NCBI RefSeq assembly: GCF_001984195.1
Contig: NZ_MTQN01000012.1
Coordinates: forward strand, 310,001-374,000
Reading direction: 5' to 3'
From: Kribbella sp. ALI-6-A
GTDB lineage: Bacteria; Actinomycetota; Actinomycetes; Propionibacteriales; Kribbellaceae
Length of the DNA stretch: 64,000 nucleotides
A model generated the notes under the pieces. That model had not been told where the DNA came from and did not search any database. It saw only the letters and a list, made by a program, of their open reading frames with translations. Within the stretch, counting starts at the first letter, position 1. Every line of letters begins with the position of its first letter. The position numbers were made by a program, and so were the translations under genes. Positions 1 to 64,000 of this stretch are shown piece after piece.

Positions 1-703
1 CCGGCTGCGCGCCGGGGAGTTCGACGACGTCTTCCCCGGCGAGCTCGCGCTGGTGGAGGACTACCAGGTCAGCCGCCACACCGTCCGCCAGGCGCTCAGC
101 CAGCTCCGCGCCGACGGCCTGATCGTGGCCGAACGCGGCCGCCAGCCGCGCGTCGCGACCGCCCCGGAGATCCGCCAGCCGATGGGCGCCCTCTACAGCT
201 TGTTCTCCTCGGTCGAGGCGTCCGGCCTGACCCAGCACAGCGTCGTCCGCGCGCTCGACATCCGCGCCGACGGCGTGATCGCCAGCCGGCTCGACCTGGA
301 GGCGTCGATCCCGCTCGTTTATCTCGAACGCGTCCGGTTCGCCGGTGACGAACCGCTCGCCCTCGACCGCGTCTGGCTTCCCGCCGCCGTCGCCGAAAGC
401 CTGCTCGACGCCGACTTCAGCCACACCAGCCTGTACGCCGAGCTGGCGGCCCGCACCGGCCTCCGTCTCGACCACGGCCGCGAGGACATCCGCGCCGTCA
501 ACCCCACCCCGGCCGAGCGAGCCCTGCTGCACTGCCCCGCCGGAGCCGCGGTCTTCTCCATCAACCGCCTCGCCCATGCCCAGGGCCGTCCGCTCGAGTG
601 GCGGCACACCGTCGTCCGGGGCGACCGTTTCGCGCTGGCCGCCGAGTTCTCGGCCCACCAGGGCTACCGGCTCACCTCGGCGACCGGCAGCAACCTGGCC
701 TGA
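1..703 (+). CDS. GntR-family transcriptional regulator with UTRA domain (5' partial)
   Basis: The reading frame is open from the left edge, so the true start lies outside the window; the GTG at 53 is internal. Residues just inside the edge match the end of a GntR winged helix (LVEDYQVSRHTVRQALSQL, the recognition helix). The remaining 170 residues look like a UTRA effector-binding domain of the HutC/FarR subfamily, with the typical PLVYLERVRFAGDEPLALDR segment. Such proteins repress sugar or amino-acid uptake genes and release DNA on ligand binding. The target is unknown because the upstream gene is missing. A perfect 16-bp stem terminator follows the stop. Confidence 0.85.
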   Translation, partial: RLRAGEFDDVFPGELALVEDYQVSRHTVRQALSQLRADGLIVAERGRQPRVATAPEIRQPMGALYSLFSSVEASGLTQHSVVRALDIRADGVIASRLDLEASIPLVYLERVRFAGDEPLALDRVWLPAAVAESLLDADFSHTSLYAELAARTGLRLDHGREDIRAVNPTPAERALLHCPAGAAVFSINRLAHAQGRPLEWRHTVVRGDRFALAAEFSAHQGYRLTSATGSNLA

Positions 704-707
704 CCGG

Positions 708-750
708 TTCACGCCGGGCGCGTTGGCCGCTGGGACGCGCCCGGCGTGAA
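708..750. terminator. Bidirectional hairpin between convergent genes
   Basis: A perfect 16-bp inverted repeat (TTCACGCCGGGCGCGT at 708-723 and its complement at 735-750) with an 11-nt loop lies between the stop of the GntR gene and the stop of the convergent metallo-hydrolase gene. It has no long U-tract, which is normal for high-GC actinomycetes. Confidence 0.85.
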
Positions 751-754
751 GCTT

Positions 755-1678
755 CTACAAGGTGATCGACTGCAGGTGATCCACGGTCCGGAACTCGGCG
801 CCAGAAGCAACTACTGACGCCCGCAGCTTTGCCAACCCACCCCAGTCGACCGCCGGCTCGTCGAGCGGTTCGTCGAAGTCGTCCCAGTGCGTCGCGATCA
901 CCAGCGGCACCGGTTTCAGCGTGGCCAGCAGGCGATCGGTCACGCCGGGCTCCCCGCCAGGAGCCGCCAGCACGACGTCCACCTGCAAGTCCTTCATCGC
1001 CACCGGATCGAACCCGGCCGTGCTCAGGCTGAGGATCCGCAGCCCACCGATCGTGATCACGTACGCGAGCGTGCCGCCCTCGACCAGATCGGCGATCGTC
1101 CGCGGCTTGGCCGGTACGGCGCCCGGCCGCGTCCCCGGGAACGCGAACTGGTGCCGCGCCCCGCCACATGAGTGCAGCGAGCGGAACACCTCGATCGTGA
1201 ATCCGCTGAACGGCAGGTACTCACCCCCGACCACCTGCGACAGCTGGTCTTCCGGCGCCCGCAACGCCCGTAGCAGGTTGAGATGCGTCTCGTTGCCGAA
1301 CACCGTCGCCTTCGTCCGCCGGGCGACGTACGGGACGTCGGGCAGGTGGTCGTAGTGCCCGTGATGCACGAGGATCGCGTCGGCCTTGGTCACGTACTTG
1401 TCGATCACGCTCGGCTTGCTGACGATCCGCGTCGACGCGTCGGCACCCTCCGGCGCGTAGGTCCCGGTGCGGAACCGGGTCAGCCACGGATCGGTGAGCA
1501 CGACCGAGTCCCCACACCGGATCTGCCACGCGTGATTGCCCCACCAGGTCAGCTCCACCGGCTGCCGTTCGGCCGCCCGCTCGTCCGCTGTCGCCGCCCG
1601 TAGTCCGGCCGCACTGCCGGCAACACCCACCGCCGCGACCGCGGCGCCTCTGAGAACGCCTCTCCGGCTCACTGTCAT
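755..1678 (-). CDS. Tat-exported metallo-beta-lactamase-fold hydrolase
   Basis: A 307-aa protein. The N-terminus is a twin-arginine signal (SRRGVLRG at residues 4-11, then an Ala/Val-rich hydrophobic stretch ending near residue 30), so it should be exported folded. The metal site is visible as HHGHYDHL (H106, H108, D110, H111), the HxHxDH signature of the metallo-beta-lactamase superfamily. Overall layout resembles UlaG-type or NAPE-PLD-like hydrolases more than true beta-lactamases. The substrate cannot be told. It is divergent from the LysR gene at 1795, a common arrangement for a regulator and its target. Confidence 0.85.
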   Translation of the reverse strand: MTVSRRGVLRGAAVAAVGVAGSAAGLRAATADERAAERQPVELTWWGNHAWQIRCGDSVVLTDPWLTRFRTGTYAPEGADASTRIVSKPSVIDKYVTKADAILVHHGHYDHLPDVPYVARRTKATVFGNETHLNLLRALRAPEDQLSQVVGGEYLPFSGFTIEVFRSLHSCGGARHQFAFPGTRPGAVPAKPRTIADLVEGGTLAYVITIGGLRILSLSTAGFDPVAMKDLQVDVVLAAPGGEPGVTDRLLATLKPVPLVIATHWDDFDEPLDEPAVDWGGLAKLRASVVASGAEFRTVDHLQSITL

Positions 1679-1794
1679 CCCTAGGTCTCCTCACCTCGAC
1701 TGCCTTCAGTCAAAGCTAGGGACCGAGACGATGTCGAATATGCTCTTACACATGATCCGATTGCCTGCACATATCAGCCCAGGTCAGCCGAGTC

Positions 1795-2670
1795 ATGCTC
1801 ACTGAACGACACCTGCAAATCTTTGTGGCGCTCGCCGACGAGCAGCACTTCGGCGACGCGGCCCGGGTCATCGGGATCACCCAGCCACCGCTCTCCCAGG
1901 GCCTGCGCCGCTTGGAGGCCCTGGTCGGCGCCAAGCTCTTCGAACGCGGACCCGGCCGAGTGCAGCTCACTCCTGCCGGCGCGGCGCTGCTGCCGTACGC
2001 CCGACGCGCTCTGGGCTCGCTGGAGGAGTTCCATCACGCTGCCGGCGCTCAGGACCCAGAGGGCCCCGAGCTACGTCTTGGCCTCACTCCAGAGGTCCCA
2101 CCCGCTCTTGGTGCTGCCGTAGCCGCTGCACTGCCAAGTGGCCGAGTCACAGTCGTCACTGCTCCGACCAGCCAGCTCCTGCCGCAGCTGACCTCGACGC
2201 GCTTGCACCTGGCCGTCGTACTCCACCCTGCTGTGCTGGACGGGTTGGAGGCCGGGCCGATCACTCTCCTGCCGACCGAAGCCCTCGTACCGACCACGTT
2301 GCACCCGGACGACGGCGTACCGCTGACGTTGCGCGAGCTGGACGGGCTGCCGATCGCCGTACGGCCGCGCGCTGAAGCACCGGCCGCCAGAGACCTCGTG
2401 CTGGACACGCTGGATCTGCACCGGCCCACCGGCGGCACTGTCGTCGTCACTGACGAGCGGGCAGCCCTGGCCATGGCCGCTGCGGGCCAGGCCATCGTCG
2501 TGACACCCGACTCCTCACTTCACGCGGCCGGACTCGGCCGCCACCCGATCGTCGATGACCCACTGCCGGTCCGGCTCCGACTCGTCTGGCCCGCCGCCCG
2601 TACGCCGTCCGCCCTGCTGCCCGACGCCCTGCACCGGATCGCCCGCGCCTTGGCGGAGCCGAGCTCGTGA
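1795..2670 (+). CDS. LysR-family transcriptional regulator
   Basis: A 291-aa protein with the LysR helix-turn-helix at residues 18-50 (HFGDAARVIGITQPPLSQG and LRRLEALVGAKLFERG) and a C-terminal periplasmic-binding-protein-like effector domain. It lies divergent from the Tat-exported metallo-hydrolase gene with 116 bp between starts, so autoregulation and control of that gene are likely by the usual LysR rule. Its stop overlaps the GTG start of the serine hydrolase gene by 4 bases (GTGA), so the two are co-transcribed. Confidence 0.9.
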   Translation: MLTERHLQIFVALADEQHFGDAARVIGITQPPLSQGLRRLEALVGAKLFERGPGRVQLTPAGAALLPYARRALGSLEEFHHAAGAQDPEGPELRLGLTPEVPPALGAAVAAALPSGRVTVVTAPTSQLLPQLTSTRLHLAVVLHPAVLDGLEAGPITLLPTEALVPTTLHPDDGVPLTLRELDGLPIAVRPRAEAPAARDLVLDTLDLHRPTGGTVVVTDERAALAMAAAGQAIVVTPDSSLHAAGLGRHPIVDDPLPVRLRLVWPAARTPSALLPDALHRIARALAEPSS

Positions 2671-3539
2671 ACGCCCAGCTCCGCGGCATCTTCGACGACG
2701 CCGGCGCCCGCGGCTGGCTGCACGCGACCTCGCTCGACCGGCCCGACGAGGCGATCGCCCTGGACGCCGACCACGTCGTACCGATGGCGTCGGTGTACAA
2801 ACTCCCGCTGGTGATCGCGTTCGCCGAACTGGTCGACCGCGGCGAGCTGGACCCGCGAGAGCCCATCACGCTCCGGCCGGAAGATCGTACGCCCGGCCCC
2901 ACCGGCCTTTCGATCTTCAGCGACCCGGTCACGATGTCCCTGCGCGACCTGGCCGCGTCGACGATGACCCTGTCCGACAACGCCGCCGCCGACGCGCTGC
3001 TGGAGATCGTCGGGCTCGACCGCGTCGCGGACTTCCTCCGGCGTCAAGGCCTCGCTGACACCCGGATCCGGCGCGGCACGGCCGGCAACCTGCGCGAGCT
3101 GGTACGCCGTACGCGGGCCGACGACGCCGACGCCGCACTCGCCGTCCTGGCGGACAACGACACCACCGACCCGTCCGGCGTCTACGAGGCCGCCAACGCC
3201 TCGGCGACCACCGCGCGGGACATGACGACGCTGCTGCGAGCGCTCTGGTCCGGCGAGTTGCTGTCCCCGGACCAGACCGCCTTCGTGCAACGGCTGATGT
3301 CCCTCCAGATCTTCACCCAACGGATCGCGTCGGCGTTCCCGCACGACGCCGTCCGCGTCTACGGCAAGACCGGGACCTTCGGCGCGCTGCGCCACGAGGT
3401 CGGCGTCGTCGAACTGCCCGGCGGCCCGACCGTCGCGGTCGCCGTGTTCACCCGGGCCGCGCGCGCCGACCGGCGCCTGCCGCGGGTCGACGCGGCGATC
3501 GGCCAGGCCACCCGGTACGCCGTCGACCGCCTGCGCTGA
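2667..3539 (+). CDS. Class A beta-lactamase-like serine hydrolase
   Basis: A 290-aa protein with all three penicillin-recognising motifs: SVYK (S42, K45), SDN (103-105) and KTG (234-236). Length and motif spacing fit class A beta-lactamases or their non-lactamase relatives. No signal peptide is evident, which argues against a secreted resistance enzyme and for a cytoplasmic esterase or amidase role, unless the start is wrong. It is translationally coupled to the LysR gene (GTGA overlap), an arrangement known for regulated beta-lactamases (AmpR-like) although those are divergent. Confidence 0.85.
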   Translation: MNAQLRGIFDDAGARGWLHATSLDRPDEAIALDADHVVPMASVYKLPLVIAFAELVDRGELDPREPITLRPEDRTPGPTGLSIFSDPVTMSLRDLAASTMTLSDNAAADALLEIVGLDRVADFLRRQGLADTRIRRGTAGNLRELVRRTRADDADAALAVLADNDTTDPSGVYEAANASATTARDMTTLLRALWSGELLSPDQTAFVQRLMSLQIFTQRIASAFPHDAVRVYGKTGTFGALRHEVGVVELPGGPTVAVAVFTRAARADRRLPRVDAAIGQATRYAVDRLR

Positions 3540-3546
3540 TCCGGTC

Positions 3547-3942
3547 TCAGTCGGTCACCACGGCGTACGCCTCGACCTCGAGCAGCAGCTCGGGACGGAA
3601 GAGCCCGACCACCTGGACCGCCGTACTGGCCGGTGGGTTCGCGGTGTCGACGTGCTCGTCGCGGGCCACCCGGACGGCGGGCAGGATCGCCAGGTCGGTG
3701 ACGTAGAAGTTGAGCTTGACCACGTCGGCGAAGGTAGCGCCGGCCGCGGCCAGGCAGGCGTCCAGGTTCGCGAACACCTGCCGCGCCTGCGCCGCCGGAT
3801 CCCCCGCACCGACGACCTCTCCCGCGGCGTCGAGCGCGACCTGCCCGGCGATCGCGACCCACCGCCCGGTGCCGGTCACGACATGGCTGTACCCGTTGCC
3901 TGCGGCAACACCCTGCGGCGTCGGATAGGAAAGCTGACTCAC
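3547..3942 (-). CDS. RidA/YjgF/YER057c/UK114 family protein
   Basis: A 131-aa protein when started at the GTG at 3942, which sits 7 nt after a perfect AGGAGG. A longer frame exists to 3996 but lacks that site. Family features include the N-terminal GVAAGNGYSHVV segment, IAGQVALD, and the conserved internal QVFANLDACLAAAG. RidA proteins hydrolyse reactive enamine/imine intermediates made by PLP enzymes, or act in catabolic pathways. The family arginine in the C-terminal third (R at the expected IPAVRVARDE position) is present. Convergent with the serine hydrolase gene. Confidence 0.88.
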   Translation of the reverse strand: MSQLSYPTPQGVAAGNGYSHVVTGTGRWVAIAGQVALDAAGEVVGAGDPAAQARQVFANLDACLAAAGATFADVVKLNFYVTDLAILPAVRVARDEHVDTANPPASTAVQVVGLFRPELLLEVEAYAVVTD

Positions 3943-4066
3943 AAGACTCCTCCTGAGATCTGACCGGGCCTCCATCCTGCCACCGTCGCGAACCATGGCT
4001 CGAAATCATCGGCGGCACCTGGTCTCCGCGCCGGCCTTTGACTTCAAGTGCACTCGAACTGCTGAG

Positions 4067-4876
4067 ATGTCGATCATGAACGACTGGGGCATCGAGCGGC
4101 TCGACCTGGCCGCGTACCTGAACCGCGTCGGCCGGACCGGCGCGCAACTCGACGTATCGGCCAAGACGCTGCAGGACCTGCACGCGGCGCACGTCCGGGC
4201 CATCCCGTTCGAGAACGTCGACGTCATTCTGGGCACGCATCCCGGCCTGGAGCTCGACGTCGTCCAGGCCAAGCTGGTCGGGCGGCAACGCGGGGGCTAC
4301 TGCTACGAGCACGCGCTGCTGTTCGCCGCCGTACTGGAAACACTGGGCTTCGAGGTCGAGCGCCGGGTCGCCAGGGTCCAGCCGCATCTGTCCGGGCCGC
4401 GGACCCACATGAACCTGCTGGTCCGGGTGGACGGGGAGGAGTGGCTCGCCGACGTCGGCTTCGGTGCCGGCGTCCTGCACCCGATGCCGCTGGAAGACGG
4501 AGCGATCGTCGACCAGGGCGGCTGGGATCACCGGCTGACGCAGGACGGCCGGACCTGGACGCTGTCGAAGCGGACTCCGGACGGCTGGGAGCCGCAGCAC
4601 GCGACGACCGACGAACCGCAGCGCCTGATCGACTACGAGGTCTACCACCACTACGTCGCGACCCACCCGCGTTCGCCGTTCTCGCACAAGCTCGTGGTGA
4701 TGCGCCTCGACGACGGCGTCAGCCGCCGCCTGGTCGGCACCGACCTCACCACCGAGTACGCCGACGGCCGGACCGAGCACCGCACGCTCGCCGCCGACGA
4801 GCTCGGCGAGGCACTGGCCGCGCTCGACGTCGTCCTCAACGACGAGGAGCTGGACCGGCTGCAACTGCGGCGCTAG
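4067..4876 (+). CDS. nat: Arylamine N-acetyltransferase (NAT)
   Basis: About 270 aa. The Cys-His-Asp catalytic triad is clear: C79 in RGGYCYEHA, H114 in SGPRTHMNL and D129 in WLADVGFGAG. NATs transfer acetyl from acetyl-CoA to arylamines and hydrazines; in actinomycetes they act in detoxification or amide formation in natural-product pathways. The frame opens at 3995, but ATG codons at 4067 or 4076 fit the family N-terminus (the conserved ERLDLAAYLNRVG). The 3' end overlaps the convergent flavin reductase gene by 41 bp. Confidence 0.9.
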   Translation: MSIMNDWGIERLDLAAYLNRVGRTGAQLDVSAKTLQDLHAAHVRAIPFENVDVILGTHPGLELDVVQAKLVGRQRGGYCYEHALLFAAVLETLGFEVERRVARVQPHLSGPRTHMNLLVRVDGEEWLADVGFGAGVLHPMPLEDGAIVDQGGWDHRLTQDGRTWTLSKRTPDGWEPQHATTDEPQRLIDYEVYHHYVATHPRSPFSHKLVVMRLDDGVSRRLVGTDLTTEYADGRTEHRTLAADELGEALAALDVVLNDEELDRLQLRR

Positions 4877-5471
4877 GCGTTTCCGTCCGGAAGCTCTCCC
4901 CTAGCTGCTCACCGAGCCCGAAGTAGTGGCGGAAGTTGTAGATCAGCGGGGACCAGGCCCGGGGATCGACGTACGACGTACCCGGTACGACGATCTCCGC
5001 GGCCGCGTGCACCCGGAGCACCGTCGCCTGCACGACGAGAAAGTTGCCGCCGGCATCCAGCTCGGCTCGGACGGCGACGGCCTCGAACTGGAGTGGGCAC
5101 TCGGCCACCCTCGGCGGCGCGACCAGCTCGGACGCCTGCGCGGTCAGGCCGGCCGCCTCGAACTTGCGCGGCTCGTGGCGAAAGCGGTCGCGCTTGTGCT
5201 CCGGCACGGGATCGCTTCCGGTCAGGGCGGCCAGTCGCTCGACGGCTCGCCACTGCGCGGGCGACGGGTAGTTGACGACCAGTTCGGGCCGGCTGCGCAG
5301 GTTCGTCCCGGTCCGGCCGTCGGGGCCGAGGCCGAGCACGACGACGTCGCCGAGCGCCCACGCCGACGACATCGGCGCCAGGTTGCAGGTGCCGTCACCG
5401 TTGTCGGTGCTGAGCAGCGCGACCGGCGTACCGGCGTACAGGATGGAGGGCTCGATGGTGAGATGCGTCAT
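4836..5471 (-). CDS. Flavin reductase-like FMN-binding split-barrel protein
   Basis: About 211 aa from the ATG at 5471. The frame shows the split-barrel FMN-binding core (PVALLSTDNGDGTCNLAPM near the N-terminus, with the WALGDVVVLGLGPDGRTGTN segment contacting FMN in the family) followed by a flavin-reductase-type C-terminus. Such proteins reduce or bind FMN for partner monooxygenases. No monooxygenase is next to it. It is divergent from the HTH gene at 5537 and overlaps nat tail-to-tail. Confidence 0.75.
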   Translation of the reverse strand: MTHLTIEPSILYAGTPVALLSTDNGDGTCNLAPMSSAWALGDVVVLGLGPDGRTGTNLRSRPELVVNYPSPAQWRAVERLAALTGSDPVPEHKRDRFRHEPRKFEAAGLTAQASELVAPPRVAECPLQFEAVAVRAELDAGGNFLVVQATVLRVHAAAEIVVPGTSYVDPRAWSPLIYNFRHYFGLGEQLGESFRTETPSAAVAAGPAPRR

Positions 5472-5536
5472 GCCGGCGAAACTAGGACCGGAAGACTTCG
5501 GTCCCGGCCGAACCGAGCGTGAGGCACGATGGGTGG

Positions 5537-6241
5537 GTGACATCGACCGAAGGGCAGGAGCTCGCCACCTGGGCCCGGATGCTGGCCGACGGCACCCGCG
5601 CCACCGTCTGCCTCGCGCTGCTGGACGGCCGCGCGTGGACCGCGACGGAACTCGCCATGCTGGCCGGAGTCTCCCGCCCGACGATCAGTGAGCACCTGAA
5701 TCTGCTGGTCGAAGGCGGCCTGCTGGCCGAGGTCCGCCAGGGCCGCCACCGGTACGTCGAACTGGCCGGGCCGGAGACCGCGCAGCTGCTGGAGGGACTG
5801 TCCGCGCTGGCTCCCCGGCGTACGGAGATCGCGAACAGCCTCAAGGCCGTCAGCCGCCGCGACGCCTTCGCGCGCGCCCGCACCTGCTACGACCACCTGG
5901 CCGGCCGGCTCGGTGTCGCCGTCATCGACACGATGACCGAGCGCGGACTGCTCGACTGGTCCGACGGGCTCGCGTTGACCCCCGACGGGACACGCTGGCT
6001 GGAGGATCTCGGAGTCGTGGTCAAGACCGGGCGCGGCCGGCCGCTCGTTCGCCCCTGCCTCGACGTGACCGAGCGCCGTCCCCACCTGGCGGGCGCGGTC
6101 GGCTCGGCCTTGTGCCGGCACGCGCTGGAGCAGGGCTGGGTCCGGCGGATCCCCGGCGGACGCGCCCTGAAGGCGACGGAATCGCTGACCGCTCTCGGCC
6201 TGCCCACCGGTGTGGTCCGGGAGCTGGCATCCAACCGGTGA
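5537..6241 (+). CDS. ArsR-type winged-helix transcriptional regulator
   Basis: About 234 aa. The N-terminal third carries an ArsR-like winged helix (ATELAMLAGVSRPTISEHLN, then LLAEVRQGRHRYVELAG as the wing). The long C-terminal part (residues 95-234) includes RARTCYDHLAGRLGV and GLALTPDGTRWLEDLGV, a companion domain seen in large actinobacterial ArsR proteins. The GTG at 5537 is taken as the start; another in-frame GTG lies at 5519. It diverges from the flavin reductase gene, its likely target. Confidence 0.85.
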   Translation: MTSTEGQELATWARMLADGTRATVCLALLDGRAWTATELAMLAGVSRPTISEHLNLLVEGGLLAEVRQGRHRYVELAGPETAQLLEGLSALAPRRTEIANSLKAVSRRDAFARARTCYDHLAGRLGVAVIDTMTERGLLDWSDGLALTPDGTRWLEDLGVVVKTGRGRPLVRPCLDVTERRPHLAGAVGSALCRHALEQGWVRRIPGGRALKATESLTALGLPTGVVRELASNR

Positions 6242-6304
6242 GATTCTTGCCCGGGAACACGCACTCGGCGCGCACATGTCGGCGGGAGCGCCTAGCCTTC
6301 GGCC

Positions 6305-6544
6305 ATGACTGGAATCGAGCCCGACACCGAGCTGGTGTCCCGCCTCCCACTGCCCAGCCATGTCATCGTCGAGGTCGACGGCGCCTGGCGCCGCGCTTGG
6401 CTGATCGGCCGGGAGCACGAGGACGCGGGATGGACCGGCATGGTGCAGTACGAGGGCGACGACGGCGTCGAGCGGACCGAGCGGCTTCCGGCCGACCGGA
6501 TCGCGGCGCCGGAGCCGGACCGACCGACTGAGCCAGCGTCGTAG
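6305..6544 (+). CDS. Small conserved-type hypothetical protein (79 aa)
   Basis: A short acidic protein, with VIVEVDGAWRRAWLIGREHE suggesting a small beta-barrel (SH3 or Tudor-like) fold by pattern only. The ATG at 6305 follows a GGC-rich leader with no strong Shine-Dalgarno. It is followed within 20 bases by a strong terminator, which supports a real transcription unit. Function unknown. Confidence 0.6.
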   Translation: MTGIEPDTELVSRLPLPSHVIVEVDGAWRRAWLIGREHEDAGWTGMVQYEGDDGVERTERLPADRIAAPEPDRPTEPAS

Positions 6545-6562
6545 GAGGAACGACCACAACGA

Positions 6563-6590
6563 GGCCCCCGGGGAGACTTCCTCGGGGGCC
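6563..6590 (+). terminator. Rho-independent-type terminator
   Basis: A 12-bp stem with one mismatch (GGCCCCCGGGGA / TCCTCGGGGGCC, 4-nt loop) followed by TTGCTGTG, 19 bases after the stop of the 79-aa gene. Confidence 0.85.
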
Positions 6591-6755
6591 TTGCTGTGTA
6601 ACGGCCTGTTTCGGGGCGCCTCGCGCGAAAGCGGATCTCGCCCCAGGCCCTTCGGGCGGTTGACCTGGGGCGAGAGCCAGCGTTACACCCTCTGTATCGG
6701 TGGCGCCACGGCCGGTGTTACACGCGTCAGCGACTTTTTCTGCGCCGGCAGCTGG

Positions 6756-7430
6756 TCAGGACAGTTTGCGGGTCGCGATCAGCCGCTGGGCGACGTCGCG
6801 CAGCTTGACGTTGTTGTCCTGGGAGTACCGGCGCAGGACGGCGAACGCCTGCTCGTCGGTCAGGTCGAAGCGTTCCATCAGGATCCCCTGCGCCTGGCCG
6901 ATCAGCTTGCGGGCATCGATCGCCTGCCACAGCGTCGACTCGCTCCGGGCGTTGGAGACGGCGACCGCCGCGTGGTCGGCGAACACCTGCGCGATCACGT
7001 CGTCGTTGGGGTCGAAGCGGTCGGTCTCCCGGTCGTACAGGTTCAGCACGCCGACCGTCGTGGTCGGCGTCCGGAGCCGGACGCTGAGCACGCTGCGCAG
7101 CCCGACGTCGGCGATCCCGTCCGCCCAGCGCGGCCAGCGCGGATCCTCGGGCACGCGTCCGCTGACCACGCTCTTCTCGACCTGGACGACGCTGAAGCTC
7201 GGGCCCTCGCCGGTCTCCATCTGTACCCGGTCGGCTTCCTCGACCAGCGCGTCGGTCGCGGTCGCCGACTCCAGCCGGCCGCCGCGGTGCACCAGCAGCA
7301 GGCTGGCGTGAGTGGTACCGATCCGGGGCAGCACGAACTCCAGGAACCGTTCGGCTGTCTGTTCCACATCGGGCTGCTCGTGCAGGACCTGGGCCATCCG
7401 GGCCAGCTCCTGGGCGAACTCGTCGCTCAC
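6756..7430 (-). CDS. GAF and ANTAR domain protein (antiterminator-type regulator)
   Basis: A 224-aa protein. Residues 1-160 form a GAF sensor domain (ASLLLVHRGGRLESA, LRSVLSVRL, VGVLNLYDRE). The last 60 residues are an ANTAR RNA-binding domain (AIDARKLIGQAQGILMERF, then AFAVLRRYSQDNNVKLRDVA). ANTAR proteins bind tandem RNA hairpins and prevent termination; GAF-ANTAR pairs are numerous in actinomycetes. A close paralogue with the same layout lies at 56485-57204, where the motif VGQAMGILMERF recurs. The stimulus is unknown. Confidence 0.92.
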   Translation of the reverse strand: MSDEFAQELARMAQVLHEQPDVEQTAERFLEFVLPRIGTTHASLLLVHRGGRLESATATDALVEEADRVQMETGEGPSFSVVQVEKSVVSGRVPEDPRWPRWADGIADVGLRSVLSVRLRTPTTTVGVLNLYDRETDRFDPNDDVIAQVFADHAAVAVSNARSESTLWQAIDARKLIGQAQGILMERFDLTDEQAFAVLRRYSQDNNVKLRDVAQRLIATRKLS

Positions 7431-7733
7431 CGCGCCCCCGCGCCCAAAGGCAGGGAGTCTGATCTCACCGGCTGCGTCCTCAGAGGTCGAAAGTCACCGC
7501 TGGCGGCATGCTGCGCCACCGGCTGACTTCCCAACCGCGATGAACTTTAACACCGACCGGACGCGCTTCCACGCGCCTCCCACCCGGGCAGCAGGCGACC
7601 CCGGTGCGTCGGGTCTGAACACCGGGGCCTGGAACGACTTGCCTCTCGAGCGACTTGCCCTTCCTGGCCATCAGGTGCCCCATCCGGCACCCCCCATGCG
7701 CTTTCGGACTGCCGGACTGCTCACACCCGGTTC
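7431..7733. other. Intergenic region with no recognised gene
   Basis: About 300 bp between two minus-strand genes. A short minus-strand frame starting MGHLMARKGKSLERQ is open across it but shows no family features or clear ribosome-binding site. I see no terminator or repeat. Confidence 0.4.
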
Positions 7734-8396
7734 TCAGAAGTGCACGGCGAGCAGGATCCGGCCTGTCTCCGAGCTGCGGATGTCGAGCGCGCGGATCTCG
7801 CTGCGGTGCAGCTTCGTGGTCGCGGCCGGGCGGACCGTCGTACCGGGTGAGGCGGTCCAGCTGGCGATCAGCGTCGACTTGCCGGACCGGTCGGTGACGA
7901 ACAGCTCGTAGCCGCGGGCGCGTTCGCTCGGGGTCGCCAGGTCGTCGTACCGGCAGCTGATCTCGATCGTCGTCCCCCACCGCTCCTCGACCAGCCGGGC
8001 GTCGGCGCTCAGCTTGCTGGCGACGGTCTGCGCCAGTACGACGTAGTCCCCCTCCGGCTCCTCACGGGCCAGGGGGACCGCCACCACCGCGCCGATCGCC
8101 GCAGCCGTGGCCGCTGTCGCCGCAACGATCCCGGCGAGCCGGAACCGCTGCCTGCGCCGATCACGCTCAGCGGCCTTGACCAGGCCGGGCAGCAGATTCG
8201 GCGGGCTGGGGTCGAGCGTGGCCAGCGCCTGATCCTTCGGCAGCATCCACAGAGCCTCGGGAACACCCTCCAGCGACGCCAGCTCGGCCGAGCATTCCTT
8301 GCACGTCCGCAGGTGGTCCTCGTAGGCGCGCCGCTCCTCGGCGGACAACGCGCCGAGCAGGTAGGCCGCGTCCCACTCCCGGTACGGGTCACTCAT
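7734..8396 (-). CDS. Zinc-binding anti-sigma factor (RskA/RslA type)
   Basis: About 220 aa. The N-terminal ZAS domain shows HLRTCKEC (H28, C32, C35), the HxxxCxxC motif of zinc anti-sigma factors. A membrane segment follows near residues 88-112, then an extracytoplasmic RskA-like C-terminal domain (ERARGYELFVTDRSGKSTL). Its ATG overlaps the stop of the sigma factor gene by 4 bases (ATGA). It should hold that sigma factor at the membrane until a redox or envelope signal releases it. Confidence 0.9.
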   Translation of the reverse strand: MSDPYREWDAAYLLGALSAEERRAYEDHLRTCKECSAELASLEGVPEALWMLPKDQALATLDPSPPNLLPGLVKAAERDRRRQRFRLAGIVAATAATAAAIGAVVAVPLAREEPEGDYVVLAQTVASKLSADARLVEERWGTTIEISCRYDDLATPSERARGYELFVTDRSGKSTLIASWTASPGTTVRPAATTKLHRSEIRALDIRSSETGRILLAVHF

Positions 8397-8938
8397 CCCT
8401 GCGTCACCCCCCTCTCCTGCAGCGCGAGCTTCAACGCCCGCATCCCGTAGTGCAGCCGCGACTTCACCGTGCCCGGCGGAATCCCGAGCTCCTTGGCGAT
8501 GTCCGTCACCGTCCGCCGGCCGTAGTACGCCCGGACGATCACCTGCCGGTGGTCCTCCGACAGCTGCGCCAGCGAGTCCGCCACCAGCCACGCGTCCAGT
8601 ACGGCGTTCGCATGATCAGCACTCGGCCGCTCCGGCAGGTCGCCACTGGCCACCTCCCGGTTGACCCGAGCACTCCGCCGATCGTCGATCACCAGATTCC
8701 GCGCCACCGTGAACAACCAGGCCCGCGCCCCCGCCTCGTCCTCACTCAGAATCTGCGGCCGCCGCCAAGCCCGCAACAACGTCTCCTGCACCACGTCCTC
8801 GGCCAGCCGGTCGTCCCCCGTCAACCGCACCACGAACCGCCACAACGAGGAAGCATGCACATCATGCAACTCCCGCAAAAGCGCCGCCCGATCCTCACCC
8901 ATCGGCACTCCCGCCCCGTCCGTCGCGACCCGTCCCAC
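8393..8938 (-). CDS. ECF RNA polymerase sigma factor, SigK/SigL-like
   Basis: Up to 181 aa. Region 2 is visible as LAEDVVQETLLRAWRRP and ARAWLFTVARNLVIDDRR, region 4 as LSEDHRQVIVRAYYGRRTVT and IAKELGIPPGTVKSRLHYG. An in-frame ATG 13 codons in (MGEDRAALL) is an alternative start. It is coupled by ATGA overlap to the zinc anti-sigma gene, so the pair resembles SigL-RslA or SigK-RskA. Its regulon is not visible here. Confidence 0.93.
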   Translation of the reverse strand: MGRVATDGAGVPMGEDRAALLRELHDVHASSLWRFVVRLTGDDRLAEDVVQETLLRAWRRPQILSEDEAGARAWLFTVARNLVIDDRRSARVNREVASGDLPERPSADHANAVLDAWLVADSLAQLSEDHRQVIVRAYYGRRTVTDIAKELGIPPGTVKSRLHYGMRALKLALQERGVTQG

Positions 8939-9039
8939 CCAGCATCCACCAGCCCACCCAAGAGGCTACTTCCCCCGGCCCCTTACCAGATCCAGTTGGC
9001 CACCCACCCCCCACACCTGCCACACTGTTCCCCACGCCA

Positions 9040-9112
9040 GGGCCTCTAGCTCAACTGGCAGAGCAGCGGACTTTTAATCCGCGGGTTGTGGGTTCGAGTC
9101 CCACGGGGCCTA
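9040..9112 (+). tRNA. tRNA-Lys(TTT)
   Basis: A 73-nt cloverleaf: acceptor GGGCCTC pairs with GGGGCCT (a G-U at 1-72 and a U-G at 6-67), D arm GCTC...GAGC, anticodon stem GCGGA/TCCGC with loop CTTTTAA (anticodon TTT), T arm GTGGG TTCGAGT CCCAC, discriminator A. CCA is not encoded. The anticodon loop and 3' half form the attachment site of the island that follows, so this 3' half was supplied by the element and the chromosomal one was displaced to 32038. Confidence 0.96.
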
Positions 9113-9113
9113 C
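9071..9113 (+). repeat. attL: 43-bp direct repeat at the left end of the island
   Basis: Identical over 43 bp to 32038-32080. It begins exactly at the first base of the tRNA-Lys anticodon loop and ends one base past the discriminator. Flanks differ on both sides (A versus C before, T versus C after). This is the usual arrangement for tyrosine integrases that use a tRNA anticodon loop as the crossover region. Confidence 0.95.
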
Positions 9114-9185
9114 TCATTTAGATCCCTTTGAAATAAGGGCCTTTGTAGCCGACTGACGCGCTACGTTAGGTCAAGCGGCACGACT

Positions 9186-9207
9186 CGTGGGATCAAATAT
9201 GGTGCGA
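9186..9207 (+). repeat. Arm-type repeat, left copy
   Basis: CGTGGGATCAAA...GGTGCGA matches the copy at 31921-31942 at 20 of 22 positions and a third copy at 24694. All three lie in the same orientation, two beside the full att sites and one beside a decayed att site. This is what integrase arm-binding sites look like. It also lies just upstream of the integrase start, so it may serve autoregulation. Confidence 0.65.
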
Positions 9208-9225
9208 GCCTCTACAATCGATGCC

Positions 9226-10713
9226 ATGGCAAAGGCTTCGAAGCGGCGTCAGCGTGCGCGCGGCTACGTCGAGGAGCTGCCCAGCGGCGCACTCCGGGTC
9301 GTGGTCTACGCCGGCATCGATCCGGTCACGAAACGCCGTCACTACCTCCGCGAGACCATGCCGGCCAACACGCCGAAGGCTGCCGAGGAGGCCGAGAGAG
9401 CTATCCGGCGGCTGCAGACCCAGGTCGATGAACGGCGGCAACCCCGGACGAACGCGAGCCTGAGCCAACTGATCGAGCGGCATCTGAAAATCGCCGAGCT
9501 AGACGAGACCACTCTGCGGACCTACCGCGGGTACGTCCGCAACCACCTCGATCCGCTCATCGGGCACGTCAAGGTCGGCGCTGTCGACGCCGATGTGCTC
9601 GACTCCTACTACGCCGAACTCCGTCGCTGCCGCCGTCACTGCGACCGACGGCCGTTCATAGAACACCGCACCAAGACCGCTCACGAGTGCGACCACCGAT
9701 GCCGTCCTCATGAGTGCCGGCCACTCGGCGCATCCACCATTCGCCAGATCCACTTCATCCTGAGCGGCGCCTTCCGCCAGGCAGTCCGATGGAAGTGGAT
9801 ATCGGTCAGCCCAATGCCCACCGGCAAGCCCCCATCCGCGCCGAGGCCCAATCCCCGTCCTCCGACGGCCGACGAGGCCGCCCGGATTCTGAACGAGGCC
9901 TTCAACGACCCGGCGTGGGGGACCTTCGTCTGGCTTGCGATGGTCACCGGCGCCCGGCGCGGCGAACTGTGCGGCCTGCGCTGGTCCAAGGTCGAACTCG
10001 ACCAGGGCGCCATCGTCATCGACACCAGCGTGGCCCAAAACAGCGGCAAGAAGTGGCTCAAGGACACCAAGACTCATCAGCACCGCCGCCTGACGCTGGA
10101 CACCGGGACTGTCGCTCTCCTGCGCGAGCACCGGGCGGCCTGCGACGAAACCGCCACCAAACTGAAGACGAAACTCGGGCCTGATGCGTTCGTGTTCTCC
10201 CTTGCTCCAGACAACAGCGAGCACCTCATCCCCGACAGTGTGTCGCAGCGATACAGCAAAATGGCGGCTCGGCTGGACATCGATACCCACCTACACAACC
10301 TTCGCCACTACTCCGCTACGGAACTCATCGCCGCTGGGGTCGACATCCGAACCGTCGCTGGCCGCCTCGGCCATGGAGGCGGGGGCACTACCACGCTTCG
10401 CGTTTACACCGCGTTCGTCTCGGAGGCTGACCAACGAGCCGCTTCGGCGCTTTTCGAGCGTCTCCCGACCCGCCCGCAACCGCTCGGTGGGCGCGAACGG
10501 ATCCTGAGCGACCCGCACGCACCCTACGAGGCGATCGCGGCCAAGCTATGCGCAGCGATCGAGTCCGGCCTGCTGCCGGAAGGCAGCATCCTGCCGACTA
10601 CGAAGCAACTTGCCCAGCAACACGGGGTCTCAGAGGGAACCATCCGGCGCGCTCTCGACCTGTTGCGGGCCTGGAATCGCCTCGACGAATCCCGCCGGCT
10701 AAGGACCACCTGA
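9226..10713 (+). CDS. int: Tyrosine recombinase/integrase fused to a GntR-type winged helix
   Basis: About 495 aa from the ATG at 9226. An N-terminal SAM-like core-binding domain (LDETTLRTYRGYVRNHLDPL) is followed by a Cys/His cluster near residues 135-164 (CRRHC...HECDHRC...HEC), known in actinobacterial tRNA integrases. The catalytic domain shows TGARRGE (Arg near 244), HNLR (H357, R360), LGHGG (H383) and the nucleophile in LRVYTAF (Y394). After the tyrosine, residues 431-487 form a GntR-like helix-turn-helix (LPTTKQLAQQHGVSEGTIRR), an unusual C-terminal extension. It catalyses integration at the tRNA-Lys anticodon loop. Some frames extend upstream to a GTG at 9187. Confidence 0.93.
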   Translation: MAKASKRRQRARGYVEELPSGALRVVVYAGIDPVTKRRHYLRETMPANTPKAAEEAERAIRRLQTQVDERRQPRTNASLSQLIERHLKIAELDETTLRTYRGYVRNHLDPLIGHVKVGAVDADVLDSYYAELRRCRRHCDRRPFIEHRTKTAHECDHRCRPHECRPLGASTIRQIHFILSGAFRQAVRWKWISVSPMPTGKPPSAPRPNPRPPTADEAARILNEAFNDPAWGTFVWLAMVTGARRGELCGLRWSKVELDQGAIVIDTSVAQNSGKKWLKDTKTHQHRRLTLDTGTVALLREHRAACDETATKLKTKLGPDAFVFSLAPDNSEHLIPDSVSQRYSKMAARLDIDTHLHNLRHYSATELIAAGVDIRTVAGRLGHGGGGTTTLRVYTAFVSEADQRAASALFERLPTRPQPLGGRERILSDPHAPYEAIAAKLCAAIESGLLPEGSILPTTKQLAQQHGVSEGTIRRALDLLRAWNRLDESRRLRTT

Positions 10714-11001
10714 TAGCTACCGGCTCTTTGGTGCGCCAAAGTCGTGTCGCGTCCCCGCCGGAGTTGGCCACCACGCCAGCCTTCTAATCCCCAGATGCAT
10801 GCTAGCCCGAACCTGCATCCCGGCCAGGCGTGGTGAGTGACTCACACTGGCAAACTGAAGGTGCTTCTGGCGGTGGTAGCTGCCGCCGTTGGGGTACGAC
10901 TGGGAAAACAGCGCATCGCGCGCCGTTCGTAGTGCGGCGGCCGGCCAACCTGAATCCGCAGGCTGACTATAAGCGGTTGCCACGGCTGGGAGACTTGATC
11001 G

Positions 11002-11991
11002 GTGACGAAGAACGTAAGCTGGGCAGTGGTCGACAACGGTCTAGACTTCTTGGAACGTGCCGTTGGCGAGCTGGCTGAGAGTCCGCCGGACAACAAGTAC
11101 GCGGCGCTTCACCTCTGCAGTGCGATCGAAGTCCTGATCAAGGCGCGCCTCATCCGCGAGCACTGGACACTGGCCTGTTCAAAGCCGGACGGAGCGACTC
11201 AGGCGAGCTTCGCGGCCGGTGATGTGGTGACTGTCGACCCGATGCAAGGTCTGAAGAGGCTTCAGAGCGTCGTCGGCCTGACCATCTCTGGCCAGCAGAC
11301 GAGCAATGTGGACTCAGTCAGGCGTCTGCGGAACAGAGCGGCACACTTCGCATTCGTCCACGAGGATGAGATCGCGGTTCGCACTGTGTTGGGTCGCGGC
11401 CTCGATTTTGCACTGTGGTTCCTTGGCAATCACATCCGCCCAGGTGCGCCCGGCGACGAGGCTGAAGCGATTGACCAGGTCATGGATGACATCACCGGGG
11501 CGCTTACAGCGATCAAGGGTTTCGTCAAGGAGCGTTTAGAGTCGCTTGCCGGCGACCTAGAAGCCGCCGGTGTTCTCCTAGCCTGCCCACGCTGCGAGCA
11601 GGCGACGCTAACGATGCCTGAGGGCGAAGCGCCCAAGTGCCTCTTCTGCTTTTGGGCTTCGATCGGCGAAGGTGGTGCAGACGAGTACGTCTCATCGGTC
11701 CTGAGCTATTCCCATTACCAAGTGATCAAAGACGGGGGCACCTGGCCAGTCCACTCGTGCCTGAACTGCGGTGACCGTGCGTTGGTCCACGGCATCGAGG
11801 TCCTGAAGGACTCCGGCAAGGCCCTGGCCGACCTGCACGACCCATATCTTCCTCCTGTGTTCGGGTGCTTTTCTTGCAGCTATCTCGGCACTCGGCTGGA
11901 CCTCGACGAGTGCGGATCGTGCGGAGAGTTCACCGACTCGGGCATGTCAGTGTGCAGCGACTGCTTTGAGTACGCGGTGTCAGGGGACTGA
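11002..11991 (+). CDS. HEPN-like protein with six CxxC zinc-ribbon pairs
   Basis: A 329-aa protein starting at GTG. The N-terminal helical half contains R110-x4-H115 in RRLRNRAAHF, the RNase signature of HEPN domains, preceded by a long helix with AALHLCSAIEVLIKARL, also HEPN-like. The C-terminal 135 residues carry six CxxC pairs (C195/198, C213/216, C253/256, C289/292, C304/307, C318/321), enough for three zinc ribbons. HEPN proteins in islands usually act as abortive-infection RNases. A plausible model is a zinc-ribbon sensor driving an RNase, but I do not recognise the exact family. It stands alone. Confidence 0.7.
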   Translation: MTKNVSWAVVDNGLDFLERAVGELAESPPDNKYAALHLCSAIEVLIKARLIREHWTLACSKPDGATQASFAAGDVVTVDPMQGLKRLQSVVGLTISGQQTSNVDSVRRLRNRAAHFAFVHEDEIAVRTVLGRGLDFALWFLGNHIRPGAPGDEAEAIDQVMDDITGALTAIKGFVKERLESLAGDLEAAGVLLACPRCEQATLTMPEGEAPKCLFCFWASIGEGGADEYVSSVLSYSHYQVIKDGGTWPVHSCLNCGDRALVHGIEVLKDSGKALADLHDPYLPPVFGCFSCSYLGTRLDLDECGSCGEFTDSGMSVCSDCFEYAVSGD

Positions 11992-12195
11992 CCTTCAATC
12001 GGCATCCCGGTTGAACGTGCGGTAGCGCCCGCGCACCCGCAGCACTCGGGAACGCAATTGGCGTGTCAGGAGCGGCGGAGCACGTTAGATGCACCTGAAC
12101 GTCAGGTGACGAGGTCCGAACCGGCGCGACCTGTCTGAGAGTTTGCGTCAGCACAGGACGGTTGGCGGCGTGGCATCGTGAACGTCGGACTAACG

Positions 12196-12340
12196 AGCGT
12201 CTCATTACGAGGAGGACGCTCAGCGTCGCATCCGCTCTCTACCAGCGCTTTCGTTCACATGGCATCCCGCACGAAGCCCTGGATTCGTCATAGGTCTCCA
12301 GGATTTCGCACCACGACCCGCACATGCGGGATAGCCCACC
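12196..12340 (-). repeat. Dispersed att-like repeat, copy A
   Basis: On the plus strand TCATTACGAGGAGG begins at 12202 and TTTCGCACCACGA at 12304. Read on the minus strand this is an arm motif CGTGGTGCGAAA, about 100 bp of spacer, then CTCGTAATGAGA, the anticodon loop and stem of a tRNA-Thr(CGT). The tRNA part beyond the anticodon stem is degenerate in this copy. A trace of its outer flank (CCGCACATG...TAGCCCACC) recurs at 18194-18217. Confidence 0.7.
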
Positions 12341-12353
12341 AGGGCGACTCGAC

Positions 12354-12781
12354 CTAGTCGTTTGGCGGGTTGCTGGGCAGCCAGCTGACGAAGGTGTCAA
12401 CGTCATTCGCGCGTCGGGGGTCAGAACCTCCCACAATCTGACGAGCCTGGAACTTTTGAGGTAGTCCACCAGGATTCGCAGCACGACGGAGGTCTGCTGG
12501 GCGTAGTCGGGGAGGTCGTTGCCGGCGGGGTGTTGTTTGGCGGCTTGATGAGCTTCGCGGACGTCGTCGGCGTTCCAGCCGGTGGAGGGGTTGCGCTGAA
12601 GGTCGCCGAGGGCGGAGCGGCGGGTGAAGAACTCGTTGGCACGCTCGGGGGTCGGGCCTAGGGAGTCGATGTAGGCGGCGACTTCTCGGCATTCGCCGTC
12701 GGTGAGGAACTGGTCGAGTCGGGGCGGTTCGTGGAGTTGCTCCGCGTAGTGGACGAGTGCCGCCGTGCATTGGATGGTCAC
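12354..12781 (-). pseudogene. Hypothetical gene with a probable frameshift
   Basis: A likely GTG start at 12781 opens a frame reading MTIQCTAALVHYAEQL and, later, RILVDYL. Near 12460 coding quality jumps to the next frame, which reads KFQARQIVGGSDPRR and ends WLPSNPPND at 12354. One missing A in a run of four (CTCAAAAGTTCC) would join the two. So this is either a recent pseudogene, a programmed slip, or a sequencing error. The product would be about 140 aa, acidic and helical, of no family I know. It is divergent from the giant ATPase gene at 12946 with 165 bp between them. Confidence 0.45.
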
Positions 12782-12945
12782 GACGGCCTCGGGGTCGAGG
12801 TCCGGCCTAATCCGTAGGCTAGGAGTGGTGCGAATCGGCGGCGGCTGTGTCAAACTCAGGGTGATCTCGCTCGGCCGTCGAACACGCTGGACCGCCCTGC
12901 CCGCAGCGCGACGTTGCGGCTGCAACGTCCTAGGCTTGGCCCACC

Positions 12946-15900
12946 ATGACGCACGAGACAGCTGCCTCGGCTGAGGACGGATCTCTCGGCTCGGCCGAGG
13001 ACACGTCCCGACATTCTGCGCCGGATGCGGCCCGGTGGGTGGCGACGCTAAATAGCGAGGTCCCACGGACCCAGCACGGACTGCTCGATACGGCGACGCT
13101 GAGCAGCGACTGGTACTCAGGTAGCCGTCCGCGAAGGGCTGAGGACTTGGTCGGCAGCGAGCGGTCTTACGTACTGCTCGCGCCAGGCGGTGCAGGCAAG
13201 ACCACGCTGGTCAGGGACCTACAACGGCGCGAACCCGACAGTACATCGATCGATCTACGCATGCACGGTCGCGAGTCGTTGGTGGAGCAGATCAGGCAGC
13301 TCAGCCGCGATGCTGCCGCCGTATTCATCGACGCCATCGACGAGGCCGTGCAGCTCGACCCGAATATCGGCTACGTGTTGGTCCAGCTTCTCAGCGAGCG
13401 AACGGCGAAGAGGGCGTCGTGGCGACTGGCATGTCGGCCTGGCTTGTGGACGGTTGACCTGGCTGAGGGGCTTCGCGCCGCGCTGCCTGGCTTCCAGGAG
13501 CTGGAACTCCTCCCTCTGGACCTGCACGGCATCGAGGAGATGGCGGGCTCCGACGCTGACGCGTTCCTGACTGCCGTAGCCGACGCTCGTCTGACGCGTC
13601 TGCTTGCCCAGCCTCAACACGCCCGCGCCCTGCTCGACCAGTGGCGTACGACGAGGGAGCTGCCCGCCGGCCGCTCCGAAGCGATGCGCCACACCGTCAG
13701 CAATCTGTTGCTCGAAACTGGTCGATTTCGGCCGCGCAGGGTTCATGACGACAGGCGGATGGCGCTCCTCGCCGAACGCCTGGCGGCGGTGACCATCTTC
13801 TGCGGCGTGGGGCGCTTCGGGCTTGGACAGGTCAACAATCCCTCAGACGGCTCGGCAGACAGCGCACTGCTGCCTGTCACCGCCGTACCCACCGACCACG
13901 AGCCCGACCTCGCCGGACAAATGACCGTTGAGGACCTCCACGAGGTTCTCAACACGACGCTGTTCTCCGCAGCCGGCCAGGGCAGCGTCCGCTTCGCCCA
14001 CCAGTCCTATGCGGAGTTCCTCGCCGCGGCGTACCTTGCTCGCCGAGGCGTCAGTGGACGACGGCTCCTGTCCCTCCTCGGGGCAGACGCTAACGGCCTA
14101 GCGCCCGGCCCGATGATCGAGGTGCTCGGCTGGCTGTTACCGCTCGGCGCGTCTATCCCGGCCGACCTCATCGCAGACAACGCGAAGCAACTATTAAGTA
14201 CAACGGGGCTCGAGTTGGCAGACGACAAGATGCGCCGGCGCGTCGTCGACGCGCTTCTACGTGGTGCCGCCAATGGCTCCATCGACGAGGGCTGGAACCT
14301 CGATACCTCCCCGCTTGCTCATCCCGATATTGGCGATCAAATCCACGAGGCGGTCCAGCGGGCGGCCAACCACTGGGAGATCTTCTGGATCTGTCGCATC
14401 ACCCGGCACTGCAGGGTCAGTGACGCGGCCGATGACCTACTCGCGATCGCATTCAACCTCACTTGGCCCTCCTTCGTACGCGCTGAAGCGGTGGCATCGT
14501 TCGCAGCAGTCGCGGCACCCGTCCGAGTCGACGAACTCGCGCCCCTTCTCTTCCTAAGTTCAGAAGAGGATCCTCAGGACGAGATCCTGGCTGCCGCGTT
14601 GCGGGCACTTCTTACAAGAACTGTGGATCTCGACCGATTGACGGCCGCGCTGAGGCCGCGACGCTCGCCGAGCTACATCGGCAGCTACTCACGCCTACTC
14701 GATGAGCTGCCCTCGCTCTTGGACGCCGATCACGTGCTGCCTGTGCTCAGGTACGCAGTAGGCCGTCGCCCGAACCACAGGGACTACGCGTTCGACCGAC
14801 TGCTCGGTGGCCTGCTGGCGCGAGCGTGGACCATGCATGAACCCTCTATCGCGGCCGAGGTCGGGGGGCTGCTTGGTCAGGAACGACTCGGTGGGCAAGT
14901 GGAGTTCGATCGCGGCGAGCACCCGTGGGAAGTCGACGACAACCCTGACCTGCGTCGCGCCATGGCCGCTGCCATGCTGTCGGTGCACCACAACGCCTTC
15001 ATGGCCGTCTTGGACCTGCGCATCCTCACGCCTCAGGACCTGACATGGCTGATCGACTGGATCCCGAGTGCACCAGCACAGGCGCTGGCTGCGGCCGAAG
15101 TCGTACTGAGGCAACTGGCATGGAACGTCGCCGACCGCGTCACCGCTGACCGAATCCTGACAGTGAGCGAAGACCATCCGGCCTATTCGATCCTGTCGCA
15201 GTTCCAGGGATATCGAGACATCGGCGCTCGACCCGACTGGGGGGTGCGCAGACGGATCAGCGACCACCAACGGCCAGGACCTGAGCGACACCTCGCCGTC
15301 CTGCGGCAGACGTTGAGTCGCGTCCGCGCGCAGCGCGATCAGTGGTGGGAGGCGGCGTTGGCGCTCGCCGGGGACCTCCATGCTGCGGACCCGAAGGCTG
15401 CATTTGGATGGGATCTCACGGAGCGGCCCCTGTGGCCGCTGCTGGACGCTGAGGAACAAGAAGAATTCTGGCAAATCGGGATCGCGTACCTCTCAGCACG
15501 GCAGCCCGAGCCCGGCAGCTGGGCCAGTCGCGACAGGTGGACCTACCAAGAGATTATGCCTGATTGGGCAGCGGTCTACCTCCTAGCCACGCTCGCCGAA
15601 CACCGCCCTGACCTGCTTCGCCGCGTCCCTCAGCGGGTATGGGATTCGTGGGCGGAGACGATCGTGGTGACACCAGCATTCATGAACGAGGAACAGAAGA
15701 AGCGGCGACTCGGAGCGTCGGCACCGCCGCGGGGCCGCGCCGCCCTGTCCGCTGCACTGCGCGACCACGTGCGGACCGCCCCGACAGTAGCGTTTCCGCA
15801 TCACCCCCTCGCTGACTTCACAGATCCCCTCCTGCTAGACGTCGTCGCGGCAATCGCTCGCGACCCCCGGCAGCCATTAGCCCGCCGAGACGCGTCCTTC

Positions 15901-16974
15901 GAGGTACTGGTCGAGCATGCACCAAGCGTCGCATTGGACAATGCTCGCGCGACCAGAGCCGAAGAGCCGGCGCCGGCGGGGGCCATTGAGGCGCTGGCCA
16001 AGCTCGCGCCAGAGGAGCTACTCACCCCGTGGCTCGCAGCTGGGCAACTGGGACCGCTTGAACACCTACGTGAGATAGACCCCATCCAGCTCTCCGATTC
16101 TTCGCTGGCCGCGCTGAGTCGCTTGCTCCTCGACCGACTACCCTTCGCGGGCGATCCGGAACGTGCCGACGACTTCGCCCGAAGCACTCCGGAGTCGGAG
16201 GCCCGTCGGCTGCGCATGAATCTGCTTCAAACGATGGCTCGCCGCGGCATGGCCTCGCATCTGGCATCACTTAGGACGGAGCGGCCAGCAGAAGACCAAG
16301 AGCAAATCAACCACCTGCTGCAACAAGCACGCGCTCACGAGGCTCTATCGCTGTGGCGCCCACTGACACCGGACACGATGATGGCGTTGGTAGCCCGCGG
16401 CGACGCTCGCGTGATCCGCGACAGCGCCGGGCTCATCACGGTACTGCTTGAGCAACTTGATCAGATTCAGCATTACGTTCGCGAACGCGCGGGCTTCCGC
16501 AGTCTTTGGAACGGTGACCCCGGAGCGAATGCCGCTTCGCCCAAGATGGAAGACGACATCTCGGACTGGCTGGCTCAGCAACTCGAACTGCGGTTGACAC
16601 CTCACGTCATCATCGACCGCGAGATTCAGGTCCGTCGCACGGCCGCAAGCGGGGTCGGCACCCGCATCGACATCACCGCGACCTCGGGAGGAATCCAACT
16701 GGGTCGCGTGGTGTTCGAAGCCAAACACGTCCAGAATCGTGACCTGCTCACAGCCATCGACCACCAGCTCATCGGCCGGTACATGCAACCAGCAGACCTC
16801 ACCCACGGAATCTACATCGTCTACTGGACCGCTCCTGCGCTGCGACCCTCCTCCTGGAAGCGCAACCACCCGGATCCGTCGCTACTCGCCGACGAGCTGC
16901 GCACGCAGGCACGTCGTCATGGACCGGATAGATGCGTCGAGGTCTTCGTCCTCGACATCGGTCCACGGCCCTGA
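12946..16974 (+). CDS. Giant STAND-type ATPase with C-terminal PD-(D/E)xK nuclease-like domain
   Basis: A 1342-aa protein. A P-loop ATPase sits near the N-terminus: Walker A APGGAGKTT (79-87) and Walker B VFIDAIDE (126-133). The region from about 330 to 1150 is helix-rich without clear motifs, as expected of a STAND sensor array (RFAHQSYAEFLAAAYLARRG resembles the NACHT-adjacent winged-helix segment). The last 150 residues contain RIDIT (D1242) and FEAKH (E1258, K1260), a PD-(D/E)xK nuclease core. Avs and other STAND immune proteins sense a phage protein and fire an effector. The effector here would be a DNase at the C-terminus, whereas Avs nucleases are N-terminal. Confidence 0.8.
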   Translation: MTHETAASAEDGSLGSAEDTSRHSAPDAARWVATLNSEVPRTQHGLLDTATLSSDWYSGSRPRRAEDLVGSERSYVLLAPGGAGKTTLVRDLQRREPDSTSIDLRMHGRESLVEQIRQLSRDAAAVFIDAIDEAVQLDPNIGYVLVQLLSERTAKRASWRLACRPGLWTVDLAEGLRAALPGFQELELLPLDLHGIEEMAGSDADAFLTAVADARLTRLLAQPQHARALLDQWRTTRELPAGRSEAMRHTVSNLLLETGRFRPRRVHDDRRMALLAERLAAVTIFCGVGRFGLGQVNNPSDGSADSALLPVTAVPTDHEPDLAGQMTVEDLHEVLNTTLFSAAGQGSVRFAHQSYAEFLAAAYLARRGVSGRRLLSLLGADANGLAPGPMIEVLGWLLPLGASIPADLIADNAKQLLSTTGLELADDKMRRRVVDALLRGAANGSIDEGWNLDTSPLAHPDIGDQIHEAVQRAANHWEIFWICRITRHCRVSDAADDLLAIAFNLTWPSFVRAEAVASFAAVAAPVRVDELAPLLFLSSEEDPQDEILAAALRALLTRTVDLDRLTAALRPRRSPSYIGSYSRLLDELPSLLDADHVLPVLRYAVGRRPNHRDYAFDRLLGGLLARAWTMHEPSIAAEVGGLLGQERLGGQVEFDRGEHPWEVDDNPDLRRAMAAAMLSVHHNAFMAVLDLRILTPQDLTWLIDWIPSAPAQALAAAEVVLRQLAWNVADRVTADRILTVSEDHPAYSILSQFQGYRDIGARPDWGVRRRISDHQRPGPERHLAVLRQTLSRVRAQRDQWWEAALALAGDLHAADPKAAFGWDLTERPLWPLLDAEEQEEFWQIGIAYLSARQPEPGSWASRDRWTYQEIMPDWAAVYLLATLAEHRPDLLRRVPQRVWDSWAETIVVTPAFMNEEQKKRRLGASAPPRGRAALSAALRDHVRTAPTVAFPHHPLADFTDPLLLDVVAAIARDPRQPLARRDASFEVLVEHAPSVALDNARATRAEEPAPAGAIEALAKLAPEELLTPWLAAGQLGPLEHLREIDPIQLSDSSLAALSRLLLDRLPFAGDPERADDFARSTPESEARRLRMNLLQTMARRGMASHLASLRTERPAEDQEQINHLLQQARAHEALSLWRPLTPDTMMALVARGDARVIRDSAGLITVLLEQLDQIQHYVRERAGFRSLWNGDPGANAASPKMEDDISDWLAQQLELRLTPHVIIDREIQVRRTAASGVGTRIDITATSGGIQLGRVVFEAKHVQNRDLLTAIDHQLIGRYMQPADLTHGIYIVYWTAPALRPSSWKRNHPDPSLLADELRTQARRHGPDRCVEVFVLDIGPRP

Positions 16975-17060
16975 CAAGCGCTACGCAACGGCCCACATGT
17001 GTCGACTGCAACACCCGAGCCCGAACCTTGCGTTCGAGTGTCGCCGATGTATCGAACTAG

Positions 17061-17222
17061 ATGACGCCGCCTGCCGGAATCGGGCCGACGGCCTTGTCAT
17101 TACGAGGAGGAACGACAGGGTCGCATCCGCTCTCTACCAGGGGTTTTTGTTGCGCGGCAGCCCCCACCGGGCGCGGGATCCCCCATAGGTATCCGCCACT
17201 TCGTGCCACGAGTGATGCCACG
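17061..17222 (-). repeat. Dispersed att-like repeat, copy B (best tRNA-Thr remnant)
   Basis: The minus strand reads CTCGTAATGA (anticodon loop with CGT), a variable region, a T stem GTCGG/CCGGC around loop CCCGATT, then AGGCGGC as an acceptor 3' strand. The 5' side of the anticodon stem does not pair, so only a tRNA 3' half is present, as at an attR. The arm-motif equivalent (CGTGGCACGAA, minus) is about 100 bp away at 17200. The plus-strand landmark is TCATTACGAGGAGG at 17097. Confidence 0.75.
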
Positions 17223-17428
17223 CAGGCAGAATCCACAGGCACCAGGGGTTGGACGGATTGATTGGCCGGTCGGAGCTACGAGATCCGGCCGCGGGCCATA
17301 CGTGCGATCTGGCGTCGAGCTGCCTGTGGATAACTCGGCATCAGGCCAGCTAACCGTGACACCAATCCCAATGCCGTACGCCGAAGGCCTCCGCCGGCAC
17401 CTGGCACAGCGCGGGAACGCTAGGCCGG

Positions 17429-18068
17429 CGCTCCCGTGCAGAGCAGGGAGTTCGGCGGACGAATGATGGTCGGGCCCGTCCAGGCTGGACCACTGTTGGC
17501 ATGTGCAGAGGATTCGGCGTCGACCCGGCCGACAACGAGCTGCCAGGAGCGGTGTCGCTGAATGCGTCTATGGGGCGGACGGCAGCGACAAGCGGCCAGG
17601 TAAATCGCTGCCTCGGGTTTTGCGGACCCGACCTCGGCGGAGAACGCGGTTACGTCGAAGTACTGCGAGAGATCGCTGCCCTGCCACTGCAGCTGCGTCT
17701 CGGAGGTGATGTTGCTGATCAGGCCGGTGCGCCATCCGAGAGCTCGCATCTGCGCCAGTGCATTCAACGTCGTCTCGGGAGCGCCTCCGATGAGCTGGTG
17801 TGTGCGAGCCTCCGCCGCGCCGCGGTCGCCTGCTCCAGCTGATCGTCGCTCGGCTGCCGACCACTCCGACGGGCGATCTCCCGCAGTGTGCTGGGCAGGT
17901 CGCCGTACAGGCCGGTGAAGCGCTCGTACGCCGTCGCCTCGAACGCGGCCGCGAACGCATCCGGCTCAACATCAAGAATCTGCGCCATTTCCCGGTTCAC
18001 CTCCGCCCGCTCCACCTGACTCCGGGGATCAAAGTGCTGAACAGGAGCACGAGCAACGCACGATGCAT
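17429..18068 (-). pseudogene. Decayed HAD-family hydrolase, paralogue of the intact gene at 42222
   Basis: Two frames carry segments shared with the intact HAD protein: AYERFTG and DLPSTLREIARRSG in one, LGWRTGLISNITSETQL and FSAEVGSAKPEAAIYLAAC in the other. The start aligns with that gene (MHRALLVLLFSTLIPG against MRRALIVDLFSTLVPG), but the catalytic Asp is lost (D to L). At least two frameshifts and an internal deletion before GPAWTGPTI make it non-functional. Its presence in the island, with an intact copy 24 kb away on the chromosome, shows past exchange between them or shared ancestry. Confidence 0.88.
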
Positions 18069-18227
18069 AAAGCGCAAAGCCACCCTGCACGCTCCGGCTC
18101 ATGGCGGCCGCGAAGTTCGTTACGAGGGCCAGATTTAGCGGCTGGGGCGTCGTGCCGACTCCGAAACCCGACAGGTTGTGTGTCTGTCCGCGTCGACCGC
18201 ACATGGGGGTAGCCCACCGCGGTTACC

Positions 18228-18749
18228 TCACTGTCGCGACCTTGGTCCGCGATCAGGCCTGATCGCATTCAGGTGCTGAAGCTTCAAGCGTTCACGAGCA
18301 GCCGCCAGATTGGTGCCATCGCTCTGTCCCAACAGCTCTTGGGCCAGCTCCCGTAGCTTCGTCATCTGGTGGCGCCAAACACGGCTTCGTCCAGAGATCT
18401 CGGCATCGTTTGCTGCGTGCATTGCACGGAGCCACTTGGTCGTCTTGCGGCTAAGGCGACGGTTTAGTGTCTGGCGGGCGACGCCGTAGTCGGAAGCCAT
18501 AGCGCTCCACGAGACACCAGATTCAACCGTCAGTGCCACAGCACTCACTTCAACCTGTTCAATCAGGTCGCGAAGGGTGGTGACATGCTCCGTGTATGGC
18601 GGCTCAAGGGTGATGAGCTCCAAGGAAGTCACGGCCATGTTGAGGCACAACGCCATGTGGTGCTCGATAGCGTGATTGAGGCCAATCTCGGCCGTGTTGG
18701 CGAGACGTTGCTCGACTGCGTGCTTCAGGCTGGCCGCAGGCGAATTCAT
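18228..18749 (-). CDS. Helix-turn-helix protein in a two-gene operon
   Basis: A 173-aa helical protein starting MNSPAASLKHAVEQRL. The centre contains a helix-turn-helix (SAMASDYGVARQTLNRRLS), followed by a basic stretch and a coiled-coil-like tail (KLRELAQELLGQSD). No enzyme motifs. It begins 6 bases after the stop of the small two-helix membrane protein gene upstream, so the two form an operon. A signalling or toxin/antitoxin role is possible but not shown. I do not recognise the family. Confidence 0.65.
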   Translation of the reverse strand: MNSPAASLKHAVEQRLANTAEIGLNHAIEHHMALCLNMAVTSLELITLEPPYTEHVTTLRDLIEQVEVSAVALTVESGVSWSAMASDYGVARQTLNRRLSRKTTKWLRAMHAANDAEISGRSRVWRHQMTKLRELAQELLGQSDGTNLAAARERLKLQHLNAIRPDRGPRSRQ

Positions 18750-18754
18750 CGCAG

Positions 18755-19051
18755 TCACCGCTTCGGGACCAGGCTGTGTAGGCCGCCCACGACGGTCAGA
18801 CCAGCCAGGCTTGCCGCCGCGAGTCCGCTGAGGATACCCACAAGGATTGGCAGGGTCTGGCCGCTTGTGTCGGCCGCCACCGCAAGGCCGGCTGGAATAC
18901 CAGCTCCGGCGCCGGCGATCACAGCGATCACGAGGGACCACGTCGCGATTGCCAGCGCCCGAGCAGACATTAAGCCTTCGCTTTCGGGGGGCACTTCAGC
19001 CGCAAGCTTGAGCTGGGACCGGACACCGCGTCGCGGAGGGGTTAGAGTCAT
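18755..19051 (-). CDS. Small membrane protein with two transmembrane helices
   Basis: A 98-aa protein: a charged N-terminus (LKLAAEVPPESEGLMSARAL), then two hydrophobic helices (ATWSLVIAVIAGAGAGIPAG and LPILVGILSGLAAASLAG) joined by a short loop, ending LVPKR. AAGGGAG precedes the ATG with proper spacing. It leads the operon with the HTH protein. Two-helix proteins beside a DNA-binding partner in islands are often membrane-disrupting effectors, but nothing here proves that. Confidence 0.65.
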   Translation of the reverse strand: MTLTPPRRGVRSQLKLAAEVPPESEGLMSARALAIATWSLVIAVIAGAGAGIPAGLAVAADTSGQTLPILVGILSGLAAASLAGLTVVGGLHSLVPKR

Positions 19052-19881
19052 CTCGACTCCCTTTCAACAGTTGGGACTGTGGACGGGGTCAACCCGAGCG
19101 GCTCTCCGACTCCAACGGGGAGCCGCCCTCTTTACTGCCGGCATCTCCATGCTTGAAGTGCTCACTGGTAGCTTCCGGCTACGTCGACTCTAGAACTGTC
19201 GATGGCCGCCGCCGCGACATCCAACGTGCATCAGCTGTCAGTGTCGTGCTGACACGTGTGTGGTTGGTGCCGATCGATTAGCCACACACCTGTCGCGGCG
19301 AAGATCCTCGATCGCCACCCACGGAGTAAGCACGGAGCCGAGCGGTTCAAGCGTCGGGCGATGGCTCTACCAATCGAATCTGGGCACGCCGGCCAGCGCT
19401 CGATCCGGGTCCACGCGACACGATCCCGCACCTCGCGGCCGATCTGTCGCGCCAACGGCGACAATCGGCACTCAGTGGGGCACTACCCATCGCTCGCAGA
19501 CTGGACCGCGGACCTTCACATTACGAGGAGGATGCTCAGCGTGTTGTGCGCTTCCATGAGGCACTTCTGGTTGCGCGGTCACTGTCACACCGGCGAAGAT
19601 TCTCATGCTTCGTCGCAGTTTGGCACCATGTCCCGCACCACAAGCAGGCCCCGGGCAGCCGCGGCAGGTGCAGGCTTGGTTGACCTACCGACAGCCGGGC
19701 CTGCACTCCGCATGGCAGAGGGCTGTGAATAATTGAGATGTCGGACGGCTGGTTCCAGAGCGCACCGCTGCGAGAGTCACGGACGGCTCGGAGCCTGGCG
19801 GATCACAGCGCAGACGCCAGGCCCACATGCTCTCCTGGACCGCAGGCGCGCCTACGATCCACGGATGGATGCGACAGTGTT
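19052..19881. other. Long stretch without a recognised gene
   Basis: About 830 bp upstream of the membrane-protein operon. It holds the operon promoter region and att-like repeat C. Short open frames exist, but none has family features. The plus-strand frame around 19510-19680 reads HYEEDAQRVVRFHEALLVAR, which matches HYEEDAQRVALFHE in repeat E; I attribute this to the repeat DNA rather than to a gene. Confidence 0.4.
19511..19642 (-). repeat. Dispersed att-like repeat, copy C
   Basis: The plus strand has CACATTACGAGGAGG (from 19517) and TTTGGCACCATG about 100 bp later. The minus strand therefore reads CATGGTGCCAAA (degenerate arm motif), spacer, CTCGTAATGTGAAGGTC (anticodon loop and stem of tRNA-Thr(CGT)). 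The T arm is only loosely recognisable. Confidence 0.65.
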
Positions 19882-20358
19882 GTGGGTGCGGCAACGGCCT
19901 TAGTTGGCGCGGTCGTAGGGTCGCTTGGGGCGCCGCTACTTCAAGGGCGCCTAGCCGATCGCGCCAGTCTGCGCAACGAGCGGAGGGCCTTGTACTCCGA
20001 AGCGATGTTATATGTCCACTTCATCACGCGGCGGCTGGACTGGGCCATCGATCCGATGAACGCTCCGGGGACTGTGGAGAGCAGACGCAAGCAGTACGGC
20101 GAGCTCTGGAAGATTCCTGATGCGACGACAGGACGCATGCAGTTGATCGCACATAAACAAGTTCGTGACGCCTGGGCAAAGCTTCTGAACGCGGAAGCGA
20201 ACTTCGTTTGGGAGATGCAGGAGAGCTACTCTCACATTGGGCACCCGGACGCCGGCTATGACGGGGTGCCTTCCGACGTTCCCCAGCTCGTCGAACTCGG
20301 CGAGGCGTGCGGCCGATTCCAGGATGCGTGCCGCCAAAGCCTTGGCGTGCGGGATTGA
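19882..20358 (+). CDS. Hypothetical protein with an N-terminal hydrophobic segment
   Basis: About 158 aa if started at the GTG at 19882. The N-terminus GAATALVGAVVGSLGAPLL is a membrane anchor, followed by a basic helix (NERRALYSEAMLYVHFITRR) and a soluble domain. This architecture (anchor then YxxA helix) is common in small actinobacterial proteins of unknown function. An ATG at 19865 followed by GATGCGACA gives the expected family start MDATV in another frame; two extra bases just after it break the join, so the N-terminus may be damaged. Confidence 0.55.
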   Translation: MGAATALVGAVVGSLGAPLLQGRLADRASLRNERRALYSEAMLYVHFITRRLDWAIDPMNAPGTVESRRKQYGELWKIPDATTGRMQLIAHKQVRDAWAKLLNAEANFVWEMQESYSHIGHPDAGYDGVPSDVPQLVELGEACGRFQDACRQSLGVRD

Positions 20359-20419
20359 CGCGATCCGCAGCGTGGTCAACTCGGCCAGCCGCCCGTTCGG
20401 GTCGCTCGCCCCATCCGGC

Positions 20420-20560
20420 TCAGGCTGGGTACTCATCGAGCGGTCCTTGATGCGGGTATCTGACGCTAGTCCAGCCCTTGCCATTGCATGTGGGGCACGG
20501 CTGCGTGGCGGCCGGATGGGTTGGGCAGATCGCACTCTTCATGGCCGCGACGGCGACCAT
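20420..20560 (-). CDS. Possible small CxxC protein (46 aa)
   Basis: Starts MVAVAAMKSAICPTHPAA and contains PCPTCNGKGW, a zinc-knuckle-like CxxCxGxG pattern typical of very small actinobacterial and phage proteins. Its stop overlaps an ATG that begins MSTQPEPDGASDPNGR with AAGGA upstream, but that second frame runs antisense through the gene at 19882 and I do not call it. Weak evidence overall. Confidence 0.3.
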   Translation of the reverse strand: MVAVAAMKSAICPTHPAATQPCPTCNGKGWTSVRYPHQGPLDEYPA

Positions 20561-20674
20561 CAACCCGATCTGGCCGAACTGGTGTCCATTCGGTGGGGTG
20601 GGGGGCATGACCGTGCCTGTTAACACCCCGGCGGCGGAGGACGAGGACCTCGCGGCGAAGGCGGCCCGACATGC

Positions 20675-20710
20675 AGAGCCCCAGGTCAAGTGCCCCCGAC
20701 CTGGGGTTCT
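20675..20710. terminator. Strong hairpin, probable terminator
   Basis: A 13-bp stem with one mismatch (AGAGCCCCAGGTC at 20675-20687, GACCTGGGGTTCT at 20698-20710) and a 10-nt loop. It ends in TTCT on the plus strand. It lies 316 bp after the stop of the gene at 19882 and just before repeat D. Confidence 0.65.
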
Positions 20711-20740
20711 CCGTGCTCCGTGCGGAGCGGGTCTTCGCAT

Positions 20741-20800
20741 CGGGCCGACGACCTTCTCATACGAGGAGGAACCTCAGCGCTGCATTCGTTCTGGTCGAGC
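20741..20800 (-). repeat. Dispersed att-like repeat, copy D (truncated)
   Basis: The minus strand reads CTCGTA-TGAGAAGGTCGTC, then GGCCCGAT, matching the anticodon-to-T-loop part of copy B but lacking one A. No arm motif is seen at the expected distance of about 100 bp. Confidence 0.65.
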
Positions 20801-20897
20801 ACGACTGCTGAACCCGTCCAGCGCACGGAGACAGAGAGGCTGCACAATCGCATGGCTCAGCACCCATAGTCCGATCCCTGAACGAATACCAGTCCAC

Positions 20898-22277
20898 TCA
20901 AATCCGACGATAGACTGACGGCAAGTACTGAGTTCTCGTCAAGACGAAGCTCGACCATTCGTGATTGCGCGTCGCCCGTATTGCCAATATCTCCGATGAA
21001 ATCCCGGCTTTTATGAGCAGAAGCACGGTTAGCAGCCAGCGCAGCGACTGCTGGATCGCGAGCATTTCGAAAAAGAGCTTCGTCGCATCCTCATCTTCGA
21101 CTGGCAGCCGATGAGCGTACCGGTTGCGGTGCTTAGCGACAACCTTTGTCCAGTTGTCAGTCACGCCAGTCAATCCTGGAAGGATAGTTTCGACCACTTC
21201 GGCTAGGCTGTGCATACGCTTTCGAAATACCGGCTCATCGAGGTACCCGGTCGACTCATGCATAGCAGCGCGAGTTTCAGAGTCAAGTCTATCTTTCAGC
21301 GAACTGATGGCCGGCGGGATCTTCTCAATTTGCTCTGGACTCAGTCGACGCTCATGCGGATGTATGCGGCGATGATATCCCTCAGCAGCGCTTGCCAAGA
21401 CAAGTAGGCGGATCTCCAATGATGGCCCGGTTCTGCCCACCTGGCCCGCAACCAGGGTAGGGATCACATCAAGCGAGACAGAGTTCGCGAGCCATGCCGC
21501 AAGGCCTTGCAGGCGTACATCGGCATAATGCACGACCTGATGTTCGCGCTTTGCCTTCGGCGGCACCGGATGCGGAGTATCTAATAGTGGGTGACACAGA
21601 ATGCTCCACGGAGAATCCGCAGAGGTTCTCAACTGGATACTGACGGACCAACTCTGACTGCCGATTGCGATGGTTGCCAGATCACTCAAAGGTTTCACGA
21701 AGTCCTTCAGTATTCTCTCCAGATTGAGCTGTACTCCATCGAGAACAATCCAGTAATCCTCGCCACCATCCGATGTCTCTTCCAACCGGATTTCGGCATT
21801 ACCACCCAAATGCGGCACCGGACACGGGGGCTCCTCGGCCGTCTTCACTATGATGGGTCTGCGAGTTTCTGGATCCAGACCAGCAATGTATGCTCGCCGC
21901 CAAAAGTCGAAATTCTGAATCCGAACACGGGCGGACACATACTTAGTCTCGGCGTCTACGTGCCCACCGACAAGCGCCCATCTCCCAGTAATGATCTGGG
22001 CGTTCGGATCAAAATTCCGTCCGCTGGTGTATCCCTCGGCAATGGTGATCGCACCGATATCAGGTGCCTCCGCGTGCACGAAAATCTGTTCTTGCTCGGG
22101 GCCGAACGGTAGGTCGACAACCTCAGTCTCGCCTGGCAGGTTCGTCGCCCGTTCTTCGTAGGCTGGGGTGAGCTCGCCATCCACACTGACAGTTGGCCGC
22201 CTCAGTGTTAGATCCACGGATCCGGTCAGCTTGCGGGTGGTATCGGCAACGTTCCAGATCTGCGTTTGACCAGTCAT
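20898..22277 (-). CDS. ApeA-like anti-phage HEPN protein
   Basis: A 459-aa protein. The N-terminal 260 residues are beta-rich with repeated WxV/GxV patterns (ITGRWALVGGHVDAETKYVS), as in the ApeA N-terminal domain. The C-terminal 180 residues are all-helical and contain R384-x4-H389 in HRNRYAHRLP, the HEPN RNase motif. ApeA is an abortive-infection protein that blocks phage growth by HEPN RNase activity. The assignment rests on architecture and the motif, not on alignment. It stands alone between repeats D and E, and its start lies about 145 bp from repeat E. Confidence 0.6.
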   Translation of the reverse strand: MTGQTQIWNVADTTRKLTGSVDLTLRRPTVSVDGELTPAYEERATNLPGETEVVDLPFGPEQEQIFVHAEAPDIGAITIAEGYTSGRNFDPNAQIITGRWALVGGHVDAETKYVSARVRIQNFDFWRRAYIAGLDPETRRPIIVKTAEEPPCPVPHLGGNAEIRLEETSDGGEDYWIVLDGVQLNLERILKDFVKPLSDLATIAIGSQSWSVSIQLRTSADSPWSILCHPLLDTPHPVPPKAKREHQVVHYADVRLQGLAAWLANSVSLDVIPTLVAGQVGRTGPSLEIRLLVLASAAEGYHRRIHPHERRLSPEQIEKIPPAISSLKDRLDSETRAAMHESTGYLDEPVFRKRMHSLAEVVETILPGLTGVTDNWTKVVAKHRNRYAHRLPVEDEDATKLFFEMLAIQQSLRWLLTVLLLIKAGISSEILAIRATRNHEWSSFVLTRTQYLPSVYRRI

Positions 22278-22420
22278 TCCCCGAGTAAATCACTCTCCGC
22301 TTACACGGACACGACCGTCCTCCTTCGATCGCCAGTGGCCAGCGGCTCGTGCGCCACCTAGCTATTCGACGCAGTGCGTGCATAGGGGGCATTCAGGACC
22401 CGACGTCAACCGGCGTGGCT

Positions 22421-22570
22421 ACGTCGACGACCTTCTCATTACGAGGAGGACGCTCAGCGTGTCGCCCTCTTTCATGAGCGTCACCCTCCACGCGGATGTT
22501 CGCCTCACAACCACGGACTCCATAGATCGCTAGGGTTTCGCACCACGATCCGCACCACGGACCCGTAGCC
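22421..22570 (-). repeat. Dispersed att-like repeat, copy E
   Basis: A full-length copy. The plus strand has TCATTACGAGGAGG at 22436 and TTTCGCACCACGA at 22536, the same 100-bp spacing as in copy A. The minus strand reads GGATCGTGGTGCGAAA, then TGACGC at 22482, then CTCGTAATGAGAAGGTCGTC. TGACGC lies about 40 bp before the core, as it does at the true attR (31999 and 32038). Confidence 0.75.
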
Positions 22571-23287
22571 CTCTGGACAACTCGCACTGGGTAGTGCAAA
22601 GCACGGCCTGGGTCATGCTTCGACGGCGCACTTCGGGCTGTTCCCGATACCGACAGCATTCGGGCCGCTCTCCCACGGCAGAGTGGTGTGGAGGTCACGG
22701 TACGCCGACCATCATGGCGGGCCCGGCAGGAGGTCGACCGGATGCCGCCGAGCGCCGGGATCACCCTTGACCCGGAGACGCTGACGTCCAGAGCTGGGCG
22801 CCGGAGCAATGCGACACCGAGGTCCACCTCGGGCACCTCCCGCGACAGTGAGCCCACTGTGACGGTGGTGAGCACTGACCCGTCCGGCCAGCGGATGGGG
22901 CGGTGCTTCCCGGCCCGTCACCTCCGGGTGGAGCGCCCGGCAGTCGCCCTACGCCGTAGTGCTCGGCGGGACTGTCAGCTGCTGAATCGGGCGAGCTGCT
23001 CGGCGGCGCCGTCGCGTCGCCATTGCGCGGCGGCGGCGTTCCGGGTCGCGCTCTCCACGATGCGCTGAGCCGACGCTGATGAGTAACGCCGAGTTCGTCA
23101 CGGCGAAGGATCGACGGAGTCGGGTACTGGTGCGATAGGCAACGATCTTGTCCGGATCGTCCGCGAGCTGGGCGGAAATAGGCGGACGCCATGCGTCTCT
23201 GGCGGAGAACCTTGCCCACCCTGTCCTGCCCATTGAGGCAGTCATCGCTGGCTCCCCACGCCTGCGGCAGGTCATGCAACTGTTTGT
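22571..23287. other. Stretch without a recognised gene between repeat E and the next gene
   Basis: About 720 bp. Open frames on both strands are compositional and show no motifs. Coding remnants are possible: the gene that follows begins abruptly, as if its 5' part had been lost here. Confidence 0.4.
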
Positions 23288-24412
23288 ATGGGTAACTGTA
23301 TGTTCTTGCTGGGATCGGACGCCCCAACATTGCGTAACTACATCAGTCAGTCGCTATGGACAACAACCGCCGGCGATCGGATTCGTGGGCGCGTTCCGTA
23401 CATCGATCCTAACGCGACAGACCTAGACGACCTCAACGCCTATATGGAGATCCAGAGCCAGGTCATGGCCTGGCTTGGCGACGCCGACAACTACGTCCCT
23501 CTGCAAGCCGAAGCGCTTGCACGGTCGACCTTGAGTTTTGATGCTGGAGATTCTAGCGAGAAACAGGCAGTCGTTTCGTTGATCGACCGCGCACTATCAG
23601 ACTTGGAACGTGACGGGTTCGCCCTCGCCGCCAGTCCATACAGATTGACCGAACGAGGCGCCACTGCACGGCTCACAGGACTCAGCCCGGCGAGCGCCGC
23701 CCGAGTGAGCGAAGCGGTGGCACTCGGCGCGGACAGTTGGATGCAGGATTTGGCCGGGTTGAGGACGCTGGATCCAGGCATGGCCGCTCAGATCGCACAA
23801 CTGGTCTTTGAGGCGAGCGAGGTCATCCAGCATTCGCTTTGGTTTAGGCGCGAAGCAGGCTCTAGTCAGGCAGGAAAACTGTCGACTATGCTCCGCTTCA
23901 ACTCAGAGTCACGGCATCGGCGAACCGAGTCAGACACATTTGCGGCGGACATTGCATTATTTAGTAGCTGGATTGCTGGCGACAGTTACATGCAACTTGC
24001 GAACAAGGCACCTATCTTCAAAAATGCGAACTCGCTTTTCGGCGGTTCCAACGAGACAAAGCGGACGTCGGATGCTGCCGAATATGTCGGCAAACTTACG
24101 TACCCTGCCGCCTGGGTCTGGTCCGGAGCGGTGATTGTGGGCAAGGAGCATGGCCTCGATATTCCAGCGTTTGTGAAGAGCTCGATCGAGTATGGCGTCC
24201 AAAGCGAAGCGGCCGCTCAGCTCATCACGAGAGGGCATCTGACTCGCGGCGGAGCCGTCTTTGTTGCTCGTGAATGCGGCGACGAGTGGGAGAATGTGTC
24301 AGACCAGATAGGTGACGAAGCGCAATTGGAGTTGTTTAGTTCGGGACTAACCAGCTTGGATTACGAGCGCCTGAGAGACCTCGGCGAACGGTTGCGTCTG
24401 AGCGTGCAGTAA
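23288..24412 (+). CDS. Probable C-terminal fragment of a helicase-like protein
   Basis: A 374-aa protein. The text resembles the accessory C-terminal region of large DEAD/DEAH-box helicases: a winged-helix-like part (QAVVSLIDRALSDLERDGF then YRLTERGATARLTGLSPAS) and a helical tail (IPAFVKSSIEYGVQSEAAA). No P-loop or DEAD motif is present. The ATG at 23288 lacks a clear Shine-Dalgarno. It may be a decayed remnant of a defence helicase that lost its ATPase half at the repeat E junction, or a free-standing protein. Assignment is tentative. Confidence 0.4.
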   Translation: MGNCMFLLGSDAPTLRNYISQSLWTTTAGDRIRGRVPYIDPNATDLDDLNAYMEIQSQVMAWLGDADNYVPLQAEALARSTLSFDAGDSSEKQAVVSLIDRALSDLERDGFALAASPYRLTERGATARLTGLSPASAARVSEAVALGADSWMQDLAGLRTLDPGMAAQIAQLVFEASEVIQHSLWFRREAGSSQAGKLSTMLRFNSESRHRRTESDTFAADIALFSSWIAGDSYMQLANKAPIFKNANSLFGGSNETKRTSDAAEYVGKLTYPAAWVWSGAVIVGKEHGLDIPAFVKSSIEYGVQSEAAAQLITRGHLTRGGAVFVARECGDEWENVSDQIGDEAQLELFSSGLTSLDYERLRDLGERLRLSVQ

Positions 24413-24693
24413 TGCTCACTCCGCCGGATGAGTGGGGTTTCGCCAGGACCGCAAGGTGAAGGGATGCGCGGAACTGCCGGAGGCCTAGAGCGATTAGGCG
24501 AACTGAATATGAAAGGTCGCTGCGCGGAACCGCGGGTGCCGCCCGCCGACCGTCGGTCTCTGGTTAGCGGCAGGGACCACATGGCGCAGCTGAGGTATCC
24601 AGCTCCCTCTTTGGCGAGCGCCCCTCGATGGCCGGCGGCCATCAGCGTCGAAGCGCTGAGGGGGCGAACCGCCGCACCCTTGCTGACGATCGG

Positions 24694-24850
24694 CGTGGGA
24701 TCAATCGTGGTACGAAAGGGGTCAACCCAAGTCGGCTGGTGAGGCCGAGAACCGTTCCAGGAGCGGGTTCTGACGCCTGATGAGGCCACTTGATAGGTGT
24801 TCATGGCCCCTTTAAGCCGCAGGGTCTACAACCCGAGTCCGTGGCGGCTC
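24694..24850 (+). other. Decayed internal attachment site (tRNA-Lys type)
   Basis: In the same order and spacing as the right end of the island: CGTGGGATCAA..CGTGGTACGAAA at 24694 (as at 31921), CTGACGCCTG near 24770 (as at 31998), TTGATAGG and GGCCCCTTTAA near 24790-24815 (as at 32018-32044), then CCGCAGGGT...CCGAGTCC...GGCGGC, a degraded version of the tRNA-Lys 3' half. It looks like a fossil attR from an earlier, shorter integration in the same tRNA. Confidence 0.65.
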
Positions 24851-24946
24851 GGTCGTCGGTTCTTCGGAGGCATGGTTGAGCAATTCGCTCACATGGCCGT
24901 GGAACACTCCTGGAACTAAGAGGCTTCAACAAAAGCGGAGACGCAA

Positions 24947-25921
24947 TCACTTCCCCCATCGGAACGCTATTCCGTAATTGCCGTGCGGCTGACACTCTTG
25001 AGTGAACGTATGTGAAACGGCGCCGCCCGAGATGGTCAGCATGTGCGGATCACCGGCCCGGGGTAGTGAGCCGTCACGACTCGTCCGATCGTCGTACCAC
25101 CAGCAGGCCGCTGGCACGTCGCGGTCCTCGAATCGGATACGTACGGTCAATCCGTTCACTGGAAGATGGCCGTCCGAAAGTTCGCCCGCAGCGATGCCTA
25201 GATGATCGATCTCTACATTGACATAGTAGTGGTCAAGCAGGGCTGTGTGGTGATTCACTGTTTCCGACGAGAAGTAATGCTTCTCCCCCGCTCGCAAAGG
25301 CCGCGGAAACCGAAGCAGGACCTCCCCCGAGGTATCGACTGCGCGAAGGTCGCGAATTGATTCAATGCTGCAACCCCAGAGTGATCGGAAGCTGAGCCGA
25401 CTTGCACCTTTTGGGGTGAAAGAGCTGGCGGAGATTCGATACCCGGCAACATTATCTGAATAGGCCGTGATGAGGCGCTCGGTTATACGACGATGGACAC
25501 AGCGTTCCTTCATCAAGATGGTGATGACCATCATATTGACGTAGATCGGTTGCGCCCCGGCTGGGAACGGGGTGATACTCAATGATTTAGACGTAGAGGC
25601 GCCTTCGCCGAACGACGCATTATCTGGACTGGCATCCCGTGCGACTCCGCCGTTAGGCGGGAAATCACCACCCGCCGAGGTGGTCGGCGGCCGACGGCGT
25701 TGCCATAATAGGCCGATGACCGAAAGGATCAAGGAGGCAATCCCGACAGACAGAGAATAGGTGCTACTCAATTGATCACGGAGCGATACATCGGCATTCA
25801 GGTACTCCGTCACAGCTTGGGCCACCCCCGATCCAACCCATCGCCATGCAATGCAAATGATCCCGAATATCGCGACGCCAAACAATATCGCCCGCATACG
25901 CCGCGCATGCCTCTCACCCAC
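24947..25921 (-). CDS. Two-helix membrane protein with unknown C-terminal domain
   Basis: A 324-aa protein. Two transmembrane helices lie at the N-terminus (AILFGVAIFGIICIAWRWVG and YSLSVGIASLILSVIGLLW). A low-complexity linker and a roughly 200-residue soluble domain rich in beta patterns follow (LLDHYYVNVEIDHLGIA, LTVRIRFEDRDVPAACWWY). I do not recognise the family. Base use is less GC-biased than in the chromosomal genes, fitting recent transfer. It lies just right of the internal att fossil, so it may be the first cargo of a second element. Confidence 0.65.
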   Translation of the reverse strand: MGERHARRMRAILFGVAIFGIICIAWRWVGSGVAQAVTEYLNADVSLRDQLSSTYSLSVGIASLILSVIGLLWQRRRPPTTSAGGDFPPNGGVARDASPDNASFGEGASTSKSLSITPFPAGAQPIYVNMMVITILMKERCVHRRITERLITAYSDNVAGYRISASSFTPKGASRLSFRSLWGCSIESIRDLRAVDTSGEVLLRFPRPLRAGEKHYFSSETVNHHTALLDHYYVNVEIDHLGIAAGELSDGHLPVNGLTVRIRFEDRDVPAACWWYDDRTSRDGSLPRAGDPHMLTISGGAVSHTFTQECQPHGNYGIAFRWGK

Positions 25922-26687
25922 CTAGCCCCCCCCCGGTCGGCATTTCCATATCAGCCGCAAGTATGCGCCTAGTGTGCCGTACTCGGCGCCATGATGGAAT
26001 CGTCAGTTGGGCTGAAATTCAAGCGTGACCTCCGCTCGCAGCCGCTTCTAAGGTTCCCGCTCAACCATGAGCGCTGCTGGCCGCCGCAAGGGATCGAGCC
26101 GCCGCGCCGACGACGGCCGTAATGAGGTCGCCGCCGTGGTGGCTGGAAGAGAAGGCCGGCTAGTGAGGGCGAGAGTGAGGCCTGCGTCGCCCGCAGAGCA
26201 GAGGTTGGATTGCGCTCCCCTGCACCCGGAAGTGAATGCTGAGGCCGGGCGGCTGGCGGGCCTGTGATGCTTGCCCCGGCCCTGAGCGGTACCGGCATCC
26301 GTAAGGCAGGTCTCTGGCGCGGGACCGACCGCCGACAACCCTTCCCTGGTTCGGCGGGACACCAGTTCGTCTTCGCCAGCTCAGAAATCGACGGGCCCAA
26401 CATCAGTCCCCACGCTCAGGCAGTTCAGCGTGGGAATAAGGAGCAGTCAAACCAAGTCAACTGGAGTCACGACCAGCCGAATGGGATCGGCCTGCTACGC
26501 CTGGAGATGCTCCTGTCGATGCGCTGCGTCGGTTTCCTAATCCGCGCGTCACTGTCCTCGAGTCCTTGTGCCCTCCGTCACTGATGCGCGACACTCGCCC
26601 GCCATGTGATCTGGACTGTGGACGCACGAGTCGCGGCGACGGGACAAGCGGTAGACGCAACGCCGAGCGGGCTCGTAACGTCGTCGC
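25922..26687. other. Long stretch without a recognised gene
   Basis: About 770 bp. An 8-bp perfect hairpin (CCCACGCT at 26409, AGCGTGGG at 26427) stands out, without a U-tract. Open frames are GC-shadow type. No repeat copy is present. Confidence 0.45.
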
Positions 26688-26948
26688 ATGACGAGTTCTG
26701 CGACGCACTACGTGCTCTGGGTGACGCGCGATGACGCCGGGCCAGTGGCGGACGCGGTGCTACGCGAGCGGGCAGGTGTCGAGGACTCCGGCGTCGAGGT
26801 GCGCACCGAGGCGCTTGGCAGGTGGGGCGTGGCGGTGATCCCGGCAGGATCCCAGGACGAGTGGGGCACCGTGTTCCCCGTGGTCATGGACGTCGGGTTC
26901 AACCAGCTGCCGCCAGAGGGCCGGGTATTCGTGGTCGATCCGGCGTGA
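26688..26948 (+). CDS. Small hypothetical protein (86 aa)
   Basis: An acidic protein with a regular beta-alpha pattern (HYVLWVTRDDAGPVADAVL, then WGVAVIPAGSQDEWGTVFP). It ends in RVFVVDPA. The ATG at 26688 has weak upstream signals. No partner gene is close; it is convergent with the giant ATPase at 27197. Confidence 0.5.
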   Translation: MTSSATHYVLWVTRDDAGPVADAVLRERAGVEDSGVEVRTEALGRWGVAVIPAGSQDEWGTVFPVVMDVGFNQLPPEGRVFVVDPA

Positions 26949-27196
26949 TCCTACGAGCTCCCCGCGGTTGGGTACCTGCGGCTGGTCGACGAAGTCGCCT
27001 GCCCGAGTGTCTCGTCTCGAATGGGCGGTGATCGGTGTACTGCCTGCGCTACTTCTCGGCAGTGGTGATCCGCATCGGGATCGGACGCTCGGTGCACGCG
27101 TTGCTGCCCGAGGCCCAGGCATAGGCGTTCGAGCTGAAGACTTACTGTCCCGGCCGGCGAGGCCGACGCGGGATGACTGAGTTGTCATCGCCCGGT

Positions 27197-30100
27197 TCAG
27201 TTGCCGTAGCCACGTCGGCGGCGCCGGCGATCCCGGTTCTCCTCCTCGAGAACGGCCTCAAGGGCCGTTAGGGCGCGATCACGAAACGCCGCCACCTCAG
27301 GCTTCGAAATATCGAGGCCGTGCACGGCCTCTATCCGTTTCTTGATCCGCTTCTCGAAGCCATCCCCAATGCTCATGGGCATCAAGCCCGTCAGCAGCTC
27401 GCCCTGCTCGCGGTCGCCCAGACCTCCCGCCAGCAGAGCAGTCACTGTCGGAGCCCACGACGGGTCTTGCCATTCGCTCGCGACGGCCGCGAGCGCACGC
27501 TGCTTGGAGGCGGAATCCCCTTGGGCCCACCCGAGCACGGTGTCTGCCCAACCGAGGGTGCCAGCCAACAGGATCGAAATGCACTGGTCGAGGCTGAACC
27601 GGGTCCGTTCGTCCAGTTCGGTCGTGGCGCGGATGGTGTCCAGCTCGGCCGCGAGGGCGAAGGCGAACGGTGCACGTTCCTCAGGAGTCATGCTTTCGAA
27701 CTCATGTTCCCAGGCAATCGGCCACGCATTGATCGGGTTGTCCTCCGCGAGCCATGGCCCGAGCAACGAGGCCAGGGCCTCCGGCTGGTCGCGGGCGATG
27801 AAGGAGACGGCCATGGCGAGGTGGTGATCGGCGTGGAGCGCGGAGTAGTTCTCGCTCTCAGCAACAGCGTCGAGGTAGCGACCGAGACCGGTAACGAGGC
27901 CGAGAACCTGGTCGGAGCTCAGGCTCACCCAGTCGGCAGCGCCATGCGCCATTCTCGTCGCACGTCGGTCCCGGAAGGTCACCCATTGCAAGATCTCTGG
28001 GACGAGCGCGATTGGGCCTGCGGCGGCGAGTTCGACGACGCGATCGAGCTCCTCCGTCGTCGTCTCGCGTGAACGCGCGAGCGCCATCGCCAGCGCGCGT
28101 CCGGCCTGCAGTCTCTCCATCAGGTCTGCGTGCTCGAGAGTGTAGTTCTCTTCGCCGGCTGCGTCGGGACCCACTTCGGTGGAGCTTCGGTCCACGCCGC
28201 CGCCGGGCCGGAGAGCGGCGGCCCCGCGGATCATCCGGCCCGAACGAGCGGCGACGGCACGCGCCCCGGTCGTAACCATGCGACCGAGCAGCCGCCCGCC
28301 GGGCAGGCGGGACATGAGAGCACCAAAGGGACGTGCAGCGCGTCCTAACGCCTCCGTCCTGCGCTCGGCAGGCAGCGGCGACACCGAAGCGGCGGTCTTG
28401 GCCGAGTCGCGTCTGCCCTGGTCGCCGATGACGACGTACTCGTAGATCACCTCGATGAGGCGCGCTCTCCTAACCGGGTCGCCGACGTCGTCGAGGACCA
28501 GGGCGGCGAGCCTGGCCCCCTGGCCGCTTGCGCCGATTCTGAGGAGCCATTCGGTAACACGGTCGGTGTCAGCATCGAGAAGGCCCAGGAGAAGGTCGCG
28601 GACACCGGCGCCGGGAGGGTCCCCGATGAGCCGTTCCAGGCACCATTCGATGTCGCTCTGGGCCACGGTGACACGTCCGACCTCTCGGGCGAACACCTCT
28701 GGGAGCCCATCCCAGTTCTGTTCGCCGAGTAGTCCGGCCTGAAACAACAGCTCCACGCTCTCGACGATCCCCAGCCGGTTCGCCAACACGGTCGCGGCCA
28801 TCTCGTCCCCGCGCACATCAGAACCGTCTTCACGCTCGAGCGGCACCAACATCATCAAGTGGGTGAGCGCCGCGTCGGCTATCGCCCGGGTCGCCAGTGG
28901 GTCACCTCGATTAGCCAACGTCGTCAGGGTGGCGCGGCCCGTCGTACGCAGATGCCACGCCAAGGTTTGGTGACGAGCCCAGAGTGGCAACTCGTCCCAG
29001 TGAGCGGCCAGGGCAGCCGAGACGGGCTTCGCCGCAGCTGCAAGGGCGCGCCGGTGGTACCCGGGGACCGGTCCCCCATCGAAGGGAAGGGACCGTTTCC
29101 CGATCGCCCAGATCTCCCACTGCAGCCGAACGACTCGGTTCACAACGTCCCTCGACGCCTCAGCTCCCAGGTCCATCGTGTCGAGGACGGACGCCGCGAG
29201 CCGAGCGGCATCGGCGAGGTCGCGTGCGGTCGGCTGCCGTGCCGGCATGATGCTCGATGAGAGACTCAGCTCGTCTGCGCTGCTGGGTGTCCCCCACCGC
29301 GCGATCTCTAGTACCGGACTCAAGAGAGGCACGGTGGCGGTCACGACGACGCCGGCGACGTGCGCTCGCTCCGTTGCCTCGGCCGGTTCGGGCGACCGCG
29401 GTGGCTGCGCCGCGCCCGTCTGTTGCTTGAACCAGCGCTCGATCGCCCTCAGGGCACGTTGGCGCCGCTCAAACAGGTCGTTCCAGGTGTCGCCCTGCCG
29501 TGCCGCGACAACAGCTGCGAACCCAGTGACCGGGTCTGGGCCCCGTCCGGGATTCATGGCCGCGAGCAACGCAAGGTCCATCAGGAGTCGTATTGCGCCC
29601 GCGATGTCCTCGGTCACCGCGGCCGTCCGGACAGTCATGTCATTGAGCGCCTGCAGCACGAAGCGTGCCTCGTCGACCTCACGGTCATCCTCGGTCCAGG
29701 ACAACGAGAGCGACGGACGCGGAGGCCACCGTCGCGCTACCTCTACTCGCAGTCGGTCGAGCGTGGCAGGTAATGCACCTGCCACGGGTTCCAGGAGCGC
29801 CACCAGCGCGCGCCAGGTGTCCCCGTCGGCGTCGGCTGGCCACAGCCCGTAGACGCCACGCTCGATCACGCGCACGAACTGCTGCTCGCCGGCGATGCGG
29901 CAGGCTTGACTGAGCACCCCGAGGGCGCGCGCCAGCCAGGTTGTGTCGACGTGGGGACTTGGGTCAGATATCGAGGTGAGCTCGTTGATGCCGAACACGC
30001 CGCGTCGGGACTGGATTGCTGAGCCAGCGGACCTCGACTCAGCGCTGTCGACGGCCGTGGCACCGGTGGCCGCGGCACCGATGGACAACTCGCCGAGACG

Positions 30101-31534
30101 ATTCAGGACGGTGCTCCGATCGATCCGGACGTGCTGGGTGAGGTCCAGCGCCTCGGCGACAAGAACCGGGGCCAAGAGGTCGGGCTTGATCGAGTAGCGG
30201 ACGGTATGTTGGGAATGCTCCTGGACGGTCGCCGTGACAAGGCCGGTGTCGCAAAGACGGTCCAGGAGCTCCTCGACCTCCTGGACTGCTCCGGGGAGGT
30301 GGCGGACGGCGCCGGTGAGCGCGCAGATTTCTCCTCCGCTAGCGGCGGAACCTATGAGTGCCAGCGCCACAGCAGTCGCGCGGGCGGCTGGCGTCTGCAG
30401 CTGCATGAGACGTTGCGTGACGTGGCGGCTCAGGACATCGCGGGCTGATGCAGCTGTGAAGGAATGGTCTCGTAGAGCGACGCTGCAGGCTGTATGGGCG
30501 AGCAGTGGGGAGCCCTCGGACAGGGCGATCACAGCGACGGTGAAGGCATCGTCCTCAATGCCGTGGCCCCTGACGATGGCGACGATGTCAGAGCGGTCCA
30601 GTTCCGACACCAGCACCGACCTCGTCGGCAACGCGCCGATCCCGATGCCGGAAAGGACAGGTTCCCTGCCGTCGGGACGGAGTGTCACAACGATCTTCAC
30701 GTTCGCATACCGGGGATCGCCCAGAAGGGTCGCGATCCCGGACAAGTCGGGGCTCTGGTGGGCATCGTCAACCACGATGACCACTGGCGCATCGACGGGG
30801 ACGCCGGCGAGCGCGGCGACGTCGATGCTGGCTCCGGCCCGGGCAAGAAGGGTGGTCGTCGCGGACCGGCCAGTCGCTTCGACCACCGAGCGGGTCTTCC
30901 CCAGGCCGCCCGCGCCAAGCACGAGCAGTAGTCGTGCGGCCCCAGGCGTGTCGTCGATGATGAACGACACGATCTCGTCGACATGCGTGGCGGTGCCGAC
31001 CATGTCGTCGTCGATTCCTGGGACCGAGACTGCCAGCTGTTCACGGAACGCAGCGGGACCGACGAAGGTCCGCGGCAACCGAGGTCGGACGCCGAGCTCG
31101 AGTTCGGCAATGTGACGCAGCTCATCGGTCTCGAGTGCGACCCTCAGGGTCGAGCGACCGCATATCTCGAGGGAGACCCCGAGTCTCTTCGCCTGGTCGA
31201 TGAACTTGTGGTGGTACCTCTCCGGTGCCGATTGGGTAGTCAGGAAGATGGCCTTCTGCTCGCGCTTGGCCGGGTCCTCCTTCTCAATCTTCTTGAGTTC
31301 CTCGGCGAGCTTCGTCGTCCACCTGGTCTGCAGGGACACGATGACGCGGAGTTCACCTTGATCGGAGAACAGTCGACGCGCGACCAGGTCTCTGCCGGTG
31401 TCACCGGTCGGTGCGGTCAACCGGAGGTAGGGGTGGTCCTTCCTAAAGACGTGAAAGGCCACCCGTTCCAAGACATTGTCATCGGTGAGGGCGACAAGCG
31501 CCTCCTCGACGGAGTTGTATTGACGGTCTGACAC
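27197..31534 (-). CDS. Giant STAND-type ATPase with N-terminal restriction-endonuclease-like domain
   Basis: About 1445 aa from the GTG at 31534; an ATG at 31573 would add 13 residues. Residues 43-72 show GDTGRDLV...VIVSLQTRW, the layout of an Mrr-type nuclease (GxGxD then QxK) but with Arg in place of the lysine, so it may be inactive or binding-only. Walker A GAGGLGKT lies at 207-214 and Walker B VVIVVDDAH at 251-258. About 1100 residues of helical repeats follow. This is the Avs-like order: effector, STAND ATPase, sensor. It lies next to attR, at the far end of the island from the other giant ATPase. Confidence 0.8.
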   Translation of the reverse strand: MSDRQYNSVEEALVALTDDNVLERVAFHVFRKDHPYLRLTAPTGDTGRDLVARRLFSDQGELRVIVSLQTRWTTKLAEELKKIEKEDPAKREQKAIFLTTQSAPERYHHKFIDQAKRLGVSLEICGRSTLRVALETDELRHIAELELGVRPRLPRTFVGPAAFREQLAVSVPGIDDDMVGTATHVDEIVSFIIDDTPGAARLLLVLGAGGLGKTRSVVEATGRSATTTLLARAGASIDVAALAGVPVDAPVVIVVDDAHQSPDLSGIATLLGDPRYANVKIVVTLRPDGREPVLSGIGIGALPTRSVLVSELDRSDIVAIVRGHGIEDDAFTVAVIALSEGSPLLAHTACSVALRDHSFTAASARDVLSRHVTQRLMQLQTPAARATAVALALIGSAASGGEICALTGAVRHLPGAVQEVEELLDRLCDTGLVTATVQEHSQHTVRYSIKPDLLAPVLVAEALDLTQHVRIDRSTVLNRLGELSIGAAATGATAVDSAESRSAGSAIQSRRGVFGINELTSISDPSPHVDTTWLARALGVLSQACRIAGEQQFVRVIERGVYGLWPADADGDTWRALVALLEPVAGALPATLDRLRVEVARRWPPRPSLSLSWTEDDREVDEARFVLQALNDMTVRTAAVTEDIAGAIRLLMDLALLAAMNPGRGPDPVTGFAAVVAARQGDTWNDLFERRQRALRAIERWFKQQTGAAQPPRSPEPAEATERAHVAGVVVTATVPLLSPVLEIARWGTPSSADELSLSSSIMPARQPTARDLADAARLAASVLDTMDLGAEASRDVVNRVVRLQWEIWAIGKRSLPFDGGPVPGYHRRALAAAAKPVSAALAAHWDELPLWARHQTLAWHLRTTGRATLTTLANRGDPLATRAIADAALTHLMMLVPLEREDGSDVRGDEMAATVLANRLGIVESVELLFQAGLLGEQNWDGLPEVFAREVGRVTVAQSDIEWCLERLIGDPPGAGVRDLLLGLLDADTDRVTEWLLRIGASGQGARLAALVLDDVGDPVRRARLIEVIYEYVVIGDQGRRDSAKTAASVSPLPAERRTEALGRAARPFGALMSRLPGGRLLGRMVTTGARAVAARSGRMIRGAAALRPGGGVDRSSTEVGPDAAGEENYTLEHADLMERLQAGRALAMALARSRETTTEELDRVVELAAAGPIALVPEILQWVTFRDRRATRMAHGAADWVSLSSDQVLGLVTGLGRYLDAVAESENYSALHADHHLAMAVSFIARDQPEALASLLGPWLAEDNPINAWPIAWEHEFESMTPEERAPFAFALAAELDTIRATTELDERTRFSLDQCISILLAGTLGWADTVLGWAQGDSASKQRALAAVASEWQDPSWAPTVTALLAGGLGDREQGELLTGLMPMSIGDGFEKRIKKRIEAVHGLDISKPEVAAFRDRALTALEAVLEEENRDRRRRRRGYGN

Positions 31535-31920
31535 AGTGCGATTATCCCCGACGTCGCGAGGGGCGATGGTCATGGCTTCGTGACGAGCCAGGTCGCGTAT
31601 CCGCTCACCGCCACGCAGACTCGTCGCTCGAGGCCCCGATCTCACGTGGTACCCCGCCCGCGCGGGCCAGCATCTCTCTTTTGTGGCCTGGCTGCACCTG
31701 CACACGCACGACTAGACTGAAGCCCTGCAGCTTGGGAGATCCCGAGCGCAGGCGGGGAACCCGTCAGCGGCGAGCTCAACGCAGGCTTCGATCCCGGCCT
31801 GGCGGCCACTATGCGGAGCCTTCCTGCCAGCTCGGCGACGCGTGCAGCCGAAACTCCCGCGCAGACAGCACGCCACACCCGCTCCGGGGACCGTGAGCGC
31901 ACCCAGCTGACGGTTAGTGC

Positions 31921-31943
31921 CGTGGGATCAAACGTGGTGCGAA
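31921..31943 (+). repeat. Arm-type repeat, right copy
   Basis: CGTGGGATCAAACGTGGTGC then GAA, in the same orientation as 9186 and 24694. Its second half, CGTGGTGCGAAA, is identical to a stretch in dispersed repeats A and E on the opposite strand. It lies about 100 bp before the attR core. Confidence 0.7.
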
Positions 31944-32037
31944 ATCGCGTCAAAGGGAGTCAACTAACGAGGCTAGTGTCCCTTCAAACCGGAATGTCTG
32001 ACGCCTGGAGGGGCTGGTTGATAGGGCATCATTGCCC

Positions 32038-32080
32038 CTTTTAATCCGCGGGTTGTGGGTTCGAGTCCCACGGGGCCTAC
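32038..32080 (+). repeat. attR: 43-bp direct repeat at the right end of the island
   Basis: Identical to attL. This is the original chromosomal 3' half of tRNA-Lys, displaced by integration; the sequence to its left (GCATCATTGCCC) cannot form the anticodon stem, so there is no complete tRNA here. Confidence 0.95.
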
Positions 32081-32236
32081 CGCATCTGACCTGCAGGTTT
32101 GCTGGAATCGGCTCTCGCGGACTCGACGCCTGTCCATGGCACTGACAATGAGTGCGCTTGGGGCGTGCCCCCGAAGAAGCGATCACGTGGATGACCCCTG
32201 GTTAGCTTCACAGCTCGCCGACTGGCAGTGCTGGGC

Positions 32237-32788
32237 TCAGGTCCTGCCCTTCGCTCGTCTGAGCTCGCGGAGTCTGAGTCGACGGAGCCTGAGCCGGCGG
32301 AGACGCTGGCGCAGGCTCTCGGTCCCACGCCGGCGACGCTCGTCCTTCGTCAGCCAGGTCCATCCCCACGCGCCGAGAGCGAACAACACGGCGGCGATGG
32401 GGACGGAGCTGTACATCGCCAGCGGCGACCTGTTGAAGACCGCGTCGTGCGATGTGACCCAGACCGTCACGTGCTCGCCCTCGTCCGGACGGTTGCAGGT
32501 CGTCATCACGCCGTGGTGCGTGTCTCCGTCCGCGTCCGTCCAGGTCAGGCCGACCTCGTACGACGTGCCGTGGGTGCGCCGAATCCCCTTGTCGTCTTTG
32601 CTCTCGCCGCAAGGGCCATCGGCCACGGGGGCACCGGCGACTCCGACCACCTTCTCGGTGCGGAACGTCGCGTGCTCGAAGAAGTCGTCGGGATCGTCGG
32701 ATCCCAGCAACAGGGCGAACCCGAAGATGATCGCCCACCCGAGCGCACCGGCGATCGCCCAGCCGACGATGAACAGAACGCGGCGCAT
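32237..32788 (-). CDS. Hypothetical membrane protein with two helices and extracytoplasmic domain
   Basis: A 183-aa protein. An N-terminal helix (FIVGWAIAGALGWAIIFGFA) and a second near residue 130 (PIAAVLFALGAWGWTWL) flank a domain of about 90 residues with two cysteines (GPCGE and TTCNRP). The C-terminus is very Arg/Leu rich (RLRRLRLRRLRLRE), likely cytoplasmic. Similar in outline to DUF3592-type proteins. First chromosomal gene right of the island. Confidence 0.7.
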   Translation of the reverse strand: MRRVLFIVGWAIAGALGWAIIFGFALLLGSDDPDDFFEHATFRTEKVVGVAGAPVADGPCGESKDDKGIRRTHGTSYEVGLTWTDADGDTHHGVMTTCNRPDEGEHVTVWVTSHDAVFNRSPLAMYSSVPIAAVLFALGAWGWTWLTKDERRRRGTESLRQRLRRLRLRRLRLRELRRAKGRT

Positions 32789-32880
32789 CCCGGCACTCCC
32801 TTGGCACGTTCCCCCGTGAACGTGAACAGCGGTGGAGTACAGGCCTGACGCCGCGTCAGCAGATCTCCATCACGTCCTGC

Positions 32881-32909
32881 GGCCGTGCTCGTCCTGCTTG
32901 AGCACGGCC
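32881..32909 (-). terminator. Terminator hairpin after the secreted protein gene
   Basis: A perfect 10-bp stem (GGCCGTGCTC / GAGCACGGCC) with a 9-nt loop, 17 bases downstream of the stop at 32926 on the minus strand. Confidence 0.8.
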
Positions 32910-32925
32910 GGCTCCTGACGCGCTG

Positions 32926-33816
32926 CTACTGGCCGTAGGACTTGGCGGTCCAGCCGAGGTTGCCGAGCGATCCTCCCTTGATGTCAGTGCCGATGCCGTC
33001 CGTCACTTTGGCGTCGAAGTGCACCGAGGCCGTGCCTGTGGCGGTGATGCCGAGCAGCACCCGACCGTTGGGATGCGCGGTGCAAGGGCCGGCGCTGAGC
33101 GTGGCGATCCCCGCCCACCCACTCGTCTTCAGAATCCTCCAGCTGACCTGACTCGGCGTGGCCCGGTTGATCCGCCACTCCTTGAGCTCTCCGTTGGTCT
33201 TGGTGCCGGTCAGCACGTCCACGGCCGCACTGCCCGTTCCACCGCTGCGCTCGAAGATGAGTGTGTTGACCGTGTCCCAGCCAGTACCTGGCAGCTTCAC
33301 CTTTCCCGAGAGCGCGCCGGTGGACGACGAGATGGTGTAGCGGTAGAGCGAGTTCCCGGCGACCCGGTAGAGGTACGGGTAGCCGTAGGCGAGGATGCGG
33401 GTGCCGCCGAAACCACTCGTGTGCTGGTCGGCGGTCAACGACGTGATTCGCCAGCTCCCGTTGACCCGCTCGCCGTGGCGGACGACCTTGTAGAGCCAGC
33501 CGTTGGTCGGGTGGGCGGCGTACTCCCGGCTGCGGAACTGGTCCTCGCCCCCGGCGCCACCCATGTTCTGCAGCGCCGACGGCACCCAGCCGAGCATGTC
33601 GTTGGTGTACGCGCTGGTGTTGGTCTTGCGGTCGACGTACGAGTAGCCGAGCCGGTGGCCGTCGGAGCGGTACGCCGTGGCGAAGACACCGCAGTCGGCG
33701 GGGACGTCGCTGAGCGCGGCGCTCGCGGGCCGGGCGGTGAGGTTGACTCCGGCCACGGCGATACCGGCCGCGACGAGGGTCAGCGCCGTCGCGGTGGCGA
33801 CGATGGACTTACGCAT
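32926..33816 (-). CDS. Secreted hypothetical protein, tachylectin/beta-propeller-like
   Basis: A 296-aa protein from the ATG at 33816, which follows GGAGG with good spacing. The N-terminus MRKSIVATATALTLVAAG is a Sec signal peptide ending near ASA. The mature part has repeated blocks such as RILAYGYPYLYRVAGNSLYR and GKVKLPGTGWDTVNTLIF, typical of tachylectin-2-like or five-bladed propeller repeats. A carbohydrate-binding extracellular role is inferred. Confidence 0.7.
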   Translation of the reverse strand: MRKSIVATATALTLVAAGIAVAGVNLTARPASAALSDVPADCGVFATAYRSDGHRLGYSYVDRKTNTSAYTNDMLGWVPSALQNMGGAGGEDQFRSREYAAHPTNGWLYKVVRHGERVNGSWRITSLTADQHTSGFGGTRILAYGYPYLYRVAGNSLYRYTISSSTGALSGKVKLPGTGWDTVNTLIFERSGGTGSAAVDVLTGTKTNGELKEWRINRATPSQVSWRILKTSGWAGIATLSAGPCTAHPNGRVLLGITATGTASVHFDAKVTDGIGTDIKGGSLGNLGWTAKSYGQ

Positions 33817-34068
33817 AGGAAAGGTCCTCCAGGAAGGCTCGGGTAAAACAGCCAAAGGTCGAGTGTGGCGACCACCGCTGTCGTTCCACTGCCCGTACTC
33901 CGCCCGTACCGCGGCCAGGACAGTGGCCCTCGGCAACGGTCACGATTCCGGTGACTGTGCGCAGCCCGTAGGATGCTGCCCGTGTCCTCGCAGGAGGCGC
34001 TGGCGCGCATCCAAGCTGAGCCGGCCGTCGAGGATGATCACCAGCTCGCCGTCGACGACCGCGCCGTC

Positions 34069-34164
34069 AGGCAGCTGGCGAGGCGCAACATCCCGTCGAG
34101 GTCGCTCGTCGTCCGAATCGTCGAGAGCACTCCGGTGGCACCCGTGCTCGTCGTCAGACGAGGG
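34069..34164 (+). pseudogene. Fragment of a galactose-oxidase-like gene C-terminus
   Basis: The plus strand reads RRNIPSRSLVVRIVESTPVA, matching the C-terminus of the secreted oxidase at 36404 (WRNIPSKSLMVRIVENTPLA). Nothing upstream aligns. It is an orphan 3' end in inverted orientation about 2.3 kb from the intact gene, probably left by duplication and deletion. It runs into the 3' end of the SDR gene. Confidence 0.75.
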
Positions 34165-34900
34165 TGCTGCCGCCGTCGACGAACAATTCGCTTCCCGTCA
34201 TCCCCGAACTCTCGTCGGAGACCAGGAACAGTACGGCGGCGGCGATCTCCTCGGGGCGGAGAAGGCGGCCAAGTGGCATGCCACCCGCGATCTGCTGCAG
34301 GAGCGCGTCGGGGTCGCTCGGGGCGAGCCCCTTCAGCCCCGACGTCTCGGTCGGCCCGGGCACGACGGTGTTGATCCGGATGCCCCGCGGCGCCAGTTCG
34401 ACGGCCCACGTGCGTGTCATCGCCGCGACCGCCGCTTTCGACCCGCCGTAGATGCCGAAGCCTCGCTCGGTTCCGGACGCGGAGGTGGATCCGGTCACGA
34501 CGATCGCCGCACCCTCGTTCAGGAACGGCAGCGCTCCCTGCACCGTCAGTGCCGTCCCGCGCACGTTCGTCGCGAAGGCGGTGTCGATGTCCTCCGCCGT
34601 CACCTCTGTCAAAGACCCGAACTCGCCGATGCCGGCGTTCGCGTGCACCGCGTCGAGCCCGGCACCCCGCGCGGCGACGGCCTCGAAGAGCCCCGCCACG
34701 TCCGTCGGATTCGACGCGTCCGCCCGCACCGCTGTCACGCGGTCGCCGAACTCCGCAGCGACCGCGTCGAGCGCTTCCTGCCGACGCCCGGTCAGTACGA
34801 CGTGCGCCCCCTCGTCCACGAACCGGCGGACAACTGCCAGCCCGATCCCCGACGTCCCGCCGGTCACGAGCGCCGTCTTCCCGGCCAGTACCTGAGCCAT
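34154..34900 (-). CDS. SDR-family NAD(P)-dependent oxidoreductase
   Basis: About 248 aa. The cofactor motif TGGTSGIG (13-20), the NAG motif (HANAGIGEF) and the catalytic YGGSK (Tyr-x3-Lys) with an upstream Ser (VTGSTSASG) are all present, as in classical SDRs of the FabG type. It probably oxidises or reduces an alcohol or ketone. It is divergent from the TetR gene at 34992 with an inverted repeat in the shared promoter, so TetR control is likely. Confidence 0.92.
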   Translation of the reverse strand: MAQVLAGKTALVTGGTSGIGLAVVRRFVDEGAHVVLTGRRQEALDAVAAEFGDRVTAVRADASNPTDVAGLFEAVAARGAGLDAVHANAGIGEFGSLTEVTAEDIDTAFATNVRGTALTVQGALPFLNEGAAIVVTGSTSASGTERGFGIYGGSKAAVAAMTRTWAVELAPRGIRINTVVPGPTETSGLKGLAPSDPDALLQQIAGGMPLGRLLRPEEIAAAVLFLVSDESSGMTGSELFVDGGSTLV

Positions 34901-34917
34901 GATCATCCTCCAGAAAC

Positions 34918-34973
34918 GTTATTGACTGCTTGGTCTAGAACCGTACGGCATAATGGACGAATCGGTCAATAAC
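34918..34973. promoter_or_regulatory. Divergent promoter with TetR operator candidate
   Basis: A perfect 9-bp inverted repeat, GTTATTGAC (34918-34926) and GTCAATAAC (34965-34973), in the gap between the SDR and TetR genes. The two halves are 38 bp apart, suggesting two half-operators or two dimers. AGGAGG for the TetR gene follows at 34980. Confidence 0.6.
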
Positions 34974-34991
34974 TCGATCAGGAGGCCCATG

Positions 34992-35621
34992 ATGGCAAGA
35001 CCCCGCTCCTTCGACGAGGCGGACGTCGTCGCCCGCGCACGCGAGGCGTTCGCCGAGACGGGCTTCGCCGGGACGTCGCTCGACACCTTGCTCGAAGCGA
35101 CCGGCCTCGCGCGCCAAAGCCTCTACAACGCCTTCGGTGGGAAGAAGGAACTCTTCATCCGGGCGTTCCTGAGCGACACCGCGGAGGCGATCGAGGCCGT
35201 GGAGTCGATCCGGCACGGATCCGACAGCCCGATCACCCGGATCCGCGCGCAACTGGTCAAGATGGCCGTGGCGCACGGCGCGGCCCAGGCGCCGCCGTCG
35301 CTGTTCACGAAAGCCGCTGTCGAGCTCTCAGCGCGGGACCCTGAAGTGGCCTCGACGGCCGCGGCAGCCTTCGAGACGATGCGGACGCACTACGCCGCGT
35401 GTATCGCGGAGGCGCAGGAGGCCGGCGAGATCGACGGCGCCGCCGATGCCGACTCGCTCGGCGCGTTCTTCTGCGCGGTGATCGAGGGCATGGGCACCCT
35501 CGGCGCAACGGGTATACCCCGCGCGACGCTCCTCGACATCGGCTTCACCAGCCTGGCAGCCATCCCGATCACCGAACTGGGCCGTGCACGCCTGGGCACA
35601 AACGACGGCGATTGGTCCTGA
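34992..35621 (+). CDS. TetR/AcrR-family transcriptional regulator
   Basis: About 209 aa. The N-terminal HTH reads ARAREAFAETGFAGTSLDTL then EATGLARQSLYNAFGGKKE, typical of TetR. The C-terminus matches the TetR_C domain of AcrR/NemR-like repressors. ATG codons lie at 34989 and 34992 after AGGAGG (34980-34985); 34992 has the better spacing. The divergent SDR gene is the probable target. Confidence 0.92.
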   Translation: MARPRSFDEADVVARAREAFAETGFAGTSLDTLLEATGLARQSLYNAFGGKKELFIRAFLSDTAEAIEAVESIRHGSDSPITRIRAQLVKMAVAHGAAQAPPSLFTKAAVELSARDPEVASTAAAAFETMRTHYAACIAEAQEAGEIDGAADADSLGAFFCAVIEGMGTLGATGIPRATLLDIGFTSLAAIPITELGRARLGTNDGDWS

Positions 35622-35672
35622 CAACCTCGTGGCCGCCGGCGGCCGGGTGGCGAGCAAAGAGACAGCGAGGAC

Positions 35673-36245
35673 TCAGACGGCGGGAACCGGCTCGGGCGAC
35701 GGCTGCCATTCACGCCTGATCAGCCCGTAGACCCACGAGTCGGAGACCTCGCCGTTCACGACGCAGTCTTCCCGCAACGTTCCTTCACGCACGAACCCGA
35801 GTTTCTCCAGCACGCGGGCGGATGCCCCGTTGCGTGTGTCGGCCTCAGCCTGAACGCGATTCAGGTCCAGGGTGTCGAAGGCCCACCCCAGCACGGCGCG
35901 CGCGGCCTCGGTCGCGTAGCCGTGGCCCCACGCCGCTTCGTTGAAGCAGTAGCCCAGCGATGCGCTGCGGTAGTCCGGATTCCACTGGGTCAGGCCGCAC
36001 CAGCCGATGAACGCTCCGTCGGAAAGGCGATCGATGGCCAGCCTCGCCCCGGTACCTTCGGCTGCCATCTGCCGGCACACCGCGACGAACCGCTCGGCGC
36101 GAGCGCGGTCGCTCCACGGCGGTGAATCCCAGTAGCGCAGCACATACGCGTTGCTGTGCATCGCGAAGAGGTCGTTCGCATCCGCTCCATCGAACGGACG
36201 CAGCCGAAGGCGAGGGGTCAGGAGCGTGGGGGTAGGCAGCGTCAT
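35673..36245 (-). CDS. GNAT-family N-acetyltransferase (RimJ/RimL type)
   Basis: About 190 aa from the ATG at 36245. Features: N-terminal TPRLRLRPFDGADANDLFAM, acetyl-CoA loop AAWGHGYATEAARAV and the C-terminal NGASARVLEKLGFVREG. This is the RimJ/RimL subfamily that acetylates ribosomal proteins or small amines. No operon partners. Confidence 0.9.
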   Translation of the reverse strand: MTLPTPTLLTPRLRLRPFDGADANDLFAMHSNAYVLRYWDSPPWSDRARAERFVAVCRQMAAEGTGARLAIDRLSDGAFIGWCGLTQWNPDYRSASLGYCFNEAAWGHGYATEAARAVLGWAFDTLDLNRVQAEADTRNGASARVLEKLGFVREGTLREDCVVNGEVSDSWVYGLIRREWQPSPEPVPAV

Positions 36246-36403
36246 CTTCCGTCCCGTGGTTGGTTGCCTCTCAACAAACCATCTCGTCCAACCAGCCGCA
36301 ACGACTTTTTGCACCTCCATCGGCGACGTGCTTGGTCAACAATCTCGGAGCGTGACCGACAGCGTGCGTGGGACGGCGCTCCGAGGATAGTTGCTGACAG
36401 CAA

Positions 36404-38251
36404 TCAGCAGCAACAACACGGTACGCCGGCCGACGGCGAGCCCGCCGACGCGAGCGGGGTGTTCTCGACGATCCGGACCATGAGGGACTTCGACGGAATG
36501 TTGCGCCAGTCCCGAAGCGTGAGCAAATACATGCCGGGCGGGAGGATGCCGCGGTTGGGTTCGATGGTGAGGTGTTTGCGGTTCCAATTTGTTGTTGCCA
36601 CCACCGGGATCTCGACCGAGCGCTGATTGGGGTCCGAGGAGTGGGTGACGGAGGTGAGGCGTTGCAGCATGGCGCCTGTGACCGAGGCCGGGCCGGTGAA
36701 GTCCACGCCGTAGGTGACGCCGAGCTTCATCGTCGCGGGGAGATTCGTGATGGTCGGGCGGCTGACGCCGGCCTGGAGGTACCAGGGCTTGTAGATCTCG
36801 AAGCGGGTCTCGACCAGGTCTCCGGGTGGTGCGGTGGTGCCCATGGTGAGGACCGAGCCGTCCTTCAGGAGCACGCACGAGTTGTGGTACATGCGGGGCA
36901 CGGTGGGGCTGGCGAGCTGTTCCCAGGCGGTGGCGCCGGCCGGGAGACGGGCTGCTTGCAGGCGTGGTTTCGTGTTGTGGTCGGCGCCACCGGCAACGAA
37001 CGCGGAGCGGTCGGGCAGGATCGTCGCGCAGCTGTGCATGGCGGCGAAGCCCAGGTACGGACCGGTGGTGAACTTGTGGCTTGCCGCGTTCATGTCGACG
37101 GTGGCGGTGGTTCCGGTGGTGCCGGCTCCGCAGCCGCCGCCGATGATCATCACCTTCTGCGCCTGGGCGGGGTGGAGAAGCAGGGTGCTGGCCTGGTCCC
37201 GGCAGTCCGGGTAGATCAGGCCGGGGATCGGGTAGTACGCGTTGGTCGCCCAGTTCCAGCATCCCGGTACGGCGCCCGCGCGGCCGCCCATGTTCGCGCC
37301 GAAGTAGCACAGGGTGCCGTTCTTGCGGAGCACCATTCCGGCGTACAGGGGGAAGATCCGGCTGCCGGGTAACTTGCTCCAGGCGCCGGTGGCGGCGTTG
37401 TAGAGCTCGTTGGTCGCGGTGACTTTGCCGTTGGCGTCCAGGCCGCTGACGACGACCGGGTTGCCGACGGCGCTGACCGGTCCGTTCGGGTACCAGCGGG
37501 CGACGCTCATCAGGCCGGTGGACGTGAACGTCCCGGTGGCTTCGTCGAATGCGTAGGAATCGCGAATCCCCGTGTAGTACAGGCCACCGCCGGCGTAGCG
37601 GCCGGTGCCGCCGAAGAACAGCACCCGGCCGTCAGGCAGGTGGGAGTGACCTGAACAGAACAGGTCGATCCCGACCGGCATGGGGATCTCCCGGGGACAT
37701 GTCCCCGGGGTGGTGGGATCCCACAGCCAGGTCTTGAAAACCTTCTGCTCGAAGAACGTCCTGCTGTTGCCCGATCCGGCGGTCATCAGGACCTTGCCGG
37801 ACTTCGTCATGCTGGCGTGGATCGGATTGACCTTGTAGTTGTTCACGGTGCAGTCGGCGACCACCGACCACGACCCAGCGGTGGCGGCCGCGGCGGCCTG
37901 CCGGGTGGCGCGCACCGGTTCTTTCTCGGCGGCGGTGTGGACGTGCTCGGGCGAGTAGGCGCCGTTCGGGTCCGTCAGCATGCGGCTGATGCACGCGCCG
38001 AGCTCGGCGGCCGGGGTCGTGTTGCAGGTGACCCCTCGCGTGGCCGGCGCTGGAGCCGGCGGTACGACGGCCGCTTCGACGGCGGAGCTGGTGGTCGCGG
38101 CGCTCAGCATCGAGACGAACAGGGCCAGGGCTGAGACGGAGGCCGCGGCTCGTTTGTGGTGGCGCGCCGGCCGGTGGCGTCCCCCGACGAGCTTGTTGAC
38201 CGAGGCAACGGCTTTGGTCTGCGGGCAGGCAGGAGCCAATCGTTTGTTCAT
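36404..38251 (-). CDS. Secreted copper-radical-oxidase-like protein (galactose/glyoxal oxidase fold)
   Basis: A 615-aa protein. An N-terminal basic region and hydrophobic stretch (AAASVSALALFVSMLSAATT) form an export signal. Kelch-type propeller repeats follow, with LFCSGHSHLPDGRVLFFGG carrying the Cys of the Cys-Tyr cofactor, ARWYPNGPV the axial Tyr region, and MYHNSCVLLKDGSV a copper-His region. The C-terminal DUF1929 immunoglobulin-like domain ends PLASAGSPSAGV and then four cysteines. Streptomyces GlxA, needed for glycan deposition at hyphal tips, has this layout. Likely oxidises sugar alcohols or aldehydes outside the cell. Confidence 0.85.
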   Translation of the reverse strand: MNKRLAPACPQTKAVASVNKLVGGRHRPARHHKRAAASVSALALFVSMLSAATTSSAVEAAVVPPAPAPATRGVTCNTTPAAELGACISRMLTDPNGAYSPEHVHTAAEKEPVRATRQAAAAATAGSWSVVADCTVNNYKVNPIHASMTKSGKVLMTAGSGNSRTFFEQKVFKTWLWDPTTPGTCPREIPMPVGIDLFCSGHSHLPDGRVLFFGGTGRYAGGGLYYTGIRDSYAFDEATGTFTSTGLMSVARWYPNGPVSAVGNPVVVSGLDANGKVTATNELYNAATGAWSKLPGSRIFPLYAGMVLRKNGTLCYFGANMGGRAGAVPGCWNWATNAYYPIPGLIYPDCRDQASTLLLHPAQAQKVMIIGGGCGAGTTGTTATVDMNAASHKFTTGPYLGFAAMHSCATILPDRSAFVAGGADHNTKPRLQAARLPAGATAWEQLASPTVPRMYHNSCVLLKDGSVLTMGTTAPPGDLVETRFEIYKPWYLQAGVSRPTITNLPATMKLGVTYGVDFTGPASVTGAMLQRLTSVTHSSDPNQRSVEIPVVATTNWNRKHLTIEPNRGILPPGMYLLTLRDWRNIPSKSLMVRIVENTPLASAGSPSAGVPCCCC

Positions 38252-38325
38252 ATGGAGCCCCCCATAACGCTGTCGCCGAAAAGTCGGCTATCCAGCTCGA
38301 TGCGGGCGAACCACCAGAAGTTGCG

Positions 38326-38787
38326 ATGTCGTGGGAGCGGGTTCTGCCCCTAGGGCCGGTGAGGCGTTCCGAGGTGGAGGATGTGGTCCGCCAAGTCGGC
38401 GTACGTCCAGCCGTGCGCGAGCTGGCGCTCGATCCCCGTCGGTACACCGACCTGCACGCGGACCTGCTGGACAGCCGGCGCACCACGGATGCGCTCCGCA
38501 GCCACTGGTACGTCCTGCCGCTGGCCGCTCTCCTCCACGCCACCGCCCGCGGTACGACGGGCATCGTGGACCTCCACGTCGACTCGACCCAGCAACTGAT
38601 CGAGCTGACCTCTCAGCGGCCGGTGATCGTCCACAGCCCTACCCCGGCCGATGCCACGCTCACTCTCCCGGCCACGATCGCCGAAGCGATCCTCACCGCC
38701 CAGACCACGCTTTCCGAAGCGCTTGCCGCAGGCAACGCAACTCTCGCTGGCTCGGGCGTGCTCGTGGAGGCCCTGGGCTCCCGGTGA
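38326..38787 (+). CDS. Hypothetical protein (153 aa)
   Basis: Starts MSWERVLPLGPVRRSEVEDV. A charged first half with RRYTDLHADLLDSRRTTDAL and a second half rich in Ala, Thr and Leu (LPATIAEAILTAQTTLSEAL). No signal peptide or known motif. Codon use fits a real actinomycete gene. It is divergent from the oxidase gene and convergent with the SnoaL-like gene. Confidence 0.6.
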   Translation: MSWERVLPLGPVRRSEVEDVVRQVGVRPAVRELALDPRRYTDLHADLLDSRRTTDALRSHWYVLPLAALLHATARGTTGIVDLHVDSTQQLIELTSQRPVIVHSPTPADATLTLPATIAEAILTAQTTLSEALAAGNATLAGSGVLVEALGSR

Positions 38788-38835
38788 GCCGGTGGTCACC
38801 GATCAGCCGCCTGGTGGCATCCCGGGCAGGTTCGT

Positions 38836-39705
38836 TCAGGGAACGACAGTGATCTGCCGCGCGATCTCCAGGACTCGGTCCAGGGACAGCGGGGCGTCGG
38901 GCATGTCTGCGTGTTCCGGACGGTACGCGACACTGGTAACAGAGACGCCGTTGCCGTCGGGCTTGACCAGGGTGACGGCGTAGCAGTGGCCGACAGTGTC
39001 CGGAACGATGGAGCTGCGCAGGTACGCGGTCGAACCGTCCGGGAACTGCTCGATCCGGGTGCACGGGTCGCCGCTGCTTCCGGGAGTGCAGGGCAGTCGC
39101 CAAGCACCGGGAGAGCTGACCGCGATGTGCACCGTGATCTGACCGATGCCGGGGTACGTCCGGTCGGCGCCGGCTGTCACCCGGCGTCCTACCTGTCCGA
39201 GCGCGTACTCGAAGTCGAACAACCGGGCCCGGTCGTCGAGCTCCGGGATCAGCCGTACGACCTCTTGCAGCAAAGCTCTCGATCCCTCCGTCGAGCTGTC
39301 GACGCTCGAGGCCCCGGGGATGCCGACGCGCAAAGACCACATCGGCGACGTACCGGCCACCAGATCGACGATCCTGCCTGCGGCAAGGCGATAGAGGGCC
39401 ACGCCCCGGCGGCGAACAGGCAGCCCGTTCGCCGGAACACCGGACAGCTCCGCTCGGTGAGTGCCCTGCACCGTCCACGCGACCGCGACCTTGTCTGCCT
39501 CCGCGACCAGCTCCACGATGCTGACCCGCAGATCGGGAATGCCGGCGATGGTCGACGCCCAGCTCTGCTGGATGCCTAGCGGCGGTACGACACCAGGGTC
39601 GGAGTAGTCCGCGGCGTAGAACTCGTCGACGCGATGCATCTCGCGCTGGTTGAACATCACCTCGTACGAGTCCCGCACGATCGCCTTGTTCTCGTGCACG
39701 GACAC
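38836..39705 (-). CDS. SnoaL-like ester-cyclase/NTF2-fold protein
   Basis: A 289-aa protein. Residues 1-125 match the SnoaL/ester cyclase pattern (NKAIVRDSYEVMFNQREMHR, FYAADYSDPG, VAVAWTVQGTH). The remaining half is a second domain with four cysteines that I do not recognise. A small-molecule binding or signalling role is possible. Adjacent to, and in the same direction as, the sigma/membrane-protein pair, but 17 bp apart. Confidence 0.7.
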   Translation of the reverse strand: MSVHENKAIVRDSYEVMFNQREMHRVDEFYAADYSDPGVVPPLGIQQSWASTIAGIPDLRVSIVELVAEADKVAVAWTVQGTHRAELSGVPANGLPVRRRGVALYRLAAGRIVDLVAGTSPMWSLRVGIPGASSVDSSTEGSRALLQEVVRLIPELDDRARLFDFEYALGQVGRRVTAGADRTYPGIGQITVHIAVSSPGAWRLPCTPGSSGDPCTRIEQFPDGSTAYLRSSIVPDTVGHCYAVTLVKPDGNGVSVTSVAYRPEHADMPDAPLSLDRVLEIARQITVVP

Positions 39706-39721
39706 TTCGACCCCCTGCGCG

Positions 39722-40564
39722 CTAGGTGCTGATCTTGAGCTCCTCCGACGTCACGAGCTCGGCCAGCTGCTGGGTGGTGAACACCGGTTGCCTCAGCGGC
39801 GCTCGTCCCGGGTTGTCGCTCTTCTTGGCCTGCGCGAGATACACGACGGTGCCGTCGCCGTGCCGGTACGCCGCCAACTGGTCGTAGTCGCCGCGGCCCT
39901 TGGTGGTCACGACGCCGACCTTCTTGCCGTCGACGTCCACGATGCTGCAGCTACCGGCCCCACCCCAGAACTTCTGCGCCAGCTTGCACGGGTCCGTCGC
40001 CGGTTTCCCGTCGGGCGTGATCGACTGCGCCAGCAATTGGCCGACCCGGTCGTCCTTCTGCACCGGGATGATGGCCCTGTACTCCCAGTAGTCCTGCTCG
40101 CCGTCGCTCGATGCGTATTGGGTCTGCGGCCATCTCATCGCGCGACCGTCGGGGTACTTCAGGTCCGGCGTACTGAAGCCTGGCGGTACTGCCGAACTCA
40201 GGTCGTTCATCAGCGTCACGGACCGATCCGCGCGAGGACCCGCGGTCGCCGTACGGTCCGTCTGGCCCTCCGGCCACGGGTCACCGGACTTGCGCGTCGT
40301 CGTCGGCGCCACGCTGGAAACCGGCTGCGTCGTGCCGCTCGCGACCGCCGAGTCCGTCGACTGGTTGACGTAGTTCGTGATCAGTACAGGACCGACTCCG
40401 ACGCCGGCCACCAGCGTCGCGACGCCGACTCCGGCCCACGCCACCCTGCGCCGCTTGCGGGTCCGGCGGGCCTGGTCGAGAGCACGCGCGGGATCCATCG
40501 ACGGCGGTGGACTGCTGCGCACCATCACGTCGCGCAGTGCCTCGTTGAGGTCTTCTTCCTTCAT
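39722..40564 (-). CDS. Membrane-anchored partner of the SigE-type sigma factor
   Basis: A 280-aa protein. Short cytoplasmic N-terminus (LNEALRDVMVRSSPPPSMDP) with an Arg-rich stretch, one transmembrane helix (VAWAGVGVATLVAGVGVGPV) and an extracytoplasmic domain of about 210 residues. Its ATG overlaps the sigma factor stop (ATGA). This layout is common for anti-sigma-like partners of SigE-family ECF sigma factors, although no zinc motif is present. Confidence 0.75.
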   Translation of the reverse strand: MKEEDLNEALRDVMVRSSPPPSMDPARALDQARRTRKRRRVAWAGVGVATLVAGVGVGPVLITNYVNQSTDSAVASGTTQPVSSVAPTTTRKSGDPWPEGQTDRTATAGPRADRSVTLMNDLSSAVPPGFSTPDLKYPDGRAMRWPQTQYASSDGEQDYWEYRAIIPVQKDDRVGQLLAQSITPDGKPATDPCKLAQKFWGGAGSCSIVDVDGKKVGVVTTKGRGDYDQLAAYRHGDGTVVYLAQAKKSDNPGRAPLRQPVFTTQQLAELVTSEELKIST

Positions 40565-41055
40565 CGAACACTCTCCTCTTCGAGCAGCCCCCGCAGCGTC
40601 GCCAGCCCGCGCGCGGCCTGGCTCTTCACGTTTCCGGTCGAGCAGTCGAGCAGCGCGGCCGTCTGCTCGACGGACTGGTCCTCCCAGTACCGCAGCACCA
40701 GTACGGCGCGTTGCCGCGGCGGCACTTTCACGAGCGCTTCGAGCAACACGAGCCGTTCGTCGGCGAAGTCGGCCGACGGCGCCACCCGATCGGCCGGCGG
40801 GGAGCCGACCGACTCGTGCCGGAACCACCCCCGGCGCCGCTCGGACAGGAACGTACGCACGAGGGTCTGCCGGGTGTAGTTGTCCATCGACTCGTGCCGC
40901 TGGATCCGGCGCCAGACCAGGTAGATCTTCGTGAACGTCTGCTGCACCAGGTCTTCCGCGCGATGCCAGTCTCCGCACAGCAGGTAGGCCGTGCCGCGCA
41001 TCGCGTCGGAACGCGCCGCGAAGTAGGCCTCGAAGGCGGCGTCCCGGTCGCTCAT
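40561..41055 (-). CDS. SigE-family ECF RNA polymerase sigma factor
   Basis: 164 aa from the ATG at 41055, preceded by GGGGAGA. Region 2: AYLLCGDWHRAEDLVQQTF; region 4: VPPRQRAVLVLRYWEDQSVE and ALLDCSTGNVKSQAARGL. The YLLCGDxxxAEDLVQ start is diagnostic of the actinobacterial SigE (SigE70) group. A paralogous module occurs at 49868-51018. Confidence 0.92.
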   Translation of the reverse strand: MSDRDAAFEAYFAARSDAMRGTAYLLCGDWHRAEDLVQQTFTKIYLVWRRIQRHESMDNYTRQTLVRTFLSERRRGWFRHESVGSPPADRVAPSADFADERLVLLEALVKVPPRQRAVLVLRYWEDQSVEQTAALLDCSTGNVKSQAARGLATLRGLLEEESVR

Positions 41056-41298
41056 CTGCTCTCCCCATCCCTGGTACCGGGTTAGACACGCCTGCGAGGG
41101 AGAAGTTGGTTGCATCGGCGTCGGAATTCGCGGCAAACGCCGGGACGCGACGGACCGAGGCCCGAGCCAAACATGGCTCGGCGACGCCCGATCAGCTGAT
41201 GTCATCCGGGCAGGAAAGACGGGCTCAGGCCGGAGGACGATTCGCCAATCCGGACCGAAGGATCACGTACGACAGTGATCCGCGCGCAAGGAGGTCCG

Positions 41299-41469
41299 CT
41301 AGTGGGCTTCCCACACGAACGGGCACACAGAGCACCGGTGCTCGGGACCGTGGCCCGCGGGGCGGCGGCAGATGTGCTGGTCGTGGGCGCTGACGCCCTG
41401 CAGCGTCATCTCGGACGTCTGGCCGCACGTCTGCGTGCGCTGGGCGTGGGCGCCTGTTCCCTCGGTCAC
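41299..41469 (-). CDS. Small cysteine/histidine-rich protein (56 aa)
   Basis: A GTG start at 41469 gives a protein with four Cys and several His (QTCGQTSEMTLQGVSAHDQ; HICRRPAGHGPEHRCSVCP), ending FVWEAH. The spacing suggests a metal-binding fold. No larger gene overlaps it, and the region would otherwise be empty for 460 bp. Function unknown. Confidence 0.55.
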   Translation of the reverse strand: MTEGTGAHAQRTQTCGQTSEMTLQGVSAHDQHICRRPAGHGPEHRCSVCPFVWEAH

Positions 41470-41522
41470 GGTGAAAATCCTACCGCTGGAAGGCGGGCGA
41501 CACGCGGGGCGCCGGGTACCGC

Positions 41523-42203
41523 TCAGCCCCCGAACGCCCAGCCGACCATCAGCGGGAACTCCGCCTGCCAGAACGGGTCGCCGTGGTCTCCGACGCGCTC
41601 GGTCAACACGACGTCCGCACCGGCGTCGCGCAAAGCGTCCGCCCACCGGGTCGCGTTTTCGAGGAACCACGGCTCTTGAGTACCGCCGACCAGATAGGTC
41701 CGCGGAAGACGGCTCGGCAGCTCCTCCGGCGGGCGATAGCCGCCGCCCGGCGAGGCGGCGAAGATCGCGCCGTACACCTCCGGATGCCGAAGCCCCAGGG
41801 CCAACGCGAGTTCGGCGCCGGCCGATACGCCGTACACCGCCGTGCGTTCGGCGGGCAGCGCGACGCTGAAGCGCGAGCTCACCCAGCTGCGAACGTCGTT
41901 GACCACGAAGCTTTCATGGGCCGCGAACCGTTGCTCGTCGAACGACGGCGAGTACTCCCGGATGCGCGCCATCTCGTCCGGATCGTCCGTGCGGTGCGCG
42001 GCGACGATCATCGTGGGCGGTACGTCGGCCGCCTCGAGGTAGCCGCCCCACTGCGAGATCAGCTGGCCGTCGCCCGCGAACACGACAGCCTCGGGCGGCG
42101 CCGGTGGCACATAGACCGTGACCTGCCGGCCGCCGTCGTACTCGAACGTCTCGGTGACGAGCTCGCCCGCGATCGGATCAGTACCAGCAGGTCCGGAGTC
42201 CAT
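41523..42203 (-). CDS. Alpha/beta-hydrolase esterase (Fes/YieL-like)
   Basis: A 226-aa protein. The nucleophile elbow reads YGVSAGAELALALGLRHPE (GxSxG), with SFVVNDVRSWVSSRF as the substrate-proximal helix and a late GDHGDPFW giving the likely catalytic His. This is the esterase family that includes enterochelin esterase and trehalose/mycolyl esterases. Next gene upstream is the HAD hydrolase in the opposite role of neighbour only. Confidence 0.8.
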   Translation of the reverse strand: MDSGPAGTDPIAGELVTETFEYDGGRQVTVYVPPAPPEAVVFAGDGQLISQWGGYLEAADVPPTMIVAAHRTDDPDEMARIREYSPSFDEQRFAAHESFVVNDVRSWVSSRFSVALPAERTAVYGVSAGAELALALGLRHPEVYGAIFAASPGGGYRPPEELPSRLPRTYLVGGTQEPWFLENATRWADALRDAGADVVLTERVGDHGDPFWQAEFPLMVGWAFGG

Positions 42204-42221
42204 GGGTCACACCTCGATCTC

Positions 42222-42890
42222 TCAGGCTGCTCCGAGCAGTGTGGGCAGTTCGGCGAACGACTTGATGGTCGGGCCCGTCCAGGTCGGGTCGCTGTCGGCG
42301 TGTTCGGTCGTGCGGATGACGTGCATGCCGAGCGACGCCGCTGCCGGCAGTTCCTCGTCGCAGCCGTCCGCGACATAGACGCACTCGGAGGGATCGACGC
42401 CGAGCGCTTCGCAGGCCGCCAGGTAGATCGCGGCTTCCGGCTTGGCGGCACCGACCTCGGCGGAGAAGGCAGTCGTCTCGAAGTACTGCGAAAGACCGCT
42501 GTTGGGCCAGTGCAGCTGCGTCTCGGAGGTGATGTTGCTGACCAATCCGGTGCGCCACCCCAGAGCCCGCAGCTCGGCGAGGGCGCTCAACGTCGAGGCG
42601 GGTGCGGCCGCGATGAGCCGGCGCGCAAGGGCACGGCGCAGCTCGGTCGCCTGGAGAATCTGCTCGTCGCTCGGCTGCCCTCCGCTCCGGCGCGCGATCT
42701 CCCGCAGGGTGCTGGGCAGATCCCCGAACGCACCGGTGAAACGCTCGTACGCCGTCGCCCCGAACGCACCCGCGAACACCTCTGGCTCCACGCCGAGAAC
42801 CCGCGCCATCTCCTGGTGCACCACCTCGCGCTCGGCGTGACCACCAGGAACGAGAGTGCTGAACAGGTCCACGATCAACGCACGGCGCAT
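42222..42890 (-). CDS. HAD-family hydrolase (haloacid dehalogenase-like)
   Basis: A 222-aa protein. Motif I contains the nucleophile in LIVDLFSTLVPG (D9), motif II is LVSNITSE, motif III includes AKPEAAIYLAAC and motif IV VYVADGCDEE. The first motif (DLFSTL, not DxDGT) is unusual but the rest is intact. Substrate unknown. A decayed copy lies in the island at 17429-18068. Its stop is 18 bp from the esterase start, so the two are probably co-transcribed. Confidence 0.88.
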   Translation of the reverse strand: MRRALIVDLFSTLVPGGHAEREVVHQEMARVLGVEPEVFAGAFGATAYERFTGAFGDLPSTLREIARRSGGQPSDEQILQATELRRALARRLIAAAPASTLSALAELRALGWRTGLVSNITSETQLHWPNSGLSQYFETTAFSAEVGAAKPEAAIYLAACEALGVDPSECVYVADGCDEELPAAASLGMHVIRTTEHADSDPTWTGPTIKSFAELPTLLGAA

Positions 42891-42906
42891 ACCCGAAAGC
42901 TACCGG

Positions 42907-43114
42907 GAAAATCAGCGGCGGGTGTCCCCGGCGGTCGATAGAGTGGACGCATGCACTATCTGTTCTTCGTCTGATTCTCCGGGGAGTCGCGGGTTGTCGG
43001 CGTTCTGGCCGCGCCCGGGCCGTGTCAGTGGTGCCTTCTTTCGCGCGCTGACGTGTGCTGCTGCGACTCCTGTCTCGGTGTTCATCTGTCATCGCGACCG
43101 AGAAGTGGAATCTG
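42907..43114 (+). promoter_or_regulatory. Leader region of the ABC-F gene, probable transcription attenuator
   Basis: TAGAGT at 42939-42944 is a good -10 box and places the start site at or next to the ATG of a short leader frame. An AT-rich patch (GAAAATCA at 42907) just upstream of the -35 position is reminiscent of WhiB7-type promoters. Downstream, GGAGTCGC (42983) and GCGACTCC (43063) form an 8-bp inverted repeat and GTCAG/CTGAC (43024, 43048) a nested pair, allowing alternative hairpins before the ABC-F start. Confidence 0.6.
42951..42974 (+). CDS. Seven-residue leader peptide
   Basis: ATG CAC TAT CTG TTC TTC GTC TGA encodes MHYLFFV. It lies about 140 bp upstream of the ABC-F gene, probably leaderless from the adjacent promoter. 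Antibiotic-induced stalling on such short peptides is the known switch for several ABC-F and erm genes. Confidence 0.55.
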   Translation: MHYLFFV

Positions 43115-44737
43115 ATGAAGAACACGTCTGGTTTTCAGGCTGTCCTGGTTGATGTGGTGCGGGCTCCGGGCGGACGGACCGTGCTGGACGGCGTCACTCA
43201 GTCCGTTGCGCTGGGCGAACGGATCGGAGTGATCGGCGAGAACGGGTCGGGCAAGTCGACCCTACTGAGGGTGCTCGCCGGGGTCGACGTTCCTGACGGC
43301 GGGCAGGTGCGCACGCACGTGCCCGGCGGGATCGGCTACCTGCCGCAGACTCCGGACCTGCCGCCCGGCGACACCGTCCAGGACGCCGTCGACGACGCTT
43401 TGGCGGAATTGCGTGCGCTCGAAGCGCAGATGCGCGCCGCGGAGGAGGAACTCACCGCGGAGCCGGCCGATCTGGACGAAGTACTCCAGCGGTACGGCGA
43501 CCTGGTGGAAGCCTTCGAAGCGCGTGACGGCTACGCGGCCGACGCGCGGGTCGAGGCGGCGATGCACGGGCTCGGCCTGGCCGGCATCGGGCGTGACCGG
43601 TTGCTGGGATCGCTGTCCGGCGGCGAGCAGTGCCGGCTGGGTCTGGCCTGCATTCTCGCGGCGTCGCCGCAGTTGCTTCTGCTCGACGAGCCGACCAACC
43701 ACCTCGACGCCGCCGCGCTCGAGTGGCTGGAGGAGCGGCTGCGGGCGCATCCCGGCAGCGTGGTTGTGGTTTCCCACGACCGCGTTTTCCTCGAACGGGT
43801 CACCACCGCCCTGTGGGAGGTGGAGGCCGAGCAGCACACCGTCGTACGGCACGGCAACGGCTACGCGGGATTCCTGCAGGCCAGGCAGGCGGCGCGGCTG
43901 CGCTGGGAGCAGGAGTACGAGGAGTGGCAGCAGGAGACGGCTCGGCAGAAGGACCTGGCCCGCAAGGCCGCGAACACCCTGGCCTCGGGACCGCGCCCGG
44001 ACGCCGAGGCGGCCGGGCGTCATCAGCGCAGCGTGGAGAAGCAGATCTCCGCGCGCGTCCGCCAGGCCAAGGAGCGGCTCCGGCGATTGGAGGAGAACCC
44101 GGTGCCCCGCCCACCGGCGCCGATGCGGTTCACAGCGAAGCCCCAGGGCGGCGGCGCCAAGGGAACGCTTGCCGACCTCCACCAGGTCCGCGTCGACGGC
44201 CGTCTCGAGGTCCGCAGCCTGGAGATCAAGACCGGCGATCGCCTGCACATCGTCGGCCCGAACGGCGCCGGCAAGACCACGCTGCTGCGCGTCCTGGCCG
44301 GCGATCTCACCCCGGACCGAGGCGACGTACGACGTCCCGCCCGGATCGGCTGGCTCCCGCAGCAAACAGTTGTCACCAAGCCGGACGAACCGCTGCTGAA
44401 GGCCTACGCCCAAGGCCTCCCCGGTACGCCGGACGAACACCGCGGCGCGCTGCTCGGCCTCGGCCTGTTCCGCCCGCACGACCTGCACACCCCGGTCGGC
44501 AACCTGTCGACCGGTCAGCTCCGCCGCCTCGACCTCGCCCGGCTGCTGCGTCGTCCCGTCGACCTGATGCTGCTGGACGAACCCACCAACCACCTGTCCC
44601 CGGCATTGGTCGAAGACCTGGAAAACGCCCTGTCCACCTACCGGGGAGCCCTGGTCATCGTGTCCCACGACCGCATGCTCGCTCGCCGCTTCCAGGGCGA
44701 GACGCTCGAACTGCGGGACGGCCGACTCGTGGCCTGA
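43115..44737 (+). CDS. ABC-F family ATPase, likely ribosome-protection resistance factor
   Basis: About 540 aa with two ATPase domains and no membrane part. First: GENGSGKST, LSGGEQCRLGLA, LLLLDEPTNHLD. Second: GPNGAGKTT, LSTGQLRRLDLA, LMLLDEPTNHLS. The interdomain linker (EYEEWQQETARQKDLARKAA) is a long coiled coil, as needed to reach the ribosomal P/E sites. The start is the ATG at 43115. Members protect ribosomes from macrolides, lincosamides, streptogramins or pleuromutilins; the leader peptide supports an antibiotic-resistance role. Confidence 0.9.
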   Translation: MKNTSGFQAVLVDVVRAPGGRTVLDGVTQSVALGERIGVIGENGSGKSTLLRVLAGVDVPDGGQVRTHVPGGIGYLPQTPDLPPGDTVQDAVDDALAELRALEAQMRAAEEELTAEPADLDEVLQRYGDLVEAFEARDGYAADARVEAAMHGLGLAGIGRDRLLGSLSGGEQCRLGLACILAASPQLLLLDEPTNHLDAAALEWLEERLRAHPGSVVVVSHDRVFLERVTTALWEVEAEQHTVVRHGNGYAGFLQARQAARLRWEQEYEEWQQETARQKDLARKAANTLASGPRPDAEAAGRHQRSVEKQISARVRQAKERLRRLEENPVPRPPAPMRFTAKPQGGGAKGTLADLHQVRVDGRLEVRSLEIKTGDRLHIVGPNGAGKTTLLRVLAGDLTPDRGDVRRPARIGWLPQQTVVTKPDEPLLKAYAQGLPGTPDEHRGALLGLGLFRPHDLHTPVGNLSTGQLRRLDLARLLRRPVDLMLLDEPTNHLSPALVEDLENALSTYRGALVIVSHDRMLARRFQGETLELRDGRLVA

Positions 44738-44766
44738 CCCCTGTTCGATCCAGCAACACCCGAGCG

Positions 44767-44791
44767 CTATCTATTGACTTTCGATCGATAG
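44767..44791. promoter_or_regulatory. Operator-like inverted repeat
   Basis: CTATCTATTGA and TCGATCGATAG form a palindrome (9 of 11 positions pair) around CTT, 18 bp before the ATG of the next gene, and contain TTGACT as a possible -35. The CTATC/GATAG ends also occur in the operator at 58456. Confidence 0.5.
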
Positions 44792-44808
44792 TGAGCGATC
44801 TTCAATGC

Positions 44809-45651
44809 ATGACGACGCTTCCTCGCAGACTGACGACCCTTGTCACGCGGCCACTGGTCGCCGTACTGGCTGTCACGGTGGTGATCGCCGGCGCCGGTAC
44901 GGCGGCCGCCAAGGACTGGCTGCCGATCTTCCAGACCCAGCAGGTGGCACCGGTGAGCCTGAGCGCGGCCGATCTGGTCGCCCTGCCCGACCTCCGGGCG
45001 TACGGCGACGTCGCCGTGACGGGCGCCAACGGCGTCCGCGAGGTGAAGGACGCGACTGCCGCCGGGGTGCAGTCGGGTCTGGACGTGCCGGAGGTCAGCA
45101 AGCTGCCGAGCGGGGTGACCGGCAACCCGTCGTACCAGGTGGGTGGGAAGGTGAGCGTGAGCTTCACCTTCTCGGCGGCCCGCGCCGCACAGGCGGCGGA
45201 GAAGGCCGGGGAGAAGTTGCCGGCACCGCCCGCGGGGCTGGACGGTCAGCCGATCCGGCTCGACGCGGGCCCAGGCGTCGCACAGGTGTGGAAGTCGGCG
45301 AGCGGTGCGCCGGGGCTGCTGGTCGGCCGCGCGATCGCGCCGACGGCACACTCCACGGGCATCGAGTTCGCGACGGCGCGCGACTACCTGCTGTCGTTGC
45401 CGGGCATCCCGGTGGAGGTTGCGACAAAGCTGCGGGCGTTCGGTGGGGACGGCTCGACGTTGCCGCTGCCGGTCCCCGCTGAGCAGGTGAACAGCTCGAC
45501 GGCGAAGGTGAACGGGCATCAGGCAACGGTTCTGACTACTCGTGACCGGGCCGTCTCGGCGGTCGTGTGGGTGTCCGACGGAGTGGTCACCGCCGTGGCC
45601 GGTTCGCTGGACAAGGACGAGGTCGTGGACGTCGCCCGGAGCCTGCGCTGA
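44809..45651 (+). CDS. Exported hypothetical protein upstream of an ABC exporter
   Basis: About 280 aa. An N-terminal export or anchor segment (LVTRPLVAVLAVTVVIAGAG) is followed by a periplasmic-type domain with two similar halves and DARVR-like beta patterns (YQVGGKVSVSFTFSAARAA; GHQATVLTTRDRAVSAVVWV). It stands 15 bp before the ABC ATPase gene and is probably in that operon. A sensor or accessory for the exporter is inferred. Confidence 0.7.
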   Translation: MTTLPRRLTTLVTRPLVAVLAVTVVIAGAGTAAAKDWLPIFQTQQVAPVSLSAADLVALPDLRAYGDVAVTGANGVREVKDATAAGVQSGLDVPEVSKLPSGVTGNPSYQVGGKVSVSFTFSAARAAQAAEKAGEKLPAPPAGLDGQPIRLDAGPGVAQVWKSASGAPGLLVGRAIAPTAHSTGIEFATARDYLLSLPGIPVEVATKLRAFGGDGSTLPLPVPAEQVNSSTAKVNGHQATVLTTRDRAVSAVVWVSDGVVTAVAGSLDKDEVVDVARSLR

Positions 45652-45665
45652 ACGCCATCGATGCC

Positions 45666-46607
45666 GTGAGCAACGAAACCCGTACGCCGGTCGAGCCGGC
45701 CGCGCAGCCGGTCGTCCGGTGTTCGGGGTTGCGCAAGCGGTACGGGAAGCGCACGGCGGTCGAGAACGTGTCGCTGGAGGTCTCCCGCGGCGAGATCGTC
45801 GGCCTGCTCGGCCCGAACGGTGCCGGCAAGACGACCGTGATCAAGATGATGCTCGGCCTGGTCACGCCGGACGCCGGGGAGGCACTCCTGCTCGGCCGGC
45901 CCGCCGGTGATCCCGCCGCCCGGGCGCGCGTCGGTTACCTGCCCGAGCTGTTCCGCTACCAGCCCTGGCTGAGTGCGGCCGAAGTCCTCTCCCTGCACGT
46001 CAAGCTCGCTCGCGCCGACGTCTCCGCGCAGGAGCGACAGGAGTGCCTCGAACTCGTGGGCCTGGGGCAACGAGTTCGCGATCGCGTCGGCGGCTTCTCC
46101 AAGGGCATGCAGCAACGCCTCGGCCTGGCCGTCGCGCTCGTCGCGCGGCCGGAGTTCGTGATCCTGGACGAACCGACCAGCGCTCTCGACCCGCTCGGCC
46201 GGGCCGACGTCCGCGACATCGTCCTGGAGCTGAAATCGCGGCAGGTCGCCGTACTGCTCAACTCGCATCTGATCGGCGAGGTCGAGCGGGTCTGTGACCG
46301 GGTGGTCATCCTTGACCGGGGCAACGTCGCCGCGGCCGGCTCACTGGCCGAGCTGCTCGGTCAGCGCGAGCTTCGTCTCCACCTGACCGGGGTGACTCCG
46401 GCGGCCACCGCGAGATTGGCCGAGACCACCGTGCTCGACCACACCGGCGACTGGATCACCGTCGCCCTGCCCGCCGACGACGACGCCATCGTTCCCGCGC
46501 TGATCAGCGATCTGGCCGGCCTGGGCGTCCAGATCCACGCCGTCGAACCGGGCCGCATCACCCTGGAAGAACGTCTCCTCGGAATCCTGCGCAAGGCGGA
46601 CCAATGA
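45666..46607 (+). CDS. ABC transporter ATP-binding protein
   Basis: 313 aa from the GTG at 45666. Walker A GPNGAGKTT, Q-loop in RVGYLPELFRY, signature FSKGMQQRLGLAVAL, Walker B FVILDEPTSALD. The ABC-2 subfamily (CcmA/NatA-like) pairs with a one-gene permease. Its stop overlaps the permease start by 4 bases (ATGA). Confidence 0.92.
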   Translation: MSNETRTPVEPAAQPVVRCSGLRKRYGKRTAVENVSLEVSRGEIVGLLGPNGAGKTTVIKMMLGLVTPDAGEALLLGRPAGDPAARARVGYLPELFRYQPWLSAAEVLSLHVKLARADVSAQERQECLELVGLGQRVRDRVGGFSKGMQQRLGLAVALVARPEFVILDEPTSALDPLGRADVRDIVLELKSRQVAVLLNSHLIGEVERVCDRVVILDRGNVAAAGSLAELLGQRELRLHLTGVTPAATARLAETTVLDHTGDWITVALPADDDAIVPALISDLAGLGVQIHAVEPGRITLEERLLGILRKADQ

Positions 46608-47452
46608 GCACTGTCCTCACCATCACCGGCCTGACCCTGCGCGAGGCCTCGCGCCGCCGGGTGATGCTTGCCCTCGGCATCCTCACTGTTCTGCTGCTCG
46701 CGTTGTCCGCTTGGGGTTTCTCGCGCCTGGCGGCGGAGTCCGGCGGCACGATGACCTCCGGCGAGGCGCGTCTGACGGCGTCGATCCTGCTCAATCTGGT
46801 GATGTTCGGGTTCAGCCTGATCGCCGCGCTGGGCACCGCCTTCCTCACCGGTCCGACCTTGGCGGGCGAGACCGAGTCCGGGATCGCCTTGACCGTCCTG
46901 GCCCGACCGGTACGCCGATCCGCCTTCCTGCTGGGCAAATGGCTCGGACTGGTCACCTTCGGCGGCGGGTTCGTCGTACTGGCGGGGCTGGCGCAGTGTC
47001 TGGTCGTCTGGCTCACGGTCGGCTACTGGCCACCCAACCCCGCCGGCGCGCTCGCCTTGCTGGCCGCGCAGACCACCGTGCTGCTGACGCTGGCCGTGCT
47101 GCTCTCGACAGCGATCTCCCCCATGGCGTCGGGAGTCGTTGCCGTAGGCCTCTTCGGTACGACGTGGGTGGCCGGCGTGGTCGGTGGCCTCGGCGCGTCT
47201 CTCGGCAACGAAGCGATCGCCCGGATCGGCACGCTGTCGCGCATCTTCCTGCCCACCGACGGCCTGTGGCGCGGCGCGATGCACGCCTTCCAGGACCCGT
47301 CGGCGCTGATGCAGTTCGGCGACGGCGACGGCGAGGCCTTCCCGTTCCTGGGCGCCGCTCCGCTGACGCCCGCCTACCTAGTCTGGGTCGCTGTCTGGGT
47401 CGCGATGCTGTGGTCGCTGGCCGCGTTGTCGTTCAGCCGCAAGGACCTCTGA
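46604..47452 (+). CDS. ABC-2-type permease subunit
   Basis: A 282-aa protein with about six hydrophobic segments, e.g. MLALGILTVLLLALSAWGF, ALAVLLSTAISPMASGVV and LVWVAVWVAMLWSLAAL. The ETESGIALTVLARPVRR loop is the coupling element typical of NosY/ABC-2 permeases. With the ATPase at 45666 it forms an exporter. The preceding secreted protein may belong to it; the substrate is unknown. Confidence 0.88.
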   Translation: MSTVLTITGLTLREASRRRVMLALGILTVLLLALSAWGFSRLAAESGGTMTSGEARLTASILLNLVMFGFSLIAALGTAFLTGPTLAGETESGIALTVLARPVRRSAFLLGKWLGLVTFGGGFVVLAGLAQCLVVWLTVGYWPPNPAGALALLAAQTTVLLTLAVLLSTAISPMASGVVAVGLFGTTWVAGVVGGLGASLGNEAIARIGTLSRIFLPTDGLWRGAMHAFQDPSALMQFGDGDGEAFPFLGAAPLTPAYLVWVAVWVAMLWSLAALSFSRKDL

Positions 47453-47604
47453 CGGGTTGATGGACTTCGCGGTGGGGCGTCCGGTACGGTCGTTCGTACG
47501 TGGCCGGGGCCGCGTCGAGACTCGCCGGAAGGCTGGAAGCCACCCCACTGCGGAGTCCACCGCGCTCCTTGGCCCGTGCGAGTCCGGGCGCGAGAGGACG
47601 CGCT

Positions 47605-48765
47605 GTGAGATATCTGCCTGACAAGCCGAGCTTGGGATTCCTGCGTCGCGAGGCCAAAGACCTGCTGGCCGCGCTGCGCGAATCGTCGCCCTCGGCGACA
47701 CTGGCCGACGCGCAGCGGGCGCTGGCCGTCGAGTACGGGCTGCGCGACTGGGCCGAGCTGAGAAGCGAAGTCGAGCGGCGGGTGGCCGACGTACCGGTGG
47801 CGCCGGAGGGACTTGCCGAAGCCTTGGCCGACACCTTCGGTCTCGGACCGCTGACGGCCCCGGCGGCGCCGGTTTCCTTCACGCCGATGGGCCGCTCCTG
47901 GTCGCTGACCACCGATCGGGGGCGCTGGCTGGCCATCACCGTGCACCCCTGGATCACCAACGAGCAGGCCGAGCGGGGAGCACGCCTCCGCGATGCCGCG
48001 GTCGCCGCCGGGCTGTGCGCGCCGACGCCGGTCCGCAGCCCTTCCGGCCGCCTGATCGAATCCGTCCAGGACGGGAACTGGCGGGTCCACGAGTGGATCG
48101 AGGTCGGGCCGGCGCCGGTCCTTCCGGCGCCTGCCGCGATCGCCCGTCAGGTCGGTTCGGCGTACGGGACGTTGCACTCGCTCGGGCTTCCGGGGGACGC
48201 TCCGGTCCACTGGTACGTGTCCACGCGGAGGTCGGACGCCGAATGGCAGGACCTGCTGAGCAGGGCGCGAGCCGCGGGCAAGCCTTGGGCCGAACAACTC
48301 GCGCGGACCCTGCCGGTCCTGGCGGAGCTCGGCACGATCGATGCCGATCTCGAGGCCGATCTGATCCTGTGCAACAGCAACCTCATCCCCGAGCACGTCC
48401 GGATCGGCCACCGGGACCAACTCGTGATCACCGAGTGGGACTTCGCCGGCTCCCTGCCTGCCACGCAGGAAGTCGGCGTCGCCCTGGGGCAGTGGGCTCT
48501 GCGCCCACCCCTCAACGTCGAAGCAGCGAAGGCCTTCCGGCGCGGCTACACCGAGGCCGCCGGCTCGTGGCCGGACGTGGACCTGTCATCCTTCGCCGTC
48601 GCCACGACGGCGTACCTGAACTGGACGTACAACACGATCTGCGAAGCCATTGACCCCGCGGACGCCGACCAGGCCGACGTCTCCGAACGCGGCACCCTCG
48701 ACCTGCTGGACCGCCCGATGACCCGCGCCGGACTACAACAGTTGCTGGCGGCAATCAACAGCTGA
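47605..48765 (+). CDS. Aminoglycoside-phosphotransferase-like kinase-fold protein
   Basis: About 386 aa from the GTG at 47605. A short N-terminal helical motif (LADAQRALAVEYGLRDWAEL) often fronts such proteins. The kinase fold is suggested by WRVHEWIEVGPAPVLP (hinge), DADLEADLILCNSNLIPEH (catalytic loop position) and LVITEWDFAG (DFG-like). The HGD Asp is not in its usual place, so activity may be weak or altered. Related to APH/choline-kinase families; substrate unknown. Confidence 0.7.
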   Translation: MRYLPDKPSLGFLRREAKDLLAALRESSPSATLADAQRALAVEYGLRDWAELRSEVERRVADVPVAPEGLAEALADTFGLGPLTAPAAPVSFTPMGRSWSLTTDRGRWLAITVHPWITNEQAERGARLRDAAVAAGLCAPTPVRSPSGRLIESVQDGNWRVHEWIEVGPAPVLPAPAAIARQVGSAYGTLHSLGLPGDAPVHWYVSTRRSDAEWQDLLSRARAAGKPWAEQLARTLPVLAELGTIDADLEADLILCNSNLIPEHVRIGHRDQLVITEWDFAGSLPATQEVGVALGQWALRPPLNVEAAKAFRRGYTEAAGSWPDVDLSSFAVATTAYLNWTYNTICEAIDPADADQADVSERGTLDLLDRPMTRAGLQQLLAAINS

Positions 48766-48889
48766 TCGGTCGTCCCGCTCGCCGGCTGATCTGCAGCTTG
48801 CTGCACTTGTCACTTGCTGCAACCCGATGGTCACAGCAGCCCCCTGCGCCCAGACTCGGACCTGATATTCCCCCCGAGAGCGGAGTTCG

Positions 48890-49336
48890 ATGATGGGTTA
48901 CGTGCGCAAGACCATCGCATTGGCGGGTGCGGCGGCCGGTCTCGCCGCCGTCGTCCAGGCACCGGCCCAGGCGAGTGTCCAGTACGCCGACGACCAGTGG
49001 GGGCCGATCTGCTCTCCCGGTGGTTGCACCAGCAAGGCCGATGGCTGGATCGTGTGGGCCAACCGCACGGCAACGGTGGGGGGTTCGGTCCAGGACGACA
49101 TCGCGAACCAGCAGACCACCGTCTACTTCGACGCCTTTCAGGGCAGCGTGAAGGTCGACAGTGAGACCCGTACGGCGAAGGTGTCGGACACGGCTCCCGT
49201 CTCGTTCCGTTTCACGATCGGCAACCCCGACCTGCCGGGCGGGATCGACCGGATCCGTATCCAGATCTGCCGCACGCCCGTCGGCGGATCGGAGATCTGC
49301 GACCCGGTCCAGTGGAACGAGAACCGGGACTTCTGA
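48890..49336 (+). CDS. Secreted hypothetical protein
   Basis: 148 aa. Signal peptide MMGYVRKTIALAGAAAGLAA then AQAS. The mature part has four cysteines (ICSPGGC; QICRTPVGGSEIC), probably two disulfides, and beta-strand patterns. No family recognised. ATG codons at 48890 and 48893 are equally possible. Confidence 0.7.
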   Translation: MMGYVRKTIALAGAAAGLAAVVQAPAQASVQYADDQWGPICSPGGCTSKADGWIVWANRTATVGGSVQDDIANQQTTVYFDAFQGSVKVDSETRTAKVSDTAPVSFRFTIGNPDLPGGIDRIRIQICRTPVGGSEICDPVQWNENRDF

Positions 49337-49437
49337 CCTCCGCCGCGCCGGCCGCCGTCTCCCCCGAGGCAGTAGGCGGCGCTTCACGAGCAGACTTCAC
49401 TTGACCCGGCGGGCCTCGACCGTGGGATATCGTTCGG

Positions 49438-49836
49438 TTACTCGCCTAGTTCCTCGAAAAGCGTGAGTTGGATGCCGCCGGGCGTTTCCAGGCGGGCGTT
49501 GAGGGAGTTCCACGGTGTGCGGGTGGGTGGGGCGATCAGGTTCGCGCCGGCTTCGGTGAGGGTGTGGGTGGTGCCGGTGGCGTCGGTGACCTCAAGGGCA
49601 ACGCGGAACTGGCCGGCGACGCGGCGGCCGACCTCGACGTCGTCGATGTAGGCGGCGTGGTTGGGGTCGGTGATCTCCAGGGTGGCACGGCCGGCGTTCA
49701 GGATCGTCACGCTGCCGTTCTCGGAGGTGTAGGCCTCCTCCTCGGTCAGGCCGAGGACGTCGCGGTAGAACGCGACCGCCTCGGCGTAGTCGGGCGCGGT
49801 GACCACCAGTCGCAGTTGTTTGATCTGCTCGCTCAT
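49438..49836 (-). CDS. VOC-family (glyoxalase/bleomycin-resistance) protein
   Basis: A 132-aa protein. Features of a vicinal-oxygen-chelate module: VVTAPDYAEAVAFYRDVLG near the N-terminus and a C-terminal NARLETPGGIQLTLFEEL with the second metal-ligand Glu. Small metal-dependent lyase, isomerase or antibiotic-binding protein. Confidence 0.88.
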   Translation of the reverse strand: MSEQIKQLRLVVTAPDYAEAVAFYRDVLGLTEEEAYTSENGSVTILNAGRATLEITDPNHAAYIDDVEVGRRVAGQFRVALEVTDATGTTHTLTEAGANLIAPPTRTPWNSLNARLETPGGIQLTLFEELGE

Positions 49837-49867
49837 CTGCCGATTCTCACTCGCACCGGGGTCTCGC

Positions 49868-50476
49868 CTACTTCGGGGGAACGAAAGGCGCGATCAGCAA
49901 CCGGCCGTTCACCGGATCAGCCGGACGGCTGCCGTCCGCCTTGCGCAGCTGAAGCGTCAGGACGAAGCGCCCGGAGATCGGGACGGTCCAGTCCTTGTAC
50001 GAAGGTGTTGCCGTGCAGGCCAGCTCGGTGGTGACGCCCTGCCGGCTGATCGTGGGGCCGGGCTTTGCGTCGAACCTCGCCGTCAGCGTCTCGGTGGTGT
50101 CACACACCAGACCCACCCGTACGACGGATCCCTTCGGCAGATCGACCGTGAGGGAGGTTCGGTTCCGCCCCAGCTCCGCAGCGATCGGTTGTCCGTCGAC
50201 CAGTGCCCCGATCCGGATCGGCACCGTCAGCGTTTCCGCGGTGACGAAGGTATTCAGGTCGATCCTCTCGGCCGCCGGGGCCTCGGTCGCGTGCCTGTCG
50301 ACCACACCGAGCCCGGCGATCAGCACCGCACCCGCGGCCACCCCGGTGAGAGCTCGCCGCCGACGACGCCGGGTCCGCCTGACCGCCACCAACGCGGGCA
50401 TCGGATCCACCGACACCGATTCCGGAACCTCCTCGGCCTTGCGCCTCAGCAGTTCGCTGAACTCGTCGGTGTCCAT
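49868..50476 (-). CDS. Membrane-anchored partner of SigE-type sigma factor (second copy)
   Basis: A 202-aa protein with an Arg-rich cytoplasmic patch (VAVRRTRRRRRRALTG), one transmembrane helix and an extracytoplasmic domain. Its ATG overlaps the sigma stop by one base (TGATG). Same design as the protein at 39722: Met-Asp-rich start, VSVDPMPALVAVRR, then the helix. Confidence 0.72.
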   Translation of the reverse strand: MDTDEFSELLRRKAEEVPESVSVDPMPALVAVRRTRRRRRRALTGVAAGAVLIAGLGVVDRHATEAPAAERIDLNTFVTAETLTVPIRIGALVDGQPIAAELGRNRTSLTVDLPKGSVVRVGLVCDTTETLTARFDAKPGPTISRQGVTTELACTATPSYKDWTVPISGRFVLTLQLRKADGSRPADPVNGRLLIAPFVPPK

Positions 50477-51018
50477 CACTCCTCCTCCGTCACAACGAGT
50501 GCGGGATCGACCCGCAGTTTGGCCAGCGCCCGGTGCGACTGACTCTTCACCGTGCCGACCGAGCAGCCGAGCGCCGCCGCGGTCTCGATCTCGGTGAGGT
50601 CCTCGAAGTAGCGCAGCACGACGATCGCGCGCATCCGCTTCGGCAGCCGGCGCAGGGCGGCGAACAGATCGGTGTTCTCGGTCACCTGCTGGTACGGCGT
50701 ACCGGCGGTTTCGAAGAGCTCGTCGACGACCTGCTCGGGCCGGCTTCTTCGGCGTCGCCACCAGGCGAAGTAGGTGTTCAGGAGCACCCGTCGAACGTAC
50801 GGCGCCGGGTCGTCCCCGTGGATGCGATGCCACGACTCCCAGCTCTTGACCAGTGCGATCTGCACCAGGTCCTCGGCGTGATGCCGGTCCTGGGTGAGCA
50901 GGTAGGCCATCTGGATCAGCGAGCGGTGCCGGGCCGCCACGAAGCCGGCGAAGTCCGCGTCGCTCGCGGTTCGCGCCTGCTCCGCGGGCTCCGTCCAGGA
51001 CGCCACTTGATCGGTCAC
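50476..51018 (-). CDS. SigE-family ECF sigma factor (second copy)
   Basis: About 180 aa from the GTG at 51018; a longer frame reaches 51066. Region 2: AYLLTQDRHHAEDLVQIAL; region 4: LPKRMRAIVVLRYFEDLTE and ALGCSVGTVKSQSHRAL. Coupled to the membrane protein downstream. Paralogue of 40561-41055. Confidence 0.9.
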   Translation of the reverse strand: MTDQVASWTEPAEQARTASDADFAGFVAARHRSLIQMAYLLTQDRHHAEDLVQIALVKSWESWHRIHGDDPAPYVRRVLLNTYFAWWRRRRSRPEQVVDELFETAGTPYQQVTENTDLFAALRRLPKRMRAIVVLRYFEDLTEIETAAALGCSVGTVKSQSHRALAKLRVDPALVVTEEE

Positions 51019-51200
51019 ATCAGGTGAGAGTGAGCCTGGGCGGCGGATGGTTGGCCTGCGGGACACGGAAGTTTGTCACCCGGGACCTTTGGCGGTCACG
51101 GGTCATCATCAGTGGCGCGACCGTTGCGTCAGTTAAATCACCCAGCCACCCATTAGCATCGTGAACGAACTCGGCTTGAACTAACGCGTACAGTGGACCC

Positions 51201-51788
51201 ATGCCCATCAGGCCGACCGTCACACAGTTGCTCGACGCGGGCTTCGCCATGGGCGGTGAGGCGTTGGTCGCCCTCGACCTCGCCGACACCGAGATCCTCG
51301 TGACCGACCCGGTGACCGACCTGCTCCGGACCGACGAGCAGCACACCACCTGGTGGCAATTGCAGGCGGGCCGGCTCCCGGAAGGGCCCCTCCCGGACGT
51401 CGTGGCGACGCGGCGACTGCGATCGGCGGTGCGTGAGGTGCTCGACGCCCAACTCACCGACCGGCGACCGCGAGCGACCGCGATCGAGGACCTGAACGCG
51501 GCCACGGCAGCGGCTCCGTACAGTGTCCGGCTCGGCCCGGACGGCCAGCTCCAGACGCGCTACCACCCCGAGTACGGCGGCAACGCCAAGCTGGCCGCGA
51601 TCGCTCGCGAAACGATCGAGCTGCTGGCCGATCCGGAACGACTGACGCTGCTGCGGCGCTGCGCCAATTCCCAGTGCTCGATGCTCTTCCTCGCCGAGCA
51701 CAAACGCCGCCAGTGGTGCGTCGGCAGCATCTGCGGCAACCGCACGCGCGTCGCCCGTCACTACGACAAGACCCGGAGGCACGCATGA
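51201..51788 (+). CDS. CGNR zinc-finger regulator with ABATE domain
   Basis: A 195-aa protein. The C-terminal zinc finger reads RRCANSQCSMLFLAEHKRR and CVGSICGNRTRVARHY (CxxxxC, then CxxxCGNR). The N-terminal part is the ABATE stress-sensing domain. CGNR proteins regulate stress or small-molecule response genes. It overlaps the next gene by 4 bases (ATGA), so they form an operon. A second family member is at 59104. Confidence 0.9.
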   Translation: MPIRPTVTQLLDAGFAMGGEALVALDLADTEILVTDPVTDLLRTDEQHTTWWQLQAGRLPEGPLPDVVATRRLRSAVREVLDAQLTDRRPRATAIEDLNAATAAAPYSVRLGPDGQLQTRYHPEYGGNAKLAAIARETIELLADPERLTLLRRCANSQCSMLFLAEHKRRQWCVGSICGNRTRVARHYDKTRRHA

Positions 51789-52642
51789 CCGCAGTCGATC
51801 GGCCGGTCCCGCCAACCGTACGGGCCAGGCCGGCCGTCGGATTTCACGAAGGTGAGTTGGCGGTGCAGCGACGGGCCGGCGTACAGCACGACGCCTCCCG
51901 GCTGGAGGGGATGCTGCGGCCTCCGCTGCTCGACGGCGGTGCGCAGAACTTCCTGGCGCAGCGTCAGTTCGCCGTCATCACCGGACGGGACGCCGAAGGA
52001 CGCCTCTGGACCTCACCGCTGCGCGGCCCGGCCGGCTTCCTCGACGCGGCCGGTACGACGCTCACCGTGCACGCGGGTCTGCCCGAGGGCGATCCCCTGC
52101 ACCTGATGCCGGCCGACCAGCCCGCCGGGCTGATCGTGATCGAGTTCGCGATCCGCCGCCGCGTCCGGGTCAACGGCACCCTCACCGCAAGTACGCCGAA
52201 CACGCTCGTACTCACCGCCGAGCAGGCCTACGGCAACTGCCCGCAGTACATCCACCCCCGTCCATTGCCCCCAGCAACCAGCACACCCGCGGAGACCCGG
52301 ACCGCCGACGGCCTGCTCGGCCGCGCGCTGATCGAACGATCGGACACGTTCTTCCTCGGCACGACCCATCACGAGCGCGGCGCGGACACGTCGCACAAAG
52401 GTGGCACGGTGCATGTCGACGGCGACGAGCTGTGGTGGGCCGACAAGCCCGGCAACAACATGTTCAACAGCCTCGGCAACCTGGTCGCCGATCCGGAGGC
52501 CGCGCTGCTGTTCGTCGACTTCTCGACCGGAGCCTCGCTGCACCTGTCCGGAACCGCGACGATCGACTGGGACGCCCCGACCGAGACAGGTCGCGCTGTC
52601 CGGTTCACTCCGGTCCGGTCAATACTGACCGGGTCCGCTTGA
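51785..52642 (+). CDS. Pyridoxamine 5'-phosphate oxidase family (FMN-binding) protein
   Basis: A 285-aa protein. PNPOx-type flavin-binding split barrel: QNFLAQRQFAVITGRDAEGR, LIVIEFAIRRRVRVNGTL, FFLGTTHHERGADTSHKGG. The longer form with two similar halves is common in actinomycetes as an F420 or FMN-dependent reductase of unknown substrate. Co-transcribed with the CGNR regulator. Confidence 0.85.
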   Translation: MTAVDRPVPPTVRARPAVGFHEGELAVQRRAGVQHDASRLEGMLRPPLLDGGAQNFLAQRQFAVITGRDAEGRLWTSPLRGPAGFLDAAGTTLTVHAGLPEGDPLHLMPADQPAGLIVIEFAIRRRVRVNGTLTASTPNTLVLTAEQAYGNCPQYIHPRPLPPATSTPAETRTADGLLGRALIERSDTFFLGTTHHERGADTSHKGGTVHVDGDELWWADKPGNNMFNSLGNLVADPEAALLFVDFSTGASLHLSGTATIDWDAPTETGRAVRFTPVRSILTGSA

Positions 52643-52686
52643 TCACCGGGAGGCGTGACGAGCGGCCGGCGTTGCGCGGACGAGGC

Positions 52687-53199
52687 ATGATGGTCGCTGT
52701 GAGTGAAACGCTGACGCCGGAACTCGCGGCGACCATCGAGGCGGCGTTCGCGCGCCGCGACCGGGCGAACATGGCGCCGACGATCGCCTTCTTCGAGGAC
52801 CTGCTGCGCAAGCATCCCGGCAACCCGTACGTGCTGTACGAGGTCGGCGGCTCGTACGACACCGACGGGCAGGAGGAGAAGGCGCTGGTGTACTACGAGC
52901 GCGCGCTGCCCGGTCTGAGTGGCGACACCTTGCGCCGCTGCCTGTTGCAGTACGGCAGCACCTTGCGCAACCTCGGCCGGTACGACGAGTCGCTGGCGGT
53001 GTTCACCAAGGCCTGCCAGGAGTTCCCCGAATCGGACGCGCTGCGCGTCTTCAAGGCTCTCACGCTGAACGCCGCGGGTCGCAAGGACAAGGCCCTCGCG
53101 ACCCTTCTGCTCGTCATCGCCGACCGCGTCGACGCCCCGGAGCTCAAACGCTACGAAGCGGCCATTCGCGGCAACGCGGACTACCTGTACTCGCGCTGA
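52687..53199 (+). CDS. Tetratricopeptide-repeat protein
   Basis: About 170 aa. At least three TPR units are visible, e.g. YVLYEVGGSYDTDGQEEKAL and LLQYGSTLRNLGRYDESLAV. No enzyme motif. ATG codons at 52687 and 52690 and a GTG at 52699 are possible starts. A protein-interaction role is inferred. Confidence 0.8.
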   Translation: MMVAVSETLTPELAATIEAAFARRDRANMAPTIAFFEDLLRKHPGNPYVLYEVGGSYDTDGQEEKALVYYERALPGLSGDTLRRCLLQYGSTLRNLGRYDESLAVFTKACQEFPESDALRVFKALTLNAAGRKDKALATLLLVIADRVDAPELKRYEAAIRGNADYLYSR

Positions 53200-53211
53200 G
53201 TCCCGGAGGGC

Positions 53212-53667
53212 TCAGCACGCGCAGGCCACGCCGCGAGGGGCGACCAGCGGGTCCACCGGGCGGCGAGTGACTCCGTCGGCGGTCTCGACCGGGAGGCCTT
53301 CGCGGCTCCAGTACTCGAAGCCGCCGAGCATCTCCTTGACCGGATGGCCGAGGCGGGCGAACTCGAGCGCGGCCTTGGTGGCGCCGTTGCAGGCCGGGCC
53401 CCAGCAGTAGGTGACAACCGCGGCACCGGCCGGTACGACGGTCGCCGCGCGGGCGGCGATCTCGCGGGTGGGCAGGTGGATAGCACCGGGCACGTGGCCC
53501 TGGTCCCAGCTCTCCTGGCTGCGGGTGTCGATCAGCACCCAGCCGTCGACGCCGGCACCGAGGTCCGCGGCGACGTCGGAGCAATCGGTCTCGAAAGCCA
53601 GGCGGGCGGCGAAGTGGGCGACGGCGAGTTCGGCCGACGCCGGCGGGACCTGGAGCACTGCGGACAT
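53212..53667 (-). CDS. Rhodanese-like sulfurtransferase domain protein
   Basis: 151 aa from the ATG at 53667 (AAGGAG upstream). The active-site loop VVTYCWGPACNGATKAA gives the catalytic Cys; GWVLIDTRSQESWDQGHVPG and IHLPTREI are rhodanese hallmarks. Moves sulfane sulfur or detoxifies cyanide. Convergent with the TPR gene, 12 bp apart. Confidence 0.9.
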   Translation of the reverse strand: MSAVLQVPPASAELAVAHFAARLAFETDCSDVAADLGAGVDGWVLIDTRSQESWDQGHVPGAIHLPTREIAARAATVVPAGAAVVTYCWGPACNGATKAALEFARLGHPVKEMLGGFEYWSREGLPVETADGVTRRPVDPLVAPRGVACAC

Positions 53668-53749
53668 GGGATCTCCTTGTGGTTCGAGGAGTCCCCAGCG
53701 TCGCGGACCGCGCCCCCACCAGAGAAGTGGCAGAAACGACCTTCTAAGA

Positions 53750-55660
53750 CTAATTACCGCCATTGCGCTCGGCGACCAGCGCGCGGGCCCGCGCGGTTTT
53801 GATCGCCTTGGTGAGCGTCTCGATGTCGTAGGCGCCGTAGTGCCGTTGCCCGTTGATGAAAAACGTCGGCGTCCCGGAGACGCCGCTCAGGTCGGCGGTC
53901 TCGACGTCGCGGGCGACCCGGCCGGCGGCTACGTGATGCTTCACGTCGTCGTGCAGGCGCTCGAGGTCCAGGCCGAGCTGTTCGGCGTACCGCATCAGGT
54001 CGGCGGGCTGGAGCTTGTCCTGGTTGGCGAGCAGCAGGTCGTGCATCTCCCAGAACCGGCCCTGCGCCGCCGCGGCTTCGGCGACCTCGGCCGCGATCTG
54101 CGCGCGCGGGTGCACATCGGTCAGCGGGAGGTGCCGCCAGACGTAGCGAAGGTCGTTGTCCTTGAGCAGGTCGCGCACCACGCTCTCCGCCAGTCCGCAG
54201 TACGGGCACTCGAAGTCGCCGTACTCGACCACCGTCACGGACGCGTTCTCCGGGCCGCGGACGTGGTCGCACTGCTGGTCGACGGGGTCGACGAGGTCGA
54301 CCAGTTGCTCGGCGCTGCCCAGCAGGGCGGCCGCCTTCTGCGGCGGTGAGAGCAGTTTCGCGGCCCGGAACACCGTCCAGGTCACCGCCGTCGCGATCAC
54401 GAGCGTGGTCAGCAGTCCGAGCTTCGCCTCGGCCAGCTCCGGGCCGTCGAACGCCAACGTTGCGATCAGCAACGACACGGTGAAGCCGATGCCGGCGATC
54501 GTGCCGCTGCCCAGGACGCCGACCCAGCCGACCAGCGGCACGACCCGGCCGCGGGTGAACCGGGCCAGCGCCCACGACGTGATCGTGACCGCGAGCGGCT
54601 TGCCGATGGCGTAACCGACGATGATGCCGAGCGTGATCGGCGACGTGTAGGCCTGACCCAGAAAGTCCAGGTCGATGGGGATGCCCGCGTTGGCCAGGCC
54701 GAACAGCGGGACGATCAGGTAGCTGGTCCACGGGTGGTAGAAGTGCTGCAGCCGGTCGTTCGGCGACAGGGAGAAGTTCAGCCCGAGGGACGCGCTGCGC
54801 GCCAGCTCCGGCGTCGGCTGCTCGCGGAACAGCCGGAACAGCCCGCTCGCCTGCTCCAGATCGTCCCGCCCCGGTGAGTACGCCGGTGCGGTCAACCCGA
54901 TCGCCAGGCCGGCCACCACCGGATCGACGCCGGACGTCAGCAGCGACGCCCAGGTGAGCACGCCGAGCAGCACATAGACCCACGGCTTGCGGACGCCCGC
55001 CAGCGCCAGCCCGAACAGCACGCCGAAGGAAACAATTGCCATCAGCAACGGCATGAACGAGATGTTCTCGCTGTAGACCACCGCGATCACCAGCAGGGCG
55101 ATCAGGTCGTCTACCACGAAGACGGTGAGCAGGAACACCCGGACCCGGTCCGGTACGCCGCGACCGACCAGCGCCAGCAGACCGAGCGCGAGCGCGGTGT
55201 CGGTCGACATCGCGACGCCCCAGCCGTGCGCGCCCGACCCACCGGCGTTGAAGGACAGGAAGATCAGGACCGGCAGGATCATGCCCGCCACTCCGGCGAT
55301 CACCGGCAGCACGAACCGGCTGCGCTCGCGCAGGTCGCCCAGGTCGAACTCCCGCCGGGCCTCCAGCCCGACGACCAGGAAGAACAACGTCATCAGCCCG
55401 CTGTTGATCCACTCGCGCAGGTCGAGGCCCAGTTCCTCCGCGCCGAACCGCAGCGAGAACTCGGTGTGCCAGAAGCTCTCGTACGAGTCCGGCGACAGGT
55501 TGGCCCAGAGCAGCGCGAGCACGATCGCCGCCGCCAGGACGCCGGAACTGCCCGCCTCGGTGCGCAGGAACGCCCGCATCGGCGCGGCGACCCCGCGGGT
55601 CCAGCGCGAGCGCCCGGTCAGCCCGGCGGTCGACTCGGACACGTCAGCCTTCCCGATCAT
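53750..55660 (-). CDS. nhaA: NhaA Na+/H+ antiporter fused to a DsbA-like thioredoxin domain
   Basis: A 636-aa protein. Residues 1-435 are a full NhaA antiporter (twelve helices; GWGVAMSTDTALALGLLAL, VVDDLIALLVIAV with the ion-binding Asp pair, and a late GTIAGIGFTVSLLIATLAF). Residues 450-636 are a DsbA-like domain: VVEYGDFECPYCGLAES with CPYC, then cis-Pro-like SGVSGTPTFFINGQRHYGA. NhaA-thioredoxin fusions are known but uncommon; the fold suggests redox control of the antiporter. Its N-terminus overlaps the small gene upstream by 17 bp. Confidence 0.9.
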   Translation of the reverse strand: MIGKADVSESTAGLTGRSRWTRGVAAPMRAFLRTEAGSSGVLAAAIVLALLWANLSPDSYESFWHTEFSLRFGAEELGLDLREWINSGLMTLFFLVVGLEARREFDLGDLRERSRFVLPVIAGVAGMILPVLIFLSFNAGGSGAHGWGVAMSTDTALALGLLALVGRGVPDRVRVFLLTVFVVDDLIALLVIAVVYSENISFMPLLMAIVSFGVLFGLALAGVRKPWVYVLLGVLTWASLLTSGVDPVVAGLAIGLTAPAYSPGRDDLEQASGLFRLFREQPTPELARSASLGLNFSLSPNDRLQHFYHPWTSYLIVPLFGLANAGIPIDLDFLGQAYTSPITLGIIVGYAIGKPLAVTITSWALARFTRGRVVPLVGWVGVLGSGTIAGIGFTVSLLIATLAFDGPELAEAKLGLLTTLVIATAVTWTVFRAAKLLSPPQKAAALLGSAEQLVDLVDPVDQQCDHVRGPENASVTVVEYGDFECPYCGLAESVVRDLLKDNDLRYVWRHLPLTDVHPRAQIAAEVAEAAAAQGRFWEMHDLLLANQDKLQPADLMRYAEQLGLDLERLHDDVKHHVAAGRVARDVETADLSGVSGTPTFFINGQRHYGAYDIETLTKAIKTARARALVAERNGGN

Positions 55661-55856
55661 TCAGGCGCCGTACGGCGTCAGCGCCGCCTCGCCCTGAGTC
55701 GCTGGAACCGGACGTCCGCCGTACGGCGCGCTGGTCGGTGGCGTAGGACTCCACATGGCTCAGCATCGCATCCAGCGTCACCGCGAGCGGTCGCGGATCA
55801 CTCTCCGCCAATGAGCCGAACCGGCAGCCCCCCGTGCAGCCCAGCTCCAGCCTCAT
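55644..55856 (-). CDS. Small cysteine-containing protein (70 aa)
   Basis: MRLELGCTGGCRFGSLAESD then an amphipathic helix (AVTLDAMLSHVESYATDQR) and a basic tail. Overlaps the nhaA start by 17 bp, so it may be co-translated with it. Family unknown; weakly supported. Confidence 0.45.
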   Translation of the reverse strand: MRLELGCTGGCRFGSLAESDPRPLAVTLDAMLSHVESYATDQRAVRRTSGSSDSGRGGADAVRRLNDREG

Positions 55857-55918
55857 GCTCGCAGCGTACGCGACAAACTGGGACACACAACCCAGAACAA
55901 CCGGTCTAGGCTCACGTC

Positions 55919-56248
55919 ATGACAGACGGACAGTACGTCGCGCGGATCGTGGACGTCCCCGGCAGTGGCCTGCGGCTCGAGCCGGCCGAAGGGTCCGTGA
56001 GGCCCGATCAGCCGACCGAGGTCAACCTGCTCGGCATGGCGGTGGCGCTCGCCCTCGGCGCCGCCGGCTACCAGCACCACCCCGAGACCCGCGACCCCGA
56101 ACTGCAGACCCTCGACGCGCTGCTCGCCGGCGAGGCCGTGATGCCGTGGCACCACCCCGAGCGTCAGGGCGACGAGGTGCTGATCTGCGAACCGGGCCCG
56201 GCCGGATTCCGCTGCCGGATCGAGTCCGCGGGAGGCTCCGAAGACTGA
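55919..56248 (+). CDS. Hypothetical acidic protein (109 aa)
   Basis: MTDGQYVARIVDVPGSGLRL, a helix VNLLGMAVALALGAAGYQHH, then beta patterns (GDEVLICEPGPAGFRCRIES). No known family. The ATG at 55919 is well placed and codon use is typical. Followed by direct repeats CGTCACTCGCC in the spacer. Confidence 0.6.
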   Translation: MTDGQYVARIVDVPGSGLRLEPAEGSVRPDQPTEVNLLGMAVALALGAAGYQHHPETRDPELQTLDALLAGEAVMPWHHPERQGDEVLICEPGPAGFRCRIESAGGSED

Positions 56249-56484
56249 CCGGACACTTTCGTCACTCGCCGAGGTGACCTCGTCACTCGCCTTCTGACCC
56301 GTCACCCAACCGTCACCGAATCGACATTCCGCGCTCTTGCGGACCCGGCGGCGACGTCTCCGTACCGGGTTCGTCGAAGGTTTGATCGGTATTTGACACC
56401 GGACCGGCTAACAGTTCCGCCGCCGGAGCCTGCATGATGTGCACTGAGGATCACTCCAGCCACGGGGTGCGCTGACACTGAACC

Positions 56485-57204
56485 ATGTCTGGAGCCCTGA
56501 TGGCTGACTTCGACCTTGCTGCGCCGACGTCGGCCGACGCGTTCGCCAGGCTTGCGATCGAGATGCACGACGCCCCGGGTGTCGAGGAGACGATCGACGC
56601 GGTCGTCCAGTTCGCTCTGCAGGCCCTGAACTGCTCGTACGCCGGCGTCGCGCTGCACCGCCGGGGGTCCCGGCCGGAGATCGCCGCGGTGACCGACCCG
56701 GTGGTCGCCGAGGTGTTCGAACTGCAGATCGACCACCAGGACGGTCCGCTGGTCACCGTGTTGCGGGAACGGTCGAACATCCTGATCCGCGACACCATGA
56801 CCGAGGCCCGCTGGCCGCTGTGGGCGGCGAAGGTGGCCCAGCTCGGCGTCCGGTCGGTGCTCGACGTGCCGCTGACGACCGGGGCCGGCTCGACGGCGTC
56901 GGTCGGTGTGCTCGGCCTGTACAGCCCCGAGCCGGACGCGTTCGGCCCGGACGACGAAGCGATCGCGCACATCCTGGCCCGGCACGCGTCGGTCGCGGTG
57001 GCCACCGCCCGGCACGAGGAGACGATGGCCCAGGCCGTCGACGCCCGCAAACTGGTCGGCCAGGCGATGGGCATCCTGATGGAGCGCTTCGACGTGGACG
57101 GCGACCGCGCCTTCGCGATCCTCAAGCGCTATTCGCAGGACAACAACACCAAGCTGCGCGACGTGGCACAGCAGCTCATCGACACCCGCAAGCTCCCGCA
57201 CTAG
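56485..57204 (+). CDS. GAF and ANTAR domain protein (second copy)
   Basis: A 239-aa protein, paralogous to 6756-7430: GAF domain (SYAGVALHRRGSRPEIAA, LRSVLDVPLTTGAG-type segment) and ANTAR domain (AVDARKLVGQAMGILMERFD, AFAILKRYSQDNNTKLRDVA). The two share long identical runs in the ANTAR part, so they may read the same RNA targets under different GAF signals. Confidence 0.92.
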   Translation: MSGALMADFDLAAPTSADAFARLAIEMHDAPGVEETIDAVVQFALQALNCSYAGVALHRRGSRPEIAAVTDPVVAEVFELQIDHQDGPLVTVLRERSNILIRDTMTEARWPLWAAKVAQLGVRSVLDVPLTTGAGSTASVGVLGLYSPEPDAFGPDDEAIAHILARHASVAVATARHEETMAQAVDARKLVGQAMGILMERFDVDGDRAFAILKRYSQDNNTKLRDVAQQLIDTRKLPH

Positions 57205-57305
57205 GACGACGCCGCACCCCGCGTGGGCCCGGCAGCCTCCCGGGCCGGCGGTGCGGATTGCGTATTCTGCGTCGCAGTGGAATCGGCGCGAACGGGGGAC
57301 ATCGG

Positions 57306-58448
57306 GTGACAGGTGGGTGGCAGCCGCTGGCGGGGCCGGCTCACCGGGTCGCGCTGGAGATCCTGCTGGACGGGCCGCTGTCGCGCGCCGAGTTGTCGCG
57401 GCGGGTCGGGTTGTCGCCGGGCAGCCTGACCCGGATCACGAAACCGATGCTGGAGTCGGGCCTGCTCGTCGAGGTCACCGCGGGACCGACCGATCCGCGG
57501 GTGGGACGGCCGTCGCAGCCGCTCGACATCGTTCCGGCAGCGCACCACTTCGTCGGGATCAAGCTGACCGGAGACGACGCGGTCGGCGTACTGACGACGC
57601 TGCGGGCCGAGGTGATCGCCACCGCCGAGCTGCCGCTGCCCGACCACAGCCCGGCCGCGGTCGCCGCCACGATCACGGAGCTGACCAAGACCCTCGCCGC
57701 TCACCGCCCGGACGGTGAGCTCAGCGGCCTCGGCATCTCGCTCGGCGGCCAGGTCACCGGCAAGAACAACGTGCGACACGCGTCGTTCCTCGACTGGACG
57801 GACGTCCCGCTCGGCGAGCTGATGAGCGCGCACAGCGACGTGCCGGTGGTGGTCGCCAACGACCTCACCGCGCTCACCGCGGCGACCCACTGGTTCGGGG
57901 CCGGACGCGGCGCCGACCGGTTCTGCCTGATCACCATCGGCGCCGGCGTCGGCTACGGCCTGGTCGTGCACGACCAGATCGTCGACAGCCCGGACTCCAG
58001 CCTCGGCCTGATCGGCCACCACCCCCTGCTGTCCGACGGCGTGCGCTGCGAGCGCGGCCACGTCGGCTGCGCCAGCACTTTGCTCACCACGCAGGGCATC
58101 ACCCGCGAGATCGGCGATGCCCTCGGCCGCGAGGTCACGTACGACGAATGCCTGGACCTGGCGGTCGAGGGCGAGCCCGCCGCCCGCCGGGTGATCGACC
58201 GCGCCGGCCAGGCGCTCGGGCACCTGATCGCGGCCGCCGCCAACTTCACGCTGCCCGACCGGGTCGTGCTCGGCGGCGAGGGCGTCCGGCTGGTCGAGGT
58301 CGCTCACGACGCGCTGCAGGCCGGACTACGGACCGACCGGCATCCGGAGTCGACCGATCCCCCGATCGTGCTGCTCGACCCCGACTTCCACGAGTGGGCC
58401 CGCGGCGCCGCGGTGATCGCGATCCAGACCTTCGTGCTGGGCAGCTAA
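57306..58448 (+). CDS. ROK-family transcriptional regulator/sugar-kinase-like
   Basis: About 380 aa from the GTG at 57306. N-terminal winged helix (SRAELSRRVGLSPGSLTRIT), then the ROK kinase fold: GLGISLGGQVTG, GVGYGLVVHDQIVDS, and the zinc motif GHVGCASTL (reduced relative to CxCGxxGCxE). ROK repressors such as NagC/XylR bind sugars. No sugar operon is next to it. Confidence 0.85.
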   Translation: MTGGWQPLAGPAHRVALEILLDGPLSRAELSRRVGLSPGSLTRITKPMLESGLLVEVTAGPTDPRVGRPSQPLDIVPAAHHFVGIKLTGDDAVGVLTTLRAEVIATAELPLPDHSPAAVAATITELTKTLAAHRPDGELSGLGISLGGQVTGKNNVRHASFLDWTDVPLGELMSAHSDVPVVVANDLTALTAATHWFGAGRGADRFCLITIGAGVGYGLVVHDQIVDSPDSSLGLIGHHPLLSDGVRCERGHVGCASTLLTTQGITREIGDALGREVTYDECLDLAVEGEPAARRVIDRAGQALGHLIAAAANFTLPDRVVLGGEGVRLVEVAHDALQAGLRTDRHPESTDPPIVLLDPDFHEWARGAAVIAIQTFVLGS

Positions 58449-58455
58449 GTTCTCA

Positions 58456-58485
58456 GTAACTTTCTATCTCGTGATAGACAGTTAC
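58456..58485. promoter_or_regulatory. Large palindromic operator before the GNAT gene
   Basis: A 30-bp near-perfect palindrome: GTAACTTTCTATC (58456-58468) and GATAGACAGTTAC (58473-58485) pair at 12 of 13 positions around TCGT. It ends 2 bp before the ATG at 58488, so a bound protein would block translation or transcription start. Confidence 0.75.
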
Positions 58486-58487
58486 CC

Positions 58488-59117
58488 ATGGATGAACTGC
58501 TCCGCCGCTGGCAGTACGGCTGGGGGCTGTGCCGCGGCCTCTCCCCGGCCGTCGACCGCCACGCCGCCCTCGACGTCACCCTCGGCCTGCCCGACCGCCA
58601 CCGCGAGCTCTTCACCCTGCCCGGTACGGCGCTCGCCCCGTGGATCGACGAGGTCCTGCACGCCGCGCGGCCGACCTGGCTCACCGTCACCACCCAGGAG
58701 CCGGACGAGGTCGCCGCCGAGCTGGAGTCAGCCGGTCTTGAACTCTTCACGGAACGCAACCTCCTGATGACGGCCGACCTGCGCGATCATCCCGCCCCTC
58801 CGACCCAGCACGCGGTGGTGACGGCAACGGAAGGGCCGTTGGAGCGCGTCGCGGTCCGGGCGCCCGTCAGCGCAGCGGAGGCCGCTCGAGGGATGGCCGC
58901 GGTGATCGGCGAGGACGCGGTGGTGCATGACGTGCACACCAGCCCGTCGTTTCGGCGCCAGGGCCTGGGCAGTGTGGTGATGCACGCGTTGGCTGAGCGC
59001 GCGCTGGCCCGGGATGCGACGACGGGGTTGCTGATGGCCACGGCTGATGGAGCCAGGCTCTACCGCACGCTCGGTTGGGTGCCTCTAGCAACAATGCTGA
59101 CGGCTAGAGCCGCCTAG
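58488..59117 (+). CDS. GNAT-family N-acetyltransferase
   Basis: A 209-aa protein. The GNAT core is in the C-terminal half: VVHDVHTSPSFRRQGLGSVV (the RxxGxG/A acetyl-CoA loop) and ATTGLLMATADGARLYRTLG. The N-terminal half is an unrelated helical segment. Controlled by the palindrome at its start. Overlaps the convergent CGNR gene by 14 bp. Confidence 0.85.
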   Translation: MDELLRRWQYGWGLCRGLSPAVDRHAALDVTLGLPDRHRELFTLPGTALAPWIDEVLHAARPTWLTVTTQEPDEVAAELESAGLELFTERNLLMTADLRDHPAPPTQHAVVTATEGPLERVAVRAPVSAAEAARGMAAVIGEDAVVHDVHTSPSFRRQGLGSVVMHALAERALARDATTGLLMATADGARLYRTLGWVPLATMLTARAA

Positions 59118-59649
59118 CCCGGTGCGCGGCGACCTTGCTGCGGTTCTGGCAGGACGTCGAGCAGAAGCGCTGGGTCCGGCTGCGCGTGGTGTCCAGGAAC
59201 AGGTTGTCGCACCGATCGGCACCGCAGCTCCGCAGCCGGGAGGCATCGCTGCCCACCAGCATCGCGACCGCGGTCGCCAGCTCGGCGATCCATCCGGTGG
59301 CCGCCGAGACGCCCGGGCCCACGAAGTGCAGATGCCAGAGCGCATCTCCTTCGCGGACCAGACGAGGAGCAGCACGGGTGCTCTCGAGCAACGCGTTCAC
59401 CCCGTCGGCGGCGGCATCGGTGTCGCCGTCGAGCAGCAGCCGCAGTACGGCGTACAGGTCGCGTCCGCCGGCGGCGAAGGTGGGCAGGTCGATCGTGGGG
59501 ATCCGCCGCGTGGTCAGCCGAAGCGAAGCCTCGACTCCGGCCTCGTCACCGGCCGGACGGATCCGGCCCTGGGCGAACTCGCCACCGAAGGTGTTGGCCA
59601 GCGCGACGGCGGCGGCCAGGGAGTCGCGCAGGTGATCGGTTGCCTCCAC
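59104..59649 (-). CDS. CGNR zinc-finger protein (second copy)
   Basis: About 181 aa from the GTG at 59649. Zinc finger: RSCGADRCDNLFLDTTRSR then QRFCSTSCQNRSKVAAHR, where CGNR is varied to CQNR. N-terminal ABATE-like domain. Divergent from the alanine racemase gene, which it may regulate. Paralogue at 51201. Confidence 0.85.
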   Translation of the reverse strand: MEATDHLRDSLAAAVALANTFGGEFAQGRIRPAGDEAGVEASLRLTTRRIPTIDLPTFAAGGRDLYAVLRLLLDGDTDAAADGVNALLESTRAAPRLVREGDALWHLHFVGPGVSAATGWIAELATAVAMLVGSDASRLRSCGADRCDNLFLDTTRSRTQRFCSTSCQNRSKVAAHRARRL

Positions 59650-59853
59650 CGGCCCAGTATCCCCGGTGCCGGCGCCGGGATACTGGCCCGCTCGCCGATC
59701 CACGACGAACGAACGATGACAGCGGCCCCGCGCGGCGAACCGGTCGTCCTAAGGGATGGCCGGCCGCCGGCCGGCGTGCTACCACGGTCGTACGCGGGCC
59801 ACCGGCAACATCCGCCCTTGATCCGATGTGGTACCTCGTTGCCGGAAACAACA

Positions 59854-61086
59854 ATGACCGGTATGAACCTGGTCCAGAGTCCGGCCCGTGCCTGCCTCGG
59901 TCTGGCGGAGGCGACGGTCGATCTCGGCGCGGTCAAGGCGAACGTCCGCGGCTTCCGGCAACGACTGCGGCCCGGCACCGAAGTGCTGGCCGTCGTCAAG
60001 GCCAACGGTTTCGGGCACGGCGCGGTGCAGATCGCCAAGGCGGCCGTCGACGCCGGCGCCACCTGGCTGGGCGTCGCCCGCGCCGACGAGGCACTCGAAC
60101 TGCGCGCGGCCGGCCTGACCGTCCCGATCCTGGCCTGGCTGTACGACGCGACCGAGCTGATGTGGCTGTCCGACGTCGACGTCAGCGTGGCGACCGTCGC
60201 CGAGCTGCAGCAGGTGGTGTCCGCGCCGAGCGTGCATCACGTTCACCTCAAGCTGGACACCGGCCTGCACCGAGGGGGCAGTACGCCGGACCAGTGGATC
60301 GAGCTGACCCGGGCGGCCGCGCACTACGAGGCGCTCGGCGCGGTCAAGGTCCGCGGCATCTGGTCGCACCTGTCGCACGGGGACGAGCTCGACGCGACGC
60401 ACAGCCGTCGCCAGCTCGGGCTCCTGCGCACCGGGGTCGCTCTGGCCCGGCGCGCGGGGCTCGAGCCGTCCGTGATCCACCTGGCCAACTCCGCCGGCAC
60501 CCTCACCCTCGACGCCCCGGACTGCAACCTGGTCCGGATCGGCGCCGGCCTCTACGGCATCGACGAGCTGGGCACCGGACTGCGGCCGGCGATGCGGCTG
60601 GTCACCAAGGTCGCGCAGGTCCGCCGGATCCGCGCCGGCGAAGGAGTCTCGTACAACCACGACTACGTGACGCCGACGGACACGACGATCGCGTTGATCC
60701 CGCTCGGGTATGCCGACGGGATCCCCCGCTCCGCGGGGACGGGGGGTGGGTCGGTGGGCGCGGGCAGAGGCACGCACCCCGCGAGCGGGCGCGCGAACCC
60801 GGCGCACCCCGCGAGGGCGAGCGCTAACCCGGCATCGCCCGCCGCGAGCGTGCTGATCCGGGGCGTCCGGATGCCCGTCCGTGGGCGGATCGCCATGGAC
60901 CAGTTCCTGGTCGATGCCGGGGACATCCCGGTCGAGCCCGGGGAACCCGTCATCGTCTTCGGTCCCGGCGACCACGGGGAGCCCACCGCAGCCGACTGGG
61001 CGCAGTGGGCCGGCACCATCCCGCACGAGATCTACTGCGGCCTCGGATCCCGGGTGCCGCGCCGCTACGAGGAGGCATCCCGGTGA
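59854..61086 (+). CDS. alr: Alanine racemase
   Basis: About 410 aa. PLP lysine in VLAVVKANGFGHG (K49), LANSAGTLTLD, VRIGAGLYGI, and the second catalytic Tyr in GEGVSYNHDYV. After GYADGIPRS there is an extra low-complexity insert of about 40 residues (ASGRANPAHPARASANPASP) before MPVRGRIAMDQFLVDAG, absent from typical racemases. Makes D-Ala for the cell wall. First gene of the alr-ddl-vanX-like operon; GTGA overlap with the ligase. Confidence 0.93.
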   Translation: MTGMNLVQSPARACLGLAEATVDLGAVKANVRGFRQRLRPGTEVLAVVKANGFGHGAVQIAKAAVDAGATWLGVARADEALELRAAGLTVPILAWLYDATELMWLSDVDVSVATVAELQQVVSAPSVHHVHLKLDTGLHRGGSTPDQWIELTRAAAHYEALGAVKVRGIWSHLSHGDELDATHSRRQLGLLRTGVALARRAGLEPSVIHLANSAGTLTLDAPDCNLVRIGAGLYGIDELGTGLRPAMRLVTKVAQVRRIRAGEGVSYNHDYVTPTDTTIALIPLGYADGIPRSAGTGGGSVGAGRGTHPASGRANPAHPARASANPASPAASVLIRGVRMPVRGRIAMDQFLVDAGDIPVEPGEPVIVFGPGDHGEPTAADWAQWAGTIPHEIYCGLGSRVPRRYEEASR

Positions 61087-62057
61087 AGGTCGCAGTGATC
61101 AGTGGCGGCGCGAGCCCCGAGCACGACGTGTCGCTGGCCAGTGGCCAGGGCATCGCCGACGCGGCCGCCGAACTCGGCCACACCGTGATCGCGCTGGTGA
61201 TCGACGCCGACGGCACCTGGCGCGACGGGCAGCACGAGGCGATCGAGCTGCTCCAGGCCTGCGACGTCGCCGTACCGGCATTGCACGGACAAGGCGGCGA
61301 AGACGGCGTCATCCAGGGATTCCTCGAGCAGCTGAAGGTCCCGTACGTCGGCAGCGGCGTCGCGGCGAGCGCCGTCGGCCTCGACAAGCACCTGGCCAAG
61401 GCCGTCCTGCGCGCCCACGGTCTGCCCGTGACGCCCGGGATCACGCTGCGCGGCGCCGACCTGCGTGATCCCGAGGCCGCTCACCAGCAGTTGAAGGCGG
61501 CCAGCCTGGACTTCCCGGTCTTCGTCAAGCCCGGCAACGGTGGTTCGAGCTTCGGCGTCACCCGGGTGACCGAGCCAGCCGCGCTGGCCGACGCGATCGC
61601 CACGGCGGCCGCGCTGGACCGCCAGGTCCTGGTCGAGCAGGAGATGCTCGGCCGCGAGATCGACCTCGCGGTGATGGAGTTCCCCGACGGCCGGGTCGAG
61701 GCCGCGCCCGCGCTGGAGATCCACAGCGATCCGGATCAGCCGTTCTTCAACACCACCGCCAAGTACGCGAAGGGCGCCGGGGACCAGTTCGTCGTACCGG
61801 CACCGCTGGAGGCCGAACTGGCCGCGACCTTACGGCGGACGGCGATCGAGGTGTTCGAGACGCTGGGCTGTGCCGGACTCGCCCGGGTGGACTTCTTCCT
61901 CCCGGCCGACGGTGACCCGGTCGTCAACGAGATCAACACCTTCCCCGGTTTCACTCCCGCCTCGCAGTTTCCCCGGATGTGGGCGACCGCCGGGCTGTCC
62001 TACCCCGACGTCGTACAGAACTTGCTGGAGACCGCGCATGCCCGTGCTGCTGAGTGA
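61083..62057 (+). CDS. D-alanine--D-alanine ligase family protein
   Basis: 324 aa starting at GTG. ATP-grasp family: N-terminal ISGGASPEHDVSLASG, catalytic VPALHGQGGEDGVIQGFLE, PVFVKPGNGGSSFGV, and the metal site NEINTFPGFTPASQFP. In the omega-loop position the usual YDYEAKY is FFNTTAKY, so the Tyr that favours D-Ala as second substrate in DdlB is missing. It may make D-Ala-D-Ala or another D-Ala depside/dipeptide. Overlaps the next gene by 20 bp. Confidence 0.9.
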   Translation: MKVAVISGGASPEHDVSLASGQGIADAAAELGHTVIALVIDADGTWRDGQHEAIELLQACDVAVPALHGQGGEDGVIQGFLEQLKVPYVGSGVAASAVGLDKHLAKAVLRAHGLPVTPGITLRGADLRDPEAAHQQLKAASLDFPVFVKPGNGGSSFGVTRVTEPAALADAIATAAALDRQVLVEQEMLGREIDLAVMEFPDGRVEAAPALEIHSDPDQPFFNTTAKYAKGAGDQFVVPAPLEAELAATLRRTAIEVFETLGCAGLARVDFFLPADGDPVVNEINTFPGFTPASQFPRMWATAGLSYPDVVQNLLETAHARAAE

Positions 62058-62673
62058 CGACCGGATCACCCGGATCCCCGCGATCGAGAGCGGCGAGCCG
62101 CTGGTCGACCTGTACGGGCGCGGCGTGCTCGCGCGCGATCGCCAGTTCGTCCGCGAGGGATTGGCGGACCGGCTCGCGATCGCGGACAGCTTCCTGCCGA
62201 CCGGCGTCCGCCTGTACGTCGTGGAGGGTTTGCGGGACCTCGCGCTGCAGCAGCAGATCTACGACGCCTACCGCGCCGAACTGGCCGAGCTCAACCCCGG
62301 CATCCCTGACGACGAGGCACACGTCCTGGCCAGCCGCTTCGTCTCGCCGGTCGAGGTCGCACCGCACGTCGCGGGCGCGGCCGTCGACCTGACCCTGATC
62401 GGCGAGCACGGCCCGTTCGACCTCGGGACGCCGATCGACGCGACGCCGGAGCAGTCCAACGGCGCCTGCTTCTTCGACGCGGCCAACATCAGCCGGGAGG
62501 CGAGAACCAACCGCGCGCTGCTGGCCGACGTACTGACCGCTGCCGGGCTGGTGAACTATCCGACCGAGTGGTGGCACTGGTCGTTCGGCGACCGCTACTG
62601 GGCCTTCACCGAGCACCAGGCGCACGCGATCTACGGACCGGTCGTGCGCCCGGTGCTGTCCACTCACGGCTGA
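62038..62673 (+). CDS. D-Ala-D-Ala dipeptidase (VanX/DdpX family)
   Basis: 211 aa. M15D peptidase motifs: EVAPHVAGAAVDLTLIG (His and Asp zinc ligands) and YPTEWWHWSFGDRYW (catalytic Glu and third ligand His). Hydrolyses D-Ala-D-Ala. In glycopeptide resistance it destroys the normal dipeptide; it may also recycle wall dipeptides. Sits in one operon with racemase and ligase. Overlaps the convergent hydrolase gene by 10 bp. Confidence 0.93.
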   Translation: MPVLLSDDRITRIPAIESGEPLVDLYGRGVLARDRQFVREGLADRLAIADSFLPTGVRLYVVEGLRDLALQQQIYDAYRAELAELNPGIPDDEAHVLASRFVSPVEVAPHVAGAAVDLTLIGEHGPFDLGTPIDATPEQSNGACFFDAANISREARTNRALLADVLTAAGLVNYPTEWWHWSFGDRYWAFTEHQAHAIYGPVVRPVLSTHG

Positions 62674-63515
62674 GCGAGACCGGCCAGGATGTCGACGAGG
62701 TCGGGCCGGTCGAACGGCCCGACGTGCGGTGCGTCGATGCTGCGCACGTCGGTCGGGTTGTCCGGGGTGAGCCGGTCGGCCTCGGCGATGAAGCGGTCCT
62801 GCAGCGCGAGCGGGATCAACCGGTCCTGGGTGAACCGCACGTAGGTCCGGGGAATCCGGCCCCAGGTCTCCGCCCGCCCGCGGCCGTCGGCGAGCGGGAT
62901 CGTGGCGGACTCGTCGGGCTCGAGCCGGTTGAGCAGCCGGCTCACCTCCTCGTCGGTGAAGTCACCGGCCAGGCACTGCCGCACCCCTTCGAAGATCGCC
63001 GGATCGGCGGAGCGCCAGTTGAGCCGCGTGACCCCCAGCACCGCGGGGTCGGCGACGATCGCCGCCTGCACCAGGTGCAGCAGGCTCTCGCTGTTCTCCG
63101 GCGTCTCCAGGTACGCCGTGAGGTTCGGCAGGTCGACGCAGCAGTACGCCGCCATGTACACCACCCGGTCCAGCAGTTCCGGTACGGCGTTCCCGACGCG
63201 GCTCAGGGTGATCCCGCCCTGGCTCGCCCCGGCGAGGATCACCGGACCCTGCCGACGGGCCCGTCGTACGACGTCGACCACCCGCTCGACATAGTCGTCG
63301 ATGGTGAACTTCGCGAGCGGCGAGGGCTCCGTCGCCAGCGCGCCGAGATCCTGCGGGGCCTGGTACGAGCGTGGGTAGAACGCCTCCTCGCCGTGCCCGG
63401 GCAGGTCGAGCGCGACGCTGCGCACACCCCGCAGCGTCAGTTCCCGGACCAGCCCCGCGCACCACAGCGAGGACGAGTTGGTGCCGTGCACAACAATCAC
63501 CGTCGGTGAGGTCAT
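62664..63515 (-). CDS. Alpha/beta hydrolase
   Basis: About 283 aa. VIVVHGTNSSSLWCAGLVRE (oxyanion loop), nucleophile elbow ILAGASQGGITLSRV (GxSxG), and a late DAPHVGPFDRPD with the catalytic His. Resembles plant methylesterase/hydroxynitrile-lyase-type hydrolases. AAGGAG precedes the ATG. Its start overlaps the stop of the upstream GNAT gene by one base (TGATG). Confidence 0.88.
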   Translation of the reverse strand: MTSPTVIVVHGTNSSSLWCAGLVRELTLRGVRSVALDLPGHGEEAFYPRSYQAPQDLGALATEPSPLAKFTIDDYVERVVDVVRRARRQGPVILAGASQGGITLSRVGNAVPELLDRVVYMAAYCCVDLPNLTAYLETPENSESLLHLVQAAIVADPAVLGVTRLNWRSADPAIFEGVRQCLAGDFTDEEVSRLLNRLEPDESATIPLADGRGRAETWGRIPRTYVRFTQDRLIPLALQDRFIAEADRLTPDNPTDVRSIDAPHVGPFDRPDLVDILAGLAQP

Positions 63516-64000
63516 CAGTTGTTCTCCTTCGTTGCCGGGTGCCACATCGGCCACAGCAGCGGGCTGTCCGCCACCTGCACCGGAGCGCCGAGATCTTCGA
63601 ATCCGTGCCGGAGGTAGAGGGCACGGCTGCGCGGCGAGCTCGCCTCCAGGTACGCCGCCACGTTCGCGCGGTCCAGCCGGTGCCGGAGCAGGGTCGACCC
63701 GAGGCCGGCGCCCCGCCGGTCGCCGACCACGCCCATGCAGGACAGGTAGAGGTGTTGCTGCGCCGGCCGCACTCGCGCGAGCGCCTGCCCGAGGGCCCGC
63801 AACCGATCACCGGCCGCCCCGAAGACCGCCTCCAGGTCCACCGCCGGAGCGGAAGCGTCCGTCGCCGCGTTTGTTGCTTTCCACAACGACGCACCCTGGT
63901 TGCCGCCGATCAGGTACGCCTCGGCGGCCGGGTCGGCGAGCTGGAAGTAGTAGAAGCGCGCTTGCAACTGTGCCCGGCCGGCCGGCTCGGGGAAGAGCCA
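63515..64000 (-). CDS. GNAT-family N-acetyltransferase (5' partial at window edge)
   Basis: The frame is open to the right edge (WLFPEPAGRAQLQARFYYF upstream of the first possible start), so the gene is cut. GNAT core: LSCMGVVGDRRGAGLGSTLL and AAYLEASSPRSRALYLRHGF. Co-transcribed with the alpha/beta hydrolase downstream. Confidence 0.85.
   Translation of the reverse strand, partial: WLFPEPAGRAQLQARFYYFQLADPAAEAYLIGGNQGASLWKATNAATDASAPAVDLEAVFGAAGDRLRALGQALARVRPAQQHLYLSCMGVVGDRRGAGLGSTLLRHRLDRANVAAYLEASSPRSRALYLRHGFEDLGAPVQVADSPLLWPMWHPATKENN

Follow-up and report, generated by a model that had tools for sequence, protein, structure and literature searches.

The window analysed here, which is the whole stretch of 64,000 nucleotides from Kribbella sp. 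ALI-6-A, contains an integrative island of about 23 kb that starts in a tRNA-Lys(TTT) gene and comprises an integrase, cargo genes and several attachment (att) sites or their relics (Table 1). The full-length tRNA-Lys(TTT) gene occurs once per genome in 38 of 38 genomes. Its last 43 bases (9071-9113) are repeated in direct orientation and without a mismatch at 32038-32080 (43/43), and the locus thereby combines an intact tRNA gene, an adjoining integrase and an identical displaced 3' fragment at the far end, as defines a tRNA island. The G+C content is 0.56-0.67 in the island segments and 0.70-0.71 in the flanks. The outer boundary rests on the 43-bp repeat and the G+C content, because a search for the right flank in relatives found no synteny tying it to their tRNA-Lys locus.

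Down to E 1e-8 the genome encodes no other integrase of this family, and the P'-arm copy of the arm motif sits just upstream of where the integrase gene probably begins (ATG at about 9229). Relatives of this GntR-fused integrase occur in several actinobacterial genera, many with arm repeats at the start of the gene. No Pfam matches to AICE-type replication genes or FtsK-type transfer genes were obtained in the island. The cargo includes, besides defence-like genes, proteins without known families. The 374-aa protein has no homologue at E<=1e-10 in 392 genomes of the order; three genomes of the genus have a homologue of the 324-aa protein (43-45%), and the roughly 20 kb fetched around each of these homologues contain no att site.

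Table 1. Features of the island, in window coordinates
Feature	Position	Strand	Evidence or remarks
tRNA-Lys(TTT), single-copy target gene	9040..9113	+	ARAGORN
P'-arm copy of the arm motif	9186..9207	+	core lies about 110 bp to its left; P' arms of relatives aligned
Tyrosine integrase, GntR-type winged helix at its C-terminus	9187..10713	+	Pfam PF00589 E=8.6e-19, PF00392 E=3.1e-11
DUF3644/HEC-08-like defence candidate	11002..11991	+	PADLOC E=7.5e-28
tRNA-Thr(CGT)-type att relic 1	12185..12323	-	nhmmer D1 112 bits; core CCTCCTCGTAATGAG
Giant NACHT-type ATPase, EruA/HyoA-like antiphage protein	12946..16974	+	NCBIfam NF058535 E=8.1e-56, below curated cut-off
tRNA-Thr(CGT)-type att relic 2	17077..17223	-	121 bits; then recognisable tRNA-Thr 3' half (28/34)
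tRNA-Thr(CGT)-type att relic 3	19501..19641	-	78 bits
tRNA-Thr(CGT)-type att relic 4	20739..20862	-	63 bits
ApeA-like HEPN protein	20898..22277	-	Pfam PF18739 E=3e-13; PADLOC Cas13-ApeA E=7.7e-9
tRNA-Thr(CGT)-type att relic 5	22425..22559	-	79 bits
374-aa protein of no known family, cargo left of the fossil site	23288..24412	+	unmatched in Pfam and NCBIfam
Decayed tRNA-Lys-type right-end att site	24694..24826	+	arm motif 24694-24717, CTGACGCCTG 24770-24779, damaged core from 24810
324-aa protein, N-terminal part with two hydrophobic stretches	24947..25921	-	translation
tRNA-Arg(CCT)-type att relic	26407..26551	+	nhmmer R3 120 bits; family members with intact tRNA-Arg half
Giant nSTAND-type NTPase, weak match	27197..31705	-	Pfam PF25199 E=1.9e-4, below curated cut-off
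Intact attR	31921..32080	+	P arm, core CTTTTAATCCGC, perfect 43-bp tRNA-Lys 3' half

The internal tRNA-Lys-type site

An earlier note on this DNA had proposed that the elements of the right end recur near position 24694 in the same order and spacing, and had named a pairwise alignment of 24690-24850 with 31915-32085 as the check. The alignment bears the proposal out: 24694-24826 matches the right end at 31921-32053 with a score of 91 (local alignment; match 2, mismatch -2), far above dinucleotide shuffles, which gave a mean of 20.2, a standard deviation of 3.3 and a maximum of 42 (n=5000). Elsewhere in the window, once windows overlapping the site or the island's left end are set aside, scores did not exceed 40; the left end, with the tRNA-Lys gene and the integrase-side arm, scored 86 in the same scan. 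Arm motif, CTGACGCCTG, TTGATAGG and core follow one another in the same order at both places, and the distance from arm to core is nearly identical (116 bp from 24694 to 24810, 117 bp from 31921 to 32038).

The arm motif CGTGGGATCAANNNTGGTNCGA occurs, with two mismatches or fewer, exactly three times in the whole 8.1-Mb genome, each time inside the island: at the start of the integrase (9186), at 24694 and at 31921. It is built of two 12-bp direct repeats, GTGGGATCAAAC and GTGGTGCGAAAT at 31922. A profile of right ends of the genus, built from 16 sequences with the 24694 site itself among them, matched this site at E = 3e-23. In the 500-bp flanks on either side of the two Lys sites the likeness ends outside the element, and it is therefore not part of a longer duplication; a long segmental duplication is ruled out, as the flanks are no more alike than shuffles. 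At 24694-24826 the island thus holds a second, worn copy of its right-hand attachment site.

The decayed tRNA-Lys 3' half described for this site holds in part. About its first 16 nt, CTTTAAGCCGCAGGGT, are recognisable as the anticodon loop and 3' stem, but the part corresponding to T-arm and acceptor is at the level of shuffled sequence (score 16; shuffles averaged 13.3 and reached at most 26). The core has changed from CTTTTAATCCGC to CTTTAAGCCGC with the loss of one T, unlike the perfect outer repeat, and of 73 positions at which the tRNA-bearing ends do not vary, 11 are altered. Tyrosine recombinases generally need matching overlap sequences. Because of this need and the damaged core, recombination of the 24694 site with tRNA-Lys is unlikely, and any movement of the island today is most economically read as that of one 23-kb unit. 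Of the traits of a CIME, which is flanked by functional att sites, lacks an integrase and is mobilised in trans, the module at 24.8-32.0 kb shows the missing integrase and an att site on the right; the core of its left site is damaged.

Further att relics within the island

The earlier note had the site at 24694 splitting the island in two. An internal att site does lie there, but at least six more relics of two other tRNA specificities make the island a mosaic of about eight segments. The repeat families D1 to D5 are five minus-strand att sites of the Thr type whose arm repeats are similar to those of the Lys kind (GTGGTGCGGATC and GTGGTGCGAAAC in the relic at 22425-22559) and whose ends read CCTCCTCGTAATGAG, as does the anticodon loop of tRNA-Thr(CGT). 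In a relative, a sister integrase with matching arm repeats at its start uses this tRNA as target; a search of the integrase family found no cognate integrase for the Thr-type relics in the present genome. The Arg-type relic terminates in the loop of tRNA-Arg(CCT). Both kinds are real, because the E values of DNA matches between the window and other genomes fall to 6e-38 (Thr kind) and 2e-21 (Arg kind), the profiles of these kinds having been seeded with the window copies. The relics stand between genes, several of them defence-like. In total there are seven internal sites, that at 24694 included, and one working-looking right end, and these delimit eight segments of 1.1 to 5.4 kb.

Wherever Thr-type sites were found in tRNA-Lys islands of the GntR-fused integrase, they are inverted relative to the integrase; this was seen in the window (12185-22559) and in G005:C12, G016:C22, G036:C318 and G010 (stretches L064, L065, L081, L188, L189).

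Related sites in Kribbella

The profile of Lys-type ends matched in 18 of 38 genomes, and 16-18 right ends of the same architecture could be aligned. Some of the matches have a perfect tRNA half and close islands at tRNA-Lys; others lie away from it, two examples from two genomes being 316 kb and 326 kb distant from tRNA-Lys. The fetched stretches hold 75 sites of the same kinds at a median spacing of 2.9 kb, a density biased by the choice of stretches for containing matches. Neighbouring sites share their orientation in 33 of 37 pairs, pairs within one array not being independent, and this supports serial accretion because accretion predicts it and random insertion does not.

At 6855-7108, the stretch L282 (G015:C3) of a relative has a P arm, core, tRNA-Lys half and P' arm motif, followed by foreign DNA in place of the integrase start, and 7.4 kb further on, at 14301-14755, a P arm, core, tRNA half and broken integrase. 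The accretion history that the earlier interpretation calls for is thus directly visible in the same element family.

Two blocks are 98-99% identical between stretches of different species, one of 5.1 kb (L075:3081-8152 and L076:16397-11327) and one of 4.1 kb (L178:3647-7788 and L182:16690-12550); they lie in att-site regions and indicate recent transfer.

Assembly of the island

We consider the island to be probably a composite of about 23 kb formed by serial accretion of att-bounded modules, with 24694-24826 as a worn right end of the tRNA-Lys integrase family. Lys-, Thr- and Arg-type right ends punctuate it, and there is one integrase and a perfect outer 43-bp repeat. The internal att site is of the same family and orientation as the outer one, as expected of tandem accretion. 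A second integrase, a P' arm or a remnant of either, which tandem accretion would also leave, is absent to the right of 24694 and is found in the relative L282. Accretion that left a fossil internal att site, as put forward in the earlier note, is well supported by the homology to right ends of the genus, the decayed core and the tandem junctions of L282.

An element resident at tRNA-Lys would have received a second element, or a module, on its tRNA-proximal side. The internal integrase and P' arm would then have been deleted, and a change of the internal core from CTTTTAA to CTTTAAG would afterwards have ended the core's agreement with the tRNA overlap. The GntR-fused integrase would now be able to excise or insert only the whole unit of about 23 kb, from 9071 to 32080. 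The Thr- and Arg-type relics may have arrived with modules formed at other tRNA genes, for which the genome has no cognate integrase of the GntR-fused family.

In its stronger form, as two elements at one tRNA, the proposal stands as regards the accretion fossil but not as regards two complete elements, for which a second integrase, a P' arm and a matching relative were all missing. No island among the relatives examined ends or starts at the 24694 point. Two elements, an added module with subsequent deletion of its integrase, and a replaced attR are not separable, because neither a P' arm or integrase remnant nor a relative ending there was found. The order of decay is a difficulty: simple accretion would make the tRNA-proximal element the newest, but of the two right ends it is that element's, at 24694, that has decayed more. 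The two can be reconciled only on the assumption that selection acts on the outer site alone.

That the solitary right ends are instead working sites, and that integrases acting in trans insert circles of one defence gene and one P-arm/core site, themselves without an integrase, into arrays in the manner of cis-mobilizable elements, seems unlikely. Lys and Arg sites without a tRNA half do score as high in the P arm as those with one, five Lys sites without it depart from the invariant positions by 3-8% (1-11% in tRNA-bearing sites), and the modules, of a median 2.9 kb, are short and in most cases without an integrase. The tRNA half is, however, also seen at intermediate decay, Thr-type sites decay by degrees, and the core and sequence at 24694 are damaged. 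Moreover, no pair of contexts was seen to share a cassette whose homology ends at the core, the shared 98% blocks (L075/L076, L178/L182) breaking elsewhere, and genes on the P-arm side have no fixed polarity relative to the site (37/66). An integron-like cassette array was rejected, as neither a shared cassette breaking at the site nor a fixed polarity was found; promoter or cassette polarity was rejected on the unbiased P-arm side. It is likewise doubtful that right-end elements of several tRNA specificities form a working integrase-in-trans cassette system that moves single defence genes between islands throughout the genus. If they did, single defence genes would accumulate in, and travel among, islands at different tRNA genes.

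Replacement of the attR has little probability in our view. An older island would have ended at 24826, and homologous recombination between the right ends of two islands would have added the 7.2 kb with a new right end. Recombining right ends would be expected to give mixed-type arrays mostly in one orientation, as seen in 14 of 17 mixed neighbouring pairs, and the DNA to the right of 24694 is without an integrase remnant. A chimaeric site is known in L072 (17774-17988), in which a tRNA-Lys-type right end runs into the inner half of a tRNA-Thr-type one. Against replacement, no island ending at the 24826 point was found, and right ends are only about 65-80% alike and thus a poor substrate for homologous recombination. 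A role of the 130-150 bp elements unrelated to integration, as a regulatory element or as a small, non-autonomous transposable repeat, is very improbable: although they are dispersed and many lack a tRNA half, they contain the arm motif of the integrase start, end in the anticodon loop of the island-anchoring tRNA, mark island ends with perfect tRNA halves where intact, and give no promoter signal in gene polarity on the P-arm side.

Comparison with known islands

Composite assembly, the history preferred here, is of a general type already known, though not, in the literature searched, with this mixture of site kinds. In Dehalococcoides, islands stand in tandem at one RNA gene, ssrA, with many displaced gene fragments as boundaries; 15 of them have no integration module, and cis-mobilizable elements and accretion were proposed (PMC3146451). 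Displaced RNA-gene fragments as boundaries and integrase-less modules are common to both systems, but Dehalococcoides has a serine recombinase, a single target gene and reductive dehalogenase cargo (PMC3146451), whereas the Kribbella island has a tyrosine integrase, three mixed tRNA specificities and defence-like genes. PAISt of Streptomyces turgidiscabies, likewise an island of an actinobacterium, also has a tyrosine recombinase; between its two outer att sites lies an internal one, proven active in modular excision, and eroded sites occur in relatives (PMC4057263). In Kribbella the putative internal site is decayed, integration targets a tRNA, and the 23-kb island has no recognised transfer genes. 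As far as the account of CIMEs and ICESt1-type tandem accretion in PMC3146451 goes (Pavlovic 2004), the likeness lies in integrase-less att-bounded modules beside an integrase-bearing element, and the difference in the Kribbella modules being separated only by right-end type sites of several specificities. Some actinomycete ICEs, too, are integrated in tandem by tyrosine integrases, at tRNA-Lys or tRNA-Arg (PMC3218068), but no replication or transfer genes were recognised in the Kribbella island.

Three tRNA specificities mixed within a single defence island, and arrays consisting of right ends only, had no precedent in a small sample of open-access literature, judged mostly by title and abstract. 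Antiviral genes cluster in defence islands; to our knowledge, how these genes come together has mostly gone unseen. Here the scars are readable: every Lys-, Thr- or Arg-type right end would mark the former end of a mobile unit, and therefore the order of assembly and the routes between tRNA loci could be traced. The att sites could also serve to locate module boundaries and candidate new defence genes.

Additional observations

Weaker sites at L177:8049-8177, L077:2242-2367 and L067:5429-5553 have cores that resemble the anticodon loops of tRNA-Met(CAT) and tRNA-Arg(TCT), and specificities beyond Lys, Thr and Arg therefore probably exist. Tandem repeats about 85% alike adjoin tRNA-Thr-type sites at L077:14556-16146. 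On the core side of the sites, genes have a weak bias of polarity towards the site (44/67, p=0.014, uncorrected). Within the island, the stretch 17371-18097 has similar counterparts (69-77%) in about 20 Kribbella genomes and in the window itself at about 42412-42891, and is perhaps a chromosomal gene fragment carried in a module.
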